Under the pieces are notes generated by a model. The model did not search any database. It was not told where the DNA came from and saw only the letters and a list, made by a program, of their open reading frames with translations. This document shows, piece by piece, positions 1 through 64,000 of a stretch of 64,000 nucleotides of DNA (the stretch's first letter is position 1; the number at the start of each line of letters is the position of its first letter). The stretch covers positions 124,001 through 188,000 of the forward strand of contig NZ_FUWY01000002.1 in assembly GCF_900167375.1 (NCBI RefSeq), written 5' to 3'. This stretch comes from Anaerorhabdus furcosa. Lineage in GTDB: Bacteria; Bacillota_I; Bacilli_A; Erysipelotrichales; Erysipelotrichaceae. The translations under genes were made by a program, and so were the position numbers.

Positions 1-983
1 GGTTTCCATTCAACAGTTCTATCAAGGAGTGCATCTAAACGTTTTTGTATAATTTCTTTCTGTGTGTCAGTTAATTTTATTTTATAACCGATTATTGTTT
101 TTCCATCATGTTCTATTGCATTTTGAATAAATGAATTTCGATCAGAAATAATGAGTACACCATCACCTAAAGTACCAAACAATTCTCTGTTTTCTGGGTC
201 GTGACAGCCATATGAATAAATTTTATCTTGCAAAGCGATATCAACATGGCCAAGTGATTCAGGTCCAGACTCTTTTAGGTAGATAAACACTTCTAAATCG
301 GAAAGAGAATCATCATATGGATTTGTATCGAGTAACATTTTATTTTGTTTAACCATTTCTTTGATACTGAAGAAAAAATGTTGGGGTATTAGTGCAGCCA
401 AAAGAACAGGTGCAGAAATTGTTAAATGTCTTCTTACTTTATTTTTTGTATTATCAGGCAATACATCTTTAATTGATTGGGAAGTTGAAATTAAGCCATA
501 GAATATAAAATAGAGTCCTGCAAACAATGAAAGAATCCAAAGTTTATTTCTAGGAGAAAGAATCAAAGTTAGTGCAAAGATTAAATCAATTAAACTTTTA
601 ATAAATACCCATGAAGCACCTCTTAAAGAATCTCTTCGGTAGACAATAAAATTGATAAAACCAATGATTGCGTTAATTAAAATCCACCAACCAATGACAA
701 AGTGAACAAATCTAAAGAAGTTAATAGGAAATACAAAAATAAAAATTGCGAATCCAAAACTTGATAACATGGGAAAATAATCAATGATTGATTTAGTTTT
801 TCTTCCTTTTATGAAATCCCAAAGTTGAGATAAACCCAAAAGTGTTAGTCCAATAACAGTAAGAACATAGAGTGCTATCCAAATGGACTCATAATTAATA
901 AAAAATAAAATACCGATGCTTAAAAAGAATAGACTCACTATTATATTTTGTATTAATGGTATGACTTTGCTTTTATTCTTCAT
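1..983 (-). CDS. Partial membrane protein, HdeD/DUF308-like N-terminus
   Basis: The gene is cut by the window start, so its C-terminus is missing. The chosen start reads MKNKSKVIPLIQ; another ATG lies 12 bases upstream in frame (983 versus 995) and I cannot decide between them. About six hydrophobic helices occupy the first 150 residues, in the pattern of small HdeD/DUF308 membrane proteins. A soluble tail of at least 150 residues follows, with the stretches LEVFIYLKESG, LGHVDIAL and YSYGCHDPENRELFG. The spaced G-H-V-D and Y-G-C-H segments recall papain-like folds such as the LRAT/NlpC group, but I cannot confirm a catalytic Cys-His pair. It is divergent from the csaA-like gene. The membrane part is reasonably sure; the tail is unassigned. 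Confidence 0.6.
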   Translation of the reverse strand, partial: MKNKSKVIPLIQNIIVSLFFLSIGILFFINYESIWIALYVLTVIGLTLLGLSQLWDFIKGRKTKSIIDYFPMLSSFGFAIFIFVFPINFFRFVHFVIGWWILINAIIGFINFIVYRRDSLRGASWVFIKSLIDLIFALTLILSPRNKLWILSLFAGLYFIFYGLISTSQSIKDVLPDNTKNKVRRHLTISAPVLLAALIPQHFFFSIKEMVKQNKMLLDTNPYDDSLSDLEVFIYLKESGPESLGHVDIALQDKIYSYGCHDPENRELFGTLGDGVLIISDRNSFIQNAIEHDGKTIIGYKIKLTDTQKEIIQKRLDALLDRTVEWK

Positions 984-1076
984 AAACCCTCGCATAATAA
1001 GTATTTTAATTCATTTATCCATAGAAATAAAGTAGTGCAAGTGATAAAATATAGAAAAGAACAGGAGATAGTGAAA

Positions 1077-1424
1077 ATGGCTGAAGTAAAACCGATCATA
1101 ACAATTGATGATATCGAAAAATTAGATGTACGTGTAGGTACAATTTTAAATGTAGAGGATGTTCCTCGTTCAACACGTATGGTAAAACTTACAGTAGATT
1201 TTGGTGAATTTACACGTAATATTCTTGTTGGGTTTAAACAAGAAAGAGAAGATCCAACAGAAGTTATTGGTAAACAAGCAGTATTTATTGTAAATCTAGG
1301 ACCTAAGAAAATTAGTGGTGAAGTATCAGAAGGAATGATTTTCGATATTGGATATCAAGATGGAATTAAACCAGTATTGGCAATTCCAGAATTCCCAGTT
1401 CCAAACGGATCAAGACTTGGGTAA
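1077..1424 (+). CDS. csaA: CsaA-like tRNA-binding domain protein
   Basis: This 115-residue protein is essentially one OB-fold tRNA-binding domain, as in CsaA and in the C-terminal part of methionyl-tRNA synthetase. The segments IEKLDVRVGTIL, LTVDFGEFTRNILVGF and EGMIFDIG match the family: an early D-V-R-V-G, a central strand, and a late S-E-G-M-I. The open frame extends upstream to a GTG at 1035, but AGGAG at 1063-1067 sits nine bases before ATG 1077, so that ATG is the likely start. CsaA proteins act as dimers with export-related chaperone or RNA-binding roles. The length agrees with the family (about 110 residues). It stands alone and converges on the AlaX-like gene. Confidence 0.82.
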   Translation: MAEVKPIITIDDIEKLDVRVGTILNVEDVPRSTRMVKLTVDFGEFTRNILVGFKQEREDPTEVIGKQAVFIVNLGPKKISGEVSEGMIFDIGYQDGIKPVLAIPEFPVPNGSRLG

Positions 1425-1442
1425 AATAAATGAATGAAGCGT

Positions 1443-2624
1443 TTAGGCTTCATTCATTTTATTTATAAGCGATTTGCAGTGATTAACTAAATCACTTGAA
1501 TAGATACCTCCACCTTGTGAGATGACTGGGTTACCACCACCTTTTAATTCGTAAGTTTGAGCAATACTTTTAAATATTTCATTTGCTTGGATATCTATTG
1601 ATTTATTTTTTGCCACAACAACATGACATTTTTCATCTATTTTTAAAACGAAGATAATTCCTTTATCATAGTGATTTGTGATTGTTGAACAAAGTTGTTG
1701 GAATGATTTGATATCCATTGAGTTAAATTCTTCAAACAAATAAGTATTGGGAGTAGCACATAAATCTTTTGCAAGAAAATCAAAATATTTCTGTTTGTAA
1801 TCATTTAAGGATGAAGTTAAATCTTTTTTCTCTTGGAATAGCTTTTGAATACTTTCATTGATTTCTAACTGAGCTATTGCTAATGATTTACTAGCTTCAT
1901 GGAATACATCATAATGTTTTTGAATATAATCGAATAATTGTGATCCAGCAACAAAACTTATTTTAAATCCACGTGTTGTTTTTTCATAACCTAGAAATTT
2001 TATACCTTGAATGTAACGTAGACTTGGCACATGAATACAAGCACATAAATCATAATCAATTCCAGGAATAGCTACTGAGCGTAGTTGGGTATTCCAATCG
2101 AAGTCATCACCATAATCTTCCCAAATATTTTCAAGTGCTTCTTCCTTCGTTGGATATGAGATAACAATAGATATATCTTCACGTATATGCTCGTTGCATT
2201 TTCTTTCTATCTCATTTAAAATATCACGATTTAGTGAATCAAATCCCATTTCAATTTCACTTTCTAATTCACCAGTCTTAAACATAATCGTTTTTGCGTG
2301 GTAATCAGTATTCATAATGGTACACATTAAATGTTGTGCAGAATGAATTTGAGATTTAAATAAGCGATAGTTTAAATCAACTTGAATATGGATTGGATCA
2401 TTTAACTTGGATTTAGTGACATGCCAAACTTCGTTATCTTCAACATAGATATCAAGTAGTTCTTCATTATTTATAAATCCTCGATCACTTTCCATGCCGC
2501 CAGATTTTACATAAAAAAGAGTATCGTTAAATACCGTATGGTACTGGTTATCAATTGTCTTTTCCTTTTTAATCATTGTATCCAACTCAACTTCAAATAA
2601 ATTATCATAATGTTTGTTTAGCAT
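1443..2624 (-). CDS. AlaX-type alanyl-tRNA editing protein with DHHA1 domain
   Basis: This 393-residue protein looks like the free-standing editing half of alanyl-tRNA synthetase. It lacks the aminoacylation domain. The editing domain carries the HxxxH zinc motif in QIHSAQHLM and the later C-x-C-x-H in CACIHVP, which together would bind zinc. A coiled segment follows (about residues 245-290). The C-terminus ends with the glycine-rich KGGGNPVISQGGG typical of DHHA1 domains. By family knowledge it would hydrolyse Ser- or Gly-tRNA(Ala). The frame opens at 2675, but ATG 2624 has GAGGTGA just upstream and removes an unlikely hydrophobic extension. It is divergent from the response-regulator gene. 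Confidence 0.85.
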   Translation of the reverse strand: MLNKHYDNLFEVELDTMIKKEKTIDNQYHTVFNDTLFYVKSGGMESDRGFINNEELLDIYVEDNEVWHVTKSKLNDPIHIQVDLNYRLFKSQIHSAQHLMCTIMNTDYHAKTIMFKTGELESEIEMGFDSLNRDILNEIERKCNEHIREDISIVISYPTKEEALENIWEDYGDDFDWNTQLRSVAIPGIDYDLCACIHVPSLRYIQGIKFLGYEKTTRGFKISFVAGSQLFDYIQKHYDVFHEASKSLAIAQLEINESIQKLFQEKKDLTSSLNDYKQKYFDFLAKDLCATPNTYLFEEFNSMDIKSFQQLCSTITNHYDKGIIFVLKIDEKCHVVVAKNKSIDIQANEIFKSIAQTYELKGGGNPVISQGGGIYSSDLVNHCKSLINKMNEA

Positions 2625-2757
2625 TGCAATCACCTCTATTACTATTATAACTGTTGTACAAATAAAAACAAACAATACAAAAAAGATTGATTTTAGTTTA
2701 TGATTTACACATAGATTACACAGAATTTAAATAAAATAAGTTTGAGGAGATAAACTT

Positions 2758-3435
2758 ATGTATAAAATACTTTTAGTAGAAGATGAAGAATTAATAAGAA
2801 ATTTTATTAAAGAATACTTTTCAAAGAAAGAGATTGAGATAATAGAAGCTAGTGATGGTCTAGAAGCTATTGAATTGTTTAGAGAAGATTTTGATTTAGT
2901 TCTCCTTGATATTATGATGCCTCATCTTAATGGGTATGAAGTATGTAGAAAAATAAGAAACATCAAACAAACTCCAATTATTTTTATTAGTGCCTTATTT
3001 GAAGATGAAGATCAACTAAAAGCTTATGAACTAGGAGCAGATGATTATATTACAAAACCATTTAAACCTTCTTTGTTATATGCGAAGTGCATGGCATTAA
3101 TCAAACGTGATAAGAAGTTATTACCTACTATCAAAGTAGGTGATTTAGTATTACATACGGATACACATGAAATTGAAATTGATTTTGAGAAAAAAAGTCT
3201 ATCCAGCAAAGAGTTTAGTTTACTAATGTATTTTGTTGAAAATAAAGATATTCTTTTAACGCGTGACCAAATTCTAAATAAGATATGGGGTTATGATTAT
3301 TATGGTGATGCTAGAGCAGTAGATACTTATGTCAAAATGTTAAGAAAGAATCTAAAAGGGTGTTCAAATTATATACATACTGTAATAAAGTCTGGATATC
3401 GATTTAGTATTGAGGATAGTCAAAATGAAGAATAA
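2758..3435 (+). CDS. OmpR-family response regulator
   Basis: The protein has 225 residues. The receiver domain (about 1-118) shows the acidic pair in VEDEELI, the phospho-acceptor Asp in LVLLDIMMP and the conserved Lys in DYITKPF. A winged-helix DNA-binding domain (about 125-220) ends in DTYVKMLRKNL and the usual wing GYRF. GAGGAG lies eight bases before the ATG. Its stop overlaps the start of the downstream kinase gene, so the two form a co-translated two-component pair. The target genes are unknown. The nearest candidates are the flavin-binding lipoprotein and arylsulfotransferase genes downstream. Confidence 0.93.
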   Translation: MYKILLVEDEELIRNFIKEYFSKKEIEIIEASDGLEAIELFREDFDLVLLDIMMPHLNGYEVCRKIRNIKQTPIIFISALFEDEDQLKAYELGADDYITKPFKPSLLYAKCMALIKRDKKLLPTIKVGDLVLHTDTHEIEIDFEKKSLSSKEFSLLMYFVENKDILLTRDQILNKIWGYDYYGDARAVDTYVKMLRKNLKGCSNYIHTVIKSGYRFSIEDSQNEE

Positions 3436-5332
3436 ACTAAGCGTAAGAATGGTGATATTATTTGTTACTTCTTTTGTACTTGTGTTGACACTTCAAGCCT
3501 ATCAGGGAATTAAAGGATATGTAAATAACTATATCGTTATGAATTCAAATCAAAATTATTTTATTCCGATTCGAGAAGCATATCATGATTTAAATAGCTT
3601 AATTGTTAAGAGTAATAATATATACGACCAATCATTTAAAGAATATATTGATCAATTTGTTCAACAACTTGAACGGTATAGTCAAAAAAGTTTTATTTTA
3701 GATGCAGATTACAATGTTGTCTTTGAATCGGAATTAAATCATAACTACATTGATTTAATTGAGTATCCAAATACGGATAAGCAAAATACGTATTACATTG
3801 ATTTATCAGCGCTGAGTGATGATATAAAACGAAATATCATTGATAGTCTAAAAGATGTAAAAGAAGCAAGAGTAGATATTTCAGGAGTTAAAACTGAAAA
3901 AAAATATTACTCAGTGGATGGTGATAAGGTTAGAGATATTGATGGAAGAGTCGTAGGTGAAGTAAGTAGTCATGGAGAAATGATGTTAGCGGATTCTACA
4001 TGGATAAATAATAAGAAAAATGTTCAAATTATTTCCCCGACATATCTTGCGATAAATGGAAATACGATAATAGATGGTGATACGTCAAATATGATGGAAA
4101 GTTTACTTTTGGATAGTTACAGTGATGATGATTATTTGTATGGACAAGGTCAAACTGGTAGTATGTATCTTCAATATAACTTAATTAATCAAAATGATGT
4201 ATTTGATGATGTTTTAGAAAAAATAAAAAATGATAAAACTCATGGTTTTAATAAAAGTAAGATATATGGTGGATATGAATTTATGCCATTAGAAATAGAT
4301 GGAAAATATTATCTATATGCAAGATTACCTATTTATAATGGAACACTTAACGATGATACCGATGAGACAAGAAAAGGGTACATGATATTTCTACTTTACT
4401 ATCCAAAGATTTCAAGCAATATGACGTTGCAATATGTAAAAGACAATGCGTTCACTTATTCAATAGCGTTGATACTAGCGGTTTTATTAAGTTGGTTATG
4501 TACTAAAATTATTGTAGATCCGATTAAAAAGATTCAAAGTGTTGCTAAGAAAATAGAGAATCATGATTTTGATGAAAAATTAAAAATTAAGGATTCTACT
4601 GAAATTGGATCACTTGCAGATAGCATTAATGAAATGTCAGATAAATTGAAAAATACAATGAGTAGCTTAGAGAATGAAATTGAACAAGTTCGTTTGCTTG
4701 AAAAAACTAGAAAAGAATTTGTAGCGAATTTTACACACGAAATGAAAACACCAATTGCAATTATTAATGGATATAGTGAATTGATTGAAGAAACAGAGGA
4801 TGAAGAAAAACGTAAACAATATCTGAAGATTATTGATGAGGAAACTCAGAAAATAAATAAGCTTGTAAAATCAATGTTAGAACTCTCTAAATTAGAATTA
4901 CATAAAGTTGATTTGAAATTAGAGGATGTGGATATAGAATCATTACTCACAAAGATAATAGATTCATACGAGTGTCTATTAAAAGATAAGCATATCTTAG
5001 TGGAAATGAATATCAAAGAATCTATAATTCATTGTGATGAGGAACAAATGCAATCAGTTTTCACTAACATGATTAGTAATGCAATTCATCATGTAAAAGA
5101 TCATGGGAAAATAAAGATAGAATTAAGTTTAAATGAATTCAGTATTGAAAATGAAGGAGAACAAATACCCGATGACAGGTTGGAAGTATTGTGGAATGCA
5201 TTTGAAAGTGGACACAAACAAGGGACTGGATTGGGGTTGGCAATTTGTAAGAACATCCTTGATTTACATGGGTTTCACTATGATGTTATAAATTCAAATG
5301 ATGGGGTAAAGTTTAGGATATTTTTTAATTAA
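3425..5332 (+). CDS. Membrane sensor histidine kinase
   Basis: The 635-residue sensor has an N-terminal membrane segment (about 8-26), a large extracytoplasmic region of about 310 residues, and a second membrane segment near 345-365. It continues with a HAMP linker, a HisKA domain with the phospho-acceptor His in FTHEMKTPIAI, and a HATPase domain with the N-box SVFTNMISNAIHH and the G2 box GTGLGLAICKN. The start is ATG 3425: GAGG at 3412-3415 supports it, and the frame's TTG at 3410 has no ribosome site. It overlaps the regulator gene by 11 bases. The long sensor region is rich in Asp and Tyr and is not a domain I recognise, so the signal is unknown. Confidence 0.92.
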   Translation: MKNKLSVRMVILFVTSFVLVLTLQAYQGIKGYVNNYIVMNSNQNYFIPIREAYHDLNSLIVKSNNIYDQSFKEYIDQFVQQLERYSQKSFILDADYNVVFESELNHNYIDLIEYPNTDKQNTYYIDLSALSDDIKRNIIDSLKDVKEARVDISGVKTEKKYYSVDGDKVRDIDGRVVGEVSSHGEMMLADSTWINNKKNVQIISPTYLAINGNTIIDGDTSNMMESLLLDSYSDDDYLYGQGQTGSMYLQYNLINQNDVFDDVLEKIKNDKTHGFNKSKIYGGYEFMPLEIDGKYYLYARLPIYNGTLNDDTDETRKGYMIFLLYYPKISSNMTLQYVKDNAFTYSIALILAVLLSWLCTKIIVDPIKKIQSVAKKIENHDFDEKLKIKDSTEIGSLADSINEMSDKLKNTMSSLENEIEQVRLLEKTRKEFVANFTHEMKTPIAIINGYSELIEETEDEEKRKQYLKIIDEETQKINKLVKSMLELSKLELHKVDLKLEDVDIESLLTKIIDSYECLLKDKHILVEMNIKESIIHCDEEQMQSVFTNMISNAIHHVKDHGKIKIELSLNEFSIENEGEQIPDDRLEVLWNAFESGHKQGTGLGLAICKNILDLHGFHYDVINSNDGVKFRIFFN

Positions 5333-5484
5333 ACTCATCTTGTGAGATAGACTGATTAATTCACAAAAATAAACGTTATAAATAGTTTGTTTTAGATATC
5401 AAATTTTGGTATTATGTATCTACGACAAAATTAGCTCACTTATTATTTTGTTGCTAGAATACATTAAATAAAATGGAGGACAAG

Positions 5485-6690
5485 ATGACGAAGAATTTAA
5501 TGAAGAGTTTACTTGCATTAGTTTTAGTATTAGGACTTACTGCATGTACAACAAAACCAACAGAAGAGAAAAAACCAGAAGATGCAAAAACAACAGGTGA
5601 AGTAGTACCATTTGCTGCTGAGTATGAAATGGTTGGAACTACATCAAGTGGCAAGCCAAAGAATGATACATTTGTATTCGAAGGAGAAACTACAGATGGT
5701 ATTATTACAAAGTTAAACTTTGATATTATTCGTAATAAAGGAACAGAAGGAGAATACTCTAAAAAAGATATCATGGGATATCTAATGAATATTTCTGATG
5801 CAACTGTTGAAAAAGTTGGTGATGATTACAAATTAACAACACTAACTGCTTATGGTTATGATGAAGCATATGATGCAGGAGCTGCTGCTCAATTTATGGT
5901 ATCAGCATCAACTGATAAATTAACTGATGAAACTACATTCAAAGATTTAACATTTAAGAATGATGCTGCTTCAACACCAGAAAAAGTAGTTGAAGTACCA
6001 ATGGACAAAGCATTAATCGTTTTCCAATATGTAGCTACAGAAGCTGGAATTGAAACATTAACAGAAGATACATTGGTTAAAGATTTAATAAGTAAACATG
6101 GATTGTATGCAGATGGTTCATATGTTGAAGGAACAAAACGTATTTCTTTTGCTGGTTATAATGGTGGAAGAAGCTATGGTGAACAAATCGATGCAATTGT
6201 AAATCATATTTTAGAAAATAAAATGACTCTTGAACAAGTTTATGAAATGTTCAAAACTGAGAACCAACAAAGTGTTGCAATCAAAGATAGAGATGCTGTT
6301 ACAGGGGCTACAATTGCCTTTGTAGGTGATTTTGCAAGAACTGTATATATTGCCATCAACGGAGAAATCTTCGAAGGTGTAGTAACTCATAGCACTGAAA
6401 CAGATAATACGGTTGTTGAAGTAGTAACTCAAGGTTATGGTGGAGAAGTTGAAACACATATCACTTTTGATAAAGATGGAAAAATTATTGATATCAAAGT
6501 AAGAGATGCTCAAGAAACTCCTGACTTTGGTGGTAAATTAACTGCTGATGGATCAGATTTCATTGCTAGTTTAATTGCAGGGCAAGATGATATAGCAGCT
6601 GTTGATGCTTCAACAGGAGCAACTGTTACTTCTGATGCACTTAAAAAAGCTGTACAATTTGCACAAGAATATTTCGTAGGATTAAAATAA
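5485..6690 (+). CDS. FMN-binding surface lipoprotein, PplA-like
   Basis: This 401-residue lipoprotein starts with a type II signal peptide whose lipobox LTAC places the lipidated Cys near residue 21. It has two repeated parts. Each ends in the D-x-[ST]-G-A-T flavinylation signature: DAVTGAT near residue 275 and DASTGAT near residue 375. The second part is a clear FMN-bind domain with TFDKDGKIIDIKV. ApbE-type flavin transferases attach FMN through phosphate to the Thr of such motifs. Proteins of this build, such as Listeria PplA, carry electrons outside the cell. No apbE or NADH dehydrogenase is in the window, so the partners must lie elsewhere. GGAGG sits five bases before ATG 5485. A terminator follows at 6699. 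Confidence 0.85.
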   Translation: MTKNLMKSLLALVLVLGLTACTTKPTEEKKPEDAKTTGEVVPFAAEYEMVGTTSSGKPKNDTFVFEGETTDGIITKLNFDIIRNKGTEGEYSKKDIMGYLMNISDATVEKVGDDYKLTTLTAYGYDEAYDAGAAAQFMVSASTDKLTDETTFKDLTFKNDAASTPEKVVEVPMDKALIVFQYVATEAGIETLTEDTLVKDLISKHGLYADGSYVEGTKRISFAGYNGGRSYGEQIDAIVNHILENKMTLEQVYEMFKTENQQSVAIKDRDAVTGATIAFVGDFARTVYIAINGEIFEGVVTHSTETDNTVVEVVTQGYGGEVETHITFDKDGKIIDIKVRDAQETPDFGGKLTADGSDFIASLIAGQDDIAAVDASTGATVTSDALKKAVQFAQEYFVGLK

Positions 6691-6698
6691 GTTTTTAG

Positions 6699-6726
6699 AG
6701 CTGTGGATAAAACCATAGCTTTTTTT
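6699..6726 (+). terminator. Rho-independent terminator after the FMN-binding lipoprotein gene
   Basis: An eight-base stem (AGCTGTGG with CCATAGCT, one G-T pair) with a six-base loop is followed directly by a run of T. It begins nine bases after the stop codon at 6690. Confidence 0.85.
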
Positions 6727-6833
6727 ATGAAAAATCATAATTTAGTACATAAATATGAAAAGGTTTGATAAAATATATTAATCAAATATAGGAAATGTAT
6801 AAATACATTTATTTTGCAAAATAGGAGATTATT

Positions 6834-8345
6834 ATGGAAAAAAAGAATGTTGTTTGGGAGAAACTATCACTGTTTGTTTTATCTGTCACAGTTTTAGCAG
6901 TTGTTTTATTTTGGGGATTTAACCAGCAAATGAATGATAAAAGCACAGTGCAATCTTTTGATGGACAACATCTATATGATGAAATAACGACTTCAGAGTT
7001 AGAAATACTAATCAATGATATTCCTTTAGAACTTGATCTAACAAAATTACATCAAGTTGCTACTCCAAAATTGCTATCAACTGAAATAAATAATCGAATC
7101 TCTTTTACAACAAACAATAAAACTGAAGTTTATATCAATGGTGAAAAAATTGAAGAAAATACAACATTTATGGTTGATGAATTGTCACCTCTAAATAATT
7201 TGGAAATCATGATGAAAAATGGGCAACAAGTACGCTATGTAGAACTTAAAACATTACCAGAAGATTTCCCAACACTTCAATTTACAGGTTATAGTACAAG
7301 TGAAGGCGATTTCTATGGGGATTTACTGAATGATGAATCAAATTCTTTTATATTTAAAATGAGCAGTGCTGGTGATTTGCTATTCTATTTTACTGAATTC
7401 AATGAACATGGTTCTTTAATGAATTTTCAAAAGCATAATGTTAATGGAGAAGTATATTATTCATATTTTAATCCAAGTGAGAATTTTAAAGACCATCTAC
7501 CATTCACTGGAATTGAATATGGTGCAATTGACATCATGGATTGTGAGTATCATGTTATCGACTCCCTTGAATTATTGCCATCAGAAAAATTACCTCAGGG
7601 AGGTTATGTAGAAAATCATGATTTTATTATGATTGATAAAAATCACTATCTTTTAACTGGAGCAGTTGATAGAAATGTATATATGGATGATTTAGGTACA
7701 TATACTAGAGTAAAAGCTGCTTATATTCAAGAAATAAAAGAAGGTGAAGTTATCTTTGAATGGGATAGTTCGGATCATCCAGAATTATTTGCACAATCAG
7801 TTGAAAATAATGATTATTTGAATGTGAATGAATATTTCTATGCAGCTGATTATGCTCATATCAATAGCATTAATATTGATCCTGTTGATAATAATCTAGT
7901 TATATCTTTTAGAAATCTAGATGAAGTTATAAAAATAGGTAGAGATACAGGTGATATTCATTGGATACTAGGTGGAGTAGGTGATATGTTTGGTTTGGAA
8001 GACTCTCAAAAATTTTCAAGACAACATTATGCTAAATACACAAAAGATGGAACAATTTTATTATTTGATAATGGAAATGCAAATGAGAAAACTAGAGTCT
8101 TAGAATTTACTTTGAATGAATCAGATTTATATTTAGAAGATTTTAAAGAGTATGTAGTTGAAGGAAAGTATTCAATGGCTACAGGTTCCGCAATGAAAAC
8201 TGAAAGTGATACGATTGTAATCGGTTGGGGGTTAGGAAGTTATCATTCACTCATGTCAGAGCTTGATATCAATACCAATAAGATAATCAGTGAAATAATC
8301 CCACCTGTAGAGCAATATAGTTATCGAGTAGTAAAATTCAAATAA
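6834..8345 (+). CDS. Membrane-anchored arylsulfotransferase-family protein
   Basis: The 503-residue protein has one N-terminal membrane anchor (about 14-32). A beta-rich domain (about 60-145) resembles the N-terminal sandwich of ASST enzymes. The rest shows the beta-propeller signatures of the arylsulfotransferase family: YAHINSINIDP, VIKIGRDTGDIHWILGG, RQHYAKYTKDGTILLFDNG and a late GWGLGSYHS. Known ASST enzymes move sulfate between phenolic compounds outside the cytoplasm and use active-site His residues. The His in YAHINS and RQHY fall at positions conserved in the family, but I have not proved the catalytic His. A strong ribosome site (AGGAG) precedes ATG 6834. The substrate is unknown. 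It follows the flavoprotein gene after a terminator, so it probably has its own promoter. Confidence 0.78.
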   Translation: MEKKNVVWEKLSLFVLSVTVLAVVLFWGFNQQMNDKSTVQSFDGQHLYDEITTSELEILINDIPLELDLTKLHQVATPKLLSTEINNRISFTTNNKTEVYINGEKIEENTTFMVDELSPLNNLEIMMKNGQQVRYVELKTLPEDFPTLQFTGYSTSEGDFYGDLLNDESNSFIFKMSSAGDLLFYFTEFNEHGSLMNFQKHNVNGEVYYSYFNPSENFKDHLPFTGIEYGAIDIMDCEYHVIDSLELLPSEKLPQGGYVENHDFIMIDKNHYLLTGAVDRNVYMDDLGTYTRVKAAYIQEIKEGEVIFEWDSSDHPELFAQSVENNDYLNVNEYFYAADYAHINSINIDPVDNNLVISFRNLDEVIKIGRDTGDIHWILGGVGDMFGLEDSQKFSRQHYAKYTKDGTILLFDNGNANEKTRVLEFTLNESDLYLEDFKEYVVEGKYSMATGSAMKTESDTIVIGWGLGSYHSLMSELDINTNKIISEIIPPVEQYSYRVVKFK

Positions 8346-8355
8346 AATTTATTTC

Positions 8356-8778
8356 TTAGAGTTTGTATTTTTGTTTTTTAACATTTTTCGATATGGCTTC
8401 CAGTTCTTCTTTAGTAAGCTCTGGAAGTCTTTCTAATTTATTCAGGAATTGCATAACTGTATCATTTTGTTTAACAGATTTAATTTCTGTAAAATAGCTC
8501 ACTAAAACTCCAGGTATTAGTGCAACAACAATAATGCCATATAGAGCTAGGAATGCAGTTATAATTCTAGCAACCAGGTTATTCACCACGATTTCACCAT
8601 AACCGATGGTAGTGAAAGTCACAAATGTAAACCACATAGCATCACCATAGTTTGTAATGGTTGGTTCTGTTATTAAAATTAAAAATGTTGCGATAAAATA
8701 AAAGATTATGAAACCAGATACAATTTTATCGGTACCTGTGTAACGTAAGACTTGCCACAATAATTTGACTTTTTTCAT
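8356..8778 (-). CDS. Two-helix potassium channel
   Basis: The 140-residue protein has a membrane helix (about 20-37), a pore loop with the selectivity filter TTIGYG, and a second membrane helix (about 68-95). The tail is a short charged cytoplasmic helix without an RCK domain. This is the minimal KcsA-like ion-channel plan. The frame opens at 8838, but ATG 8778 has GAGGTG just upstream, so the shorter start is chosen. It converges on the arylsulfotransferase gene with only ten bases between the stop codons. How it is gated is not evident. Confidence 0.88.
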   Translation of the reverse strand: MKKVKLLWQVLRYTGTDKIVSGFIIFYFIATFLILITEPTITNYGDAMWFTFVTFTTIGYGEIVVNNLVARIITAFLALYGIIVVALIPGVLVSYFTEIKSVKQNDTVMQFLNKLERLPELTKEELEAISKNVKKQKYKL

Positions 8779-8973
8779 ACTAAACACCTCATAATTTATT
8801 ATAACTAGGAATAAGTTAAGAATACAAGTCAATGACATGTATACATAGTTAATAGGTATTCTTTTTCTTAGTTACTGCTTCGAGTTAATATTATGTAAGT
8901 TATCCATTAATTTGGTGGCTAATCCATAGGAATGAATCTAAGATAAACTATTAATTTTCATAGAAGAAACTTC

Positions 8974-9002
8974 TTGATTTTTCTATAGGTGATTGTTATA
9001 AT
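8974..9002 (+). promoter_or_regulatory. Promoter of tRNA-Leu
   Basis: TTGATT (8974-8979) and TATAAT (8997-9002) are separated by 17 bases. The -10 box ends 11 bases before the first base of the tRNA, a typical stable-RNA arrangement. Confidence 0.75.
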
Positions 9003-9013
9003 AATAAAGCACT

Positions 9014-9098
9014 GCGGGTGTGGCGAAATTGGCAGACGCACTAGACTTAGGATCTAACGCCGCGAGGCATGCAGGTTCGACCCCTGTCACCCGCACCA
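9014..9098 (+). tRNA. tRNA-Leu (anticodon UAG) with encoded CCA
   Basis: The acceptor arm GCGGGTG pairs with CACCCGC, followed by the discriminator A and an encoded CCA. The anticodon loop CTTAGGA gives UAG, which reads CUN leucine codons. A long variable arm (GCC/GGC stem) is as expected for tRNA-Leu. The outermost anticodon-stem pair is C-A, a mismatch. The displaced 3' fragment at 20830 carries G at that place and would pair correctly. This indicates that the part 3' of the anticodon loop was replaced when an element integrated here. Confidence 0.95.
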
Positions 9099-9107
9099 GA
9101 TGCATAC

Positions 9108-9135
9108 AAAAACGGCTTAATTAAGCCGTTTTTTT
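9108..9135 (+). terminator. Terminator after tRNA-Leu, also facing the integrase remnant
   Basis: AAAACGGCTT and AAGCCGTTTT form a perfect stem with an AATT loop, then extra T residues. The same stem occurs at 27053-27078 beside a second integrase remnant. It therefore belongs to the integrated element's end rather than to the original tRNA locus. Confidence 0.88.
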
Positions 9136-9198
9136 AATGTTTGCTGACATTGATAAAAACTTGAATATCTTCGACTATTTTGGAGTTGTATCGCCGAT

Positions 9199-9278
9199 TT
9201 ACCGCATCTGTACCTCCATTGTACCTCCTAATTGTTCAATATCTGTTTGTTCATTGGGAGATTCATACGCCTTGAGTT
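9199..9278 (-). pseudogene. 3' remnant of a tyrosine integrase gene
   Basis: Read on the minus strand, the last 26 or so codons translate to a tail ending EQLGGTMEVQMR and a stop. The same end closes the integrase fragment at 27154. An in-frame stop lies upstream and no catalytic part remains. It converges on the tRNA, as tRNA-targeting integrases usually do. Confidence 0.75.
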
Positions 9279-9377
9279 AAAATAATTGGATTTTTAAGAA
9301 GTTCATCTTAATTAAAAGCATTTGACTTGTCTTGGTTAAAAAATTAAATAATCATTAAGATATATTTAGTTAATAAA

Positions 9378-9531
9378 TGTAACTGACCATCTAACGCATA
9401 ACATGCATGTTGTAAGTTGATTGAAGACATTGCTCCCTAAATAAATATCATTTTTGTTACCATAAATAACATACTTTAAGAATTAGTAAATAATTGGAAT
9501 TTCAGTTACATGTCTCACGTGGTCAGTTACA
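9378..9531. mobile_element. 154-bp MITE-like insertion with target duplication
   Basis: The segment begins with TGTAACTGACCA (9378-9389) and ends with its exact reverse complement (9520-9531). It is flanked by the direct 8-bp repeat TTAATAAA at 9370-9377 and 9532-9539. A third partial copy of the end sequence (TTCAGTTACA, 9501-9510) lies just inside the right end. It has no coding capacity, so it would need a transposase in trans. TG...CA ends, sub-terminal repeats and an 8-bp duplication fit IS21-like elements, but the family is an inference. It sits at the end of the decayed HTH gene copy. Confidence 0.8.
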
Positions 9532-9540
9532 TTAATAAAT

Positions 9541-9660
9541 AAATTTTACTCGTATATCCACTTCACTCTTGTTTATGAGAAATGCGCAGGATATACTTTT
9601 TATTTTTTAGCGCTTTGAACTCAATTCAAACTATCTTCTCTTCGAATTGACTTTTACATC
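9541..9660 (-). pseudogene. Decayed second copy of the HTH domain found at 10118-10330
   Basis: On the minus strand the frame reads FEEKIV*IEFKALKNKKYI, then LRISHKQE*SGYTSKIY. This aligns residue by residue with SERTVRKQLKILEQKKYI and FRITRKRKCNGYTSNTY in the gene at 10118-10468, but it has two in-frame stops. The underlying domain is a winged helix-turn-helix like those at the ends of replication or conjugation regulators. It ends where the MITE-like element is inserted. Confidence 0.7.
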
Positions 9661-9734
9661 AATTATTTAGTCTACATTTTTATAGGTTTGACTTCATAGA
9701 CCTTGTCAGTTATTATTACATTAAGGAAACCATT

Positions 9735-10121
9735 ATGAAAATAATTATATTTATTTTAGCAATCTCAAATATAGTTTTTACAAGTATACCCTATTGGGGT
9801 GCATTAAGTTCAATTAACGAACCAAATATCTATGGGAATTATGTTAGTTCAAACCCACTGTATATACTGGTAATTATTCTTTTTGTAGTAGGATTTTTTA
9901 TAAAAAATAATAGAAATTTTGGATTAGTATATTTAACAGCTTCTTCATTACTATTTGTATTAGAAATAATTGCAACATTGAATTGGTTATATTTGTATAG
10001 AATTGGGTATTGGAAAAGTTCAGTTTATTTTTCTTATCTACTTCCAGTGAGTATAATAGTAGTGTTGGTTACTTTAGTGATTATGATTTTGAGTATTCGA
10101 ACATCAAGGAATAAAGGTTAA
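9735..10121 (+). CDS. Hypothetical four-helix membrane protein
   Basis: This 128-residue protein has four hydrophobic segments (roughly 3-22, 42-58, 65-85 and 98-122) and no motif I recognise. AAGGAAA lies eight bases before the ATG. It is the only plus-strand gene in this part of the element. It converges on the CpaF/HTH chimera, and their 3' ends overlap by four bases. The function is unknown. Given its decayed surroundings it may be a passenger or immunity-type membrane protein, but nothing in the sequence shows this. Confidence 0.5.
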   Translation: MKIIIFILAISNIVFTSIPYWGALSSINEPNIYGNYVSSNPLYILVIILFVVGFFIKNNRNFGLVYLTASSLLFVLEIIATLNWLYLYRIGYWKSSVYFSYLLPVSIIVVLVTLVIMILSIRTSRNKG

Positions 10122-10468
10122 CTTGAATAGATACTTGATTCTGATTGAAACCATTTAATCATTCCAAAAAAATATGTATTACTAGTATATCCATTGCATT
10201 TTCGTTTTCGAGTAATGCGAAAGATATACTTTTTTTGTTCTAATATTTTGAGTTGTTTTCTCACTGTTCTTTCAGATAAATGAGTATCATTCGATATCCT
10301 TGAAACTTCAACTTCTGTGATTGTTTCCTTCAAAGTAAAAGTTCCTATTTTATTGGAGGTAACAACAATGTTCCCACTAGGATTACAAACCACATCGCGA
10401 ATATCTTCATGATCTAGAATACTTTGCAACATCCCTAGATTTATTCTCTGAAAAAGTTGTTCATTCAT
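10118..10468 (-). CDS. Chimera: CpaF/TadA N-terminus fused to a helix-turn-helix
   Basis: The 116-residue frame starts at ATG 10468 behind AAGGAG. It overlaps the CpaB-like gene by eight bases, the usual CpaB-CpaF arrangement. Residues 1-46 (ILDHEDIRDVVCNPSGNIVV) look like the very start of a Tad/type IV secretion ATPase. There is no Walker A or B. From about residue 47 the protein becomes a winged HTH (LSERTVRKQLKILEQKKYI). A free-standing decayed copy of that HTH lies at 9541-9660, so the fusion is best explained by a deletion that removed most of cpaF. It might still be translated, but not as an ATPase. Confidence 0.6.
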   Translation of the reverse strand: MNEQLFQRINLGMLQSILDHEDIRDVVCNPSGNIVVTSNKIGTFTLKETITEVEVSRISNDTHLSERTVRKQLKILEQKKYIFRITRKRKCNGYTSNTYFFGMIKWFQSESSIYSS

Positions 10469-11261
10469 CTTGAACTTCTCCTTCCATGATTGGATTGAGT
10501 TTAATATCAATTGTGCGTTGATAGATTGCATCTTTCATTCTCAATCCATCATAATAATTCTCAGGGTTTTCCACACTATGGAGGGCATCATAGGAAATAA
10601 CTGGAAATACTTCCCCAAAGACTTTGGCACGTCCAACTAAGTCAGCATCTTCATAGGATAGGGCAACAACGATATAAGTAAGTGAGTTCGTTGAACGATA
10701 TTCTTGTTCCTCAGAATCTTGTTCACTACAAATCGCAAGTACTTTTGCTTGTTTGACTAATTCGCCATAGATAACTTTTTCTTTTTCTCCTTCATTCTCA
10801 ACTCCTGTTCCACTGAAGAAGAGATCAACTTTATGTCCAACCCTTAGGGAATTCGAATAAGATGTCTTTTCATTCACTTCGAGTGTTGTTGCAATTTGTC
10901 CTTCTTCTAGTTCAAATAATCCTGCATCTTTCACATCACTCTTTTCAGCAAGAAGATCACCATAAAATGAAGACCCTTCAGCTAAAGCATTCCCATAATC
11001 AACAACTTGCCCAATCAAGGAATCTTTGTTTGTAATGACTCCCTCTGTAATAGAAGCACTTGGGAGTTCTTTCATGGCAATGTTGTCTTGTTTGAGGATT
11101 GTGCCTTCCTTGAGGCATGTTTTGGCAATCGGAATAGGTTGTAGGTCTATCGTAGATTTCAAGATTTGGTTAAAGCTGAGAAAACTCAACAAACCAAATA
11201 GCAGCACTAAGATGAATGTTGATAGTACCTTTTGTTTCTTCATTGTTTCTAGTAATTTCAT
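10461..11261 (-). CDS. CpaB/RcpC-like Flp pilus assembly protein with SAF domain
   Basis: The 266-residue protein has an N-terminal membrane anchor (about 11-30). A SAF domain (about 40-105) contains IPIAKTCLKEGTILKQDNI and GQVVDYGNALAEGSSFY. A second beta-rich region (about 118-225) has RVGHKVDLFF, as in RcpC/CpaB. Such proteins help build Tad/Flp pili at the cell envelope. A good ribosome site (AAAAGGAG) precedes the ATG. The neighbours are broken pieces of the same locus: a frameshifted small membrane gene, a frameshifted Flp-like pilin gene and a CpaF fragment. The protein may therefore be intact but without a working machine. Confidence 0.78.
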   Translation of the reverse strand: MKLLETMKKQKVLSTFILVLLFGLLSFLSFNQILKSTIDLQPIPIAKTCLKEGTILKQDNIAMKELPSASITEGVITNKDSLIGQVVDYGNALAEGSSFYGDLLAEKSDVKDAGLFELEEGQIATTLEVNEKTSYSNSLRVGHKVDLFFSGTGVENEGEKEKVIYGELVKQAKVLAICSEQDSEEQEYRSTNSLTYIVVALSYEDADLVGRAKVFGEVFPVISYDALHSVENPENYYDGLRMKDAIYQRTIDIKLNPIMEGEVQDE

Positions 11262-11263
11262 TG

Positions 11264-11658
11264 TTACTCCTTTTCTATGGGATCATCAACGATGATAAGA
11301 TAGAAATAGTCGACAATGCATTCTGTTTCAAGCATTAAATAGGAACTATATCCTTTTACTCGAACATCTATGGCTGGGGGTTACCAACAGCTTCAATCTC
11401 ATAGGTTAAGTTAAGATCCTTATTTTTATTAAAATTGTCAAACCATAACTCCATGGCTTTCTCTTTATCCATGGATAACTTATGGTTAACGATCAGATCA
11501 CCGATATTAATTGAATCTTGGAGAGCAGATAACTGAGTGGTACGTGTTGCATTATAGACATCATCATCCATCATGATTTTCTTGTTATAATCAGCACCAC
11601 TGAATATCACCAAGACAAAAAAGATAAGTAATCCATAAAATGCAATTGCACCACTCAT
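11264..11658 (-). pseudogene. Frameshifted small Tad-locus membrane protein
   Basis: ATG 11658 follows GGAGGT. The first 96 codons give one N-terminal membrane helix and a soluble part ending LTYEIEAVGNPQP at a stop. One base out of frame, the reading continues as AIDVRVKGYSSYLMLETE and LIIVDDPIEKE to a stop at 11264, just before the CpaB-like start. The shift falls at a run of five G (11376-11380 region), a likely one-base slip. I read the original product as about 130 residues with a TadE-like layout (N-terminal helix, then soluble domain). A sequencing error at the run is possible. Confidence 0.6.
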
Positions 11659-11672
11659 TCTTTACCTCCTGT

Positions 11673-11803
11673 TTACGCTAATAATCCATTGAAACTGTCT
11701 AAGATGCCTTGTGTTAATTGAGCCATAAAGTCTCCTTTAGCAAATGCTAAGAAAAAGCAATAACAACAATGACTAGTCCGTATTCTTCGAAAAATGCCTT
11801 CAT
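11673..11803 (-). pseudogene. Frameshifted Flp-type prepilin-like peptide
   Basis: ATG 11803 sits behind a very strong AAGGAGGTG site. The first frame gives MKAFFEEYGLVIVVIAFS and stops. Skipping two bases in the T-run (11752-11756) restores a frame reading LAFAKGDFMAQLTQGILDSF and then NGLLA. The E-Y-G-L followed by a hydrophobic stretch is the hallmark of Flp pilins. The repaired peptide would be about 42 residues. The second frame also has its own AAAGGAG and ATG (17 residues), so two tiny peptides might be made instead. It is first in the broken Tad operon. Confidence 0.5.
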
Positions 11804-12171
11804 TCACTTTCACCTCCTTCTTGTGTGGTTTGCGTATTGATCAACAACAACGCAAAAAAAGTAACGACGTAGTTCTCTTTGTCATTCCTTCTTTTCTGTT
11901 ATTAATTTTATATTTTATTTAGGGTACTGGCTGTAACAATTTGGGGCTAATTCTTCACTTATCATACTAATCATTGTAAAAGCAAATGCAAATTTTAGAG
12001 ATACTTTACTGATAGATTCATCTTTTCACTGTAAAGACTCAAGATTTCAATAAATTTTGATTGCTTACTCGAAGAATTTTTACCATTAATTTTTTTCCGT
12101 ATTCTTTACCTCTTTATTTAGTAATTAGCATTAAATAAGAATAATTCTAAATCAGAATATAATTTAAAAAT
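11804..12171. other. Non-coding AT-rich stretch upstream of the Tad remnant
   Basis: I see no open frame of note and no clear terminator. The part next to 11803 should hold the minus-strand promoter of the Tad remnant, but no convincing -35/-10 pair stands out. The rest is AT-rich spacer. Confidence 0.4.
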
Positions 12172-12633
12172 TTATACTTTATGATTAATGCAATCATGCT
12201 GTATAGATTGTAAAATCTCATATATTTTTCTCAATGAATCTTCCATGTTGTGAGTTAGCTGATCAGAATGCCCTGTTTTGTGTAGTGTATCAAGTATAAC
12301 TTGCATTTTCTCATGTTCATTTATTAATTTTTGCATTTTAACAGAAAATTTTTCAAATAGCTTTTGATTTTGCTGATAATAATAGAATACAGCACAATAA
12401 TCTTCGACAAAATTATTTACAGCATTTACTTGACTTATATCATTACCTGAGGTTTGTAATACCTTCATAAAGGATGAAAGTGCACAATCTATTTTTCTCT
12501 GCAATTCTGACACATAAATACGCCTCTCTCTAGCAATCTGTTGTTTTCTCTCAAACATTTTTTGCAATACAAGAACAACAATTCCATTACATAGAATCGG
12601 AGTAAATAATAGTATCCAATCTTTTGTATTCAT
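12172..12633 (-). CDS. Hypothetical membrane-anchored coiled-coil protein
   Basis: The 153-residue protein has one N-terminal membrane helix (about 7-24) and then a helical, charged body with repeated Gln, Lys and Glu (ERKQQIARERRIY, EHEKMQVILDTLHKTGHSDQ). AAGGAGAT precedes the ATG. No family is recognised. Small anchor-plus-helix proteins of this build are common in phage and plasmid cargo, but that is only context. About 340 bases of empty AT-rich DNA separate it from the next gene on the same strand, so it is probably transcribed alone. Confidence 0.55.
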   Translation of the reverse strand: MNTKDWILLFTPILCNGIVVLVLQKMFERKQQIARERRIYVSELQRKIDCALSSFMKVLQTSGNDISQVNAVNNFVEDYCAVFYYYQQNQKLFEKFSVKMQKLINEHEKMQVILDTLHKTGHSDQLTHNMEDSLRKIYEILQSIQHDCINHKV

Positions 12634-12982
12634 GAATATCTCCTTATAGTATACAAATGAATCATATAATAAAATTTAAAATTGAAAAGTTAAATTGATT
12701 TTATGTTACTATTTAATTTTTATCATCTTAATTGTTATTGCAATTGAATAAGTAGACTTTTTATTGTCCACTTTTATGCTACTAGTTCAATTTATACCTT
12801 CCTTATTAGTCTAATTATTTAGGAGTACTTCAAATTTTACCATTTTTTCTATTTATTGACTTTATATTTCGAATCAAATAATTGCAAAATTATACCGAAT
12901 AAAGTAGAATAATACAATTTTATATAGTATAAAATGAACAATGAGTTGTAACAATAGCACAAAATTTTAATATGAACTACAA
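12634..12982. other. Non-coding AT-rich gap
   Basis: No open frame, tRNA or clear hairpin terminator is visible. Composition is strongly A+T, as in the rest of the 12-20.7 kb cargo. Confidence 0.5.
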
Positions 12983-13918
12983 TTAAAATCTAACATTCAT
13001 TGAAGAGTTCACAAATTTAATATTTTCATAAACTGATGTGGCAAGAAATCTTCTGAAGCTCTCTCTAGCCAACACAATTTCTATCATTGGTGCAAATGTA
13101 ATTTGCTTAAACATCAACTCTTTTTCATTTAAACCAAAGAACCATGTAATAAATGGTGTGATAATTCCACTTTTCCCTACTCGATAATCTAAATTAAAAC
13201 AATTATTTCCATCGAATTTCTCAGGGATTTTCAATACAAATCTATATTCTTTTTCGCTTGAAAATGCTGGGTTTTTAAAAAAAAGTTTCTTTATGTTTAT
13301 GAATTCCTCTATACCTTCTACAAAGTCATTAATCAATCTTCTATCTTCCTTATTTTCATCAAGTAATTCAGTGGACTTATCAAGGTTTTGAAATAGTTCA
13401 TTAAGTTTATTGAAAATTATTTTTCTTTGTTCCAACTCATCATATACAACCTTATCTGAAAGAAGTTCAATATCTAAATTTTGGGAGGAGTTTTCAAAAC
13501 ATTTTTTTAAAGTCGCAATCTCGATTCCTAAATTATAGCCATAGTATGAATTGTTTTTAATATAATAGCTCCACATACTTGAACTATCAAAGTCACTAGA
13601 TGCACATAATACATAGTAACGATATTTCTTGATTGAAAATTCATTATCACCATTTTTGTTCTCTCCAAAAAATAACCGATCTTCTCCAAATCTACTTTGA
13701 AATATTTGGTTTACAAATTTAGGAATCGATATTTCTTCACTTCTATTTCTAAGAATTCTGCAATACTCTTCCTTAAATAAGCGTTCTATATATGAAATTT
13801 CACCTGAGTCATTCAAATATTGGCAATCGGTAAATCTTAATGATTTACTTTTCAGAATTTGATATACTCCTTCTGGTGATGTATAGTGATATACAGTTTC
13901 CGTATTTATATTCTTCAT
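12983..13918 (-). CDS. DUF2971 family protein
   Basis: The 311-residue protein starts VYHYTSPEGVYQILKSKSLR and FTDCQYLNDSGEI, the typical DUF2971 opening (YHYT, then a D-x-x-x-L-N-D motif). Later family marks are CASSDFDSSSMWSYYI and FSSEKEYRFVLKIP. DUF2971 proteins have no proven reaction. The conserved Tyr, Asp, Ser-x-x-W-x-x-Y and E-x-R-F residues recall ADP-ribosyltransferase-like folds, and the family is frequent in phage-defence regions. AGGGAGA precedes the ATG. It is followed after about 200 bases by the DUF4145-like gene on the same strand. Defence or cargo use is an inference from location. Confidence 0.75.
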   Translation of the reverse strand: MKNINTETVYHYTSPEGVYQILKSKSLRFTDCQYLNDSGEISYIERLFKEEYCRILRNRSEEISIPKFVNQIFQSRFGEDRLFFGENKNGDNEFSIKKYRYYVLCASSDFDSSSMWSYYIKNNSYYGYNLGIEIATLKKCFENSSQNLDIELLSDKVVYDELEQRKIIFNKLNELFQNLDKSTELLDENKEDRRLINDFVEGIEEFINIKKLFFKNPAFSSEKEYRFVLKIPEKFDGNNCFNLDYRVGKSGIITPFITWFFGLNEKELMFKQITFAPMIEIVLARESFRRFLATSVYENIKFVNSSMNVRF

Positions 13919-14124
13919 AAGTTCTCCCTACTAATCCTTAGATAGTAATTAATTATTTTTTATTCATCAATATTTTAAAGAAAATAAAAATATGAAATAA
14001 GTACAAATTTTCTGATTTTGCATGCCATTAATTGGAAAACCATTTAAACCTATAATAAATGTTAATAAAAATAATAAAACTTTTCGGGTTTAATATTTTG
14101 CCAACAAACTGAAGCGGGTAAAAC

Positions 14125-15072
14125 TTACTCTTTTATTGCTGATTTGTACATTAACTCTTCAATCAATACTCGAAAATGTAAAATGTTAGTTCGAATATCA
14201 GGCTCAGTACAATTGTACCATATTTTATGTGCAGAAAAATTACCAAGAGTTTTATACTTTTCCATATCTTTTTTACTGCTTGCTGATAGATTAATTATTT
14301 TGCTATTTTGAGCATTTTTGATTATTTTATCGAGAACAATATGACAAGTTCCATCTTGGTTTAGTATCTCATTTTCAATATCAAACTTTTGGAATGTCAA
14401 AATCAATAATATTTCCAATAATCTTCTCATCATTACTGCAGTACAATCAAAAAGATTATTATCGAAACTACAGTTTATTTGCTTACAAACTTTTGCAATA
14501 TATGTTGGACAATTTTCAAACAACGTAGTTGGTAAAATGCAATCAGTATAATTTACCTCTGTTTCATTTCTCTTGTTGTCCCAGTTATTTATTTCTTGTT
14601 CCCACTGTTCCATTCTTTGGAACCAATCAGACCAATTTCTACATTCTTGAATCATTGGGATTAATTCTGAATCAAAATCTCTAATTAAATCTAATTCAGT
14701 GTAGTCCTTTTCTTTTAATGACTTGATATATCTATTCAAGAGTGAACGAGCAATATTTTGATCGTAGTAATTAAAATTAGTTTTAACAATGTTTAACACA
14801 TGTCTTACTTTTGCTTCAACTGGAGACAAATTTTTGTTATAAGCTATTCCACCGATTTTATTTATAAAGTTTTCAACGGAATCTTTTGTAATTTTTCCAT
14901 TAGCATCATATCTGATATAATTAGAAAAACTTGTATCTACACATTCTATAATTAAATCAGTTCCATAATCAGTTTCAAATTTCTTTAATGAAGATTTTCC
15001 TTTTTCGTTTAATGTGTATGGTCTGATTTTTTCTTCAACATAACATATTAAATCGATCTTTTTTTTAGCCAT
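14125..15072 (-). CDS. Hypothetical protein with DUF4145/HEPN-like C-terminus
   Basis: The 315-residue protein is helical throughout. The N-terminal half is unassigned. The C-terminal half has TAVMMRRLLEILLILTF and, later, TLGNFSAHKIWYN. An R-R-L-L-E helix followed by a G-N-x-x-A-H motif is the pattern of DUF4145 proteins, a HEPN-type fold seen beside restriction and defence genes. The His of SAHK and the Arg pair could form the HEPN active site, though the strict R-x4-H spacing is not present, so nuclease activity is uncertain. CGGAGG precedes the ATG. A 30-bp palindrome lies about 100 bases upstream of its start. Confidence 0.55.
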   Translation of the reverse strand: MAKKKIDLICYVEEKIRPYTLNEKGKSSLKKFETDYGTDLIIECVDTSFSNYIRYDANGKITKDSVENFINKIGGIAYNKNLSPVEAKVRHVLNIVKTNFNYYDQNIARSLLNRYIKSLKEKDYTELDLIRDFDSELIPMIQECRNWSDWFQRMEQWEQEINNWDNKRNETEVNYTDCILPTTLFENCPTYIAKVCKQINCSFDNNLFDCTAVMMRRLLEILLILTFQKFDIENEILNQDGTCHIVLDKIIKNAQNSKIINLSASSKKDMEKYKTLGNFSAHKIWYNCTEPDIRTNILHFRVLIEELMYKSAIKE

Positions 15073-15170
15073 AATACCTCCGAAAAGTATATGAGAAGCT
15101 TAGTAATGTAATATTTTCTATTTATAAATTCTATCATATTACAAAGATATTTTAAAAGAATAATTAATTA

Positions 15171-15200
15171 AGCAAATATATATACGTATATATATTTGCT
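15171..15200. repeat. 30-bp perfect palindrome upstream of the DUF4145-like gene
   Basis: AGCAAATATATATAC (15171-15185) is followed directly by its exact reverse complement. It lies 98 bases upstream of the minus-strand start at 15072. It could be an operator or a cruciform-forming site; no regulator is known for it. Confidence 0.7.
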
Positions 15201-15406
15201 TTCAAAGACACAACTTATTGATTAGCAATAAATAGGGATTATCCTAAAATTTTATTAAAAGTCTATTTATTATTTTATTATATTGAACTATTAATAAACA
15301 TAGCGGTTAAGTCTGTTATACATTATAAGTTCACAATCTTAGTTTGTGTTTACAATATACTTTTTCATAGTCTTAATTCATTACATCAATTTGTATCAGG
15401 CGAATA

Positions 15407-16117
15407 TCACTGATATAATACAAGATTTGTTACTATATAACTCGATTCATAGAATGCAGTAGAATCAGTCGGACACAATATTTTAAGAAATTTTCCATAA
15501 TTCAATTCTATATCAAAATCTATCGGATCTGTGCGCATATCTATATCTGGTGATGTGTATATTAGTTCATCATCTATAAATATTGTAATCTTTCCTGACG
15601 ATTCAGTTGTTCCATCATAAAAAGCAATCGTTCCTGTAAGTCTTGAATAACTATTATTTAGATTATATTCAAGAGGCTCAGCATTATATCTATATTTTGA
15701 TGGTTCTATGGGATCTACAGTTCTTTTTCCCAGCACAGCACAAAGTTCAAACGTGTTTCCTAACTTATCTTCACAAGATGTTTTGATTTCTGTATTACCA
15801 CTACTAATAACAAAAGGTTCTAAACTAAGTAATCTCTTAATATAAGGTGTAGGAATAGGAGATGACACTTCTATTGGATTAGTAGTTGGTATAGAGGTAG
15901 TGCTCACAATAGGCGGATTGGTAGACTCAAAATTGATATCATCATCAACTTTATCATTTAGTCTCGTTACAAGGCTTAATAACACATATATTACTAGACA
16001 TACTACTGAAATTATTAGCAATTTCTTTTTTGATTTTTTGGACATCAAAGAAGCAAAAAATGTAACAATTGTGATAGCTATTGAAATATCAGAAAGTAAT
16101 GTTCTCAAAAAATTCAT
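15407..16117 (-). CDS. Membrane-anchored protein with NPCBM-like domain
   Basis: The 236-residue protein has two hydrophobic segments at the N-terminus (about 8-24 and 31-50), then a Ser/Thr/Pro-rich linker (about 62-90). The C-terminal beta domain contains NNSYSRLTGTIAFYDGT, ITIFIDDELIYTSP and DFDIELNYGKFLKILC. The layout matches NPCBM, a putative carbohydrate-binding module usually found on secreted glycosidases. Here it stands alone on a membrane anchor. AAAGGGGAT precedes the ATG. The role is unknown; binding of a wall or surface glycan is the family-based guess. Confidence 0.65.
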   Translation of the reverse strand: MNFLRTLLSDISIAITIVTFFASLMSKKSKKKLLIISVVCLVIYVLLSLVTRLNDKVDDDINFESTNPPIVSTTSIPTTNPIEVSSPIPTPYIKRLLSLEPFVISSGNTEIKTSCEDKLGNTFELCAVLGKRTVDPIEPSKYRYNAEPLEYNLNNSYSRLTGTIAFYDGTTESSGKITIFIDDELIYTSPDIDMRTDPIDFDIELNYGKFLKILCPTDSTAFYESSYIVTNLVLYQ

Positions 16118-16850
16118 AATTATCCCCTTTATTATATGAACTAATTATAACAATTCAAACAGCAATTTAAAAGAATATATAAAACTAGTCTCATCAGTAT
16201 TATGTGTAATTAATAGACTTATATTTTATTTTTATAGTATTTTTTGATAATACTATATGTATTCTTTATTAATTTAATTACATATAAAGTATCCATCTAA
16301 TTGAGTTCATGAGTTTTAAATCACTTACTATTCCTTATTTATCATTGAGCACAGTTTGTCACTAAATATTTATAATCAAATATCCATTCCTTGATGAAAA
16401 CATGTTCTAACTAAAAAATCAGCATAATCTTAATTGTATTAACAATTATCTTATTGTGATGTTTTCCTAATTTTTGAATTTCAATTCTTACTTCATTAGC
16501 GATGCCATTGCTATCAGAACACAGATTTCCTTTTCCATTAATTTTTTATTTAAACTCTCAATAACTGAGTAAAATTTATCAAACTATCTTCTGTTGTATG
16601 CAAAATCAGAAATAGATCTCATTCTTCTCTATTTCTTCTAAATGTTTTAAATTGGAATATAGTAGAATTAATATTTTTTATGAAGTTTATTTCTTTTTTC
16701 TTTAATCTACCTTCATATTTATTTTCCATAAAATAAATAATTAGTTTATCAATAACAAAAACTATCTGTTCATATGACATTTTAATGTTTAACATTAAAA
16801 AATTCTACTATAAGTAGAATTTTAGAGCTTATTTACATTCTCTTTCGTTG
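16118..16850. other. Long AT-rich region without a supported gene
   Basis: About 730 bases without a convincing frame. On the minus strand between 16781 and 16619 short frames read MSYEQIVFVIDKLI and, one frame over, NKYEGRLKKKEINFIKNI. This looks like a gene broken by frameshifts, but it is too short to assign. Confidence 0.4.
16799..16823. repeat. Perfect hairpin beside the small toxin-like gene
   Basis: AAAATTCTACT (16799-16809) and AGTAGAATTTT (16813-16823) form an 11-bp stem with a three-base loop. It lies about 33 bases beyond the stop codon of the minus-strand small gene at 16856. It could serve as that gene's terminator, with U-rich arms on both strands. Confidence 0.55.
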
Positions 16851-16855
16851 GAGTT

Positions 16856-17014
16856 TCACCAACTCATCAGTAAGCTGAGCTTAGAGAAGGAGGTTGCTAG
16901 TAAAGAAGCTAGTTTTGTATATAAATTAATTAAAGTATAAATATTTAGATTCATAAAATCACTCTCCTCATCAACGTAAAAAATCATTATTGACAAGAAA
17001 ATGCCTGTCATCAT
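16856..17014 (-). CDS. Small hydrophobic protein, possible type I toxin
   Basis: A minus-strand frame encodes a membrane segment (TGIFLSIMIFYVDEES) and a second hydrophobic helix (IYTLINLYTKLASLLA). Three things suggest a real gene. A promoter is present (TTTACA at 17093-17098, TATAAT at 17071-17076, 16-base spacer). A GGAGG site lies at 17031-17035. A hairpin follows the stop. The start is uncertain: ATG 17014 is 16 bases from GGAGG, and ATG 16954 has its own GAGGAG and would give 32 residues (MNLNIYTLINLY onward). The mRNA's GGAGGTTGCT near its 5' end is exactly complementary to AGCAACCTCC at 16898-16889 near its 3' end, a feature of type I toxin mRNAs. No antisense RNA promoter was confirmed. 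Confidence 0.35.
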   Translation of the reverse strand: MMTGIFLSIMIFYVDEESDFMNLNIYTLINLYTKLASLLATSFSKLSLLMSW

Positions 17015-17213
17015 CAGAACCAGTAAGCAACCTCCGGTTAACAAATTAAAAAATTTGTTTCGACACTATAATTATAATCATTTCTCTAGAAATGTAAAGT
17101 TTATAACATTTTCTTATAGATTATCAAGTTAAATTGGACAGTGAAAGAAAACATAAATGAAATATAATGGAAATAAGAGATGATTTGTGATGGTCTTGAA
17201 AGGAGGTCATTTT

Positions 17214-17650
17214 ATGACTGGCACAAATAAACATTTAACTTACGATGATCGTCTTCAACTGTTATCTTTTGTTTCTAAGAATTATAGTATGTGTAAGATT
17301 GGAATGATTTTAGGTAAATCACCTTCTTCTGTTTCTCGCGAATTAAAAATCAATCGTTATCGTAAACGGGTCAATGACAATGATACCTTATGTACGCATG
17401 CTCGTACTTGTCCAAGTATTAAACGCGGTTGCAGTCAAACCTGTAAGCTTTATTAACTTGAACCTTGCCCTCGTTTATTAAAAGTACCTTGGATTTGTTT
17501 GGGTTGTTCTCGTTATACCACCTGTCACAAGAGTAAAATTCTTTATGATCCTAAAAAGACTCAACTCCGTTATGAAGACGTCTTACATACTTCTCGCTTA
17601 GGTCACTCTGTTTCTCAAGACGGACTCCACTTTAGAAACTTATCTTAATC
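17214..17650 (+). pseudogene. IS30-family transposase remnant
   Basis: ATG 17214 follows AAAGGAGG. The frame reads HLTYDDRLQLLSF, then the HTH KIGMILGKSPSSVSRELKIN and a Cys-rich part, as in IS30 transposases. It hits TAA at 17454, but the same frame continues past it with CLGCSRYTTCHKSKILYDP and LGHSVSQDGLHFRNL before ending near 17650. The DDE catalytic region is absent. The bases after it (about 17655-17720) include GTGCATGTAGGGGTT, which resembles the right end of IS30 elements. An internal deletion of a full copy is therefore likely. Confidence 0.75.
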
Positions 17651-17779
17651 ATATAAAAAGCTAAATCTCGAGATACATCGATGATTGTTTTGGTGCATGT
17701 AGGGGTTATTAATTCATCTCATTACAAATAAACTACATTTTATTAATATATTCGTGTGCAGTACTTTGTTTGCTAGTGT

Positions 17780-18640
17780 TTAAAAACTATTAAGTATAGC
17801 TTTTTGGCGAATATATAAACTTTCATTTTCATCTAAGTGTTTTTCAATTGTTTCTGTGCTTTGTAAGGTTAATTTACCAACTTCCCAGATATAATTTCCT
17901 TTTTTCAAACTCATTTTTATAAAAGTATTACCTAAATCAGTGAGTTTATATTTTCTTCCTGTTATCTCCTTTATTTTATTACTTACTACCGTGCTTATCT
18001 CATTTTCACCATAACAACTTAGTTTTGATAAACCTTTTTCAACGGGATTTGTTCTTAAATACTCATATATCAACAATTGTAATTCCATCTTTAATGGAAG
18101 AATTACTTCCATATTTTCCTTATCTTCCCAGAGTCTCAAATCATAAACTCCTCTATTATATATAAAACTTGAATTGGTTATTGAATTAATGTATTTCCTA
18201 CTTAATCCTGAAAATATAAGTAATCCAAATATTAGTCTTATATTTATTTTGTCCTCACTGAATATATAGTCTTTTACTTTTTCTATGTCTTCATCGCATA
18301 AATATTTATGTTCTTTTCTTTGAATAATTGGTTTATCTACTTGTGTCATGACATCTATGCATTCATTAGTTACGTAAGCGAAATGAAAAAATGATTTTAA
18401 TGCATTATAATAATTCATCTTTTCACTTTCTTTACCATTGAAGCGTTCGGATAAAAATCTATTAACGATATCATATGTTATTGCATCTAACCTAGTATTT
18501 TTATATTGTTCAGTATTCATAAATTCATCAAAAAAAATATTTATTCTTTGCATGTAGAATGTTTTGCTACTTTCTTTCATATTATTGTACTCTATTAGCT
18601 CATTTATTAGTTTTGAAACTTTAGTTTTATCTATATACAT
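17780..18640 (-). CDS. Tyrosine-recombinase-like protein lacking catalytic residues
   Basis: The 286-residue protein has the two-domain plan of phage integrases: an N-terminal SAM-like core-binding region (about 5-100) and a C-terminal domain (about 110-270). The catalytic positions are changed. The first Arg box (normally G-L-R) reads SGLSRKY at 144-150. The H-x-x-R box reads LTDLGNTF at 233-240, with Gly in place of Arg. The segment that should hold the Tyr reads LTLQSTETIEKHL at 257-269, with no Tyr. It should therefore not cut DNA, though it could bind it. The reading frame is intact and has AAAGGGAT before the ATG, so selection for a non-catalytic role is plausible. It lies 72 bases downstream of the 667-residue HEPN protein gene. 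Confidence 0.7.
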   Translation of the reverse strand: MYIDKTKVSKLINELIEYNNMKESSKTFYMQRINIFFDEFMNTEQYKNTRLDAITYDIVNRFLSERFNGKESEKMNYYNALKSFFHFAYVTNECIDVMTQVDKPIIQRKEHKYLCDEDIEKVKDYIFSEDKINIRLIFGLLIFSGLSRKYINSITNSSFIYNRGVYDLRLWEDKENMEVILPLKMELQLLIYEYLRTNPVEKGLSKLSCYGENEISTVVSNKIKEITGRKYKLTDLGNTFIKMSLKKGNYIWEVGKLTLQSTETIEKHLDENESLYIRQKAILNSF

Positions 18641-18712
18641 ATGTAATCCCTTTCTTATATTTTTAATCCAATATTTTGATTGCTACTTTATTAGCATTTA
18701 ACTGAACAGTAA

Positions 18713-20716
18713 TCAACATTCTTCCTTTTCTTTTAAGCAAAAGTCGTCGTTAATTTTGATAATAATCATAATGAATAACCTAGTTAGCTTCATATAATTC
18801 GAATAATCGATATCCGCATTTGGTTTATAACTTCCATGAATATATCTGTTTCTAAGTTGAAATCCATTGCAAAATTTTCTATTGTTCAAATAAAAATCTA
18901 AATAATCCGCCTCTTGTTCAGAAAATAGAGTACTTGTTAATGTAAAATACTGTTTTTCTATCAAATTATCAATCAATTCTCTTTGCATTTCACTATGATG
19001 CCAATATACCAAAAATTCATTTTTATAAAGATCAAGCATTATTAATATTTCTTGAATATTTCTAAATTTTATTGTATCTTGATTAGTAAGAATAATTACT
19101 TCAGATTTCAATAAAAAATCAATTTTATCTAACTCATACTTAGAGATATCACTGATTTTAACTTCTTCATTAAAAATTAAATCAAAAAAATTACCATATT
19201 TTTCTTCGAATTTTTCAGTATATGCTAGCATACACTGATTAGAGAACAGGCAATAAAATAAAAAATTAGTCTTCTCTTCATTTTGATATATGTATTTCTT
19301 TTTAACTAAACTTTTAACATTTTTAAATGTAGGAACACTTGATGAAATCGTCAATAATTCGTAATCGATACAGCCATCTTCCACAAAGAGATTAAATTCT
19401 TTTATACATCGGTCTATTTCAGTTGCTATGATTTTACATTTATTGCAATATAATGATTCTTCATTCGACATTGTTATATTAAAGTTTTCCACTTGAAATT
19501 CATCTTTTAAATACGTCTCAAAAAACCATTCTATGATTCTTTCCATCTTTATATTCTTATTTTCTAAATAGCTAGTATATAATTGCATTTGAAAATCTGC
19601 GGTTGTGTTCAATAACTTGAAAGCTAAATTTGTCTTATAGTCGCTTATTGTTCGAATTGTTATAATACTTTCAAAAGTACCTATTTGTGTTTTTTTACTA
19701 ATTAAACTCCATCTCATTTGACTGTCGCAGAATAGGAAAAGAGTATAAAAGTTTTGTAATAGAGTATTATAATCTAAATTTTCATCTATCCAATTTGCAT
19801 TATATAAAAATTTCCATTCGTTTGGATTATCACTAATTATTACAGCATCTCCATTAAAATGTTCAAATTTGATTTCAATATTATTCTTTATTGTTGTTTC
19901 TCCATTAAATAATAATGTTTCTAACTCTTGCATTCTTTTTAAAATCTTCGATTTAGCTCTATCACTAACTTTCAGTTTCTTACTATCTGTTCTATATAAT
20001 ACTTGTAAATAGCCTAGGTTGTGCTCCTTTCTCTCCAAATATTCATTTATAATTTGATCAATGTCTTTTTTTGTCAATGATTTTGGAAAATAGGTTTTTT
20101 TTCTTTCAATAGTGTGTTCAATTGCAAACTGATTTAAGAGTAACTTAATGCTACATTCACTTATTAATAGCGAGTTTTTTAATGGTATATCATAATACTT
20201 CACAAGAGTATCATTTTTTAATAATTCAGATAGGTATATCTCTTCTGCGATTGCAATTTCATAGATAATTTGTGAATCTATTTTTCTATAAATATTGTAA
20301 CTTGAGAATAATTCAAAAAAGTCCTCAATATATATTTTTTCAGTTTGTTCTAAATAATTTTTCAAATTTGAATTGTCAATTTGCTTAAGAAGGTTATCAA
20401 TTATTTGATTTATATTATTTGATTCATAATACCACAAATCAACTACTTCGATATCATATCTTTTGATTAAATCATCGTTAAAGTATTTCTTTACATTATG
20501 TAATTCTAAAATTAAATTAATATCAAGACTTACTTCTGATTTATCGAATTTTTCGAGATATCTAACTATTTTTTTCAAATAATATCCAATGCTTAAATCT
20601 TGATTACTATAAAATTTTATTCTTCCCATTCTCGTATTCTCTTCTATGAAAGTATTATAATCAACAGATAAATAAATTTGTGTTCTATATTTTCTTCTTA
20701 TTGATGTGTTTATCAT
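18713..20716 (-). CDS. Large protein with C-terminal HEPN-type R-x4-H motif, family unknown
   Basis: I do not recognise the family of this 667-residue protein. It is rich in Asn, Ile, Lys and Glu, mainly helical, with no membrane segment. A single C-x2-C (SLYCNKCK, near 420) is visible. Near the C-terminus GFQLRNRYIHGSY holds R622-x4-H627, the catalytic signature of HEPN ribonucleases; it is flanked by helices, as in ApeA and similar defence proteins. No ATPase motif is seen. The chosen ATG has no clear ribosome site; M30 (MGRIKFYSNQ) is an alternative. It is next to the attachment remnant at 20830 and upstream of the dead recombinase gene on the same strand. A nuclease effector in a two-gene system is an inference. 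Confidence 0.6.
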   Translation of the reverse strand: MINTSIRRKYRTQIYLSVDYNTFIEENTRMGRIKFYSNQDLSIGYYLKKIVRYLEKFDKSEVSLDINLILELHNVKKYFNDDLIKRYDIEVVDLWYYESNNINQIIDNLLKQIDNSNLKNYLEQTEKIYIEDFFELFSSYNIYRKIDSQIIYEIAIAEEIYLSELLKNDTLVKYYDIPLKNSLLISECSIKLLLNQFAIEHTIERKKTYFPKSLTKKDIDQIINEYLERKEHNLGYLQVLYRTDSKKLKVSDRAKSKILKRMQELETLLFNGETTIKNNIEIKFEHFNGDAVIISDNPNEWKFLYNANWIDENLDYNTLLQNFYTLFLFCDSQMRWSLISKKTQIGTFESIITIRTISDYKTNLAFKLLNTTADFQMQLYTSYLENKNIKMERIIEWFFETYLKDEFQVENFNITMSNEESLYCNKCKIIATEIDRCIKEFNLFVEDGCIDYELLTISSSVPTFKNVKSLVKKKYIYQNEEKTNFLFYCLFSNQCMLAYTEKFEEKYGNFFDLIFNEEVKISDISKYELDKIDFLLKSEVIILTNQDTIKFRNIQEILIMLDLYKNEFLVYWHHSEMQRELIDNLIEKQYFTLTSTLFSEQEADYLDFYLNNRKFCNGFQLRNRYIHGSYKPNADIDYSNYMKLTRLFIMIIIKINDDFCLKEKEEC

Positions 20717-20829
20717 ATCATTTGTTATCTAATAATAGCAAATTTTTGCTTACTAATTTATAAAATTCAATAATGAATAATAACTCAAGGTTAAATACTC
20801 ATAAATACCATTGCATATCCTTAGACACA

Positions 20830-20883
20830 ACTTAGGATCTAGCGCCTTCGTGCGTGGGGGTTCGAGTCCCTTCACCCGCACCA
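20830..20883 (+). other. Displaced 3' end of tRNA-Leu (attachment-site remnant)
   Basis: ACTTAGGATCTA (20830-20841) is identical to the anticodon-loop segment of the tRNA at 9045-9056. It continues as the variable arm, T-arm (GGTTCGA), acceptor strand CACCCGC and ACCA of a tRNA-Leu. The 5' half is missing. Its TCTAG pairs perfectly with CTAGA of the intact gene's anticodon stem, better than that gene's own TCTAA. This marks it as the original 3' half, pushed 11.7 kb away by integration. Confidence 0.85.
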
Positions 20884-20887
20884 AGAT

Positions 20888-20930
20888 AAGTTGACAGGTT
20901 TTCAAAAGAAAATCTGTCAACTTTTCCTTT
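20888..20930 (+). terminator. Original tRNA-Leu terminator
   Basis: AAGTTGACAG pairs with CTGTCAACTT, the inner TTTTC/GAAAA extends the stem, and TTTTCCTTT follows. It begins five bases after the displaced CCA end and so looks like the ancestral terminator of the tRNA gene. Confidence 0.8.
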
Positions 20931-21036
20931 ATTTATGCGGGTTTCAAGGGTTTTGGCGTTTATTGAGAATGAAGAACAGGATTTGAACTAACACGCAAAA
21001 CAGCATATTCCTAAAAATTTAATGAACAAAATGGTG

Positions 21037-21070
21037 ACACGATGGTCTTACATAGACTGTCGTGTTTTTT
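21037..21070 (+). terminator. First of two tandem terminators before the recombinase genes
   Basis: ACACGA...TCGTGT with inner GTCT/AGAC forms a stem followed by a six-T run. Confidence 0.65.
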
Positions 21071-21090
21071 AACTTTGGGCAAAATTATGG

Positions 21091-21122
21091 GCACAGTGGC
21101 TTGATAGCTGCTGTGCTTTTTT
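21091..21122 (+). terminator. Second tandem terminator before the recombinase genes
   Basis: GCACAG pairs with CTGTGC around an inner TGGC/GCTG stretch, followed by six T. The recombinase gene at 21156 starts 34 bases later. Confidence 0.65.
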
Positions 21123-21155
21123 AATATAAAATTATAATACAAGGAGAATGAGACG

Positions 21156-21647
21156 ATGAATAAAACAAAAAGCGAGTACATCACCGAAGGGTTAAGAAAA
21201 TCCTTTCAAGACACAAGTTGCAAAATGGCAAACCGAATTTGCTACGGCTACACAGTAGCGAAAAATGGTGAACTGGTTATCAATCCCACGGAAGCTGAAA
21301 TAGTAAGATTTATTTTTGCAAGCTACAATAAAGGAGATAGCTTAGGCAAAATTGCTAAGCAGTTGGGGGCAAAACAAATTCTATCGCCCACCGGCAAATC
21401 AAAATGGAATCGTGAGGCAATCTCTAAACTTCTCTCTAACGAAAAATATGTTGGAAATGTAATGCTGCAAAAGACACATAGCTTTTGTGGTATTCAGTTT
21501 GAAAACGAGGGTGAACTTGCCAAGGTACTAATGAAAAATCATCACCCTGCTATTATCAGTCTTGATGAATTTGCAAAAACTCATCAGTTAAAATCAGAAC
21601 GAGCAAAGGCACCAAAAGAAGAATTAATCATGACTGCAACTTTTTAG
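21156..21647 (+). CDS. Serine-recombinase-related protein without catalytic domain
   Basis: The 163-residue protein consists of the Recombinase (DNA-binding) domain of large serine recombinases: CYGYTVAKNGELVINPTEAE, SLGKIAKQLG, SPTGKSKWNREAISKLLSNE and NHHPAIISLDEF. The N-terminal resolvase domain with the nucleophilic Ser is absent. A good ribosome site (AAGGAG) and ATG suggest this short form is a real gene product rather than a cut fragment. Small partners of this type occur in front of full-length serine recombinases in clostridial mobile elements. It is followed after 11 bases by the next recombinase gene, with GGAGG between them, so the two are co-transcribed. Confidence 0.75.
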   Translation: MNKTKSEYITEGLRKSFQDTSCKMANRICYGYTVAKNGELVINPTEAEIVRFIFASYNKGDSLGKIAKQLGAKQILSPTGKSKWNREAISKLLSNEKYVGNVMLQKTHSFCGIQFENEGELAKVLMKNHHPAIISLDEFAKTHQLKSERAKAPKEELIMTATF

Positions 21648-21658
21648 GAGGTAGTGAT

Positions 21659-22561
21659 GTGAGCAAAGAGGTAACTTTTATTCCGGCAACAAAAACGATT
21701 ATAGGTACGGAGCTGTCACAGATTTTAAATGTGGCGGCATATTGCCGAGTGAGTAGTCAAAGTGATGAGCAGTATGGCAGCTTAGAAGTGCAGAAAAGCT
21801 ATTATACGGACTACATCAATGATAACCCTGGTTGGAGAAATATAGGCGTTTATGCCGAAACAGGCACAGGTAGAAATATTAAAAAGCGAGCAGAATTTAA
21901 AAAGTTACTTACCAAATGTCGCAAGCATAAAGTGGATATGATTATTACAAAATCGATTAGCCGATTTTCAAGAAATACCATTGGTGCGTTGGAGGTATGC
22001 CGAGAGCTTCGATTGTTGGGCGTTGAGGTTCTATTTGAAAAGGAAAACTTAAAACTATCAGATCCTGAAACGATGATGGAGTTGGAAATTGCTTGCGCTT
22101 TGGCACAGGAGGAAATCCATAGCCACAGTCTAAATATTAAAATGGGGCTTCGCCATGGGTTTCAGGAGGGTATATCCGGCTATATGGATTTTACTTGCTA
22201 CGGATATAAGCAAGGTAAGAATGGTCTTAAAATTGATAAGAAGCAAGCGAAAGTCATTAAAATGATTTTCGAGATGAGAGCTGATGAAAAAAGCTTAGGT
22301 GAAATCTCTAAAACCCTACTCAAAAAGAAAATCCCCTCTCCAACGGGTAAACCTACTTGGAGCAGAGAAACACTGAGTAAACTATTGAAAAATGAGAAGT
22401 ATATTGGTGTAGTTCTATTGCAAAAAACTTATGTGGAAGATTATCTACAAGGTAAGCAGTTGAGAAATGATGGTCAATTACAGCAAGTGCTTGTGAGAAA
22501 TCATCATCAGGCGATTGTTAGTGAAGACATGTTTTATCAAATTAATAGTGAAAGCAACTAA
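21659..22561 (+). CDS. Large serine recombinase, C-terminally short
   Basis: The protein starts at GTG 21659, seven bases after AGGAGG; an ATG two bases earlier would stop at once. Residues 25-150 are a resolvase domain with the nucleophilic Ser in AYCRVSS and the Arg-rich KSISRFSRNT. Residues 170-300 form the Recombinase domain (CYGYKQGKNGLKIDKKQAK, SPTGKPTWSRETLSKLLKNE, NHHQAIVSEDMF). It ends at 300 residues, whereas full members usually have 450-550 with a zinc ribbon and coiled coil. Those parts are missing here, so its activity is doubtful. It probably moved the higher-GC segment that carries the nuclease operon. Confidence 0.8.
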   Translation: MSKEVTFIPATKTIIGTELSQILNVAAYCRVSSQSDEQYGSLEVQKSYYTDYINDNPGWRNIGVYAETGTGRNIKKRAEFKKLLTKCRKHKVDMIITKSISRFSRNTIGALEVCRELRLLGVEVLFEKENLKLSDPETMMELEIACALAQEEIHSHSLNIKMGLRHGFQEGISGYMDFTCYGYKQGKNGLKIDKKQAKVIKMIFEMRADEKSLGEISKTLLKKKIPSPTGKPTWSRETLSKLLKNEKYIGVVLLQKTYVEDYLQGKQLRNDGQLQQVLVRNHHQAIVSEDMFYQINSESN

Positions 22562-22578
22562 AATTAATTATATATTCA

Positions 22579-22607
22579 TTGAAGTAACTGTCGATATTTG
22601 GTATAAT
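22579..22607 (+). promoter_or_regulatory. Promoter of the small leader RNA before the defence operon
   Basis: TTGAAG (22579-22584) and TATAAT (22602-22607) are spaced by exactly 17 bases. It lies just after the recombinase stop codon and points at the leader hairpins. Confidence 0.75.
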
Positions 22608-22612
22608 TAGTT

Positions 22613-22692
22613 AACGGAAGGCTTTGAAGCCTGCAAAAATAATATGAACTACAACGCTAACCGTTCAAGGGTATCCTTGTGCGGTTTTTTGT
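22613..22692 (+). ncRNA. Short structured leader or sRNA ending in a terminator
   Basis: Starting about six bases after the -10 box, the transcript would hold a tight hairpin (AGGCTT, TG, AAGCCT at 22619-22632). After an unpaired stretch comes a strong terminator: AACCG/CGGTT outside and CAAGG/CCTTG inside (22659-22686), then T residues to 22690. It would be about 80 bases long and end about 140 bases before the ATPase gene. It could attenuate the downstream operon or act alone. I do not recognise it as a known RNA family, and no reverse transcriptase is near, so a retron is not supported. Confidence 0.5.
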
Positions 22693-22834
22693 TAGGTTCT
22701 AATAATAGCAATTAGAGGAAGTTTATATTTCAGAAAGCCAATGGCCATAAGTGAAGTAACCAAACGGCGATACTATAAGAACTACGTCAACATTTGCTTT
22801 AGGACAAGCCAGCCTATATAGATGGAGGATAGTC

Positions 22835-24733
22835 ATGTGTAAAGAATTAATATATATTTGGATCAATCAGGATGCCAACGGATGTTTTCATCAAATGGGC
22901 TTTAACTTTTCGCCCATATTTGATATTTCTTTCGATATTACTCAAAGGGTGTTGTGCATAAGCGAAACGAGAGATATTAATATTTTTCGCCAAAACAACT
23001 TGCTTAACGTTACCGCAATTATAGGTGAAAACGGGACCGGGAAAACTACATTGCTGCAATATCTCACTTCACTTTCTAATATGCCTTTTTCAGAAGCAAA
23101 ACAGAGATACGAAACCTGGCAAGAACATCAAAATGCGCTGGGAGAATTCATCGCTGTTTATTCCGAAGGAGACACCCACAACATTAAGATAATCAATAAT
23201 ACTGTGGAAAAAATTAGCTTGCATGGAGAGGAGATTCATCCATATAGTGGGGATGAGTTTCGGGCTGAAAACTATATTGGAAATATTTCGCACATATACA
23301 TATCAAACAGTGAATATACATCAAACCTAAATATGCGTTCAGAAGCTGTTGATTATATTTCACTTACAAATGGTGCGCTAAAGCCGCTTTTTTCTGATTT
23401 TTTTAAATCAATTTTTAATGCTCCTCTTGGACTTATCGCCGACACGGCATTTAATGCCCTTCAACTTATTTTTTCAAATAAGTTGAGTTCGAAAAAAATA
23501 CAAGTATTATTAGACTTAATGTATCAAGACTATATCTGTACGAACAAGAAAGACTTGTGCGGGAAAAAGGTTGACACTGTTTCTTTTTCAATAGATCATA
23601 TATTAAGAACAATCCCGGATGAAGAACAACAGGCTAATTATACCACCAAGTTTTCTGAGAAAGCGCATATAAACGCATTTCATAAAGCGGCCTGTATTGA
23701 GTTAAGGAAACTCTCTCTGAATAATGGAAATGAAGAAAACTTAGTTGTTAATCTTATCTGTGAATTAGTCTTTTCATATAAATTTCAACTGCAAGGAGAA
23801 TGGCTTACACTGGAAGAAGCGTTTTCTCAATGCACTGAGTATATTAGTAATATTACAGACGAAGGTCAAAAAAGTTACTATTTATTTGCCATTGAAGAAA
23901 TAAAGGCATTATCCGCTCTTGTTGCCGAAAGCGACAGGTTAGATAATTTCCTGCCGAAAGGTGACCTCGGGAGACGGGAATTCTTTTCTACAGGAATACA
24001 AAAGCTTTGGAGAATTATCAAAAATAGCATTGAAACAAGAAAATCATTTGTGCTGAAGTACGTAAGCGTTATTGATTTGGAAATGTCATCTGGTGAAAGA
24101 GCACTATTAAATTTCACCTCAAGAATATATTTTTCTTCTAAAATTGAGTGGTTTATGGGTGGTAACGGATTTAAATTTAACGAAAATGTACTGCTGCTCA
24201 TTGATGAAATTGACTTGTATCTTCACCCAGAATGGCAGCGGCGGATACTCCGTGATTTAATAAACGAGTTGAAACAAAATTTTGAAGGACATAGCTTTCA
24301 AATAATACTGTCGAGTCATTCGCCGATTGTTTTGTCAGATATTCCCTGCAAAAACTCAATCTATCTAAAGCGCAAAAATGCGACAGATCCAGTATTTCAA
24401 GTGCCACACAATGCGCAGACCTTTGGGGCTAACATTCACACGCTGTATCAGGACGCTTTCTTTATAAAAAACGGCTTAGCTATGGGCGAGTATGCAAAAC
24501 AGTATGTTAATCAACTGCTAATTGATGTGCGAGAAGGTCGGTATACTGGAGACGAAGCTAAAAAGCGAATTGCTCTGATTGGTGAACCCATTATTCGAAA
24601 AAAATTACTTCAAGTTGCTGGTCAGCCTATGCCTGAGGAACTACCCGCTCCGGAACGACAGCAAATGATTGACTTTTTAAAGCGGCAGAAATTAGAAATT
24701 GAACGACAGCTTGAAATGCTTGAAAGGCGGTAA
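22835..24733 (+). CDS. AAA/ABC-type ATPase, PtuA-like (Septu-type defence)
   Basis: The 632-residue ATPase has Walker A IIGENGTGKTTLLQY (about 62-76), a long helical insert, an ABC-like signature MSSGERAL (about 416-423), Walker B VLLLIDEIDLYLHPEWQ (about 452-468) and the switch His in LSSHSPIVLS (about 495). This is the OLD/RecF-type layout of PtuA, the ATPase of Septu systems and of the retron-linked PtuAB pair. No TOPRIM domain follows. GGAGG lies before the ATG. The HNH nuclease gene starts five bases after its stop, so the two are translationally linked. The C-terminal 50 residues are charged and helical and may contact the nuclease. Assignment to Septu rests on gene pairing and motifs. 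Confidence 0.78.
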   Translation: MCKELIYIWINQDANGCFHQMGFNFSPIFDISFDITQRVLCISETRDINIFRQNNLLNVTAIIGENGTGKTTLLQYLTSLSNMPFSEAKQRYETWQEHQNALGEFIAVYSEGDTHNIKIINNTVEKISLHGEEIHPYSGDEFRAENYIGNISHIYISNSEYTSNLNMRSEAVDYISLTNGALKPLFSDFFKSIFNAPLGLIADTAFNALQLIFSNKLSSKKIQVLLDLMYQDYICTNKKDLCGKKVDTVSFSIDHILRTIPDEEQQANYTTKFSEKAHINAFHKAACIELRKLSLNNGNEENLVVNLICELVFSYKFQLQGEWLTLEEAFSQCTEYISNITDEGQKSYYLFAIEEIKALSALVAESDRLDNFLPKGDLGRREFFSTGIQKLWRIIKNSIETRKSFVLKYVSVIDLEMSSGERALLNFTSRIYFSSKIEWFMGGNGFKFNENVLLLIDEIDLYLHPEWQRRILRDLINELKQNFEGHSFQIILSSHSPIVLSDIPCKNSIYLKRKNATDPVFQVPHNAQTFGANIHTLYQDAFFIKNGLAMGEYAKQYVNQLLIDVREGRYTGDEAKKRIALIGEPIIRKKLLQVAGQPMPEELPAPERQQMIDFLKRQKLEIERQLEMLERR

Positions 24734-24738
24734 TTACA

Positions 24739-25656
24739 GTGATTAGAATTCCGCCAATAAGCGACTTTTGTAAAAGCGAATATCTGAAAGACACTCTTCC
24801 TGCTTTCAAGCAATTCCTGAATTCTGTAAAGAATAATCCGGATTATGAAAAAGAAATCGGCTATCTCAACAATGGCGAGGAACTCGATGATGAAAAAATT
24901 TCAGATCTTTTAGTTGGAAACATATCAAAGCTGGAAGATGCAATAACAGAAATCGGCACAATACAGCCAAGACGTGAAAATGACGGCTTTCATAGGTTGT
25001 ACGAAAACTTTACAAAAAGGAAGCTGGGTAAAACATGGGCAGAGAAGATAGGCGTCTCGATTTGCCCATATTGTAATAGAAGTTATATTTTCACGCTTAA
25101 AAAATCTGGGGTACGCCCACAATACGACCACTTTTTCCCAAAATCCCTATATCCATATCTTGCATTATCAATGTATAATCTTATTCCATGTTGTGCTATA
25201 TGTAACCAAGCAAAGAGAGATTTTAATACATTTAACACTGAAACACACAGCGCCAATTTTATATACCCCCACACGGATTCTTATGGAGATAGAATTAAAT
25301 TTGACATTTCTATAGAAGACGACATATTCGCCTTGCTTGGTAGCTCAAATAATTTTGAGATTGATATCTTAGGACTTGATGGTGATGCTGGACAAAATGC
25401 GCAAAAAGCAGCTGAGACATTAAATCTACGGGAACTCTATAACAAACATATTGATTATGTTCAGGACATTATTAAAACTACCTACATCTATGATGATAGT
25501 TACCTTCAGAGTCTCTCAGAAACATTTCCTGATTTTTTTAAGAGTCCAGAGGAAGCCGCAAATTTGGTGTACATGAATTTTTTGAACGAAGAAGACTGGG
25601 ACAAACGCATTCTGTCAAAGTTGACCCACGATATTAAGTTAGAATTTCAAAAATAG
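24739..25656 (+). CDS. HNH endonuclease, PtuB-like
   Basis: The 305-residue protein starts at GTG 24739, directly behind the ATPase stop. Its nuclease core spans about 105-165: CPYCNRS (C109, C112), QYDHFFPKS (D130, H131), N147 in MYNLIPCC, and CAICNQAKRDF (C152, C155, N156, K159). Two Cys pairs to hold zinc with a D-H and an Asn make a complete HNH/bba-metal site. The N-terminal 100 residues are helical and the C-terminal 140 residues may be the ATPase-binding part. In Septu the HNH subunit cuts DNA under control of PtuA. This is longer than typical PtuB, so it may be a subtype. Confidence 0.8.
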   Translation: MIRIPPISDFCKSEYLKDTLPAFKQFLNSVKNNPDYEKEIGYLNNGEELDDEKISDLLVGNISKLEDAITEIGTIQPRRENDGFHRLYENFTKRKLGKTWAEKIGVSICPYCNRSYIFTLKKSGVRPQYDHFFPKSLYPYLALSMYNLIPCCAICNQAKRDFNTFNTETHSANFIYPHTDSYGDRIKFDISIEDDIFALLGSSNNFEIDILGLDGDAGQNAQKAAETLNLRELYNKHIDYVQDIIKTTYIYDDSYLQSLSETFPDFFKSPEEAANLVYMNFLNEEDWDKRILSKLTHDIKLEFQK

Positions 25657-25749
25657 AATTAAACCGATCTGATGTTAGACAGTCAATAAAGCATCAGCTG
25701 TGCAGTTTATTTAATAAGCCATAATCTACAGATGAAATGAGGAAATTTA

Positions 25750-26898
25750 ATGGTAAAAGGAGTCATTTTCTTCAAGGAAGGTGAAATTCCATTCGTAATT
25801 GATGATTATCGTATGGAACTGTTTACAGATAACAGTCTGCTGAAGGATTTTTCAAAGGAATATAATTTTAAGACAAATTATATTCTTCAGGGGCAATGCT
25901 TTTGTAACGGTTTCCAAGGACAAAAATCAACTTTCCTTGTAGAACAATCTATGGGGAGCACCTGCTATTTGCGTTGCTATATCATTAACATGCTTACGCA
26001 TGAAGATGGATATGACGCCATAGGTATTCAATCACCCTTCCTCGATGACATTTTCAGGTACAAATATAAATACTTGGACATGGTCAGAGCCGGTTCCAAT
26101 TTGGCAGTAGAGCCAAAAGATGTATACACAGTACCGTTTTCTATGAGTGATAGACAATATGAAGTGAAGTTCCGTATAGGACATGATAATCGGCTTGGCC
26201 TTTTGGAAGACTTTAATAGGAAGGGAGAACTACTGCTCTCGCTTCAAACTAATGACATACAGGAGTGCTATGATATTTCTGTGGTTTTTTATCGATTTGC
26301 AATGTTTATGATGTCCCATGCAGATGTCCCTTTAAAACTGATTACCTTGTATAAAAGGGGATTAAAAGCAGGCTGGTTTTATTGTCCTTTAATTTCGGAT
26401 AAAGCATCCTCGTGCCAGGATGGGTTCTTCCATGAACTTGACGTTATGAAATATGTCCCCAAAATCTTGAATAACATAGCATTAGATTCGGGAAATAAAA
26501 TAACGCAAAGTGTACCGTTAGGACATTTGGGAAATGTTGATTCGATGTTTTCTCCACAACGGTTTGTGGAACAGGTTATGGCATTTGAGTATTTGTTCGA
26601 TAAACTGGATCATATAAAAGCTCAGAATTCTAAATTTACCCTAAAAGACGAGTTGATGTATATGTTCAACCAATTTCCGCAATTGTTATCAAACCATAAA
26701 ATGTCTTCGGAGAAAGTCAGCGAGCAAATTAAGGAAATTAGGCGCACTATTGCCCATGGATACGCATATTACTATGATTTCAAAAGTGATCCTAACACGC
26801 AGTATTTGATTATCCTCTTGGACAAGTTAATCAGGAATATGAGTTTGCTGTGTATTGGATTTGCAAAGGATGAAATTGAGCAATGCCCTTTATATTAA
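25750..26898 (+). CDS. ApeA-like HEPN protein
   Basis: The 382-residue protein has a beta-rich N-terminal half (about 1-170), like the N-terminal domain of ApeA. A helical C-terminal HEPN domain carries EIRRTIAHGYAYYY near 331-344, with an R-x4-H active-site motif. ApeA is a known abortive-infection ribonuclease that acts alone. Here the gene follows the HNH gene by 93 bases on the same strand, with its own ribosome site (GAGGAAA) and no visible terminator between them. It may belong to the same operon or be a second, stacked defence gene. Base composition matches the ATPase and HNH genes, so all three probably arrived together. Confidence 0.68.
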   Translation: MVKGVIFFKEGEIPFVIDDYRMELFTDNSLLKDFSKEYNFKTNYILQGQCFCNGFQGQKSTFLVEQSMGSTCYLRCYIINMLTHEDGYDAIGIQSPFLDDIFRYKYKYLDMVRAGSNLAVEPKDVYTVPFSMSDRQYEVKFRIGHDNRLGLLEDFNRKGELLLSLQTNDIQECYDISVVFYRFAMFMMSHADVPLKLITLYKRGLKAGWFYCPLISDKASSCQDGFFHELDVMKYVPKILNNIALDSGNKITQSVPLGHLGNVDSMFSPQRFVEQVMAFEYLFDKLDHIKAQNSKFTLKDELMYMFNQFPQLLSNHKMSSEKVSEQIKEIRRTIAHGYAYYYDFKSDPNTQYLIILLDKLIRNMSLLCIGFAKDEIEQCPLY

Positions 26899-27052
26899 GC
26901 AAGGGCGTAATGTTAATTTGAAAACAACAACACTGTATTTCTAGAATAGGTAACTTTTGAGCTGCGCCTAATGTTTATACCACCGTGATAGTTCAAATCC
27001 CTCATCAAAAATGAGAGGATAACATTAATACGCAGACTACTCAGTTGCATAT

Positions 27053-27078
27053 AAAACGGCTTAATTAAGCCGTTTTTT
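27053..27078. terminator. Second copy of the element-end terminator
   Basis: AAAACGGCTT, AATT, AAGCCGTTTT and extra T residues, identical in the stem to 9109-9132. Here no tRNA precedes it. It faces the end of the integrase remnant that terminates at 27154. Confidence 0.8.
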
Positions 27079-27131
27079 TCATATTCATCAGTATTGATAA
27101 AAACTAGGATATCTTCCACTATTTTGGAGTT

Positions 27132-27183
27132 GTACCTCCGCTGTACCGCCGATTTACCGCATCTGTACCTCCATTGTACCTCC
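27132..27183. repeat. Cluster of TACCTCC repeats over the integrase stop codon
   Basis: TGTACCTCC occurs three times and TGTACCGCC once within 52 bases, with TTACCGC as a degenerate copy. They are spaced at roughly one to two helical turns. The copy near 9.2 kb keeps three of them. Repeats of this kind at the end of an integrase gene are candidates for arm-type integrase or Xis binding sites. Confidence 0.5.
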
Positions 27184-27500
27184 TAACTGCTCAATCTCTG
27201 CTTGTTCAGGGATTGTTTCATATGCTCTCTCAATTAACTTTGAGGTGATTACTTTGTTATGATAGCTATAATGGGTGTAAATACTTGTGGTAGTGGATAG
27301 GGTAGAATGTCCTAACCATTCCTGTATATCCTTTAAGTTTGCGCCTAAGTTTAGAAGACGAGTTGCTATTGTCTTGTGATAAATAAGCACAACTTGATTT
27401 TCCTTTATGTTGATTCAGTCTAAATTTAATTTTGCTAATCGTTGATAATACCTCCACTCAATTAATTCTTTATTAGAAGGGAAGTTATGAACTGAATCTA
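27154..27500 (-). pseudogene. Tyrosine integrase remnant (C-terminal part)
   Basis: The open part (27154-27390) reads HKTIATRLLNLGANLKDIQE, WLGHSTLSTTTSIYTHY and ends MEVQMR. It keeps the integrase boxes H-x-T, L-G-H and the nucleophilic Tyr in T-T-x-I-Y-T-H. The Arg of the H-x-x-R box is lost, since the part before HKT reads LIY. Upstream, another frame reads NKELIEWRYYQRLAKLNLD and then stops, so the N-terminal half is deleted or shifted. It is a close relative of the shorter remnant at 9199. Confidence 0.75.
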
Positions 27501-27592
27501 GGATTAATTCATTCTGTTTCTTTGTTGAATCCAAATGAGTCCAACTCGCTGAATGAAGTTCACCTCCTTTTCCATCATTAACCCACAATAAA

Positions 27593-27619
27593 GTACGATA
27601 AACTCACGGTTTATCGTAC
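27593..27619. repeat. Perfect 11-bp inverted repeat with 5-base loop
   Basis: GTACGATAAAC (27593-27603), TCACG, GTTTATCGTAC (27609-27619). No T-run follows on either strand, so it is more like a binding site than a terminator. It lies between the integrase remnant and the lytic-enzyme gene, about where the right edge of the accessory region should be. Confidence 0.65.
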
Positions 27620-27811
27620 CAAATAGCACTGTATATTTCTGACTCTAACTGTAATCTCAAACTCTAGTTTATAACCCATGATGTATTAAGTTTGTATGCT
27701 TTAAAAAGCCTTTAACAGTCGACGTAATCTGCTGTTGTGATAGGTGGTGGAGATGGTTTTGCCCCACCACTTTAATCTGCTAAACTATAGATTTAACTTT
27801 ATGTTCAATTA

Positions 27812-28891
27812 TTAGTAAATGAAATCTACTAAATAATAGCCTTTAGTATCCAATTGAGATTTACCATATTGAGTTTTATATGTGAAAGCATATTGATATA
27901 AACCAGAGTCATTTGAATCAAAGCTGTTAGGAAATCCTGTTATATAAGCAAAATCACCTTTAGGGACTACTTCTAAGACAGTAGCATGATTTGTTGTACT
28001 ACGAATTCGGAAAGCATCTCCTACCGCATACATTATCATGTTATATCCTGAGTTTTTTGCAAGTTGATAACAATTTTTTAAGTCAATTTGAGCATATCCG
28101 TAAGTACCATTGTAACTTACCATCGCCCATTGATAACCATCAGATTGGAAACCTTGAAAACTCAATACTCGTGCTTGAGAACCCTTTGGCACCATACCAC
28201 GAGTATTACTTGAAGAACTAGGTAATACACGAAGATTGAAGCCCATATTCACAGCTTTCAAGAAGCAATCACCTCCTGTTCCTTGCCCATTTCTATTTCT
28301 AATTGTTTGTCGTAAGAAATTAGCACTATCAGAATCGTTGTAATTTATTGTCGTTAACCCTTCCAATCCAAAGAATATATCTCTTGGATTCAATGCGTTT
28401 TCAACAAAACTCAAACCATCTTCGAGTTTATATGAACCATCCGATTGTTTCATTCGAATTTTAACTCCCGTTTTACTTTGGTTTGATCCATTTGCTACTT
28501 CTAGATGAATGTGGTTTGCTTTTGCACCACCTGATGATCCTTCTTGATAAAACTTATCACCCGCCAGAAAAATTTTATTTACTGGACATGATGAAGTGTT
28601 ATCAATATGTGTTAATGCATAAGTTAAATATCTCTCTTGTCCATCTGCACATTTAACTTTTTTGTAATATCCATTTCTATCACAAGATGAAAAGTAGACA
28701 GTTGTACCTATGATTTTTTCAACTTTACAAGTTGTTGGAGCATAGGCAAAATCAATACCCGAATCAACACCTCCAATGTCGATTGCTAATTGGTCTCTAA
28801 CAACTCCCTGATATTCAAATGTATGAGAAGTTGTTCCACCGACACGTTGGGTTATATTTATATAAGCCATTGGAAAAATTGTATATTCCAT
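27812..28891 (-). CDS. M23-like peptidase domain with C-terminal SH3-like repeats
   Basis: The 359-residue protein has no signal peptide. Residues 1-150 resemble an M23 (LytM) zinc peptidase: DQLAIDIGGVDSGIDFAY is the region of the first metal ligand, YALTHID the middle, and ANHIHLEV the H-x-H box. The upstream His of the usual H-x-x-x-D is not obvious (Gln instead), so activity is uncertain. Residues 200-355 hold two SH3-like repeats (FNLRVLPSSSSNTRG and DAFRIRSTTNHATVLEVV), typical wall-binding domains. Lack of a signal peptide and the closeness to integrase debris suggest a phage-endolysin origin. An ATG with AAGGA upstream is the start. Confidence 0.68.
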   Translation of the reverse strand: MEYTIFPMAYINITQRVGGTTSHTFEYQGVVRDQLAIDIGGVDSGIDFAYAPTTCKVEKIIGTTVYFSSCDRNGYYKKVKCADGQERYLTYALTHIDNTSSCPVNKIFLAGDKFYQEGSSGGAKANHIHLEVANGSNQSKTGVKIRMKQSDGSYKLEDGLSFVENALNPRDIFFGLEGLTTINYNDSDSANFLRQTIRNRNGQGTGGDCFLKAVNMGFNLRVLPSSSSNTRGMVPKGSQARVLSFQGFQSDGYQWAMVSYNGTYGYAQIDLKNCYQLAKNSGYNMIMYAVGDAFRIRSTTNHATVLEVVPKGDFAYITGFPNSFDSNDSGLYQYAFTYKTQYGKSQLDTKGYYLVDFIY

Positions 28892-29039
28892 TTCATATTC
28901 CTTCTTTCTATTTTATGTAAATTTTGCGCAATATATTTACTCTTATATCTTAATAAAAAAAAAGAGAGTAACATATCAGTTATTCCCCAATTTCAGTAAT
29001 TGTTCACAAAAATTTATATCTAATATACTTTTTAAACAT

Positions 29040-29681
29040 TTATTTATTAAGCATATATTCAAAATCATACTTCATTATTATATTACTATAATCTCCATCT
29101 TCAATTTCATTTTCAATAGTCGCATAATTACTGGAGTTTCCTTGAACCCAATAGATAGCTTCTTCAGTAATGTAATATACTGCTAAATCACCTTCACCCA
29201 TTTGCCCATATGTAGATCTTGTCGCACTTTCTTTCACAAGTGTAGTGTCATAATCTTCAGCAAAATCATATTTCGAGAAAGGGTAGGTTAATAATTCCAG
29301 CTTTTCTTGATTCAAGTCTACTCGTAAATATACTGGTACTCCATTTTCATCCAGTCTCTTGTAGTATCTACCTGAAGGGAGTACATCTTTATAATCATCG
29401 AGTGACTCACTTAGTACAACTTTAAATTCTACTGGGATTATCTTTTCGTTGCCCTCAAATTCAACTTTATATTCAGCTGTTTGCAACCCCAAAGGATATG
29501 TATCTATTCCGCTAAATTCTTCTATTTCACCATTTGTTTCAATGACATACTTTTGTCCCGTATTATCAGCTTCTGTTAAATATTCAATTTCAATTGGCTG
29601 ATTTAGTGTTTCAAATTTAAATTCTTTCTTCGCACACCCACTTATAGAGATGATAAGTAATAAAATAACAAGTTTTTTCAT
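29040..29681 (-). CDS. Hypothetical lipoprotein
   Basis: The 213-residue protein begins KKLVILLLIISISGCAKK, a type II signal peptide with lipidated Cys at about 16. The mature part is acidic and beta-rich, with no catalytic motif and no family I recognise. GGAGTG precedes the ATG. It lies between the lytic-enzyme and hydrolase genes on the same strand, with about 100-150 bases on either side. It is anchored on the outer face of the membrane; its function is unknown. Confidence 0.7.
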   Translation of the reverse strand: MKKLVILLLIISISGCAKKEFKFETLNQPIEIEYLTEADNTGQKYVIETNGEIEEFSGIDTYPLGLQTAEYKVEFEGNEKIIPVEFKVVLSESLDDYKDVLPSGRYYKRLDENGVPVYLRVDLNQEKLELLTYPFSKYDFAEDYDTTLVKESATRSTYGQMGEGDLAVYYITEEAIYWVQGNSSNYATIENEIEDGDYSNIIMKYDFEYMLNK

Positions 29682-29786
29682 GATGACACTCCTTTTTTAT
29701 ATCATACTTAAATTTTGATTATAAAACAATTTGTGATTTATTGATTATTAAAAATTATTGTGTACAAAAATATTAAGAAATTGAAC

Positions 29787-30827
29787 CTAAAGTGCTTTAA
29801 CTATGAAATTTTCTATGAATTTCATACGATGCATATCTAACTCATATAATCTCATTTTATCTATATTTATTAAATATTTCTCTATTTCATCTTGAGAGTT
29901 GATGTGCTTTGGAATTTTAATAGATGCTTTTAATTCAGCTCCATAATTTCTTGCGTTTTGGCTAAGAGTAACATTATGTTTACATCCATCTAAAGTTATA
30001 AAAACTGCATTAGGATTAGTACATTGCAACTTCTTAGATACCAATGAGTTTTCAAAATAAACAATAGGGTCATCCTTACTATGTATAGCGAGGATAGGAA
30101 TATCACAAGAATTTACACCGCCTATTGAAGTGAAGTGAGATACTTTATTAAATCGAATAAATTCAATGAATTGTAAGAATGGACGAAATAAAAATATGGC
30201 GTTACCAAAAAGATGTTTTCCTTGTTGAACTAACATATCAATAGGACGATTAAAAGCTGAAAAACTTACAACAGCTTTTATATTTTTAAATTCCCTATAA
30301 TTCAAAACAGCATTCACCGCAAAAGCTCCCCAGCTGTGACCAATAAGGATAAGAGGCAACTTCCAATAAGGTTTGAATTCATCTTGAGTTGATAATAAAT
30401 TTAGTACATCATGCAAATTTATGAGTGATTGTGGTAACCCTCGAATACCTTTGCCTGATGAATTATGAGTTCCTGTATTATCATAAGCTAAAACTTCAAA
30501 ACCTTGTTGAACAAAATAATTGATTTGAGTCAAATAATCTCGACTACCATTTGAAATTCCATGACAAAAAATTAAAAGGCACTTTTGTGTAATAGAAACA
30601 GTTGAACTATGGTAAAAGTTTCCTTTTAATAAACTGTCAGTTGTATGAAAAGAAACGGGAGTTGCTCTTAGATTTGGGAAATCATAAAGTGAAAGAGAAA
30701 TGGACATCGGTTTATCAGCCATTTCATATCTTTTGCTAAAGATCTTATTATAAATTAAAAAGGTAATTAGCATAAATATAAGAAGAAAAATCAAAATACC
30801 AATAATTAAATAAACAAATATATTCAT
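29787..30827 (-). CDS. Membrane-anchored alpha/beta hydrolase
   Basis: The 346-residue protein has one N-terminal membrane helix (about 4-27). The hydrolase domain shows the oxyanion region FCHGISNGSRD, the strand EVLAYDNTGTHNSSG, the nucleophile elbow GHSWGAF (Ser near 162), the acid in AIHSKDDPIVY and the final His in DGCKHNVTLS. The Ser-Asp-His triad is therefore complete. Such proteins are serine esterases or peptidases of unknown substrate, here probably at the membrane. AGGAGGT precedes the ATG. It is divergent from the ABC transporter operon. Confidence 0.82.
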   Translation of the reverse strand: MNIFVYLIIGILIFLLIFMLITFLIYNKIFSKRYEMADKPMSISLSLYDFPNLRATPVSFHTTDSLLKGNFYHSSTVSITQKCLLIFCHGISNGSRDYLTQINYFVQQGFEVLAYDNTGTHNSSGKGIRGLPQSLINLHDVLNLLSTQDEFKPYWKLPLILIGHSWGAFAVNAVLNYREFKNIKAVVSFSAFNRPIDMLVQQGKHLFGNAIFLFRPFLQFIEFIRFNKVSHFTSIGGVNSCDIPILAIHSKDDPIVYFENSLVSKKLQCTNPNAVFITLDGCKHNVTLSQNARNYGAELKASIKIPKHINSQDEIEKYLINIDKMRLYELDMHRMKFIENFIVKAL

Positions 30828-31056
30828 ATGAGTTACCTCCTTTCATATGAGGTGAATAGAAATTTGAATATAAATACAAGATTAAGTAATAAACAAAGAA
30901 TCTCAACTTATAAATTAATTATATAATATGTCTTATAAATCTCCTTTCATGTTGCTCATTAGATCTAAAAACTAAATTTAATAATCAAAATATGAATGAT
31001 TTTAATTCAATAAATCTTTGAATAAGGGTTGATTAAATAAATGAACAGTTGTATTG

Positions 31057-31070
31057 TTGTGTTAACACAA
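31057..31070. promoter_or_regulatory. Palindromic operator before the ABC transporter genes
   Basis: TTGTGTTAACACAA is a perfect 14-bp palindrome centred about 40 bases upstream of the ATPase start. It is a plausible repressor site; the regulator is not identified. Confidence 0.5.
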
Positions 31071-31102
31071 ATAAACAAATAATATGAGTAAGGAGTAAAT
31101 TT

Positions 31103-32017
31103 ATGGATAATGTGTTAACAGTGGATTCATTAGGTAAGAATTATGGTGATTTTAAGGCTTTATCAAATTGTTCTATGACAATACCAAGAGGATCAATCTA
31201 CGGATTTATTGGTAAGAATGGTGCAGGTAAAACGACAATGATACGAATTATATGTGGTCTTCAACAAAAAACAAAGGGTAATGTTACCTTGTTTGATAGA
31301 AAAGATACAGATGGAAATTTTAATGTATCCAGGCGAAGAATGGGTGCTGTAGTTGAAAAACCATCAATCTATCAAGAAATGACAGCCATTGAAAATCTAA
31401 AACAGCAATTTTATATTAAAGGATTAACTTCATTTGAAGAAATAGATAAGTTATTGGATTTGGTGGGTCTTCAAGATACTGGAAATCGAAAAGTGAAGGA
31501 TTTTTCTTTAGGAATGAGACAACGATTAGGGATTGCGATTTCATTAGTGGGTAATCCAGATTTCTTAATATTGGATGAACCAACAAATGGATTAGATCCG
31601 CAAGGAATTATAGAAATGCGCAAATTAATTTTGAAACTAAATCACGATTATCACATCACATTTTTGATTTCAAGTCATTATTTAGATGAATTGTCAAAAA
31701 TTGCAACACATTATGGGTTTATTAATCAAGGGGAAATAATTAAGGAAATTAGTGCAAAAGATTTAGAAGCTCATTGTGGAAAGTATATTCAGATTGAAGT
31801 AAATAATTCGAAAGCATTGATGTGTACTCTCGATGATATGCATGTTGAATATAAGCTTTTATCTTCTACAAAAGCAAAAATATTTAGTACGGTTAATATT
31901 ACGCAATTGGTTCTTGCCTTAGATAGAGCTAATTGCGAAGTGATTTCACTTTTTGAAAAAGAAGAAAGTCTTGAAAGCTATTTTATCAATCTTGTAGGAG
32001 GTGAGAAAGATGTATAG
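31103..32017 (+). CDS. ABC transporter ATP-binding protein (BcrA/NatA type)
   Basis: The 304-residue ATPase has Walker A GFIGKNGAGKTTMIRI, Q-loop VEKPSIYQEM, signature LGMRQRLGIAIS (preceded by KDFS), Walker B FLILDEPTNGLDPQG and the switch His in ISSHYLDELSK. The C-terminal 90 residues are the extension usual in BcrA/lantibiotic-immunity ATPases. AAGGAG precedes the ATG. It overlaps the permease gene by eight bases. The substrate could be a peptide antibiotic or Na+; the sequence does not decide. Confidence 0.92.
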   Translation: MDNVLTVDSLGKNYGDFKALSNCSMTIPRGSIYGFIGKNGAGKTTMIRIICGLQQKTKGNVTLFDRKDTDGNFNVSRRRMGAVVEKPSIYQEMTAIENLKQQFYIKGLTSFEEIDKLLDLVGLQDTGNRKVKDFSLGMRQRLGIAISLVGNPDFLILDEPTNGLDPQGIIEMRKLILKLNHDYHITFLISSHYLDELSKIATHYGFINQGEIIKEISAKDLEAHCGKYIQIEVNNSKALMCTLDDMHVEYKLLSSTKAKIFSTVNITQLVLALDRANCEVISLFEKEESLESYFINLVGGEKDV

Positions 32018-32753
32018 ACTTTTATCAGCGAATCTTTATCGATTAAGAATATATAAACCATTTTGGATTAATTTATTTATTCTCGTAATTATAGAAGCAT
32101 TACTTACTTTTATGTTAGTTGTTCAAGGAGAAGTACCACTTGATTTTACATTGTTTATAGTTCTATTAGTTATTGGTATAATCACATCATTTTTCATAGG
32201 ACTATTTTATGGAACAGAGTATAGCGATGGCACGATTCGAAATAAGGTTATTGCAGGTCACAAAAGAATAACAATATATTCTGCAAGTTTGTTAATAGGA
32301 ATTATTTCTATATCAGCATTGTATTTTGTGAGTTTAATAGTTGGTGTATTTATTGTGCTCATGTTTTCTAAAGATGGAAATTATGATCTACTTCATTTCT
32401 TGGTATCGAGTATTATCGGGTGGTTATCATGTGTTTCAATTGCTTCAATTTTCAATATGATAGGAATGCTATGCTCAAGCAAATCAAAATCATCAACAAC
32501 ATGTATTCTGGTATCATTTATGTTTTTGTTGATTGGGTTAATTTGTTACTCCTTATCTCTACAAGGGTTAAATTCATCTATTTTTAGTGAAGCAGTTCAA
32601 TTTTTGTTTGATGCCAATCCCTTTGTACAAGGAATCCAAATATCAACTGTTGATTATTTAACGATTTACAAATTGGGATTCTATTGTTTATATTTGATTT
32701 TAATTACAAATTTAGTTGGAATGCATATTTTTAACAAAAAGGAATTAAAGTAA
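32010..32753 (+). CDS. ABC-2 type permease partner
   Basis: The 247-residue membrane protein has six hydrophobic segments and the YGTEYSDGTIRNKVIAGH stretch after the second one. That motif marks permeases of the bacitracin/lantibiotic immunity (BcrB) group. The start is ATG 32010, nine bases after GGAGG; the frame's earlier GTG at 32001 overlaps the ribosome site and is less likely. It forms the export complex with the upstream ATPase. Confidence 0.87.
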   Translation: MYRLLSANLYRLRIYKPFWINLFILVIIEALLTFMLVVQGEVPLDFTLFIVLLVIGIITSFFIGLFYGTEYSDGTIRNKVIAGHKRITIYSASLLIGIISISALYFVSLIVGVFIVLMFSKDGNYDLLHFLVSSIIGWLSCVSIASIFNMIGMLCSSKSKSSTTCILVSFMFLLIGLICYSLSLQGLNSSIFSEAVQFLFDANPFVQGIQISTVDYLTIYKLGFYCLYLILITNLVGMHIFNKKELK

Positions 32754-32945
32754 AAAAAGTTACGTAAACTCATTTTATTTAATAATATCCTTGAATCATT
32801 TAATCGATTCTACATTGTTAAAAAGATGAAAATTCCCGTCGTTAGAATTAAAAAGAGCAATTCATCATTTCGATATTCATATGAAATCATATCGATTTAA
32901 TTAAGTGCTCATTTTTATATATGTTTTTGTGATACTAAAAGTAAT

Positions 32946-33272
32946 TTATTCAATTTCTTCAAATACAGTATTCTTAACTTCCCATTGTTTCATCTTGATG
33001 ACAACCCAGAATGCGTAAATACCAAATGTAACCAAAGTCAATAAAAGCCATACGAGCCACGTCCAAAACAAATCAAGACCAGTACCGATAAATGCTAGTC
33101 TTTTACCTTCAATAACCGTGTGAGAAGCCACCCATCTAAGTTTTATGCATATAATCCAAGGATAAGCGATACCAATTGTTATAACAGCTAGTAAGACAGT
33201 GATGATGTTGATTCCTACTAAACCAAGTAAACTTCCATCAAAATATGATTCTCTTTTATTTAAACTTGTCAT
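32946..33272 (-). CDS. DUF898-family small membrane protein
   Basis: The 108-residue protein begins RESYFDGSLLGLVGINI, has three membrane helices and a middle RWVASHTVIEGKRLAFIGTG. F-D-G-S-x-x-G-L-x-G and the E-G-x-x-L-x-F-x-G-T-G box fit the DUF898 (YjgN-like) family. The function of the family is unknown. GGAGG lies before the ATG. It is a single gene, divergent from the dioxygenase gene. Confidence 0.8.
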   Translation of the reverse strand: MTSLNKRESYFDGSLLGLVGINIITVLLAVITIGIAYPWIICIKLRWVASHTVIEGKRLAFIGTGLDLFWTWLVWLLLTLVTFGIYAFWVVIKMKQWEVKNTVFEEIE

Positions 33273-33456
33273 TTTATTCCTCCAAATATATTTATTGAAT
33301 AATATTATAGTAAGGCGAATGATGATTAATTTCCATTAAAGTGATTTAGAAATAATATAAGTTCGAAGATGAACTATTTTGTTGTTGAGATATGAAATTA
33401 CTTTAGTAGATATAAATAACATGACTTTATATAATGAATTAAAGGAGTGTGATGTA

Positions 33457-34218
33457 ATGAGAATGCCTGTTTGCTTTATTGGTCATGGAAGTCCTATGAA
33501 TGCGATTGAGAATAATATTTTTACTAAGCAGTGGAAGAATTTAATTGAAAATATTCATCCCAAAGCAATCTTAATGATAAGTGCTCATTGGGTAAGTGAT
33601 AAGTTTGAGATTACGACTAATCTATATCCTAAAATGATTTATGATATGTTTGGATTTCCAGATCAATTATATACTGTAGATTATCCTGCACATACGGATA
33701 AGACGATAATAGAGAGATGTTTATCAATTTTACCAACCTTAAAGGAAAATAATATTCGTGGATATGATCATGGAGCTTGGTCTATTTTGATTCATATGTT
33801 TCCTAATGCAGATATCCCAGTAATACAACTATCATTAAATCGAAATGCTTCACCACAAGAGCATTACGAACTTGGCAAGAGTTTCCAGATCTTACGTGAT
33901 GAGGGAGTATTGATTGTTGGAAGTGGAAATATTGTACACAATCTACGTGTACTTGATTGGGAAAATGAAAATAATGAATATGACTGGGCAAAAAACTTTC
34001 GCCAACGAGTTAATGAATGCCTGATTCATCATGAAGATGAACAACTCATCGAATATAGCCAATGGGGAAATGATGCGATACTAAGTGTTAATTCAAGTGA
34101 ACATTATCTACCATTAATTGTATGCCTGGGTGCAAGTAATCATGATTCTGTTTTGATAACTAATGACAAGATCATCTCTGGATCACTGAGTATGACGTGT
34201 GTAGTGTGGAATAAGTAA
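33457..34218 (+). CDS. LigB-type extradiol dioxygenase (YgiD/DODA-like)
   Basis: The 253-residue protein has the LigB motifs: CFIGHGSPMNAIENN (metal His), MISAHWVS (second His), RGYDHGAWSILIHMFP and GSGNIVHNLR. Proteins of this branch are Zn- or Fe-dependent extradiol ring-cleavage enzymes such as 4,5-DOPA dioxygenase; the true bacterial substrate is usually unknown. The frame opens at 33379, but ATG 33457 has AAAGGAG nine bases upstream and gives the family's usual length (about 260). Confidence 0.87.
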   Translation: MRMPVCFIGHGSPMNAIENNIFTKQWKNLIENIHPKAILMISAHWVSDKFEITTNLYPKMIYDMFGFPDQLYTVDYPAHTDKTIIERCLSILPTLKENNIRGYDHGAWSILIHMFPNADIPVIQLSLNRNASPQEHYELGKSFQILRDEGVLIVGSGNIVHNLRVLDWENENNEYDWAKNFRQRVNECLIHHEDEQLIEYSQWGNDAILSVNSSEHYLPLIVCLGASNHDSVLITNDKIISGSLSMTCVVWNK

Positions 34219-34322
34219 ATATTAATGGTGAACTGGATATAAAGTTAAAATGAATATATCCAGTTTTTATTATATGAAAAGATACATTGAATTTTAATTC
34301 ATAAATTGACAATATCTCTACT

Positions 34323-34360
34323 TTGTATTATTGTATTATATATATAACACAATAATACAA
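34323..34360. promoter_or_regulatory. 38-bp near-perfect palindromic operator
   Basis: Arms TTGTATTATTGT (34323-34334) and ACAATAATACAA (34349-34360) are exact complements, and the 14 bases between them also pair except for one position. It lies 24 bases upstream of the acyltransferase start and overlaps a -10-like TATATA stretch, so a dimeric repressor bound here would block transcription. Confidence 0.6.
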
Positions 34361-34383
34361 TATTTGAGTAGGGGGGAAGTTGG

Positions 34384-35601
34384 ATGATGGAAGAATACAA
34401 AGAATTACAAAACTATAAAATAATTGATTATGTTAAATACATAGCGGCAATTATGATTGTATGTATTCATTGTACACAACTATTTCCAATTGATATTTTG
34501 GATTTCTTTTTTAGACAAATTATATGTCGAGTAGCCGTTCCTTTCTTTTTTATAAGCAGTGCATATTTCTTTAGAAAGGGATACAATAAGGATCAAAAGT
34601 ATTTGGGGAAGTATTTGAAAAAATCGATTTATTCTTATTTATTATGGAGTATTATTTTTCTACCGATCGGTTTAAATTGGATTCAACAGAACTTAACAAT
34701 TTCAGAAGAACTTATGCCCATAGCATTTTTAGTTGGCTTATTTCATACCGGTACTTATTATCATCTATGGTATATTCCAGCAATGATATTTTCTTTGTTT
34801 GCGATTACAAAATTACTGAAATATTTTGGATATAAAACAATCATTATCGTGTGCTTTGGATTTTTCTTATTTGGTAGTATTGAGACTTATTATGGGTTTT
34901 TGCAAAATGGATGGTTTAAAGATTTCTTCGATTTATTAATTAGTTTTATGTTTACAACAAGAAGTGGACTTTTTTATGGATTGATATTTGTAACGTTGGG
35001 ATTTTATATAGTTGATCATCAAGAAGATTTAAGGCGAAATATAAAAGGCATGAGAATAGCGACAATAGTTTGTGCACTACTTTTAATCATTGAAGGGTTT
35101 GCTATTTACAATGTACCAGGTTTAGATATGAATTTTCTAATCATGTTAGTTCCATTTAGTTTTGTTTCTTTTATCACATTATTAAGCTGTCCAATAGCGA
35201 TTAAAAATGATACACGTAGAGTACGTGAATTATCGAAATACATTTACTTTATACATCCTGTATGCATTGTTATTATTGAAGAAATTGGGAAGGCTTTTGA
35301 TTTACCTATTTTAGCTAGTGGGATTGTTAGTTTAGTCTTCATTTTAATTCTGTCCCATATGCTAAGTAGCTTTATCATTGTTTTGCATCAAGTCTATCTA
35401 AAACGCAAAACAATCTTCTTTTCATTAATTATTGGAATGTTGTTTACTTCAATTACTGCAAGTTATTTCTATGAGCAAATACCATCTTCATTTGTGGTTA
35501 AATTTGAATGGACTTCTTGTATATGTTTCTTCCTTAGCTTTACAAGCTGTTACTTACTTACATTACGCAAAATAAGAAAGCAGGGGAGATTAAACTTTTA
35601 A
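34384..35601 (+). CDS. Membrane acyltransferase (acyltransferase 3 family)
   Basis: The 405-residue protein has about ten membrane helices. It opens KIIDYVKYIAAIMIVCIHCTQ with the family His (ICRVAVPFFFISSAYFF follows) and contains HLWYIPAMIF, another typical acyltransferase-3 segment. Enzymes of this family acylate sugars of surface polymers or antibiotics; some (VanT-like) have other uses. A GGGGGG run is upstream, and either ATG 34384 or 34387 may be used. It is a single gene under the palindromic operator. Confidence 0.85.
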   Translation: MMEEYKELQNYKIIDYVKYIAAIMIVCIHCTQLFPIDILDFFFRQIICRVAVPFFFISSAYFFRKGYNKDQKYLGKYLKKSIYSYLLWSIIFLPIGLNWIQQNLTISEELMPIAFLVGLFHTGTYYHLWYIPAMIFSLFAITKLLKYFGYKTIIIVCFGFFLFGSIETYYGFLQNGWFKDFFDLLISFMFTTRSGLFYGLIFVTLGFYIVDHQEDLRRNIKGMRIATIVCALLLIIEGFAIYNVPGLDMNFLIMLVPFSFVSFITLLSCPIAIKNDTRRVRELSKYIYFIHPVCIVIIEEIGKAFDLPILASGIVSLVFILILSHMLSSFIIVLHQVYLKRKTIFFSLIIGMLFTSITASYFYEQIPSSFVVKFEWTSCICFFLSFTSCYLLTLRKIRKQGRLNF

Positions 35602-35651
35602 TTATTCCTGAATTGACATCCACCTGAAAACATAATAATATGGGATAACAT

Positions 35652-35663
35652 AAAGTTAACTTT
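35652..35663. promoter_or_regulatory. MerR-type operator
   Basis: AAAGTTAACTTT is a perfect 12-bp palindrome followed by TAGGGTTAG, the form seen in promoters of small MerR-family activators. It lies 37 bases before the regulator's start and suggests autoregulation. Confidence 0.55.
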
Positions 35664-35699
35664 AGGGTTAGTGTTGAGATTAACACATGGAGGATGATC

Positions 35700-36143
35700 G
35701 TGTATACAATTGGGCAAATATCAAAAATGTTTAACTTACCTATATCAACACTTAGGTATTATGATGCAGAAAGTCTATTTCCAAACATGCAAAAAATATC
35801 AGGGATTCGCCAATTTTCAGAAAAGGAAATTGAAAGATTGAGAATTATAGAATGTTTGAAAAGATCGGGTTTAGAAATAAAAGATATCAAACAATTTATG
35901 GAATGGTCCACTCAAGGGAATAAAACATATGAGCAACGTAAGCAATTGTTTGAAAATCAAAAACAAGTTGTTCAAGCAGAGATGAAGAAATTAGAAAAAG
36001 TGATGGATATGCTGGAATACAAATGTTGGTATTATAGTAAGGCCATTGAGGATGGGTGTGAAGATGAAATCTATGAAATGTTACCAGACCATCTACCTCA
36101 AGACATTCAAAAGCATTATGATAATGCACATCGAGATGAATGA
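35700..36143 (+). CDS. MerR-family transcriptional regulator
   Basis: The 147-residue protein has the MerR HTH YTIGQISKMFNLPISTLRYYD, the wing after SGIRQFSEKEIERL, and a dimerising coiled coil (about 80-118). It lacks a Cys-based metal site. The single Cys residues near the end do not make one, so it is more like the aldehyde/stress type (AdhR/YfmP group). GTG 35700 is the likely start because GGAGG (35689-35693) touches the frame's ATG at 35694. A hairpin that could terminate it lies at 36253. Confidence 0.85.
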   Translation: MYTIGQISKMFNLPISTLRYYDAESLFPNMQKISGIRQFSEKEIERLRIIECLKRSGLEIKDIKQFMEWSTQGNKTYEQRKQLFENQKQVVQAEMKKLEKVMDMLEYKCWYYSKAIEDGCEDEIYEMLPDHLPQDIQKHYDNAHRDE

Positions 36144-36252
36144 AACCTTTACCTCTAATGAGATGGTTTTAAATTAGATTAAACTAAGATTCATCTTACG
36201 ATTGCAATTATATTCAGGGGTAGTGTATGCTTAAAATAATAGAAATAAAACT

Positions 36253-36277
36253 AAAGGATGATAAATTCATCCTTTTT
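36253..36277 (+). terminator. Hairpin terminator between the MerR and acetate kinase genes
   Basis: AAAGGATGA (36253-36261) and TCATCCTTT (36267-36275) form a nine-base stem with a five-base loop, followed by only two more T. It ends just before the acetate kinase ribosome site, so it could also act as an attenuator. Confidence 0.6.
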
Positions 36278-36293
36278 AATGGAGGGAAGCGAG

Positions 36294-37493
36294 TTGGATA
36301 AAGTATTAGTCATTAATGCAGGAAGTAGTTCAATCAAATATCAATTAATTGAGATGCCTTATGAAGTTAAAGTATCCTCAGGATTAATAGAGAAAATTGG
36401 TGAAAAAGAAGCTGTATTAACATTAATCTACAATGGAAATAAAACAGTTTATCATCAAGAATTAAGCAATCATAAAGAAGCTTTTCATTTTCTTGTAGAA
36501 AAACTAATAGAGAATAAAGTGATTTATACTATTGGAGATATTGTAGCTTGTGGTCACCGTGTTGCCCATGGTGGTGAATATTTTAAAAAAAGTGAGATGA
36601 TTACTGAAGATGTTGTTGCTAAAATTAAAGAAATCGAATATCTAGCTCCATTACACAATCCAATAAATCTTCAAGGATATGAGGAGATGAAGAAGATATT
36701 AAGTCATGCGATTCATGTTGCAGTATTTGATACATCCTTTCATCAAGATATTTCAAGCGAAGTGTATACTTACCCAATACCATATCGATACTATAAGAAA
36801 TATGGAATGAGAAAATATGGATTTCATGGAACAAGTTATCGAAATGTTGTTCGAAGAGTTGAGGAGATATTAGGTAAAGAAAAAAGTGGAAGAATCATAG
36901 CTTGTCATTTGGGAAATGGAGCTTCTATTGTTGCAATAAAAGATGGAAAGTCAATTAATACTTCTATGGGATTAACACCCTTAGGTGGTCTTATGATGGG
37001 AACTAGATGTGGTGATCTTGATCCATCAATTGTGGAGTTCATAGCACAGAAAGAAAACATAGCTGTTGAAGAAGTATTAAACCAATTAAATAGAGAAAGT
37101 GGAATTTTAGGTGTATCTGAACTCTCAAATGATTTACGTGATGTTAGAAAAGCAGCGAATGATGGTGATGAGCAATCAAAACTAGCATTGGAAATGTATG
37201 CAGAGAGAATTGCAAGTTATATTGGTGCCTATTATGTTCAATTAGGTGGTTTAGATACTTTGGTCTTCACTGCAGGGGTTGGTGAAAATGACTATCGCAT
37301 GCGTGAGTGCATAGTAGACAAAATAAAAGAGGCACTTGGAATAGAACTAGACTATGACAAAAATTCGAGCACCATGGGAAGTGAGGCGATAATATCTACC
37401 ACAAATTCAATGGTGAATCTTGTTGTCGTGGTTGCAGATGAAGAAATTGTAATTGCTAGAGATTGTTATGAGATATTTCAAAATAAAGTATAG
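36294..37493 (+). CDS. ackA: Acetate kinase
   Basis: The 399-residue protein matches acetate kinase over its whole length: VLVINAGSSSIKYQLIEMP at the start, CGHRVAHGGEYF, VAVFDTSFHQDI, RKYGFHGTSYRNVVRRVEEI, HLGNGASIVAIKDGKSINTS, MGLTPLGGLMMGTRCGDLDP and FTAGVGEND. The catalytic Asp (FDTSFH) and Arg residues are present. It interconverts acetyl phosphate and acetate with ATP yield. The start is TTG 36294, seven bases after GGAGGG; the longer frame from 36258 runs through a hairpin and is rejected. No phosphotransacetylase gene is next to it. Confidence 0.95.
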   Translation: MDKVLVINAGSSSIKYQLIEMPYEVKVSSGLIEKIGEKEAVLTLIYNGNKTVYHQELSNHKEAFHFLVEKLIENKVIYTIGDIVACGHRVAHGGEYFKKSEMITEDVVAKIKEIEYLAPLHNPINLQGYEEMKKILSHAIHVAVFDTSFHQDISSEVYTYPIPYRYYKKYGMRKYGFHGTSYRNVVRRVEEILGKEKSGRIIACHLGNGASIVAIKDGKSINTSMGLTPLGGLMMGTRCGDLDPSIVEFIAQKENIAVEEVLNQLNRESGILGVSELSNDLRDVRKAANDGDEQSKLALEMYAERIASYIGAYYVQLGGLDTLVFTAGVGENDYRMRECIVDKIKEALGIELDYDKNSSTMGSEAIISTTNSMVNLVVVVADEEIVIARDCYEIFQNKV

Positions 37494-37619
37494 CGCTTAA
37501 CAATAATAATAATTTAATTCGCTTCTTGTAATGTGGAAAAGCGAAAATTAATGAAATAAAGAATTTTATAGTAAATGAAAAATAGCTGGATTTAAAAGAA
37601 AACTTAAGCTATTTTTTAT

Positions 37620-37683
37620 TTGACAAAGGAATAATATGTGTTATGATGTCTTATATAAAAGAGATGTCATAACACGTATTATT
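37620..37683. promoter_or_regulatory. Promoter overlapped by a long inverted repeat, GntR-type operator
   Basis: TTGACA (37620-37625) and TATGAT (37642-37647) are 16 bases apart. An inverted repeat with 22-bp arms (37630-37651 and 37662-37683; three mismatches; core GTGTTATGA/TCATAACAC) covers the spacer and the -10 box. It lies upstream of the GntR gene and PTS operon and is the probable site of autorepression. Confidence 0.7.
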
Positions 37684-37723
37684 GAATGTATGATATAATA
37701 CGATAAATACAATGGAGGATGTT

Positions 37724-38455
37724 ATGAGTAATCTACACAGTAATGTTGCATCACCTTTATATCAACAACTCTATGATGCAATCATGGAAAAAATTACGCT
37801 TGGTGAGTACCAAGTAGGGAATCAAATTCCTTCTGAAGAACAATTAAGTCAAATTTATAAAGTGAGTCGTATTACAGTAAGAAGTGCAATTCAAAAACTT
37901 TGTGATGATAATGTACTTGTTAAGAAACACGGAAAAGGAACTTTTGTTTCATTGCCTGTTTATACTGAAATGGTAAGTGCAGAAGGTAGTTTTACAAAGT
38001 CATGTTTACAAATGGGGCAAGTACCTAGTACTGAAATAATCTTTAAAGGATTAAGGAATGTAGATAAGCGTATTTGTAGTCAATTGAATATTGATGAACA
38101 AGAAAAAGTGATTCATATTCAGCGTCTTAGATTGATTGATGGACGTGCAAGTATGTTAGAAGAAGACTATTTCATCTCGAGTTTTGACTTTATGCTAAGT
38201 AAAAATGTTGAGCAACAACCTTTACTAGATGTAATAAGAGAAAATACAGGAAACACTGCGAAATTCTTTGATGATGTAATTGAAATAAAGTATGCTACAA
38301 AAGAGCAAGCAAAATATCTTGATTGTGTTGTGGGGACACCATTACTTTATATTAGTCAGTTAGTTGTAGGGGATATGAATCAAGTACTTTACTACAATGA
38401 ACAATATATTCGAAGTGATATTTATAAATTTTCAGTAAGATCAACAAATAAGTAG
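37724..38455 (+). CDS. GntR/HutC-family regulator of the PTS operon
   Basis: The 243-residue protein has a GntR winged helix (SPLYQQLYDAIMEKITLG, IPSEEQLSQIYKVSRITVRS, KHGKGTFVS) and a UTRA ligand-binding domain (about 90-238). HutC-type members usually sense a phosphorylated sugar or related metabolite. ATG 37724 is chosen because GGAGG overlaps the frame's earlier ATG. The gene is directly upstream of the mannose-family PTS genes, so the inducer is probably their sugar phosphate. Confidence 0.9.
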   Translation: MSNLHSNVASPLYQQLYDAIMEKITLGEYQVGNQIPSEEQLSQIYKVSRITVRSAIQKLCDDNVLVKKHGKGTFVSLPVYTEMVSAEGSFTKSCLQMGQVPSTEIIFKGLRNVDKRICSQLNIDEQEKVIHIQRLRLIDGRASMLEEDYFISSFDFMLSKNVEQQPLLDVIRENTGNTAKFFDDVIEIKYATKEQAKYLDCVVGTPLLYISQLVVGDMNQVLYYNEQYIRSDIYKFSVRSTNK

Positions 38456-38522
38456 TATTCCAAAATAAATAAAAATAATTTTTAAAAGATGTTTTTAGTG
38501 TACCCAAAAAGAGGAGAACAGT

Positions 38523-38942
38523 ATGAGAAAGTTAATCTTAGCATCACATGGGCATCTAGCAGAAGGTATGAAAGATGCAGCAAAGTTAATCACGGGAGAC
38601 TTAGCAGAATCAATAGAAACTTATTGTCTATTACCTGGGCAATCACCTTCGGATTATGCAGCAGTATTACAAATAGAAATTCAATCTAATCCAGAAACAG
38701 AATTTGTTATTGTAACTGATTTGTATGGTGCAAGTGTATGTTCATCTATGATGCCATTGACATTAAATCCAAATGTTAAGTTATTTAGTGGACTATGCTT
38801 ATCCATGGTACTTAATTTACTCTTGAGTTATGTTGAACCATTAACACAACTTACAATACAAGAGGTGGTAAATCAATCACAAGATGGTATTCAATTTATT
38901 GAAATTGAAAATCAATCGGATCAAGTCGAAAATGACTTTTAG
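38523..38942 (+). CDS. PTS mannose-family EIIA component
   Basis: The 139-residue protein begins KLILASHGHLAEGMKDAAKL, with the phosphorylated His at position 9, and has FVIVTDLYGASVCSSMM, the family's D-L-x-G-x-S box. It passes phosphate from HPr to the separate EIIB encoded two genes downstream. GAGGAG precedes the ATG. It is the first transport gene of the operon. Confidence 0.9.
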   Translation: MRKLILASHGHLAEGMKDAAKLITGDLAESIETYCLLPGQSPSDYAAVLQIEIQSNPETEFVIVTDLYGASVCSSMMPLTLNPNVKLFSGLCLSMVLNLLLSYVEPLTQLTIQEVVNQSQDGIQFIEIENQSDQVENDF

Positions 38943-38956
38943 AAAGAGGGAGAATA

Positions 38957-39691
38957 ATGAGTAGAGATTTTTTGTCGCTATTTCAAAATGAGAAACCAAT
39001 TATTGGTATGATTCATCTTAAAGGAGATGATGACGAAGATGTATTTGAAAGAGCAAAAAGAGAAATAGAAATTTATGTAAGTAACGGAATTGATGGAATT
39101 ATTTTAGAAACCTATTTTGGTAATTACTATCAACTGGAAAGAATATTAAGCTATGTAGAAGAAAGTAATCTTCCGATTCCTTATGGTGTTAATTGTTTAA
39201 ATGTGGATCACTTAGGTTTTCATTTAGCGAATAAATATCATGCACAATTTGTTCAGATTGATTCAGTAGTGGGTCATGTAAGAGAAAGAGATGAAGCTTC
39301 GCTTCATGAATTCTTCAAATTGGAAAGAGAAAACTCAGAAGCTTGTTTAATTGGTGGAGTAAGGTTTAAATATCAACCTGTATTATCGATTCATACAGTT
39401 GAGGAAGATTTGAAAACAGCAATGACACGATGTGATGGAATTTGTGTTACTGGTGATGCTACTGGAGAAAATACGTCAATCGAAAAAATAAAACAGTTCA
39501 AAGAAGTTGTAAAAGATTTTCCAGTTATTGTAGCAGCAGGAATTACAAAAGATACATTAGAAGAACAAATGACTATAGCAGATGCAGCAATTATTGGTAG
39601 CTATTTCAAAGATACACGTGTTGATACAGGTGATGTATGTGCTGAGCATGTGAAAGAAATTACTGACATCATAAAAAGAATGAGAGGATAA
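38957..39691 (+). CDS. BtpA/SgcQ-family TIM-barrel protein
   Basis: The 244-residue protein opens KPIIGMIHLKGDDDEDVFER and shows DGIILETYFGNYY, YGVNCLNVDHLG, FVQIDSVVGHV, CDGICVTGDATG and VAAGITKD: a TIM barrel of the BtpA/SgcQ family. BtpA was named for photosystem I, but in non-photosynthetic bacteria members sit in PTS operons, as SgcQ does, and are thought to act on the imported sugar phosphate. The gene is between EIIA and EIIB, 14 bases after the former and four before the latter, so it is surely part of this pathway. The reaction is unknown. Confidence 0.82.
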   Translation: MSRDFLSLFQNEKPIIGMIHLKGDDDEDVFERAKREIEIYVSNGIDGIILETYFGNYYQLERILSYVEESNLPIPYGVNCLNVDHLGFHLANKYHAQFVQIDSVVGHVRERDEASLHEFFKLERENSEACLIGGVRFKYQPVLSIHTVEEDLKTAMTRCDGICVTGDATGENTSIEKIKQFKEVVKDFPVIVAAGITKDTLEEQMTIADAAIIGSYFKDTRVDTGDVCAEHVKEITDIIKRMRG

Positions 39692-39695
39692 ACAA

Positions 39696-40169
39696 ATGAT
39701 AAATCTAGTAAGAATTGATCACCGTCTACTTCATGGGCAAGTAGCCTTTGCATGGACTAAGAGTTTAGGTACAGATTGTATTCTTATCGCAAATGATGAA
39801 GTTGCAAAAGATAATCTAAGAATGTCTGCACTAAGAATGGCAACGCCAAGTGGTGTGAAACTAGTGATTAAAAGTATTGAAGATTCAGTACAAGCTTTAA
39901 ATTCAGGGGTAACTGATAAATATCATTTGATGGTTATACTTGAATCAATTAAAGATGCGGATGAACTAACTAAACAAGTACCTTCTATTAAAAATATTAA
40001 TTTAGGTGGTGTAAAAACTGAAGAAGGGAAGAAACAAATATCAATGGCAGTCTTTGTTTCTCAAGAAGAGATTGCAAGATTAAACCAGATGAACCAAAGA
40101 GGAATCTCAGTAGAAGTAAAAATGGTACCGGAAGATAAGGGTCAAAATGTAATGGACCTTATTAAATAA
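39696..40169 (+). CDS. PTS mannose-family EIIB component
   Basis: The 157-residue protein starts INLVRIDHRLLHGQVAFAWT, the EIIB signature with the phosphorylated His in L-H-G-Q-V. The later KNINLGGVKTEEGKKQISM agrees with the family. It receives phosphate from EIIA and gives it to the sugar in the EIIC/EIID channel. It is tightly spaced with its neighbours. Confidence 0.92.
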   Translation: MINLVRIDHRLLHGQVAFAWTKSLGTDCILIANDEVAKDNLRMSALRMATPSGVKLVIKSIEDSVQALNSGVTDKYHLMVILESIKDADELTKQVPSIKNINLGGVKTEEGKKQISMAVFVSQEEIARLNQMNQRGISVEVKMVPEDKGQNVMDLIK

Positions 40170-40184
40170 AAGGAGGATAGTAAA

Positions 40185-40958
40185 ATGATAGTACAAGCAT
40201 TATTGATTTTCTGTATTGCTGCCTTTGGTTACTTGAATAGCTTTTTTGCAAGTTCAAACATTGGTAGACCACTAGTAGTTTCCACATTAGTTGGCTTAGC
40301 TTTAAATGATTTAAGAACAGGGATTATTGCAGGGGCAACATTAGAACTTGTTTGGTTAGGGGCATTCCCAATTGGAGCAAGCAATCCACCAGATTATACC
40401 TCTGGTGCAATCCTTGGAACAGCTTATGTAATTCTTACCGGAGCAGATGTAGCTTCAGCAGTATTACTAGCAGTTCCAGTAGCAACATTAACAGCTCTAT
40501 TATCAAACTTCATGATGATGTTCGTTGTTCCAATTATTGGACACAGAGCAGATCGCTATGCAGATAAAGGAGATTGTAACGGTGTTGATATGATGCATTA
40601 TCTTGCAATAGTAGTTCAAATCATTCCACAAGCAGGAATTGTAGCTCTAGCATTCTACTTTGGACAACCTGTAATTGAAAGTGTTATTGCAAGCATTCCA
40701 CAATGGTTAAATAGTGGATTGAATTATGCAACTGGTATTATCCCAGCAATTGGGTTTGCTATGATTGCAAGAATGATCATGAACAAACAATTAGCTTGTT
40801 TCTTATTTCTTGGATTCTTATTGTGTGCCTATTTAAATATGCCAATTATTGGACTTGCAGGAATTGGTTCATGTATCGTAGCATTCTTATATTTCAATGA
40901 AAAAAGAAACAATACAGTAGTTATGGATGGAGGTGTACAAGATGACAATGAGTTCTAG
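40185..40958 (+). CDS. PTS mannose-family EIIC component
   Basis: The 257-residue membrane protein has at least six helices. It contains the EIIC-Man stretch ASSNIGRPLVVSTLVGL, followed by LNDLRTGIIAGATLELVWLG and GASNPPDYTSGAILGTA. It forms the sugar channel with EIID. The last codons overlap the EIID gene by 17 bases. GGAGG precedes the ATG. Confidence 0.92.
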   Translation: MIVQALLIFCIAAFGYLNSFFASSNIGRPLVVSTLVGLALNDLRTGIIAGATLELVWLGAFPIGASNPPDYTSGAILGTAYVILTGADVASAVLLAVPVATLTALLSNFMMMFVVPIIGHRADRYADKGDCNGVDMMHYLAIVVQIIPQAGIVALAFYFGQPVIESVIASIPQWLNSGLNYATGIIPAIGFAMIARMIMNKQLACFLFLGFLLCAYLNMPIIGLAGIGSCIVAFLYFNEKRNNTVVMDGGVQDDNEF

Positions 40959-41772
40959 TAGCATGAAGAAACTTACTAAAAAAGAATTAAATCAAATCTT
41001 TATTCGTTCATGTCAATTAGATATTTCGTGGGACTATGAACGACAACAACACATTGCATATGCTTATGCACTTACTCCTGTTGTACGTAAATTATATCCA
41101 AACAAAGAAGATGAAGAAAAGAGAATTGAAGCATTAAGACGTGGACTTGAATTCATGGCAATTACACCACAAATATCTCCATTACTGATGGGTATCAATG
41201 CTGCAATGGAAGAAGAAAATGCCAATAATAGTAGTTTTGATGGCAACTCTATCAACGCGGTTAAGACTTCATTAATGGGACCGTTAGCAGGTATTGGGGA
41301 TTCATTAATTCCAGGAACATTACGTATCATTGCTGCAGGTATTGCCATTTCATTTGCATCGGCAGGAAATATTTTAGGACCTATTCTTTATTTGCTGATA
41401 TTTAATATTCCAGCATTTATTATTCGTTGGTATAGTTTGAAGTTTGGTTATTCATTTGGATCAAGCTTCATTGAAAAAATCGCAAAAAGCGGCATTATGA
41501 ATAAAGTATCTTATTATGCAGGTATTGTAGGATTAATGGTTATTGGTGGTATGATTTGTCAACAAATCTGGTTGGATTTACCAATCATGGTAGGTAGTGG
41601 AGACTTTGCACAACCATTAACATATTACCTTGATCAAATTATGCCTTGTTTAATTCAACTTGGTGTCTTCGGATTCATGTATTGGATTCTTGGTAAAAAA
41701 GTAAAAACAACAACAATTTTATTATCACTTGTTGTTGTATGTTGTGCAGTATCATTCATCTTTGGTTTATAA
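40942..41772 (+). CDS. PTS mannose-family EIID component
   Basis: The 276-residue protein has the EIID features FIRSCQLDISWDYERQQHIA, the cytoplasmic A-I-T-P-Q-I-S-P region, KTSLMGPLAGIGDSLIPGT and three C-terminal helices. ATG 40942 follows GGAGG by eight bases; the frame's ATG at 40927 overlaps that site and is rejected. It is the last gene of the operon. A palindromic terminator follows at 41786. The imported sugar is unknown. Confidence 0.92.
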   Translation: MTMSSSSMKKLTKKELNQIFIRSCQLDISWDYERQQHIAYAYALTPVVRKLYPNKEDEEKRIEALRRGLEFMAITPQISPLLMGINAAMEEENANNSSFDGNSINAVKTSLMGPLAGIGDSLIPGTLRIIAAGIAISFASAGNILGPILYLLIFNIPAFIIRWYSLKFGYSFGSSFIEKIAKSGIMNKVSYYAGIVGLMVIGGMICQQIWLDLPIMVGSGDFAQPLTYYLDQIMPCLIQLGVFGFMYWILGKKVKTTTILLSLVVVCCAVSFIFGL

Positions 41773-41785
41773 TATTGTAAAAGTA

Positions 41786-41807
41786 AAAAGATGCCTAGGC
41801 ATCTTTT
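41786..41807. terminator. Bidirectional terminator between the PTS operon and the AI-2E permease gene
   Basis: AAAAGATGCC and GGCATCTTTT flank a TA centre to make a perfect 22-bp palindrome. Both strands end in T, so it serves both converging genes. Confidence 0.85.
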
Positions 41808-41821
41808 CTTTTGCATTAATC

Positions 41822-42895
41822 TTATTTAAAGATTTTAATTGTTCCATCATCATTTAGATGTTTAAGAAGTGAAAGTGTAATTGGTAGTCCAAATAATCCC
41901 AACATACCAAAGAGCTTTGTACCAATAAACATACTTAATAAGGTAACTACTGGATGAAGCCCAATTTGTTGACCTACAATTTTTGGTTCAATGATATTTC
42001 GAATAACGGTAATCACAAGGTAAACCACCAATAAACCAATGGATAATGCATAATTACCTTGGAATGCTACAAGAATAATCCAAGGAATCATAATTCCACC
42101 AGTTCCAAGAACAGGTAGAATATCAAATATTGAGATTAAAAATGCAATAAAGATAGAATTCTCAACTTGAATAATACTTAAGCCAATTGCTAACTCCACA
42201 AAAGTAATAAACATAATTAAAGCATAAGAGCGAATACAAACAAATAGAGTACCAACAATATAGTCTTTTATATGTCTTAATAAATTAGCAGTTTTTGGTG
42301 TTAGTTGACGATTTAGAAATGAAACAACTTGATTGTAATCTGAAGCAATAAAGAATGTTGAAATAATTGTAAATAGTATTCTAATTAATAATTCAGGTAA
42401 TGATGTTGCATAACTTGATATAAGGGAAATCACTTGTACCGATAAGCTAGATAATAAATCGCCTAGAGCTTTAAGTGATTGATTAAATAAATCGTTTAAT
42501 GTTTGTACCAATTGCGGATCCATAGTTCTAAAAGTATTTTCAATGGCCTCAAAGAAGTTCATCAACAATGGACTTAATTCTGTAGTATAGAATTCAGGTA
42601 GAAAAGCAAAAGCGTAAGCTATTGCACTACCAAGACGAATTGTAAGCAAGACGATAACAACCCCGATGGTTGAATAAAACAGAATAACCATGAGTATTGA
42701 TGCTAACTTCGAAGGCAGTTTGAATTTTTTTGTAACCCAATTTGTAGGTTTTCTCAAAATATAAGCAATAAAAAATGCAATGATAAATGGAGCAAGCAAG
42801 CCTAAACCATATTTAATAACAAAAAATACAAGTATTGCAATGATTGCAATATATAATGAATTAATAATAAAGTTCTTCTTTTTTTCTATATTCAC
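41822..42895 (-). CDS. AI-2E family permease (PurR/YdiK-type)
   Basis: The 357-residue protein has about eight membrane helices, paired at the N-terminus with a basic loop (YILRKPTNWVTKKFKLP) and clustered at the C-terminus. The segments DILPVLGTGGIMIPWIIL and PKIVGQQIGLHPVVTLLSMF are hallmarks of the AI-2E transporter family. Members export small molecules or exchange Na+/H+; substrate unknown here. It is a single gene converging on the PTS operon, with the ATG preceded by GGAGGT. Confidence 0.87.
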   Translation of the reverse strand: MNIEKKKNFIINSLYIAIIAILVFFVIKYGLGLLAPFIIAFFIAYILRKPTNWVTKKFKLPSKLASILMVILFYSTIGVVIVLLTIRLGSAIAYAFAFLPEFYTTELSPLLMNFFEAIENTFRTMDPQLVQTLNDLFNQSLKALGDLLSSLSVQVISLISSYATSLPELLIRILFTIISTFFIASDYNQVVSFLNRQLTPKTANLLRHIKDYIVGTLFVCIRSYALIMFITFVELAIGLSIIQVENSIFIAFLISIFDILPVLGTGGIMIPWIILVAFQGNYALSIGLLVVYLVITVIRNIIEPKIVGQQIGLHPVVTLLSMFIGTKLFGMLGLFGLPITLSLLKHLNDDGTIKIFK

Positions 42896-42983
42896 AAATA
42901 CCTCCTACCAAAGTGTTGGTATGTATGTAATTCTAGGGTAAGCAAAAATTAAAGTCAACAAACAAGATGCTGACTTTTGAAAT

Positions 42984-43736
42984 TTATATAATTTTTGTTA
43001 GATAGTAAGGTAATTGTTTACGCCACCATGGCCAATCATGATTTACATCAAATCCCCAATATTCAATTGTTGCGGGAATGTCTTTGTATCGAAATAGTTC
43101 TTCCATTTTTCTCGTATCAACAATCATTTCATCTTCCCATTCACCTTGTCCTACACATAGGATGATATTTCTTTGGCGATATAAATCAACGTAGAAATGA
43201 TCATAATGCATATTTTCGATATATTGAATTGGCGAATTATTGTAGACTAAATCATCACTATAATCTTTGAAGAAGTGGCCAGCATGATAAATACCACTTA
43301 AAGCAATGACAGAATCAAAGAAATCAGGTCTTCTTAAGAAAAAGTTCAATGAGTGGGCAGCACCCATACTACATCCTGTTAATAGAATACCCAAATCCTT
43401 GTGATCATTGGCATCTTTACTAATTTGTTTTACTCTAGGTACAAATTCATCGCAGATGTAATTATACCAACGTTCATGTTGTTCGATTCTATCTCTTGCA
43501 GATTTGTTGGTATTTGACCATGATTCTAAATCAATACTATCTACGCAAAAAAACTGTATCAAACCTTGGTCAATTTGTCTTTGGCAGGCTTCAATCATTT
43601 TGAAATTTTCAAAATCAAAGTATCGTCCATCTTGAGCAGGAAATACAATACAAGGTTTCCCACTATGACCATATACTTTGAATTCCATATCACGATTCAA
43701 ATTAAAACTATACTCTTGAAAATGTTCGATTTTCAT
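42984..43736 (-). CDS. Esterase-family alpha/beta hydrolase
   Basis: The 250-residue protein belongs to the esterase D-like group. It has MEFKVYGHSGKPCIVFPAQD at the start, the nucleophile elbow LTGCSMGAAHSLNFF (Ser near 122), the acid region near VGQGEWEDE, and the final His in DVNHDWPWW. AAGGAG precedes the ATG. It lies 17 bases downstream of the ATP-grasp gene on the same strand, and the two are probably translated from one mRNA. Pairs of this kind occur in other Bacillota; the shared substrate is not known. Confidence 0.82.
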   Translation of the reverse strand: MKIEHFQEYSFNLNRDMEFKVYGHSGKPCIVFPAQDGRYFDFENFKMIEACQRQIDQGLIQFFCVDSIDLESWSNTNKSARDRIEQHERWYNYICDEFVPRVKQISKDANDHKDLGILLTGCSMGAAHSLNFFLRRPDFFDSVIALSGIYHAGHFFKDYSDDLVYNNSPIQYIENMHYDHFYVDLYRQRNIILCVGQGEWEDEMIVDTRKMEELFRYKDIPATIEYWGFDVNHDWPWWRKQLPYYLTKII

Positions 43737-43753
43737 TTTGTTCTCCTTGTAAT

Positions 43754-44938
43754 TTATTGTTGAAGTTGATGAATAAAATTAAGTGCTTGTTTTGTGGTTT
43801 CAAAACGTGCTGTATACATTTGATTTCCCATTGCTTCTTGAAATATTTCAGGCATTCTTTCACACATGCAAAGATGATCTTTGTATTTTTTTAAAACATC
43901 ACTATGTGATAACTTGTGATTAATTTCATCACGTCTACCATAATATACACAAACATAAGGACGGTGTTCAGGATCAAACTGTCCTTCATTGAAACAAATC
44001 ATATTAGCCCAGATTTGATAAACACTGATATCACTTGCAAAATTCATCATATCAGGTGTATAACCACCAGGAGGACGCATGTTGACTTCTAGTGCAACAA
44101 GATCGCCTTTTTTACCAATGCCTTCTTTATCATGCAATAATCTAAAGTATTCACAATGAAAGAATCTACTTTTAACATCGAAGGCACGAATAACACGTTG
44201 TCCAATTTCTTTTAAATCAGATGGAACATGCTTATAGGAATAATAAAATATTTCTTTTTTTTCATTAACGATATCCATAATTGAATTTGGAAATTGATGT
44301 GCTGTCTCATAGATAATATTTGAATTTGCATCGCATATACCGTCATATGAAATAATCTCTCCTTCAATGTATTCTTCCATAATGACTTGATAGGAAGGGA
44401 TATTTTTAAAGAATTTCATTACTTCTTTTTCATTTGATAATTTATAAGTAGTAGAGGCACCAACGCCACTATCAGGTTTTACAATAACAGGATATCCTAC
44501 TTGAAGGATGAACTCTTTTGCTTTATCAAGGGTTGATACTAAATGATGACGAGCCGTAACTACGTTTGCTTTTTTATAATACTTTTTCATTTCGGATTTA
44601 AATTTATAAGGCCGAATATCATTATATTGAACACCTGTTTGGATATTAAAATCTGTTCTTAATTTTGCATCTTGTGTAAGCCAGTATTCGTTGTTTGATT
44701 CTACCCAATCAATCTTTCCATATTTATAAGAAAAGAAAGCAACCGCTTTGAAAACTTGATTATAATCTTCTAGTGATTGTACTTGATAATAATCATCTAA
44801 GGAATCCCGACATGCAGGACTTAATTGTACAAGTGAATCTTCACCAATTCCAAGTGTTCTAACACCATTATTCTTGAGTGCTTCACAAAATAAATAATAG
44901 GACTTTGGAAAGTTTGGTGAAATAAAAATAAAATTCAT
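43754..44938 (-). CDS. ATP-grasp ligase-like protein
   Basis: The 394-residue protein has a Rossmann-like N-terminal domain (FIFISPNFPKSYYLFCEAL), then an ATP-grasp fold: VGYPVIVKPDSGVGASTTYK (Lys and the Gly-rich loop), YQVIMEEYIEGEIISYDGIC and the metal-binding ALEVNMRPPGG. It should form an amide or thioester bond with ATP, like carboxylate-amine ligases. The start is ATG 44938, with AGAGGT upstream; the frame's extra TTG is rejected. It is upstream of and close to the esterase gene, suggesting that one protein builds and the other cleaves or transfers an acyl group. That idea is an inference. Confidence 0.83.
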   Translation of the reverse strand: MNFIFISPNFPKSYYLFCEALKNNGVRTLGIGEDSLVQLSPACRDSLDDYYQVQSLEDYNQVFKAVAFFSYKYGKIDWVESNNEYWLTQDAKLRTDFNIQTGVQYNDIRPYKFKSEMKKYYKKANVVTARHHLVSTLDKAKEFILQVGYPVIVKPDSGVGASTTYKLSNEKEVMKFFKNIPSYQVIMEEYIEGEIISYDGICDANSNIIYETAHQFPNSIMDIVNEKKEIFYYSYKHVPSDLKEIGQRVIRAFDVKSRFFHCEYFRLLHDKEGIGKKGDLVALEVNMRPPGGYTPDMMNFASDISVYQIWANMICFNEGQFDPEHRPYVCVYYGRRDEINHKLSHSDVLKKYKDHLCMCERMPEIFQEAMGNQMYTARFETTKQALNFIHQLQQ

Positions 44939-45070
44939 CAAACTATACCTCTCTTTAAAATATTATACCAAATACAAAAGAAAATAGAAGATAGAATTCA
45001 GTATTGTTTTGGATTGAGTAAAGTGAAAGAGTGACATATAATGAATTCAATGAATAAAGGAGAGTAAAAT

Positions 45071-45919
45071 ATGATAATTCAAGATGTGATTCAAACAATT
45101 AAGGAATACTATGCAGGAATTGATTTTCATGGAAATAAAATTGATGATGAGAAAACAAGAGACCAAGTTTTATATGGCAATACTAACCAAAAATGCACAG
45201 GAATTGTTACAACATGTTATTGTTCAATCAATGTGATTAAGCAAGCAATAGAAAAGAAAGCGAATTTGATTATTTGTCATGAATCAGCATTTTATAATCG
45301 TGGGGCTAGCACAGAAAGTATGAATCGAAATAAAACGTTAGTAGAGAAAAAGCGTTTATTAGAAGAATTTGGAATTGTTGTATGGCGAAATCATGATTAT
45401 ATCCACTCTGGTATGAAAAATGATCAAGGCGAATTAACGGATGGTATTTTTTATGGTTTAATGAAAATACTAGATTGGGAGAAATATTTAATTGCACCAA
45501 TTAGAACACCAATGTTATTTGATATTCCAGAAACAAATACAAAAGAGTTAGCATCATTAATCACAGATAAATTAAATCTAAATGGAATCAAAATCATTGG
45601 AAATGAAAATGCAACAATTAAAAGAGTTCTTATTGCAGAACATATCATGGGAGAAAATGATTATCGTATTATAGAATTAATTGAAGAACAAAATGTCGAT
45701 TGCGTGCTTGCGATGGAGTGCATTGATTTTACTGTTGCAAGTTATATTAAAGATGCAGCAGAGCTTGAACAATCAAAAGTTATTCTTGCAATAGGTCATT
45801 TTAATCTAGAAGAACCAGGTATGAATTATTTTGCAACTCTATTACCTTCTATCTTGAAAGAAGACATTTGTTCAGAATTTATTCAATCTGGAGATATGTA
45901 TCACTTTATTACAAAATAA
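45071..45919 (+). CDS. Nif3-like dinuclear metal-centre protein
   Basis: The 282-residue protein resembles the Nif3/YqfO (GTP cyclohydrolase 1 type 2-like) family: a metal-site Glu/His in LIICHESAFYNRG, NHDYIHSG in the middle, and AIGHFNLEEPGMNY near the end, where the second half of the metal site is expected. These proteins form toroidal hexamers with two metals per chain; the reaction is unknown. AAGGAG precedes the ATG. It converges on the ABC exporter gene. Confidence 0.75.
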   Translation: MIIQDVIQTIKEYYAGIDFHGNKIDDEKTRDQVLYGNTNQKCTGIVTTCYCSINVIKQAIEKKANLIICHESAFYNRGASTESMNRNKTLVEKKRLLEEFGIVVWRNHDYIHSGMKNDQGELTDGIFYGLMKILDWEKYLIAPIRTPMLFDIPETNTKELASLITDKLNLNGIKIIGNENATIKRVLIAEHIMGENDYRIIELIEEQNVDCVLAMECIDFTVASYIKDAAELEQSKVILAIGHFNLEEPGMNYFATLLPSILKEDICSEFIQSGDMYHFITK

Positions 45920-45940
45920 AAAGGGCGAAAGCCCTTATTT
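45919..45940. terminator. Bidirectional terminator between the Nif3-like and ABC exporter genes
   Basis: AAGGGC, GAAA, GCCCTT form a stem with a stable tetraloop, and A/T runs on both sides give U-tracts in either direction. It overlaps both stop codons. Confidence 0.8.
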
Positions 45941-47668
45941 ACTAAATTGCATATTGTATAGATTTGCATAAGTTTTACCATTTTGAATTAGTTCATCATG
46001 GCTTCCTTCCTCAATGATACCTTCTTCAGAAAGGACTAGGATTTTCTTTGCATTTCTAATTGTTGATAATCGATGAGCAATAACAAACGTAGTTCTATTT
46101 TTTGCTAGACCTTCTAGTGAATCTTGAACTACTTTTTCACTTTCATTGTCTAGAGCGCTTGTTGCTTCATCGAAGATTAAGATTGGTGGATTCTTTAGGA
46201 AAACACGAGCAATTGCTAAACGTTGTTTTTGACCACCAGATAGTTTAACACCACGCTGCCCAATATCTGTGTTGTATCCTTCAGGTAAATCTAAAATGAA
46301 GTCGTGGGCATTTGCATTTTTAGCTGCAACTATAATTTCTTCATCTGTTGCTTCTGGTTTACCATAACGTATATTATCAAGAATTGTACCTGTAAACAAA
46401 TAAACATCTTGTTGAACAATACCAATCTTAGAACGAAGTGATTTCATTTTCACATCACGAATGTCGTGTCCATCAATGGTGATGTTACCTTCACTTACTT
46501 CATAGAAACGTGGAATCAAAGAACACAGTGTTGTTTTTCCAGCACCACTTGATCCTACAAGGGCAATGTATTCCCCAGGAGCAACATTTAAATTAATATT
46601 TTTTAATACATAATCTGATTTTTCATTATATCGAAAACCAACATTGTTAAATGATACAGCCCCTTTAACATCAACTAAATCAACAGCATCTTTCTTATCG
46701 ACGATATCAGGTTCAATTTCTAAAATTTCCATGAAACGTTCATAACCTGTAATTCCTTCTTGGAATTGCTCAGTAAAGTTAATTAGTTTTTTAATAGGAT
46801 CTGTGAAATTTCCAATATAAAGTAAGAATGTAAGTAAATCGCCAAGGATTATTGTACCATTACCAATAAAAATCGAACCTGCAATAATAACAATGACAGT
46901 TACTAAAGTAATAAATGCACCTAATCCTGAATGGAATTGTGCCATTGCAAAATAACTCTTCGTTTTACTTTTTACATAGTTGTTGTTTTCGTAATCAAAT
47001 TTTTCGATTTCATCTGATTCATTTGCGAATGATTTTACAACACGAATACCAGATAAATTATCCTCAATGCGAGCATTGATTTCACCGACACGCTTTTTAT
47101 TTAACTTGAAAGCTGTTTTCATTTTGCGATTGCAATAGAATGTAAATAAAATCATAGGTGGTAATGTTATGAAGACGATGAAAGTCAGTAATGGATTAAT
47201 ATTCAATAGAATGACAAATGCACCTACGAATTTAATTATTGAAATAACGATATCTTCAGGACCATGATGATATAATTCAGCAAGTGAAAATAAATCATGT
47301 GTTAATCTTGACATGAGAATTCCTGTTTTTTGCTCATCATAGAAACTAAATGATAATTTTTGATAATGTGTAAATAAGTCATTACGCATATCATGTTCCA
47401 TATAAACACCCATCAAGTGTCCTTTATAAGTAATAAAGAAATTAGCAGCAAATTCAATGCAAACTAAGCCAATCATAAAGGCACCAATCATGAAAATAGC
47501 ATTGTATTCAATAGGTGTTTTTACAAGGATTGTATTGGTAATTTCTCTAGTACATAAAGGTAGAATTAATGAGATAGCTGCTACAACTAGAGCACAAAAC
47601 ATATCCGCAAAGAATAGTTTTTTATATGGTTTGTAATAGGATAAGAATTTTTTAACCCGATTATTCAT
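45935..47668 (-). CDS. ABC exporter, fused membrane and ATPase domains
   Basis: The 577-residue half-transporter has six membrane helices (about 15-310), then an ATPase domain with Walker A GSSGAGKTTLCSLIPRFYE, Q-loop IVQQDVYLFTG, signature LSGGQKQRLAIARV, Walker B ILIFDEATSALD and switch His FVIAHRLSTI. It has the MsbA/BmrA layout and would work as a homodimer. It exports a lipid, drug or peptide, not decidable from sequence. The ATG follows GGGGGAC. It is divergent from the efflux operon at 47808. Confidence 0.93.
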   Translation of the reverse strand: MNNRVKKFLSYYKPYKKLFFADMFCALVVAAISLILPLCTREITNTILVKTPIEYNAIFMIGAFMIGLVCIEFAANFFITYKGHLMGVYMEHDMRNDLFTHYQKLSFSFYDEQKTGILMSRLTHDLFSLAELYHHGPEDIVISIIKFVGAFVILLNINPLLTFIVFITLPPMILFTFYCNRKMKTAFKLNKKRVGEINARIEDNLSGIRVVKSFANESDEIEKFDYENNNYVKSKTKSYFAMAQFHSGLGAFITLVTVIVIIAGSIFIGNGTIILGDLLTFLLYIGNFTDPIKKLINFTEQFQEGITGYERFMEILEIEPDIVDKKDAVDLVDVKGAVSFNNVGFRYNEKSDYVLKNINLNVAPGEYIALVGSSGAGKTTLCSLIPRFYEVSEGNITIDGHDIRDVKMKSLRSKIGIVQQDVYLFTGTILDNIRYGKPEATDEEIIVAAKNANAHDFILDLPEGYNTDIGQRGVKLSGGQKQRLAIARVFLKNPPILIFDEATSALDNESEKVVQDSLEGLAKNRTTFVIAHRLSTIRNAKKILVLSEEGIIEEGSHDELIQNGKTYANLYNMQFSK

Positions 47669-47807
47669 TGATTTGTCCCCCTTAAGTCTTTATCTAGTTT
47701 ACGATAAATTTTGTTAAAATGATAGATTTTGTCATTGCAATTGAATAACAACGTGGTACAATTACTATTGTATTAATAAACTAGTACAATGAGATAGTGG
47801 AGGATAT

Positions 47808-48719
47808 ATGAAGAAAGTACTCAAATGGATTGGGATTATATTGGTTGTGGTTGTTGCGGGGTTCTTTGCATTGAATTTATTAATGCCAAAACCTAGCGCT
47901 GATGAGAATAAAGAACTAACTGAAACAATGAATAGTATGATGATGGGAAATACAACTCAAAGTGATTTAGTGGAAACTGACAAAGGGATTGTCTATAACG
48001 GAAAAGTTGTACCCGTGGATACCTATTACTATTCTAAAGATCCAACGTTAACATTTAATAAAGTCTATGTAAAAGAAGGAGATATTATCGAAGATAAAAC
48101 AATCCTTTTTGATTATAAAGTAGATAATAGTATTGATGCTCAAATTGATGTATTAGATAAAAACTTTGTTAACATGCAACAAGAGCTAGATGATTATTAT
48201 ACTCGTTTAGAAAATATAAAAGGTGAAATTGCTGGTGCAGATCAATCTGATAAATCTTATATTAATTTCTTACAAGTAGAATACAACAATGCAGAGAAAA
48301 GAATTAGTGAAATCAAGGTAGAATGGACAAATGCTGAAGCTAAAATTGAAAATCTAAGAAAAGTCAAAAAAGATGGCAAAATTATTTCAGATATTGGTGG
48401 ACTTGTTTATAAAGTAAATGAATCGAATTCAATTGATCCTTCAAGTAAAACAGGTAGTGCTTATATTGTTCTATATTCAACATCAAAGAAAGTAAGAATT
48501 AGCGTATCTGAATACGAATATCAACTAGTATCCGTTGGTCAAGATGTTGAAGTGGCGATTGAGAGTACAGGGAAGACATATACATGCAAAGTGCTTGCAG
48601 TAGATACAATGCCAAACAACTTAGAAACACAAGATACATCTTACTACAATGTAGATATTGAAATACCAGAAGAAGTTCCTTATGGATACAGTGCAATCGT
48701 AACGGTGCCAAGACAATGA
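47808..48719 (+). CDS. Membrane-fusion (HlyD/MacA-like) efflux adaptor
   Basis: The 303-residue protein has one N-terminal membrane anchor (about 5-24), a first barrel-sandwich half (VDTYYYSKDPTLTFNKVYVK), a coiled coil (about 118-180), the second half and a beta-barrel domain (KVRISVSEYEYQLVSVGQDV). It is short, as in Gram-positive adaptors that work with MacB-type permeases. GGAGG precedes the ATG. The gene's stop overlaps the ATPase start as ATGA, so the three genes 47808-50628 form an operon. Confidence 0.88.
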   Translation: MKKVLKWIGIILVVVVAGFFALNLLMPKPSADENKELTETMNSMMMGNTTQSDLVETDKGIVYNGKVVPVDTYYYSKDPTLTFNKVYVKEGDIIEDKTILFDYKVDNSIDAQIDVLDKNFVNMQQELDDYYTRLENIKGEIAGADQSDKSYINFLQVEYNNAEKRISEIKVEWTNAEAKIENLRKVKKDGKIISDIGGLVYKVNESNSIDPSSKTGSAYIVLYSTSKKVRISVSEYEYQLVSVGQDVEVAIESTGKTYTCKVLAVDTMPNNLETQDTSYYNVDIEIPEEVPYGYSAIVTVPRQ

Positions 48720-49405
48720 GTGAAGTCGTTATTGAATGTATAGACATCAAAAAGATTTATAATCCTGGTGTTAATGAAACGCATGCATTAGCAGGTGTAT
48801 CATTCAAGATTCATAAAGGTGAGTTTGTGTCAATTATTGGTGCTTCCGGTAGTGGTAAGAGTACATTACTGAATACATTAGGTTTATTGGATAAACCAAC
48901 AAGTGGAGAATATCACTTGAATGGTGAAAATGTTACAAGTTACTCTGAAAAGCAATTAACCAATTTAAGACTGAAGAAATTTGGATTTATTTTTCAATCA
49001 TTTAACTTGATGAATAACATTACTTGTATAAAAAATGTGGAACTTCCCATGTTGTATGCAGGGATTCCTTCATCTAAAAGAAAAAAGATGGCTGAAGAGA
49101 AAATGGACCGAATGATGATTAAAAATCAAGCCAATAAAAAACCGATGACTTTATCTGGAGGACAAAGACAAAGAGTAGCGATTGCACGTGCTTTAGTCAA
49201 TAATCCAGAGGTTATCTTTGCGGATGAGCCAACAGGTGCCTTGGATTCAAAAACAACTGTAAGTATCTTAGAATTGTTAAAAGAATTAAATGAACAAGGG
49301 AACACGATTGTTGTTGTTACCCATGATATGAATGTTGCGAAAACAGCAAAACGAATCATCACGATTAAAGATGGAAAAATAGAAAGTGATGTGAGTAATG
49401 TATGA
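48716..49405 (+). CDS. MacB/LolD-type ABC ATPase
   Basis: The 229-residue ATPase has Walker A SIIGASGSGKSTLLNTLGLL, Q-loop GFIFQSFNLM, signature LSGGQRQRVAIARAL, Walker B VIFADEPTGALDSKT and switch His VVVTHDMNVA. It powers the permease encoded next, whose start overlaps its stop by four bases (ATGA). Confidence 0.94.
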   Translation: MSEVVIECIDIKKIYNPGVNETHALAGVSFKIHKGEFVSIIGASGSGKSTLLNTLGLLDKPTSGEYHLNGENVTSYSEKQLTNLRLKKFGFIFQSFNLMNNITCIKNVELPMLYAGIPSSKRKKMAEEKMDRMMIKNQANKKPMTLSGGQRQRVAIARALVNNPEVIFADEPTGALDSKTTVSILELLKELNEQGNTIVVVTHDMNVAKTAKRIITIKDGKIESDVSNV

Positions 49406-50628
49406 TTTTTGAATATATTAAATTATCAGTAAGAGAATTACTCAATAATAAATTGAGATCATTTCTATCACTTATAGGAATTGTTATTGGAGTAGCAGTT
49501 GTCTTTATTATTTTCTCTATTTCAGATATTGCTAATGTAGCAATTACAAATCAAATAACAGGAACAAATGGTTCTGTAAACATTAACTATGTAAAGGATC
49601 GTACTGATAAGTTTGAAGTGTTGAATCAATCCATGAATTCGAATTTTGGAGGAATGGGTAGCAAACAATATGTATTTGATTTAAATGATTTAGAAGATTT
49701 AAAACAGATAAAAGGTGTAGAAGATGCATTAGCGGTTGCAACAGCTTATGAGAATGTAAAAGTAAATCGTGATACATTTCAAGTTGCAATAAGAAGTGCA
49801 CCAGAAAATTTTATGGACTTTTATGAATTTAAAATGGTTGCAGGAAATTCATTTGATGCATATCCAAAAGATGAGCGAATTAATCTAGCCATCATTAATG
49901 ATAAAATTCTAGATGACTATCTTCAAATTCCTGCAGAACAAGCAATTGGACAAAAAATAAAAATAAAGAATCGATTGTTTACAATTGCGGGGGTTACTAA
50001 TACACCGAATCAAAACTTAGGGACAATGATTGCGATTGATCAAGAAGCATATGATTTAATGTATTCTAAAGGTACAATCCAATACTTGTCAGTAAAAGTA
50101 AAACCAGGAGAAGATTTAGAAACAACATCTCAATTGGCAGTAGATAAATTGAATGAAATCCATGGTTATCAAAACACAAAGAATGGGTATGCATTGGAAG
50201 ACTTGTCTTTCTTTATCCAACAAGTAACACAAGTAACTGGCATTCTTTCATTGGTCATGGGGATTATTGCATCCATTTCATTGCTAGTTGCAGGGATTGG
50301 TGTAATGAACATCATGTTAGTAAGTGTTGTTGAAAGAACTAGAGAAATTGGTGTAAAAAGAGCAATTGGGGCTAGTAAATCAGCAATACGTATCCAATTC
50401 ATTGTAGAATCCTGCTTATTAACACTAATTGGTGGTATAATAGGAGTTACTATTGGAATAGGCGTTATTAAAATTGCCTTAATGGTATTGAATATGCAAC
50501 TGCCAATCAATGGATCGTATGTAGCCTTTGCGTTAGTATTCTCAATTACGTTGGGTATACTATTTGGTTATCTACCTTCTAAACGAGCAGCAAACCTCAA
50601 TATTATTGAAGCAATCCAATCAGAATAA
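49402..50628 (+). CDS. MacB-type ABC permease
   Basis: The 408-residue protein has one N-terminal membrane helix (about 17-38), a MacB periplasmic-core-like extracellular domain (about 45-265), and three C-terminal helices of the FtsX fold. The boxes GIGVMNIMLVSVVERTREIG and RAIGASKSAIRIQFIVES are typical. With the adaptor and ATPase it forms a tripartite-like efflux pump. The ligand could be an antimicrobial peptide. Confidence 0.93.
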   Translation: MIFEYIKLSVRELLNNKLRSFLSLIGIVIGVAVVFIIFSISDIANVAITNQITGTNGSVNINYVKDRTDKFEVLNQSMNSNFGGMGSKQYVFDLNDLEDLKQIKGVEDALAVATAYENVKVNRDTFQVAIRSAPENFMDFYEFKMVAGNSFDAYPKDERINLAIINDKILDDYLQIPAEQAIGQKIKIKNRLFTIAGVTNTPNQNLGTMIAIDQEAYDLMYSKGTIQYLSVKVKPGEDLETTSQLAVDKLNEIHGYQNTKNGYALEDLSFFIQQVTQVTGILSLVMGIIASISLLVAGIGVMNIMLVSVVERTREIGVKRAIGASKSAIRIQFIVESCLLTLIGGIIGVTIGIGVIKIALMVLNMQLPINGSYVAFALVFSITLGILFGYLPSKRAANLNIIEAIQSE

Positions 50629-50642
50629 TTAAGGAGGACATT

Positions 50643-51086
50643 ATGACATTTTTAGAAGACTTAAGAAAAGCTAATATTCAAGCGATGAAAGATAAAGATA
50701 CATTGAAAAAAGGAGTTTATTCTTTATTGATTTCAGCAATTAATCTTGCAGAAAAAGAAAAAGGAGAACCACTTACAAATGAAGAAGCAATTAAGTATGT
50801 ACAAAAAGAAGTGAAGCAAACAAAAGAATCATTAGACTTAACTCCCCAAGATCGTACAGATTTAATTGAAGAAGCTAAAAAGAAAATTGAATTATTAGAA
50901 AGCTATTTACCTAAACAATTAAACGTAGAAGAATTAGAAAAAGAAATTCAAGTATTTATGGCTGAACATGGTTTAGAACCGATTAAGAAAAATCAAGGTG
51001 AAATCATGAAGGGCTTAATGGCAAAACTTCAAGGTGCAACAGACGGTAAAAGTTTGAACATCGCATTAGCAAAAATTCTTAAATAA
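50643..51086 (+). CDS. yqeY: YqeY/GatB-like protein
   Basis: The 147-residue protein is a helical YqeY-family member: FLEDLRKANIQAMKDKDTLK at the start, KGEPLTNEEAIKYVQKEVKQ, LLESYLPKQLNVEELEKEI and the end GRxxxMGxLMAKLQGATDGKSL-like LMAKLQGATDGKSLNIA. The domain is related to the tail of the amidotransferase subunit GatB, which binds tRNA. AAGGAGG precedes the ATG, 14 bases after the permease stop, so it may be read through from the efflux operon. Confidence 0.88.
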   Translation: MTFLEDLRKANIQAMKDKDTLKKGVYSLLISAINLAEKEKGEPLTNEEAIKYVQKEVKQTKESLDLTPQDRTDLIEEAKKKIELLESYLPKQLNVEELEKEIQVFMAEHGLEPIKKNQGEIMKGLMAKLQGATDGKSLNIALAKILK

Positions 51087-51087
51087 C

Positions 51088-51122
51088 AAAAAAACTCCGA
51101 GATTAATTTCTTGGAGTTTTTA
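51088..51122 (+). terminator. Terminator after yqeY
   Basis: AAACTCCGAG pairs with CTTGGAGTTT (one G-T pair) around an eight-base loop, followed by T residues. It starts two bases after the stop codon. Confidence 0.8.
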
Positions 51123-51196
51123 AATAAAAAAGGGAAATTCATCCCCAACACTTTAATTATAGCACTAAATAAAAATAAGTATAGACTACCAATATA

Positions 51197-51358
51197 ATGT
51201 ATATAAGGTATTATAAAGATGTAAATAGAGGAACTACTGAAAGGAGGTACTCAATTACATATGAAAAAGGTGTTACTAGAATATTAAGTCAAGTTTTCAA
51301 ATTTCTTGCAGATAAGGATTTGGAAACGGAAATAGTTAATTATCAATCGTGTGAATAG
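51197..51358 (+). CDS. Doubtful 53-residue frame in the yqeY-XRE gap
   Basis: The frame reads MYIRYYKDVNRGTTERRYSI, then KGVTRILSQVFKFLADKD and a stop. It is hydrophilic and looks codon-like, but ATG 51197 overlaps a TATAAT promoter box and has no ribosome site. A strong AAAGGAGG at 51239 instead precedes an eight-codon peptide (MKKVLLEY) in another frame. The stretch is either a decayed gene or a leader-peptide region. The rest of 51123-51480 holds nothing else I can name. Confidence 0.2.
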   Translation: MYIRYYKDVNRGTTERRYSITYEKGVTRILSQVFKFLADKDLETEIVNYQSCE

Positions 51359-51480
51359 AAAGTTGGAGTCTGCAGAGGATAGACCAATGGACAACATATC
51401 ATAAAAATTAAATGAATTTGAAAGCTCGAGATAAATCGAGAAAATTAGATATAGTTCTAACTTAGATTAGATTATCAAGT

Positions 51481-51510
51481 AAAAGTAACGCTTGTTCGCG
51501 TTACTTTTTT
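51481..51510. terminator. Terminator at the end of the XRE regulator gene
   Basis: AAAGTAACGC pairs with GCGTTACTTT around TTGTTC, with T-rich ends on both strands. The regulator's stop codon (51501-51503) lies within the stem. Confidence 0.75.
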
Positions 51511-52661
51511 GTATGCTTGAATTTTATGTAAAGTAAATAGATAATGCACAAAATACTAATAATATTTAGATAAATGAGTGATTTAGAAAATTTAGCTACT
51601 ATATCTTTTGATTGGTTTCTATAAACAACCTCATTTTTAGAATCGTTGAATGATTTGATATTACAATGCGTTTCACAAATTTCCCGTTCATTAATATAGG
51701 TATCAAGGAGTACGAAATCATCGGCTGTTGCTTCTTTGAAGGGTTTAAACTCATCGGGATATAGCCTTTGAAAACCTGTATAAGTCTTCGCATATTGATC
51801 TTTGTAGACAGTATATTCTTCTGGTGAGAATTGCTTTGTTGTTATAGGTATATTGATGTAGATACTACATGCGATAAAAGAAAGAACAAAAAGTACGAAG
51901 GCAATAACATTTGGTTTTAAGATGTTCTTTTTTTGCGGAAGCTTTAACATTTTGTTTTTCAAGATATTTAAAAAATTTCCTATTAAAATACTGATTGCTG
52001 TTAATATTGGTAGATAGATAAGATAATTGGATAAAGTAAGATAGATTGTTAAGTCAGAATAATAAGTAACATCAGCTACTTCGCTATAGAGTAAAGGTGT
52101 TTCGGATAAATATGTAGCTATAAATTGAGTAATTGCTTGAGCGTTTAGATTTAAAATTAAGAATGGCAATATAAATAGAGTTAATGAAATAAACCAAATA
52201 ACCCAAGAACTTAATTTATCAAGGTAGCCTTTTTCGTATTTTTGGATTTTATAAGAATTAATACTAATAAAAGTGAATGAAATTACAGAAAATCCTAGAT
52301 AAATAAAGAAAGGAAATTCAAACTTCTTAGTTAAAAAATAAAGACCTAGAAATATGAGTAATCCTATAAAAAGGATAGCAATTGATATTGTTCTTTTCTT
52401 TTCGAAGTTGAGTTCAATTAATTCGTTTAATGCTACATTTGTATCAACTTTAGTAGAAGATTGTTCACAGTTAAGCAATTCATCTACAGTTAATCCATAT
52501 AAATTAGCTAAATCAATTAATGAATTCAGTTCGGGGTAACCTTGATCGCGTTCCCACTTACTAATTGTTTTATTTGAAACGCATAGAGCATCAGCAACTT
52601 CTTGCTGGGTTAGATTTTTTTCTTTTCTTAAGGTGGATAAATAGTTGCCAAGTTGTTTCAT
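51501..52661 (-). CDS. XRE-type HTH regulator with membrane domain
   Basis: The 386-residue protein has an N-terminal XRE helix-turn-helix (LGNYLSTLRKEKNLTQQEVA, CVSNKTISKWERDQGYPELN). From residue 92 it has about seven membrane helices with a loop carrying Tyr, Asp and Glu (about 290-340). Membrane-tethered XRE proteins of this type respond to envelope conditions in Bacillota. It is divergent from the kdp microprotein genes, with about 190 bases between the starts. Control of kdp is possible, but KdpDE is the expected regulator. Confidence 0.82.
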   Translation of the reverse strand: MKQLGNYLSTLRKEKNLTQQEVADALCVSNKTISKWERDQGYPELNSLIDLANLYGLTVDELLNCEQSSTKVDTNVALNELIELNFEKKRTISIAILFIGLLIFLGLYFLTKKFEFPFFIYLGFSVISFTFISINSYKIQKYEKGYLDKLSSWVIWFISLTLFILPFLILNLNAQAITQFIATYLSETPLLYSEVADVTYYSDLTIYLTLSNYLIYLPILTAISILIGNFLNILKNKMLKLPQKKNILKPNVIAFVLFVLSFIACSIYINIPITTKQFSPEEYTVYKDQYAKTYTGFQRLYPDEFKPFKEATADDFVLLDTYINEREICETHCNIKSFNDSKNEVVYRNQSKDIVAKFSKSLIYLNIISILCIIYLLYIKFKHTKK

Positions 52662-52762
52662 ATATAATCTCCATATTCTATAAATTCACTTTAAAACAAA
52701 TATTTATAATGTACACGCCTTGAAAATAGACTTTATCTATTTAGCGTAGATAATAGCGTTTT

Positions 52763-52786
52763 AAAATCTTTATTTAATCTTAACAC
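52763..52786. promoter_or_regulatory. Candidate KdpE site, copy 1
   Basis: AAAATCTTTAT is followed two bases later by AATCTTAACAC. The same arrangement occurs at 53041 with 21 of 24 bases identical. It lies 68 bases upstream of the 62-residue microprotein start and upstream of a TATACT box. KdpE assignment is an inference from position. Confidence 0.5.
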
Positions 52787-52853
52787 AAATCATAGTTTAT
52801 TTTTAATATCTTAATGAAGACTAAACTATACTTTGGTCATGGAGGTAGAAAGT

Positions 52854-53042
52854 ATGGTATTGAATAGAACATATCTTATGATGATGGAATTATTGGGTGG
52901 TTTGAAACGATTTTTTATGAATCATGAGGGGATCTTATTCCTACTTTTATTAGTTGGGATACCGGTAGCATCTATTTTGATTATCTTTATGATTGTGTTT
53001 GCAATTATGTATCCAATCTCCTTATTAATAGGATTACTATAA
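52854..53042 (+). CDS. Small membrane protein at the kdp locus
   Basis: The 62-residue protein has one or two hydrophobic segments (ILFLLLLVGIPVASILIIFM and on to the end) after a basic N-terminus (LGGLKRFFMNHEG). ATG 52854 has GGAGG eight bases upstream; the frame's ATG at 52833 has none. It is flanked on both sides by the repeated candidate KdpE site. No family recognised. Its position suggests a helper or regulatory peptide of the Kdp pump. Confidence 0.65.
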   Translation: MVLNRTYLMMMELLGGLKRFFMNHEGILFLLLLVGIPVASILIIFMIVFAIMYPISLLIGLL

Positions 53043-53064
53043 AATCTTTATACAATCTTAATAC
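53041..53064. promoter_or_regulatory. Candidate KdpE site, copy 2
   Basis: AAAATCTTTAT, two bases, AATCTTAATAC. It overlaps the end of the 62-residue gene. A TATAAT box follows at about 53081, so the 30-residue gene and kdpFABC may have their own promoter. Confidence 0.5.
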
Positions 53065-53153
53065 TGATTTACTTTTCTTTATAATTTCTTATTAATCATA
53101 ATGTTAGAATTTGAAAATGAACAGTGATATTGTGTTCTTAAGGAGGCATTTAA

Positions 53154-53246
53154 ATGGATGTGGTCATGTTAGTTGTTTTAGGGGCTTTGGTATTTAGCGT
53201 ATATTTACTGATTAATTGGTGTCAAAAACAATTAAATCGAGAGTAA
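53154..53246 (+). CDS. 30-residue single-helix microprotein upstream of kdpF
   Basis: ATG 53154 follows AAGGAGG. The peptide is MDVVMLVVLGALVFSVYLL followed by INWCQKQLNRE: one membrane helix and a short basic-polar tail with W-C-x-x-Q. It is not KdpF, which comes next. Similar unnamed peptides occur in kdp operons of Gram-positive bacteria as far as I recall, but I cannot cite a family. It probably associates with the pump. Confidence 0.65.
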   Translation: MDVVMLVVLGALVFSVYLLINWCQKQLNRE

Positions 53247-53262
53247 ATAGAAAGAGGATATT

Positions 53263-53352
53263 ATGTCGATTGGAATGATAGGTTTAGTCATTGTTTTACT
53301 TGGTTTGGGGTTATATTTGCTTTATGCATTAATTAATCCAGAAAAGTTTTAA
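53263..53352 (+). CDS. kdpF: KdpF, small subunit of the K+ pump
   Basis: The 29-residue peptide MSIGMIGLVIVLLGLGLYLL ends with YALINPEKF. The Y-A-L-I-N-x-E-x-F end is the KdpF signature, as in the E. coli protein. It is a single helix that stabilises the KdpFABC complex. GAGG precedes the ATG. kdpA starts 16 bases later. Confidence 0.9.
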   Translation: MSIGMIGLVIVLLGLGLYLLYALINPEKF

Positions 53353-53368
53353 TTAAGGGAGGATAGCT

Positions 53369-55078
53369 ATGTTACAAATAGCATGTACATTATTCTTATA
53401 TATTTTGTTAGTTATTCCAGTTGGAAACTATCTATATAAAGTAGCAACATTCAAGCATACATTTATGGATCGTATTCTTGATAAGGTTGATAACACAATC
53501 TATCGATTTTGTGGTATTGATATTCATCAAGAAATGGATTGGAAAAAGTATGCATTTTCTTTGGTTTTAGTAAATGCTTTGATGCTTTTGATAGGATTTA
53601 TCATCCTTAGAATTCAAGCACTTCCAATATTTAATCCAAATGCGATTGGCGGAATGGAATCAACACTTTCATTCAATACGGTAATCAGCTTTATGACAAA
53701 TACAAATTTACAACACTATGCAGGAGAAAGTGGATTATCTTACTTTTCTCAAATGACAGTCATTATCTTCATGATGTTTACATCTGCAGCAAGTGGATAT
53801 GCAGCATGTATTGCCTTTGTTAGAGGACTTGTAGGAAAAGATAAAACTAATATGGGTAATTTCTTTGTAGACTTTACTCGTATTATTACACGTGTTTTAT
53901 TGCCTTTATCATTTATTGTAAGTTTATTGTTAGTATGGCAAGGTGTACCACAAAACTTCTCGGGAAATATTATTGCACATACAATTAGTGGTGTATATCA
54001 AGATATTGCAATGGGACCAGTTGCTGCACTTGAATCAATTAAACATATTGGTACAAATGGTGGTGGCTTCTTCGGTGCTAACTCATCTGTTCCATTTGAA
54101 AATCCAACCATTATATCCAATATCATTGAACTTTATTCAATGATGATTCTACCAGGATCATGTGTCATCATGTTTGGCAAGATGGTTGATGAACGTAAAG
54201 GATCACAAAAGAAAAGCATTTTTGGAAGCGAAGGACGTACAATATTTATTGCAATGGGAATTTTATTCCTTATAAGTTTAGCGCTATGCTATGTTTCTGA
54301 AATGGCAGGTAACCCATCATTACAACAAATTGGATTATCACAAGCTATGGGAAATATGGAAGGTAAAGAAATGCGATTTGGCATTAGCCAGTCAGCGCTC
54401 TTTACGACGACGACGACCTCATTTACAACCGGTACAGTTAATAACATGCATGATACACTTACCCCGATGGGTGGATTTGTACCATTGCTTAATATGATGT
54501 TAAACCTTGTCTTTGGTGGTAAAGGTGTTGGTTTAATGAATATGATTATCTATGTTATTCTAACGGTATTTATTTGCGGATTAATGATAGGTAGAACACC
54601 AGAGTATTTAGGTAAGAAAATTGGTGGAAAAGAAATGAAGCTTACTGCTTTATGTATCATCATTCATCCACTACTAATTCTAGCATTCTCAGCTTTAGCA
54701 GTTAGTATGCAAGCAGGATTACAAGGTATATCAAATCCTGGTTTCCATGGTTTGACACAAGTTTTATATGAATTTGCATCATCAGCTGCAAACAATGGAT
54801 CTGGTTTTGAAGGATTAGCCGATAACAGTGTATTCTGGAATGTAACAACAGGAATTGTTATGTTCTTAGGAAGATATTTAGCGATTGTTATTCAACTTGC
54901 AATTGCGGGTTCACTTATGAAGAAACAATTTGTTCCAGAAACAGTAGGTACATTAAAGACAAGCACAGTGACATTTACAATTGCGTTAGTCTTAATTATT
55001 TATATCTTTGCAGCATTAACATTCTTCCCAGCGTTATCGCTTGGACCAATTGCAGAGCACTTTGTCTTGTGGGGTTAG
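53369..55078 (+). CDS. kdpA: KdpA, potassium-binding channel subunit
   Basis: The 569-residue protein has about ten membrane helices and the four filter-like loops of Kdp[48 protein letters not shown] and [16 protein letters not shown]. It binds K+ with high affinity and passes it to KdpB. GGAGG precedes the ATG. Length and order are normal for the family. Confidence 0.97.
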
Positions 55079-55088
55079 GAGATCAACT

Positions 55089-57137
55089 ATGAAACAATCA
55101 AAACAAAATAAATTACTTACAAAAGAAATATTAATAGATTCTATTAAGGGTGCATTTGTCAAATTGAATCCACTCTATATGATTAAAAATCCAGTTATGT
55201 TTGTAGTTGAAGTCGGCTTTCTAATTACGCTTATTCTCTGCTTTGTTCCAGATTTATTTGGAGGAGATAATAGTTTACGCGTCTACAATATTATCGTAAG
55301 CGTTGTACTCTTTGTTACAGTTTTATTTGCAAACTTTGCAGAAGCTGTTGCTGAGGGAAGAGGAAAAGCTCAAGCTGCATCATTAAAGAAAACTCAAAAA
55401 GATACAAAAGCTAGATTATTAGATGCAAATGGTAATGAAACAATAGTCAGTTCAAATGAATTGAAAAAAGGTGATATTGTCATTGTATCAGCAGGAGAAT
55501 TAATTCCAAATGATGGAGAAGTTATCGAAGGTGTTGCTAGCGTTGATGAATCAGCAATCACTGGAGAATCTGCTCCAGTTGTAAGAGAGAGTGGTGGGGA
55601 TTTCTGTAGTGTTACAGGGGGAACTACTGTCGTAAGTGACTATTTAAAAATTCGAATTACATCTGATCCTGGAAATAGTTTCCTAGATCGAATGATTTCT
55701 TTAGTAGAAGGTGCTTCTAGAAAGAAGACACCAAATGAAATAGCTTTAAATACATTACTAGTTTCACTTACTATCATTTTCTTAATTGTTATTGTCACTT
55801 TATATCCAATTGGAAAATATAGTGGTGTTACGTTATCTATATCTACTCTAGTTGCATTGACAGTATGTTTAATTCCAACAACAATTGGTGGTTTATTATC
55901 AGCTATTGGTATTGCAGGGATGGATCGAGTTACTCGTTTTAATGTAATTGCAATGTCTGGAAAAGCAGTAGAGGCTTGTGGTGATGTTGATACAATGATT
56001 CTTGATAAAACAGGAACAATTACCTTTGGTAATCGATTAGCAGCAGAATTTTTACCAGTAGAAGGAATTGATAAAAGTGAGTTAGTTAATGCTGCAATGA
56101 TTTCATCTTTATTTGATGAAACTCCTGAAGGTAAATCGACTTTAGACTTAGGGAAAAAATTGGGATTTGAAGTACCAAAGGTTGAATCAAAAGAAGTATT
56201 TGAATTCTCTGCACAAACAAGAATGAGTGGCGTTGACTTAGTTAATGGTATTAAAATCCGTAAAGGTGCTAGTGATGCAATTAGTCACTATATCCAAGAA
56301 ATAGGTGGTAGAATACCAAGTGATTTAAAGAAGCATGTTGATGAAGTTGCTTATTTAGGAGGAACTCCATTAACAGTATGTAGCGACGACAAGATTCTAG
56401 GTGTTATTTATCTAAAAGATACAGTAAAACCTGGAATGAAAGAAAGATTTGAACGACTACGTGCGATTGGTATTAAAACGATTATGTGTACTGGTGATAA
56501 CCCACTAACAGCTGCAACAATTGCAGGGGAAGCAGGAGTGGATGATTTCATTGCTGAATGCAAACCAGAAGATAAAATTGATGTAATCAAAAGAGAACAA
56601 GATAAAGGTAAAATTGTTGCGATGACAGGAGATGGTACAAATGATGCACCAGCACTTGCTCAAGCAAATGTAGGGCTTGCGATGAATAGCGGAACTACAG
56701 CAGCAAAAGAAGCCGCAAACATGGTGGATTTAGATTCAGATCCTACTAAGATTCTAGAAGTTGTTGAAATTGGTAAACAAATGTTAATTACAAGAGGTAG
56801 TTTAACTACATTCTCAATTGCGAATGATATTGCGAAATACTTCGCTATTATTCCAGCAATGTTTATGATAGCAATACCTGAACTTGCAGTATTAAATATT
56901 ATGCATTTATCATCGCCATTAAGTGCAATTTTATCTGCATTGATATTTAATGCAATTATTATTCCATGTTTGATACCACTTGCTATGAAGGGTGTAAAAT
57001 ATCGTCCAATGTCGAGTAATAAGATGTTGATTCGTAACTTATTAATCTATGGTGTTGGTGGCGTTATTACACCATTTATCGCAATCAAAATTATTGATGT
57101 TATTATTTATCCATTGCTTGTTATGATTGGATTATAG
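55089..57137 (+). CDS. kdpB: KdpB, P-type ATPase subunit
   Basis: The 682-residue ATPase has the dephosphorylation loop [12 protein letters not shown], the phosphorylated Asp in [35 protein letters not shown] and the hinge [23 protein letters not shown] 55089 follows TAGGAGAT by five bases and begins ten bases after the kdpA stop. The frame's opening at 55041 overlaps kdpA and is rejected. It hydrolyses ATP to drive K+ import through KdpA. Confidence 0.97.
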
Positions 57138-57150
57138 GGAGGTAGTTCAT

Positions 57151-57780
57151 ATGAAAGAATTTTTTAAAGGATTTAAAAAGGCAATTTTACTTACACTATC
57201 ATTTTTGGTAATTTGTGGGTTGATATTTCCAATTGTCTTAACAGGAGTATCTCAACTTATTTTCCCTAAACAAGCAAATGGTAGTTTAATTGAAGTTAAT
57301 GGTGAGGTGGTTGGAAGTGAACTTATAGGGCAAGATTTTAGTGAAGACTATTTCTTGAAATGTAGACCATCTGCAGTCAATTACAACACCTATACACAAG
57401 AACAAAAAGACAATGGGGACTATAGTGGCGTTGCTTCAGGTTCTACAAACTATGCACCGACTAATCCAAATTTAACAGATCGTGTTGCACAAGATATTGA
57501 AGACTTCTTACAAGCAAATCCTACAGTTAGTAAGGAAGAAATACCAACTGATTTATTAACTGCATCTGGATCAGGTTTAGATCCACATATCTCAGTTGCT
57601 TCTGCTAAAATACAATTAGAAGCTGTATCGAAAGCATCAGGCTTATCCATGGATGTTTTAAATAACATCGTTGACAAAAATACATCTGGGAAAGTATTGG
57701 GGATCTTTGGTGAAGAAACAGTTAATGTATTAAAGGCAAATTTAGATATTGCAAAAGAAATGGGATTATTAAATAACTAA
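57151..57780 (+). CDS. kdpC: KdpC, assembly subunit of the K+ pump
   Basis: The 209-residue protein has an N-terminal membrane helix (about 12-35) and an extracytoplasmic domain with GQDFSEDYFLKCRPSAVNYN, SGLDPHISVASAKIQLEAVS and the late LGIFGEETVNVLKANL. The S-G-L-D-P-H-I-S box is the KdpC signature. ATG 57151 follows GGGAGG. Confidence 0.96.
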   Translation: MKEFFKGFKKAILLTLSFLVICGLIFPIVLTGVSQLIFPKQANGSLIEVNGEVVGSELIGQDFSEDYFLKCRPSAVNYNTYTQEQKDNGDYSGVASGSTNYAPTNPNLTDRVAQDIEDFLQANPTVSKEEIPTDLLTASGSGLDPHISVASAKIQLEAVSKASGLSMDVLNNIVDKNTSGKVLGIFGEETVNVLKANLDIAKEMGLLNN

Positions 57781-57840
57781 ATAGTAAGTAAAGTATGAAT
57801 GCGTTATAATAACTATATTCATAGTATCGGGAGATTAAAG

Positions 57841-60528
57841 ATGGATGATCTAAAGTTAAATCCAAATGATGTACTTAGAAGAGTAAGCGAAATTGAATCA
57901 GTTAAACAAACTGGTCAACTCAAGATATTTTTTGGTTATGCAGCGGGGGTAGGTAAAACCTATGCTATGCTAAAAGAAGCGCATGAACTAAAAAATAAAG
58001 GTGTTGATGTTGTAATTGGTTATGTGGAGCCTCATCAACGTGTTGAAACTCAAGCTTTAGTAGAAGGTCTTGAACAAATTGATACGCAAGAGATTGACTA
58101 CAAAGGCCTTAAATTACAAGAGTTTAATTTAGATGAAGCTATTTTAAGAAAACCCAAATTAGTCTTAGTTGATGAACTTGCACATACAAATGCTGAAGGA
58201 TGTCGACATGCAAAACGTTATCAAGATATTGAAGAATTGTTACGAGCTGGAATCGATGTTTATACAACAGTAAATGTTCAACACATTGAAAGTCTAAATG
58301 ACATGGTTCAATCAATCACAGGTGTTGTGGTTAGAGAAAGAATTCCAGATGATGTATTTGATAATGCTGCCCAAATAAAATTAGTAGACATTGAACCCAA
58401 TGAGCTACTTGAAAGATTGAATAGTGGTAAAATATACAAGAAAACACAAGCTCAAAGTGCTACATTAAATTTCTTTGATATAAAAAATTTAACAGCTTTA
58501 CGTGAAATAGCATTACGTCGATGTGCTGATCGAATTAATCGCATATCAGAAAAGGCAAGGCAATTAGAAAATAATGGATATTATACAGAAGAGCACATTT
58601 TAGTGTGCCTTTCTTCGTCTCCTACCAATCCTAAAATCATTCGTACTGCTTCAAGAATGGCGAGTGCATTTAAAGGAAAGTTCACAGCACTTTATGTTGA
58701 AACATCTGATTTTCCTTCATTAGAAGAAGAAACTAAAAAGCAATTACGTGCTAATATTCATTTAGCTCAGCAGTTAGGTGCTACGATTGAACTTGTGTAT
58801 GGGGATGATGTACCGTTACAAATTTCTGAATTTGCGCGAATATCTGGTGTCTCTAAGATTGTCTTGGGAAGAAGTAGCGCAAAACGAAAGTATTATTGGA
58901 GCAAACCAACACTCAGTGAACGATTGACTGAAAATGCACCTAATCTTGATATTTATATTATTCCAGAAAAGGGAATTCCTTACTACAAGAAAAAGAAGGC
59001 TCAATTTGAAAATGTTACATTTGATTTAAGAGATACACTAATCAGTGTTGCCTTACTTGTAATTGCAACTGTATTGGGTACTGTATTTTATCAATTTGCA
59101 TTTTCAGAAGCAAACATTATTACAATTTATATTTTGAGTGTACTGTTAACTTCAATTGTGACAAAGCAAAGAATATATAGTCTAATCTCATCAGTACTAA
59201 GTGTTCTTACTTTTAATTACTTCTTCACAGTACCACGATTTACATTTACGGCTTATGATTCAGGTTATCCTGTTACATTTTTAATCATGTTTATTGCCGC
59301 CTTTGTAACAAGCTCACTGGCTGTAAAACTAAAGCAGCATGCAAAGCAATCGGCGCAAACTGCTTATCGAACTAAAATCTTATTGGAAACAAATCAATTA
59401 CTTCAAAAAACAATTAAAAAAGATGAGATTATTTCAGTTACAGCAAATCAACTGGTGAAGTTATTTGATAAAGATATTGTTGTTTATATGGAAGAACAAG
59501 GTGAACTGCAAGAACCGGAAATATTCAAAGCAACATTGGAAGAAACATCTAAATACATCACTGAAAATGAAAAAGCAGTAGCAGCTTGGGTATTTAAAAA
59601 CAATAAGCATGCTGGAGCATCAACTAATACATTAGGTAGTGCTAAGTGTTTGTATTTAGCAATTCGTGCCAATGACAATGTATATGGTGTTATTGGAGTT
59701 GCATTAAATCACTCAACGCTAGAATCTTTTGAAAATAATATTTTATTATCGATTTTGGGTGAATGTGGTCTTGCGCTTGAAAGCCAACGTGCAATTAAGG
59801 AAAGAGAAGATGCTGCAGTACTTGCGAAGAATGAACAACTTCGTGCTAACTTATTAAGAGCAATCTCTCATGATTTAAGGACACCATTGACATCAATTTC
59901 TGGTAATGCAAATATACTTCTTGCTAGTGATGAAATAATGGATCATGAAACTAAGAAGAAATTATATACTGATATTTATGATGATTCATTGTGGTTAATC
60001 AATCTTGTTGAAAACCTCTTATCAGTTACTCGTATAGAAGATGGTACTATGAATTTGAAGTGTACATCGGAATTAATTGACGAGGTGATTAATGAAGCAC
60101 TCAATCATGTGAACCGAAACAAAGTGAAACATACAATTGTCGTGAATCATCCAGATGAATTTATATTTGCAAAAATGGATGCTCGATTAATTATTCAAGT
60201 AATCATTAATATTGTGGATAATGCAATTAAATATACACCTGAGGGATCTATGATTGCGATTGATGTAAAGAAAACAGATCATGTGGTTATTGATATAAGT
60301 GATAATGGTCCAGGTATACCAGATGAGGCGAAAGCAAAGATATTTGATATGTTCTTTACAGGAACTTCAAAAATTGTAGATAGTCGTCGTAGTATGGGAT
60401 TAGGTCTTGCTTTATGTAAGTCAATCGTTTTAGCACATGGTGGAGAAATATCAGTTCATGATAATAAACCACAAGGAACAATATTTAGATTCACCTTACC
60501 ATTAGAGGAGGTTGTAATTCATGAATAA
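57841..60528 (+). CDS. kdpD: KdpD, osmosensitive K+ sensor kinase
   Basis: The 895-residue kinase has the N-terminal KdpD domain with Walker A-like GYAAGVGKTYAML and LVLVDELAHTNAEG. A UspA-like domain (about 250-370) and four membrane helices (about 390-490) follow. Then come a GAF region, HisKA with the phospho-His in AISHDLRTPLTSISGN, and HATPase with IVDNAIKYTPEGSM and MGLGLALCKSIV. ATG 57841 is behind GGGAGA. It overlaps kdpE by eight bases. In many Gram-positives KdpD also binds c-di-AMP through the Usp domain; whether this one does is not visible. Confidence 0.96.
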   Translation: MDDLKLNPNDVLRRVSEIESVKQTGQLKIFFGYAAGVGKTYAMLKEAHELKNKGVDVVIGYVEPHQRVETQALVEGLEQIDTQEIDYKGLKLQEFNLDEAILRKPKLVLVDELAHTNAEGCRHAKRYQDIEELLRAGIDVYTTVNVQHIESLNDMVQSITGVVVRERIPDDVFDNAAQIKLVDIEPNELLERLNSGKIYKKTQAQSATLNFFDIKNLTALREIALRRCADRINRISEKARQLENNGYYTEEHILVCLSSSPTNPKIIRTASRMASAFKGKFTALYVETSDFPSLEEETKKQLRANIHLAQQLGATIELVYGDDVPLQISEFARISGVSKIVLGRSSAKRKYYWSKPTLSERLTENAPNLDIYIIPEKGIPYYKKKKAQFENVTFDLRDTLISVALLVIATVLGTVFYQFAFSEANIITIYILSVLLTSIVTKQRIYSLISSVLSVLTFNYFFTVPRFTFTAYDSGYPVTFLIMFIAAFVTSSLAVKLKQHAKQSAQTAYRTKILLETNQLLQKTIKKDEIISVTANQLVKLFDKDIVVYMEEQGELQEPEIFKATLEETSKYITENEKAVAAWVFKNNKHAGASTNTLGSAKCLYLAIRANDNVYGVIGVALNHSTLESFENNILLSILGECGLALESQRAIKEREDAAVLAKNEQLRANLLRAISHDLRTPLTSISGNANILLASDEIMDHETKKKLYTDIYDDSLWLINLVENLLSVTRIEDGTMNLKCTSELIDEVINEALNHVNRNKVKHTIVVNHPDEFIFAKMDARLIIQVIINIVDNAIKYTPEGSMIAIDVKKTDHVVIDISDNGPGIPDEAKAKIFDMFFTGTSKIVDSRRSMGLGLALCKSIVLAHGGEISVHDNKPQGTIFRFTLPLEEVVIHE

Positions 60529-61222
60529 ACCATTAGTTTTGGTTGTTGAAGATGATTCAGCTGTACGTAATTTAATGTCAACAACGCTTCAAACACACAG
60601 CTACAAATACATTACAGCTGCAACGGGAGAATCAGCTATAATGCAAGCATCTACACAAAATCCAGATATCATTCTTCTTGATTTGGGATTACCCGATATG
60701 GATGGTGTAGAGATTATTAAAAAAGTTCGTACATGGTCGAATGTACCGATAATTGTTATTAGTGCAAGAAGTGAAGATACGGATAAGATTGCGGCATTGG
60801 ATGCAGGTGCTGATGACTATTTAACAAAACCATTTTCAGTTGAAGAGTTACTAGCACGATTAAGAGTTACGATGCGTCGTATGGGAAATACGAAACAGGA
60901 AGATGCAATTTTTATTAATGGCAATCTTAAGATTGATTATTCTGCTGGGTGTGCGTACTTGGATGGAAATGAATTACACTTAACACCAATCGAGTATAAA
61001 ATACTTAGTTTACTTTCAAGAAACATAGGCAAAGTATTAACGCATACATTTATTACTAAAGAAATATGGGGAAGCACATTAGAAAGTGATGTTTCATCCT
61101 TACGTGTATTTATGGCAACACTACGAAAAAAAATTGAGAAGAATACAGAATCTCCTCAATATATTCAAACACATGTTGGTGTTGGCTATCGCATGATAAA
61201 AGTTCAAGAAAGTGAGAACTAA
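60521..61222 (+). CDS. kdpE: KdpE, response regulator
   Basis: The 233-residue OmpR-type regulator has VVEDDSAVRNLM, the phospho-Asp in IILLDLGLPDMDG, the Lys in DDYLTKPFSVEELLAR, and a winged-helix domain ending THVGVGYRMI. It overlaps kdpD by eight bases, so the pair is co-translated. It would activate the kdp genes from the repeated sites at 52763 and 53041. A terminator follows. Confidence 0.95.
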   Translation: MNKPLVLVVEDDSAVRNLMSTTLQTHSYKYITAATGESAIMQASTQNPDIILLDLGLPDMDGVEIIKKVRTWSNVPIIVISARSEDTDKIAALDAGADDYLTKPFSVEELLARLRVTMRRMGNTKQEDAIFINGNLKIDYSAGCAYLDGNELHLTPIEYKILSLLSRNIGKVLTHTFITKEIWGSTLESDVSSLRVFMATLRKKIEKNTESPQYIQTHVGVGYRMIKVQESEN

Positions 61223-61250
61223 AAAACTGCATTTGAAGTGCAGTTTTTTT
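61222..61250. terminator. Terminator between kdpE and copA
   Basis: AAAAACTGCA, TTTGAAG, TGCAGTTTTT followed by more T; A/T runs on both strands make it usable by both converging genes. Confidence 0.88.
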
Positions 61251-61252
61251 AG

Positions 61253-63712
61253 TTAGTTGATGGAAACTACTTCATATCCAGCGTCTTCTACAGCTTTTTT
61301 AAGAATTTCATTTGCTACTTCTTTTGAAAGGGTAACAACTGCTGAATTCGATGCTAAATCGACTGTGGCTTGTACACCATCGACTGCATTAAGAGCCTTT
61401 TCAACTCTTGCTTGGCAATGTCCACAAGACATACCTTCAATTTGTAATGTTTTTGTATTTTGTACGTTCATAATTGGTTTCGCTCCTTTAAAGTTTTTTA
61501 AACGCAATGCATTAGCTACAACGCTAACTGAACTAAAACTCATCGCAAATGCTCCAAACATTGGATTTAACTTCCAACCTAATATGCCATAAAATAAGCC
61601 GGCTGCAAGTGGTATACCAATTGAGTTGTAAATTAGAGCCCAGAATAAGTTTTGTTTTATGTTTTTGAGTGTTGCTTTACTTAATTCAATGGTTGTGATG
61701 ACATCCCATAGGCTTGATCTTGTTAATACAATGTCAGCTGATTCAATGGCAACATCAGTTCCTGCTCCAATAGCAATTCCTACATTAGCACTTACTAAAG
61801 CTGGTGCATCATTGATACCATCACCGACCATTGCAACGACTTTTCCTTCGGCTTGGAATTTTTTGATGTAGTTTTGTTTATCTTCTGGGAAAACTTCGGC
61901 AACATAATTGTTTAAGTGTAATTGTTTAAATACGGCTTCAGCGATAATTTTATTATCACCAGTAAGCATTAGGGTTTCAATACCCATTTCATGTAATTTT
62001 TGAATCGCTTGAATACTATCTTCTTTAATAACATCAGCTACTGCAATTAATCCAAGGATTTCAGATTGATTTGCAAAACATAAAGTAGTTTTACCTTGCT
62101 TTGCAAACTTTTCTACTGCAGGTCTAATCTTTGTTGTATCAATTCCATTTTCTTCGAGCAAGGCAAGGTTACCTGCAAAATATTGCGTATCATTTAATAC
62201 AGCATTAATTCCTCGAGCAGAGATTGATTTAAAGTTATCAAAATCTATTTCTTTAAATTCAGTATCTTTTAGATATTGAATTACTGCTTGGGCTAATGGA
62301 TGTTCTGATTTCTTTTCTAATGAATAAGCTATGTAGTAAAATTCACTTTCCTTGATATTCTCATTAACAATGACATCAGTAACTTTTGGTTTTCCTTCGG
62401 TAATGGTTCCTGTTTTGTCAAGGACAATGGCTTGAATAGAACCAGCTGTTTCAAGAATTTCTGCAGACTTGATTAAGATGCCATTTTCAGCTCCTTTACC
62501 CGTTCCTACCATAATTGCAGTTGGGGTTGCTAAACCTAGTGCACAAGGACAAGAAATCACGAGTACAGCAATGCCAATGCTGAGTGAAAATTCCAATGAT
62601 TTTCCAAGTAATAGCCAAATAATTGTTGCTAGTAAAGCAATCACAATGACTGTAGGAACAAAGATACTACTTACTTTATCTGCCATCTTTGAAATAGGTG
62701 CTTTTGAATTTGCGGCTTCTTCTACTAATTTAATGATTTGAGAAAGAGCAGTATCTTCACCAACTTTAGTAGCTTCGAATTCAAAGTAGCCTGATTTATT
62801 AATTGTTGCACCTACAACTTTTGAATGAATTGATTTTTCTACTGGGATACTCTCGCCAGTGATCGCCGATTCATCAATGGTAGTGTAACCTTTTGTGATG
62901 ACACCATCTACAGGGACTCGTTGTCCAGGTTTTACACAAACAATATCACCAAGTTGTACTTCTTCAACAGGGATGACAACTTCTTTGTGGTTTCTAAGGA
63001 CAGTAGCAGTCTTTGGTGCTAAATCCACCAACTTTGAGATTGCCTCAGATGTTTTACCTTTGGATTTTGTTTCCAGGTATTTACCAAGAGTAATCAGTGT
63101 TAAAATCATTGCACTGGTTTCAAAGTATAAATCCATGATGAATTCATGAACAAGAGCCATATCATGGTTTTGTACACCAATTGCAATCTTAAATATGGCG
63201 TAAATACCATATAAAACAGCAGCACTTGAGCCAATCGCTATGAGTGAATCCATGTTTGGATTACCCTTAAATAAAGCTTTAAATCCATGTGTGAAGAACT
63301 CACGATTAAGAACTAGAACGGGTATAGTTAGTATCAATTGAAGTGTTGCATTTAGAAGTGCATTCTCCATAAGGATACTAGGAAGTGGCCAATTCATCAT
63401 ATGACCCATAGCTATATAGAACAATGGGACTGTAAATAAAGCGGAATAGATGAATCGTTTTTTAATCTTTTGTGAAAGTTGGTCATAACTAGGTGTTGGC
63501 TTTGAGTCAGATGGAAGGGATGCCCCGTAACCGACATCTTCAACTGCTTGAATAATATCGTTTTCAGAGATATCTTTGTATTCCACAACCATATTATTCG
63601 CTAATAGATTCACTTGGCATGATTCTATGCCGTTAAGATTATTCAGTTTTTTCTCGATTGCACTACTACAAGCAGCACAAGTCATTCCTGTTATATTAAA
63701 TGTTTGCTTCAT
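61253..63712 (-). CDS. copA: Copper-exporting P-type ATPase with HMA domains at both ends
   Basis: The 819-residue protein has an N-terminal HMA domain with the metal Cys pair in GMTCAAC, eight membrane helices and the CPC ion-path motif in VISCPCALGLATPTA. It has the phosphorylated Asp in [14 protein letters not shown], the HP motif SEHPLAQAV and the hinge GDGINDAPALVSANVGIAIG. Unusually, a second HMA domain (IEGMSCGHCQARVEKALNA) follows at the C-terminus, like a fused CopZ chaperone. ATG 63712 has GAGGTG upstream; the frame's opening at 63883 is rejected. It exports Cu+. A regulator is not in the window. Confidence 0.95.
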   Translation of the reverse strand: MKQTFNITGMTCAACSSAIEKKLNNLNGIESCQVNLLANNMVVEYKDISENDIIQAVEDVGYGASLPSDSKPTPSYDQLSQKIKKRFIYSALFTVPLFYIAMGHMMNWPLPSILMENALLNATLQLILTIPVLVLNREFFTHGFKALFKGNPNMDSLIAIGSSAAVLYGIYAIFKIAIGVQNHDMALVHEFIMDLYFETSAMILTLITLGKYLETKSKGKTSEAISKLVDLAPKTATVLRNHKEVVIPVEEVQLGDIVCVKPGQRVPVDGVITKGYTTIDESAITGESIPVEKSIHSKVVGATINKSGYFEFEATKVGEDTALSQIIKLVEEAANSKAPISKMADKVSSIFVPTVIVIALLATIIWLLLGKSLEFSLSIGIAVLVISCPCALGLATPTAIMVGTGKGAENGILIKSAEILETAGSIQAIVLDKTGTITEGKPKVTDVIVNENIKESEFYYIAYSLEKKSEHPLAQAVIQYLKDTEFKEIDFDNFKSISARGINAVLNDTQYFAGNLALLEENGIDTTKIRPAVEKFAKQGKTTLCFANQSEILGLIAVADVIKEDSIQAIQKLHEMGIETLMLTGDNKIIAEAVFKQLHLNNYVAEVFPEDKQNYIKKFQAEGKVVAMVGDGINDAPALVSANVGIAIGAGTDVAIESADIVLTRSSLWDVITTIELSKATLKNIKQNLFWALIYNSIGIPLAAGLFYGILGWKLNPMFGAFAMSFSSVSVVANALRLKNFKGAKPIMNVQNTKTLQIEGMSCGHCQARVEKALNAVDGVQATVDLASNSAVVTLSKEVANEILKKAVEDAGYEVVSIN

Positions 63713-63821
63713 TTTATCACCTCGACCTGTTAATACATTAATTATATTGTACAAGAAAGTCAATGTAATTGCTTTAAAAATGACTTGGAAACGAGTACAA
63801 TAATAGAATGAGGTGAAGAAT

Positions 63822-64000
63822 ATGACAGTAAAAGAAAATTTAGCAAAACTACGTAGTTTAATGAAACAAGAAGGAATTGACATCTATTACATTCCAACAG
63901 CAGATTATCATCAAAGTGAATACCTATCAGATTACTTTAAATCTAGAAAGTTTATGTCTGGTTTTACAGGCTCTGCAGGTACATTGGTAGTAACAATGAA
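63822..64000 (+). CDS. Start of an Xaa-Pro aminopeptidase (partial)
   Basis: ATG 63822 follows GAGGTGAAG. The first 59 residues read LAKLRSLMKQEGIDIYYIPT, DYHQSEYLSDYFKSRKFM and SGFTGSAGTLVVT, the N-terminal (creatinase-like) domain of aminopeptidase P. The metal-binding C-terminal domain lies beyond the window. It is divergent from copA. Confidence 0.88.
   Translation, partial: MTVKENLAKLRSLMKQEGIDIYYIPTADYHQSEYLSDYFKSRKFMSGFTGSAGTLVVTM

Follow-up and report, generated by a model that had tools for sequence, protein, structure and literature searches.

Three consecutive genes, coding for an ABC-type ATPase, an HNH nuclease and a HEPN protein, occupy positions 22835-26898 of the stretch of 64,000 nucleotides from Anaerorhabdus furcosa analysed here (hereafter, the window), and raise the question of whether they constitute one defence system or two. 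The original prediction considered two stacked systems, or one composite system in which DNA cutting and RNA cutting share a trigger. The counts of gene linkage described below support the former possibility: two separate, independently mobile defence modules probably lie side by side at a tRNA-Leu island. The attractive composite-system reading is thus corrected, as the neighbour of the HEPN gene appears to be a separate two-gene system.

A higher-GC island at tRNA-Leu

The three genes differ in composition from the other window genes tested, with a GC content of 36-37% (GC3, 34-39%) vs. 24-34% (GC3, 13-21%) in the latter. As anticipated, they form a consecutive group on one strand, of raised GC, behind two serine-recombinase genes, both of which turned out to be partial. 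The first of these (21156-21647, + strand, 163 aa) contains the Recombinase domain only (PF07508, 1.2e-19), and the second (21659-22561, +, 300 aa), from a large serine recombinase, contains the Resolvase (PF00239, 8.1e-25) and Recombinase (PF07508, 7.4e-22) domains and then stops. The latter is 42% identical to a 416-aa recombinase found beside another ATPase-HNH pair of the same family as that of the window, carried by a prophage-like contig (L013, 212-4767; L014, 2976-7531), where the pair is cargo beside the large serine recombinase and downstream of an amidase-like gene. A scan of viral contigs with the ATPase found nothing.

The left edge of the higher-GC island bears the 3' half of a heterologous tRNA-Leu (20830-20883, +), probably the scar of an attachment site; it shares 76% identity with the corresponding part of the intact tRNA-Leu (9014-9098) and is the only copy in the genome within two mismatches. 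The right edge is occupied by a terminator and the copy of an integrase 3' end (27053-27225), 82-86% identical to the copy beside the intact tRNA-Leu (9109-9270), together with a 78-aa C-terminal fragment (27154-27390, −) that, by reading of its sequence, appears to derive from a tyrosine integrase. At 17.9 kb from the unit formed by tRNA-Leu, terminator and integrase 3' end (9014-9270), its diverged second copy (27053-27225) is a sign of repeated integration. Repeated integration at tRNA-Leu may have built the whole 9014-27225 stretch, with the higher-GC segment (approximately 20884-27225) as one such event.

Between the second recombinase gene and the ATPase gene there is a noncoding leader of 273 nt (22562-22834), in which a promoter-like match and, ahead of T-rich sequence, a short hairpin were noted; neither an Rfam match nor similarity to the fetched loci was found for it. 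The promoter-like match (22579-22607, +) is of the sigma-70 type with an extended -10 element, and the region contains no more matches of this kind than expected by chance. Other elements were observed outside the island. A near-full-length match to PDC-S56, a single-gene defence candidate of PADLOC, was found at 18713-20716 (−; 3.3e-195), adjoining a tyrosine-recombinase-like ORF (17780-18640, −). Two hammerhead-ribozyme-like matches of types III and II (16843-16885 and 16999-17065, both −) lie 114 nt apart in a stretch without long ORFs; they keep the CUGAUGA and GAAA core, with scores (33 and 31.5 bits) under the Rfam gathering scores.

Identity of the ATPase-HNH pair and of the HEPN protein

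The ATPase gene (gene 1; 22835-24733, +) encodes a PtuA-like protein of 632 aa, and the HNH nuclease gene (gene 2; 24739-25656, +), with a GTG start 5 bp past gene 1, one of 305 aa. The complete motifs predicted for a PtuA-like ATPase and HNH pair are indeed present: Walker A (GENGTGKT), signature (SSGER) and Walker B (LLLIDEIDLYLHPEW) in the ATPase, and the HNH site (CPYC...DHFFPK...YNLIPCCAICN), with four zinc-type cysteines, in the nuclease. The ATPase matches AAA_21 (9.7e-18) and AAA_15 (4.6e-15) of Pfam, and the PDB sequences matching it are mostly PtuA or retron ATPases; the Pfam HNH match of the gene 2 product is sub-threshold (18.5 bits vs. 21.4). Near-full-length profile matches were obtained with the PADLOC candidate system PDC-M62, whose M62A profile matches residues 4-594 of the ATPase (1.3e-68) and whose M62B profile matches residues 52-304 of the HNH protein (7.4e-67). 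Both genes of this system are present, adjacent on one strand, in the same order and with its spacing (5 bp), and nothing essential distinguishes them from it. On profile grounds, genes 1 and 2 are hence a complete, Septu-like PDC-M62 pair.

Septu and the PtuAB of retron I-A likewise have an HNH nuclease downstream of an ABC-type ATPase, and local PtuA and PtuB matches exist in the window pair, but they are far weaker than those of PDC-M62 (best PADLOC matches of 3e-23 for PtuA and 2.2e-10 for PtuB, local only), and canonical Septu (PtuAB) was consequently rejected. The retron reading was rejected as well: no reverse transcriptase was found among the island ORFs, there is no Rfam match there, and the NCBIfam equivalog cut-offs for retron PtuA and PtuB are widely missed (68 of 500 and 20.9 of 150, respectively). 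Many PDC-M62 calls coincide with Septu calls of DefenseFinder (PMC11811056), and for this reason “Septu-like” is a fair term for genes 1 and 2, and “canonical Septu” is not. Of the profile comparisons suggested beforehand (Septu, ApeA and retron PtuAB), that with ApeA sustained kinship (see below), and those with canonical Septu and the retron did not.

The HNH subunit had been considered longer than usual for PtuB, which holds with respect to the PtuB profiles (213-250 positions); compared with PDC-M62B (328-401 positions), its length is ordinary or short. Its proposed role as a DNA cutter proved unsafe: tRNA-Tyr is depleted or cleaved during infection by the PtuAB of retron-Eco7 and of a related Septu (PMC11555353; PMC13096335), so that DNA cutting by the HNH protein is not to be assumed. 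By analogy with Septu and retron PtuAB, the ABC-type ATPase of the PDC-M62 module would sense infection and license the HNH nuclease, which may then cut nucleic acid, whether tRNA or DNA.

The HEPN gene (gene 3; 25750-26898, +) starts 93 bp past gene 2 and encodes a divergent ApeA-type protein of 382 aa with a C-terminal HEPN motif (R331-x4-H336). Its product has no match in PADLOC, and none above noise in Pfam or NCBIfam. Nine relatives (65-72% identity) were found in a scan with one genome per species, in Clostridia such as Pseudoflavonifractor, Anaerostipes, Gemmiger or Ruminiclostridium. Wider sampling of the family (392 + 345 + 378 genomes) returned already known members only, and no homologues were found on plasmids, phages or viral contigs. 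Two weak matches (L011 and L012) were discarded as chance, one being a coiled-coil-like protein and the other a frame with three stops. The family is uncatalogued and, as judged by scans with short exact peptides, which miss distant members, rare.

An ApeA-like HEPN protein had been predicted here, and profile evidence bears this out. PF18739 (HEPN_Apea) is matched by four of the eight family members (best, 2.6e-6; the window protein alone gives no match), and hhalign aligned the family with nine ApeA proteins over 337 columns (P 85.4, E 5.8e-6), HEPN motif region included, with probabilities ≤1.2 in the controls (reversed and eight column-shuffled). The R-x4-6-H catalytic motif of ApeA is found throughout the intact family (8/8), R331 and H336 being invariant in its eight intact members, window copy included. 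The structure model of the whole protein is poor (pLDDT 61.8), with strands predicted in the N-terminal half and helices in the C-terminal half. Foldseek retrieved nothing at E≤0.001, either with this model, too poor for a fold search, or with that of the C-terminal part; VIA-align with the low-confidence model of the C-terminal half placed HEPN proteins at the top (Z 5.0-5.5), unrelated helical proteins following close behind. The gene 3 product is classified from its sequence profiles as a divergent member of the ApeA type. It shares with ApeA (PF18739, with ApeA-NTD1) the profile similarity, the C-terminal HEPN motif and, as far as low-confidence models go, a predicted beta-rich N-terminal region, and differs in its length (vs. 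445-474 aa for the ApeA proteins compared), in staying under Pfam detection, and in the ties of its relatives to restriction operons, whereas the eight plasmid ApeA loci examined have no annotated adjoining R-M genes.

Changing neighbours of the HEPN gene

The neighbourhood of the HEPN gene is diverse among its relatives. HsdS is encoded directly upstream, on the same strand, in three of them, at 6 nt (L004), 9 nt (L008) and 17 nt (L010, with a truncated HEPN gene), and an HsdS remnant (3e-10) lies upstream in the HsdR locus of L005. The directly upstream, same-strand gene encodes McrC in L009 (33 nt; HEPN gene frameshifted), KwaB in L006 (34 nt) and a DUF4143 ATPase in L002, where a type IIG-like methyltransferase follows 56 nt downstream; the HEPN gene is solo in L003 and L007. 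In L003, the HsdS-like tail upstream was of insufficient length to be counted and was not recovered in the search for HsdS remnants; the same search revealed no hsdS remnant ahead of the window HEPN gene. In L006, methyltransferase, HsdS, KwaA, KwaB and HEPN genes form a single one-strand run (557-6175), the Kiwa pair sitting between the restriction operon and the HEPN gene. A tRNA-Leu-like sequence lies approximately 4.4 kb upstream of the HEPN gene in L009.

A position directly behind hsdS in 3/9 relatives would be very unlikely by random placement, since few hsdS genes exist among the few thousand genes of a genome. In the family tree, the contexts with hsdS or its remnant are spread over two distinct clades, and the window copy has a branch to itself; the link with restriction loci is thus old, and neighbours were swapped more than once. 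The GC content of the HEPN gene remains at 34.5-38%, although that of the loci ranges over 31-53%, a pattern to be expected if the gene moves. Its dN/dS is 0.07-0.16 where dS is unsaturated, in comparisons that involve copies standing alone or next to a remnant, and the gene remains intact under purifying selection even with a decayed neighbour or none.

R-M operons with HEPN genes have been known since 2013, when at least 16 HEPN clades were linked to R-M systems, ApeA proteins were noted within R-M operons of epsilonproteobacteria, and a PrrC-like second-line role was proposed for HEPN proteins linked to R-M (Anantharaman et al., 2013; PMC3710099). The family described here fits that description of R-M-linked HEPN proteins, and adds to it a small uncatalogued ApeA-like subfamily with changing neighbours. 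The same survey posed the question of whether restriction-linked HEPN RNases are guards or an autonomous second line (PMC3710099); as the HEPN gene occurs with HsdS, McrC, KwaB or PDC-M62 neighbours, or with none, it offers a natural comparison between both possibilities.

The HEPN protein is probably an autonomous abortive-infection RNase, whose gene has repeatedly settled at the 3' ends of restriction operons. Infection is probably sensed by the predicted beta-rich N-terminal region, which would also keep the C-terminal HEPN RNase inactive; once triggered, the protein would cut RNA and stop growth (abortive infection). In other genomes the gene lies mostly behind restriction or other defence genes, where it would probably serve as a second line on failure of the first one. 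Autonomy is favoured over guarding because the HEPN gene is found intact and under selection with its neighbour reduced to a remnant or absent, and because the neighbours are mutually unrelated. The closeness of hsdS in the relatives makes coupling to a partner plausible, weakening the term “autonomous.” A broader proposal, which we consider doubtful, is that of a roving ApeA-type HEPN module attaching itself to the 3' ends of front-line defences as unrelated as type I and type IV restriction, Kiwa and PDC-M62, and serving as a general backstop, its trigger being front-line failure or a shared infection signal, and not one particular cognate partner.

Guarding would instead imply that a partner complex restrains the HEPN protein, and that phage inhibition of this partner frees it, as in PrrC/EcoPrrI (a type I R-M system with a HEPN anticodon nuclease); in the window, PDC-M62 would have replaced the R-M partner. 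The short distances to hsdS (6-17 nt in three relatives) recall this system, as do the positions behind the hsdS remnant of L005, mcrC and kwaB; a published PrrC locus lists HsdR, HsdS, PrrC and HsdM together (PMC11555353), and such a role was proposed for R-M-linked HEPN proteins by Anantharaman et al. (2013; PMC3710099). However, a toxin that needs its partner for inhibition should not survive the decay or loss of the latter, and intact HEPN genes are found in loci where the partner is missing or only a remnant (L003, L005, L007). A common inhibitory interface is also hard to picture for partners as mutually unrelated as HsdS, McrC, KwaB and the HNH protein. Furthermore, the gene 3 product has no ABC ATPase domain of the PrrC kind (no ATPase match was found in it), and no R-M gene adjoins it in the window. 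Guarding is accordingly regarded as improbable.

Linkage between the pair and the HEPN gene

The conservation of the three-gene order was evaluated in 13 independent PDC-M62 loci, namely the prophage-like contig mentioned above (L013/L014, counted once), three plasmids (L045-L047) and nine genomes (L048-L056) drawn from a 391-genome sample, and in the nine HEPN relatives, both being small samples. The ATPase adjoins the HNH gene in all 13 PDC-M62 loci, with ORFs split or duplicated in a few. Searches of these loci with the HEPN-family HMM and with an ApeA HMM (nine proteins) gave no ORF match at E≤1, and the HEPN gene, absent from 13/13 loci, therefore falls outside the sampled PDC-M62 system. 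Reciprocally, PDC-M62 was found beside none of the nine HEPN relatives. The three-gene order is hence not conserved (0/13 and 0/9), and of the two arrangements put forward in the original prediction, that of two stacked systems gains support, while the composite system with a common trigger does not.

In such a composite system the ATPase would be a common sensor, and the HNH and HEPN nucleases would both be its effectors. The single strand, the 5-bp and 93-bp gaps and the like GC of the three genes are in its favour, and so is the lack of promoter or terminator matches in the gap between genes 2 and 3 (25657-25749, 93 bp). A promoter and terminator there had been expected to speak against one system, and a consensus scan detected neither a promoter-like nor a terminator-like site, so that co-transcription of, or read-through across, both genes is possible. 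Nonetheless, read-through alone does not make one system, and with the HEPN gene missing from every other PDC-M62 locus, and PDC-M62 missing beside every HEPN relative, the composite system was rejected as highly improbable. The reading of two separate modules leaves room for local coupling, as genes 2 and 3, which share strand, GC and island, may be co-transcribed and interact here.

It is hardly credible, finally, that gene 3 is a passenger, whether non-catalytic or in decay, coding for a HEPN-fold RNA-binding protein that was left behind in a defence island: the family is rare and two of the nine relatives are broken (L009 by a frameshift, L010 by truncation), but every intact member keeps R-x4-H unchanged, dN/dS is approximately 0.1, and the window copy is full length.
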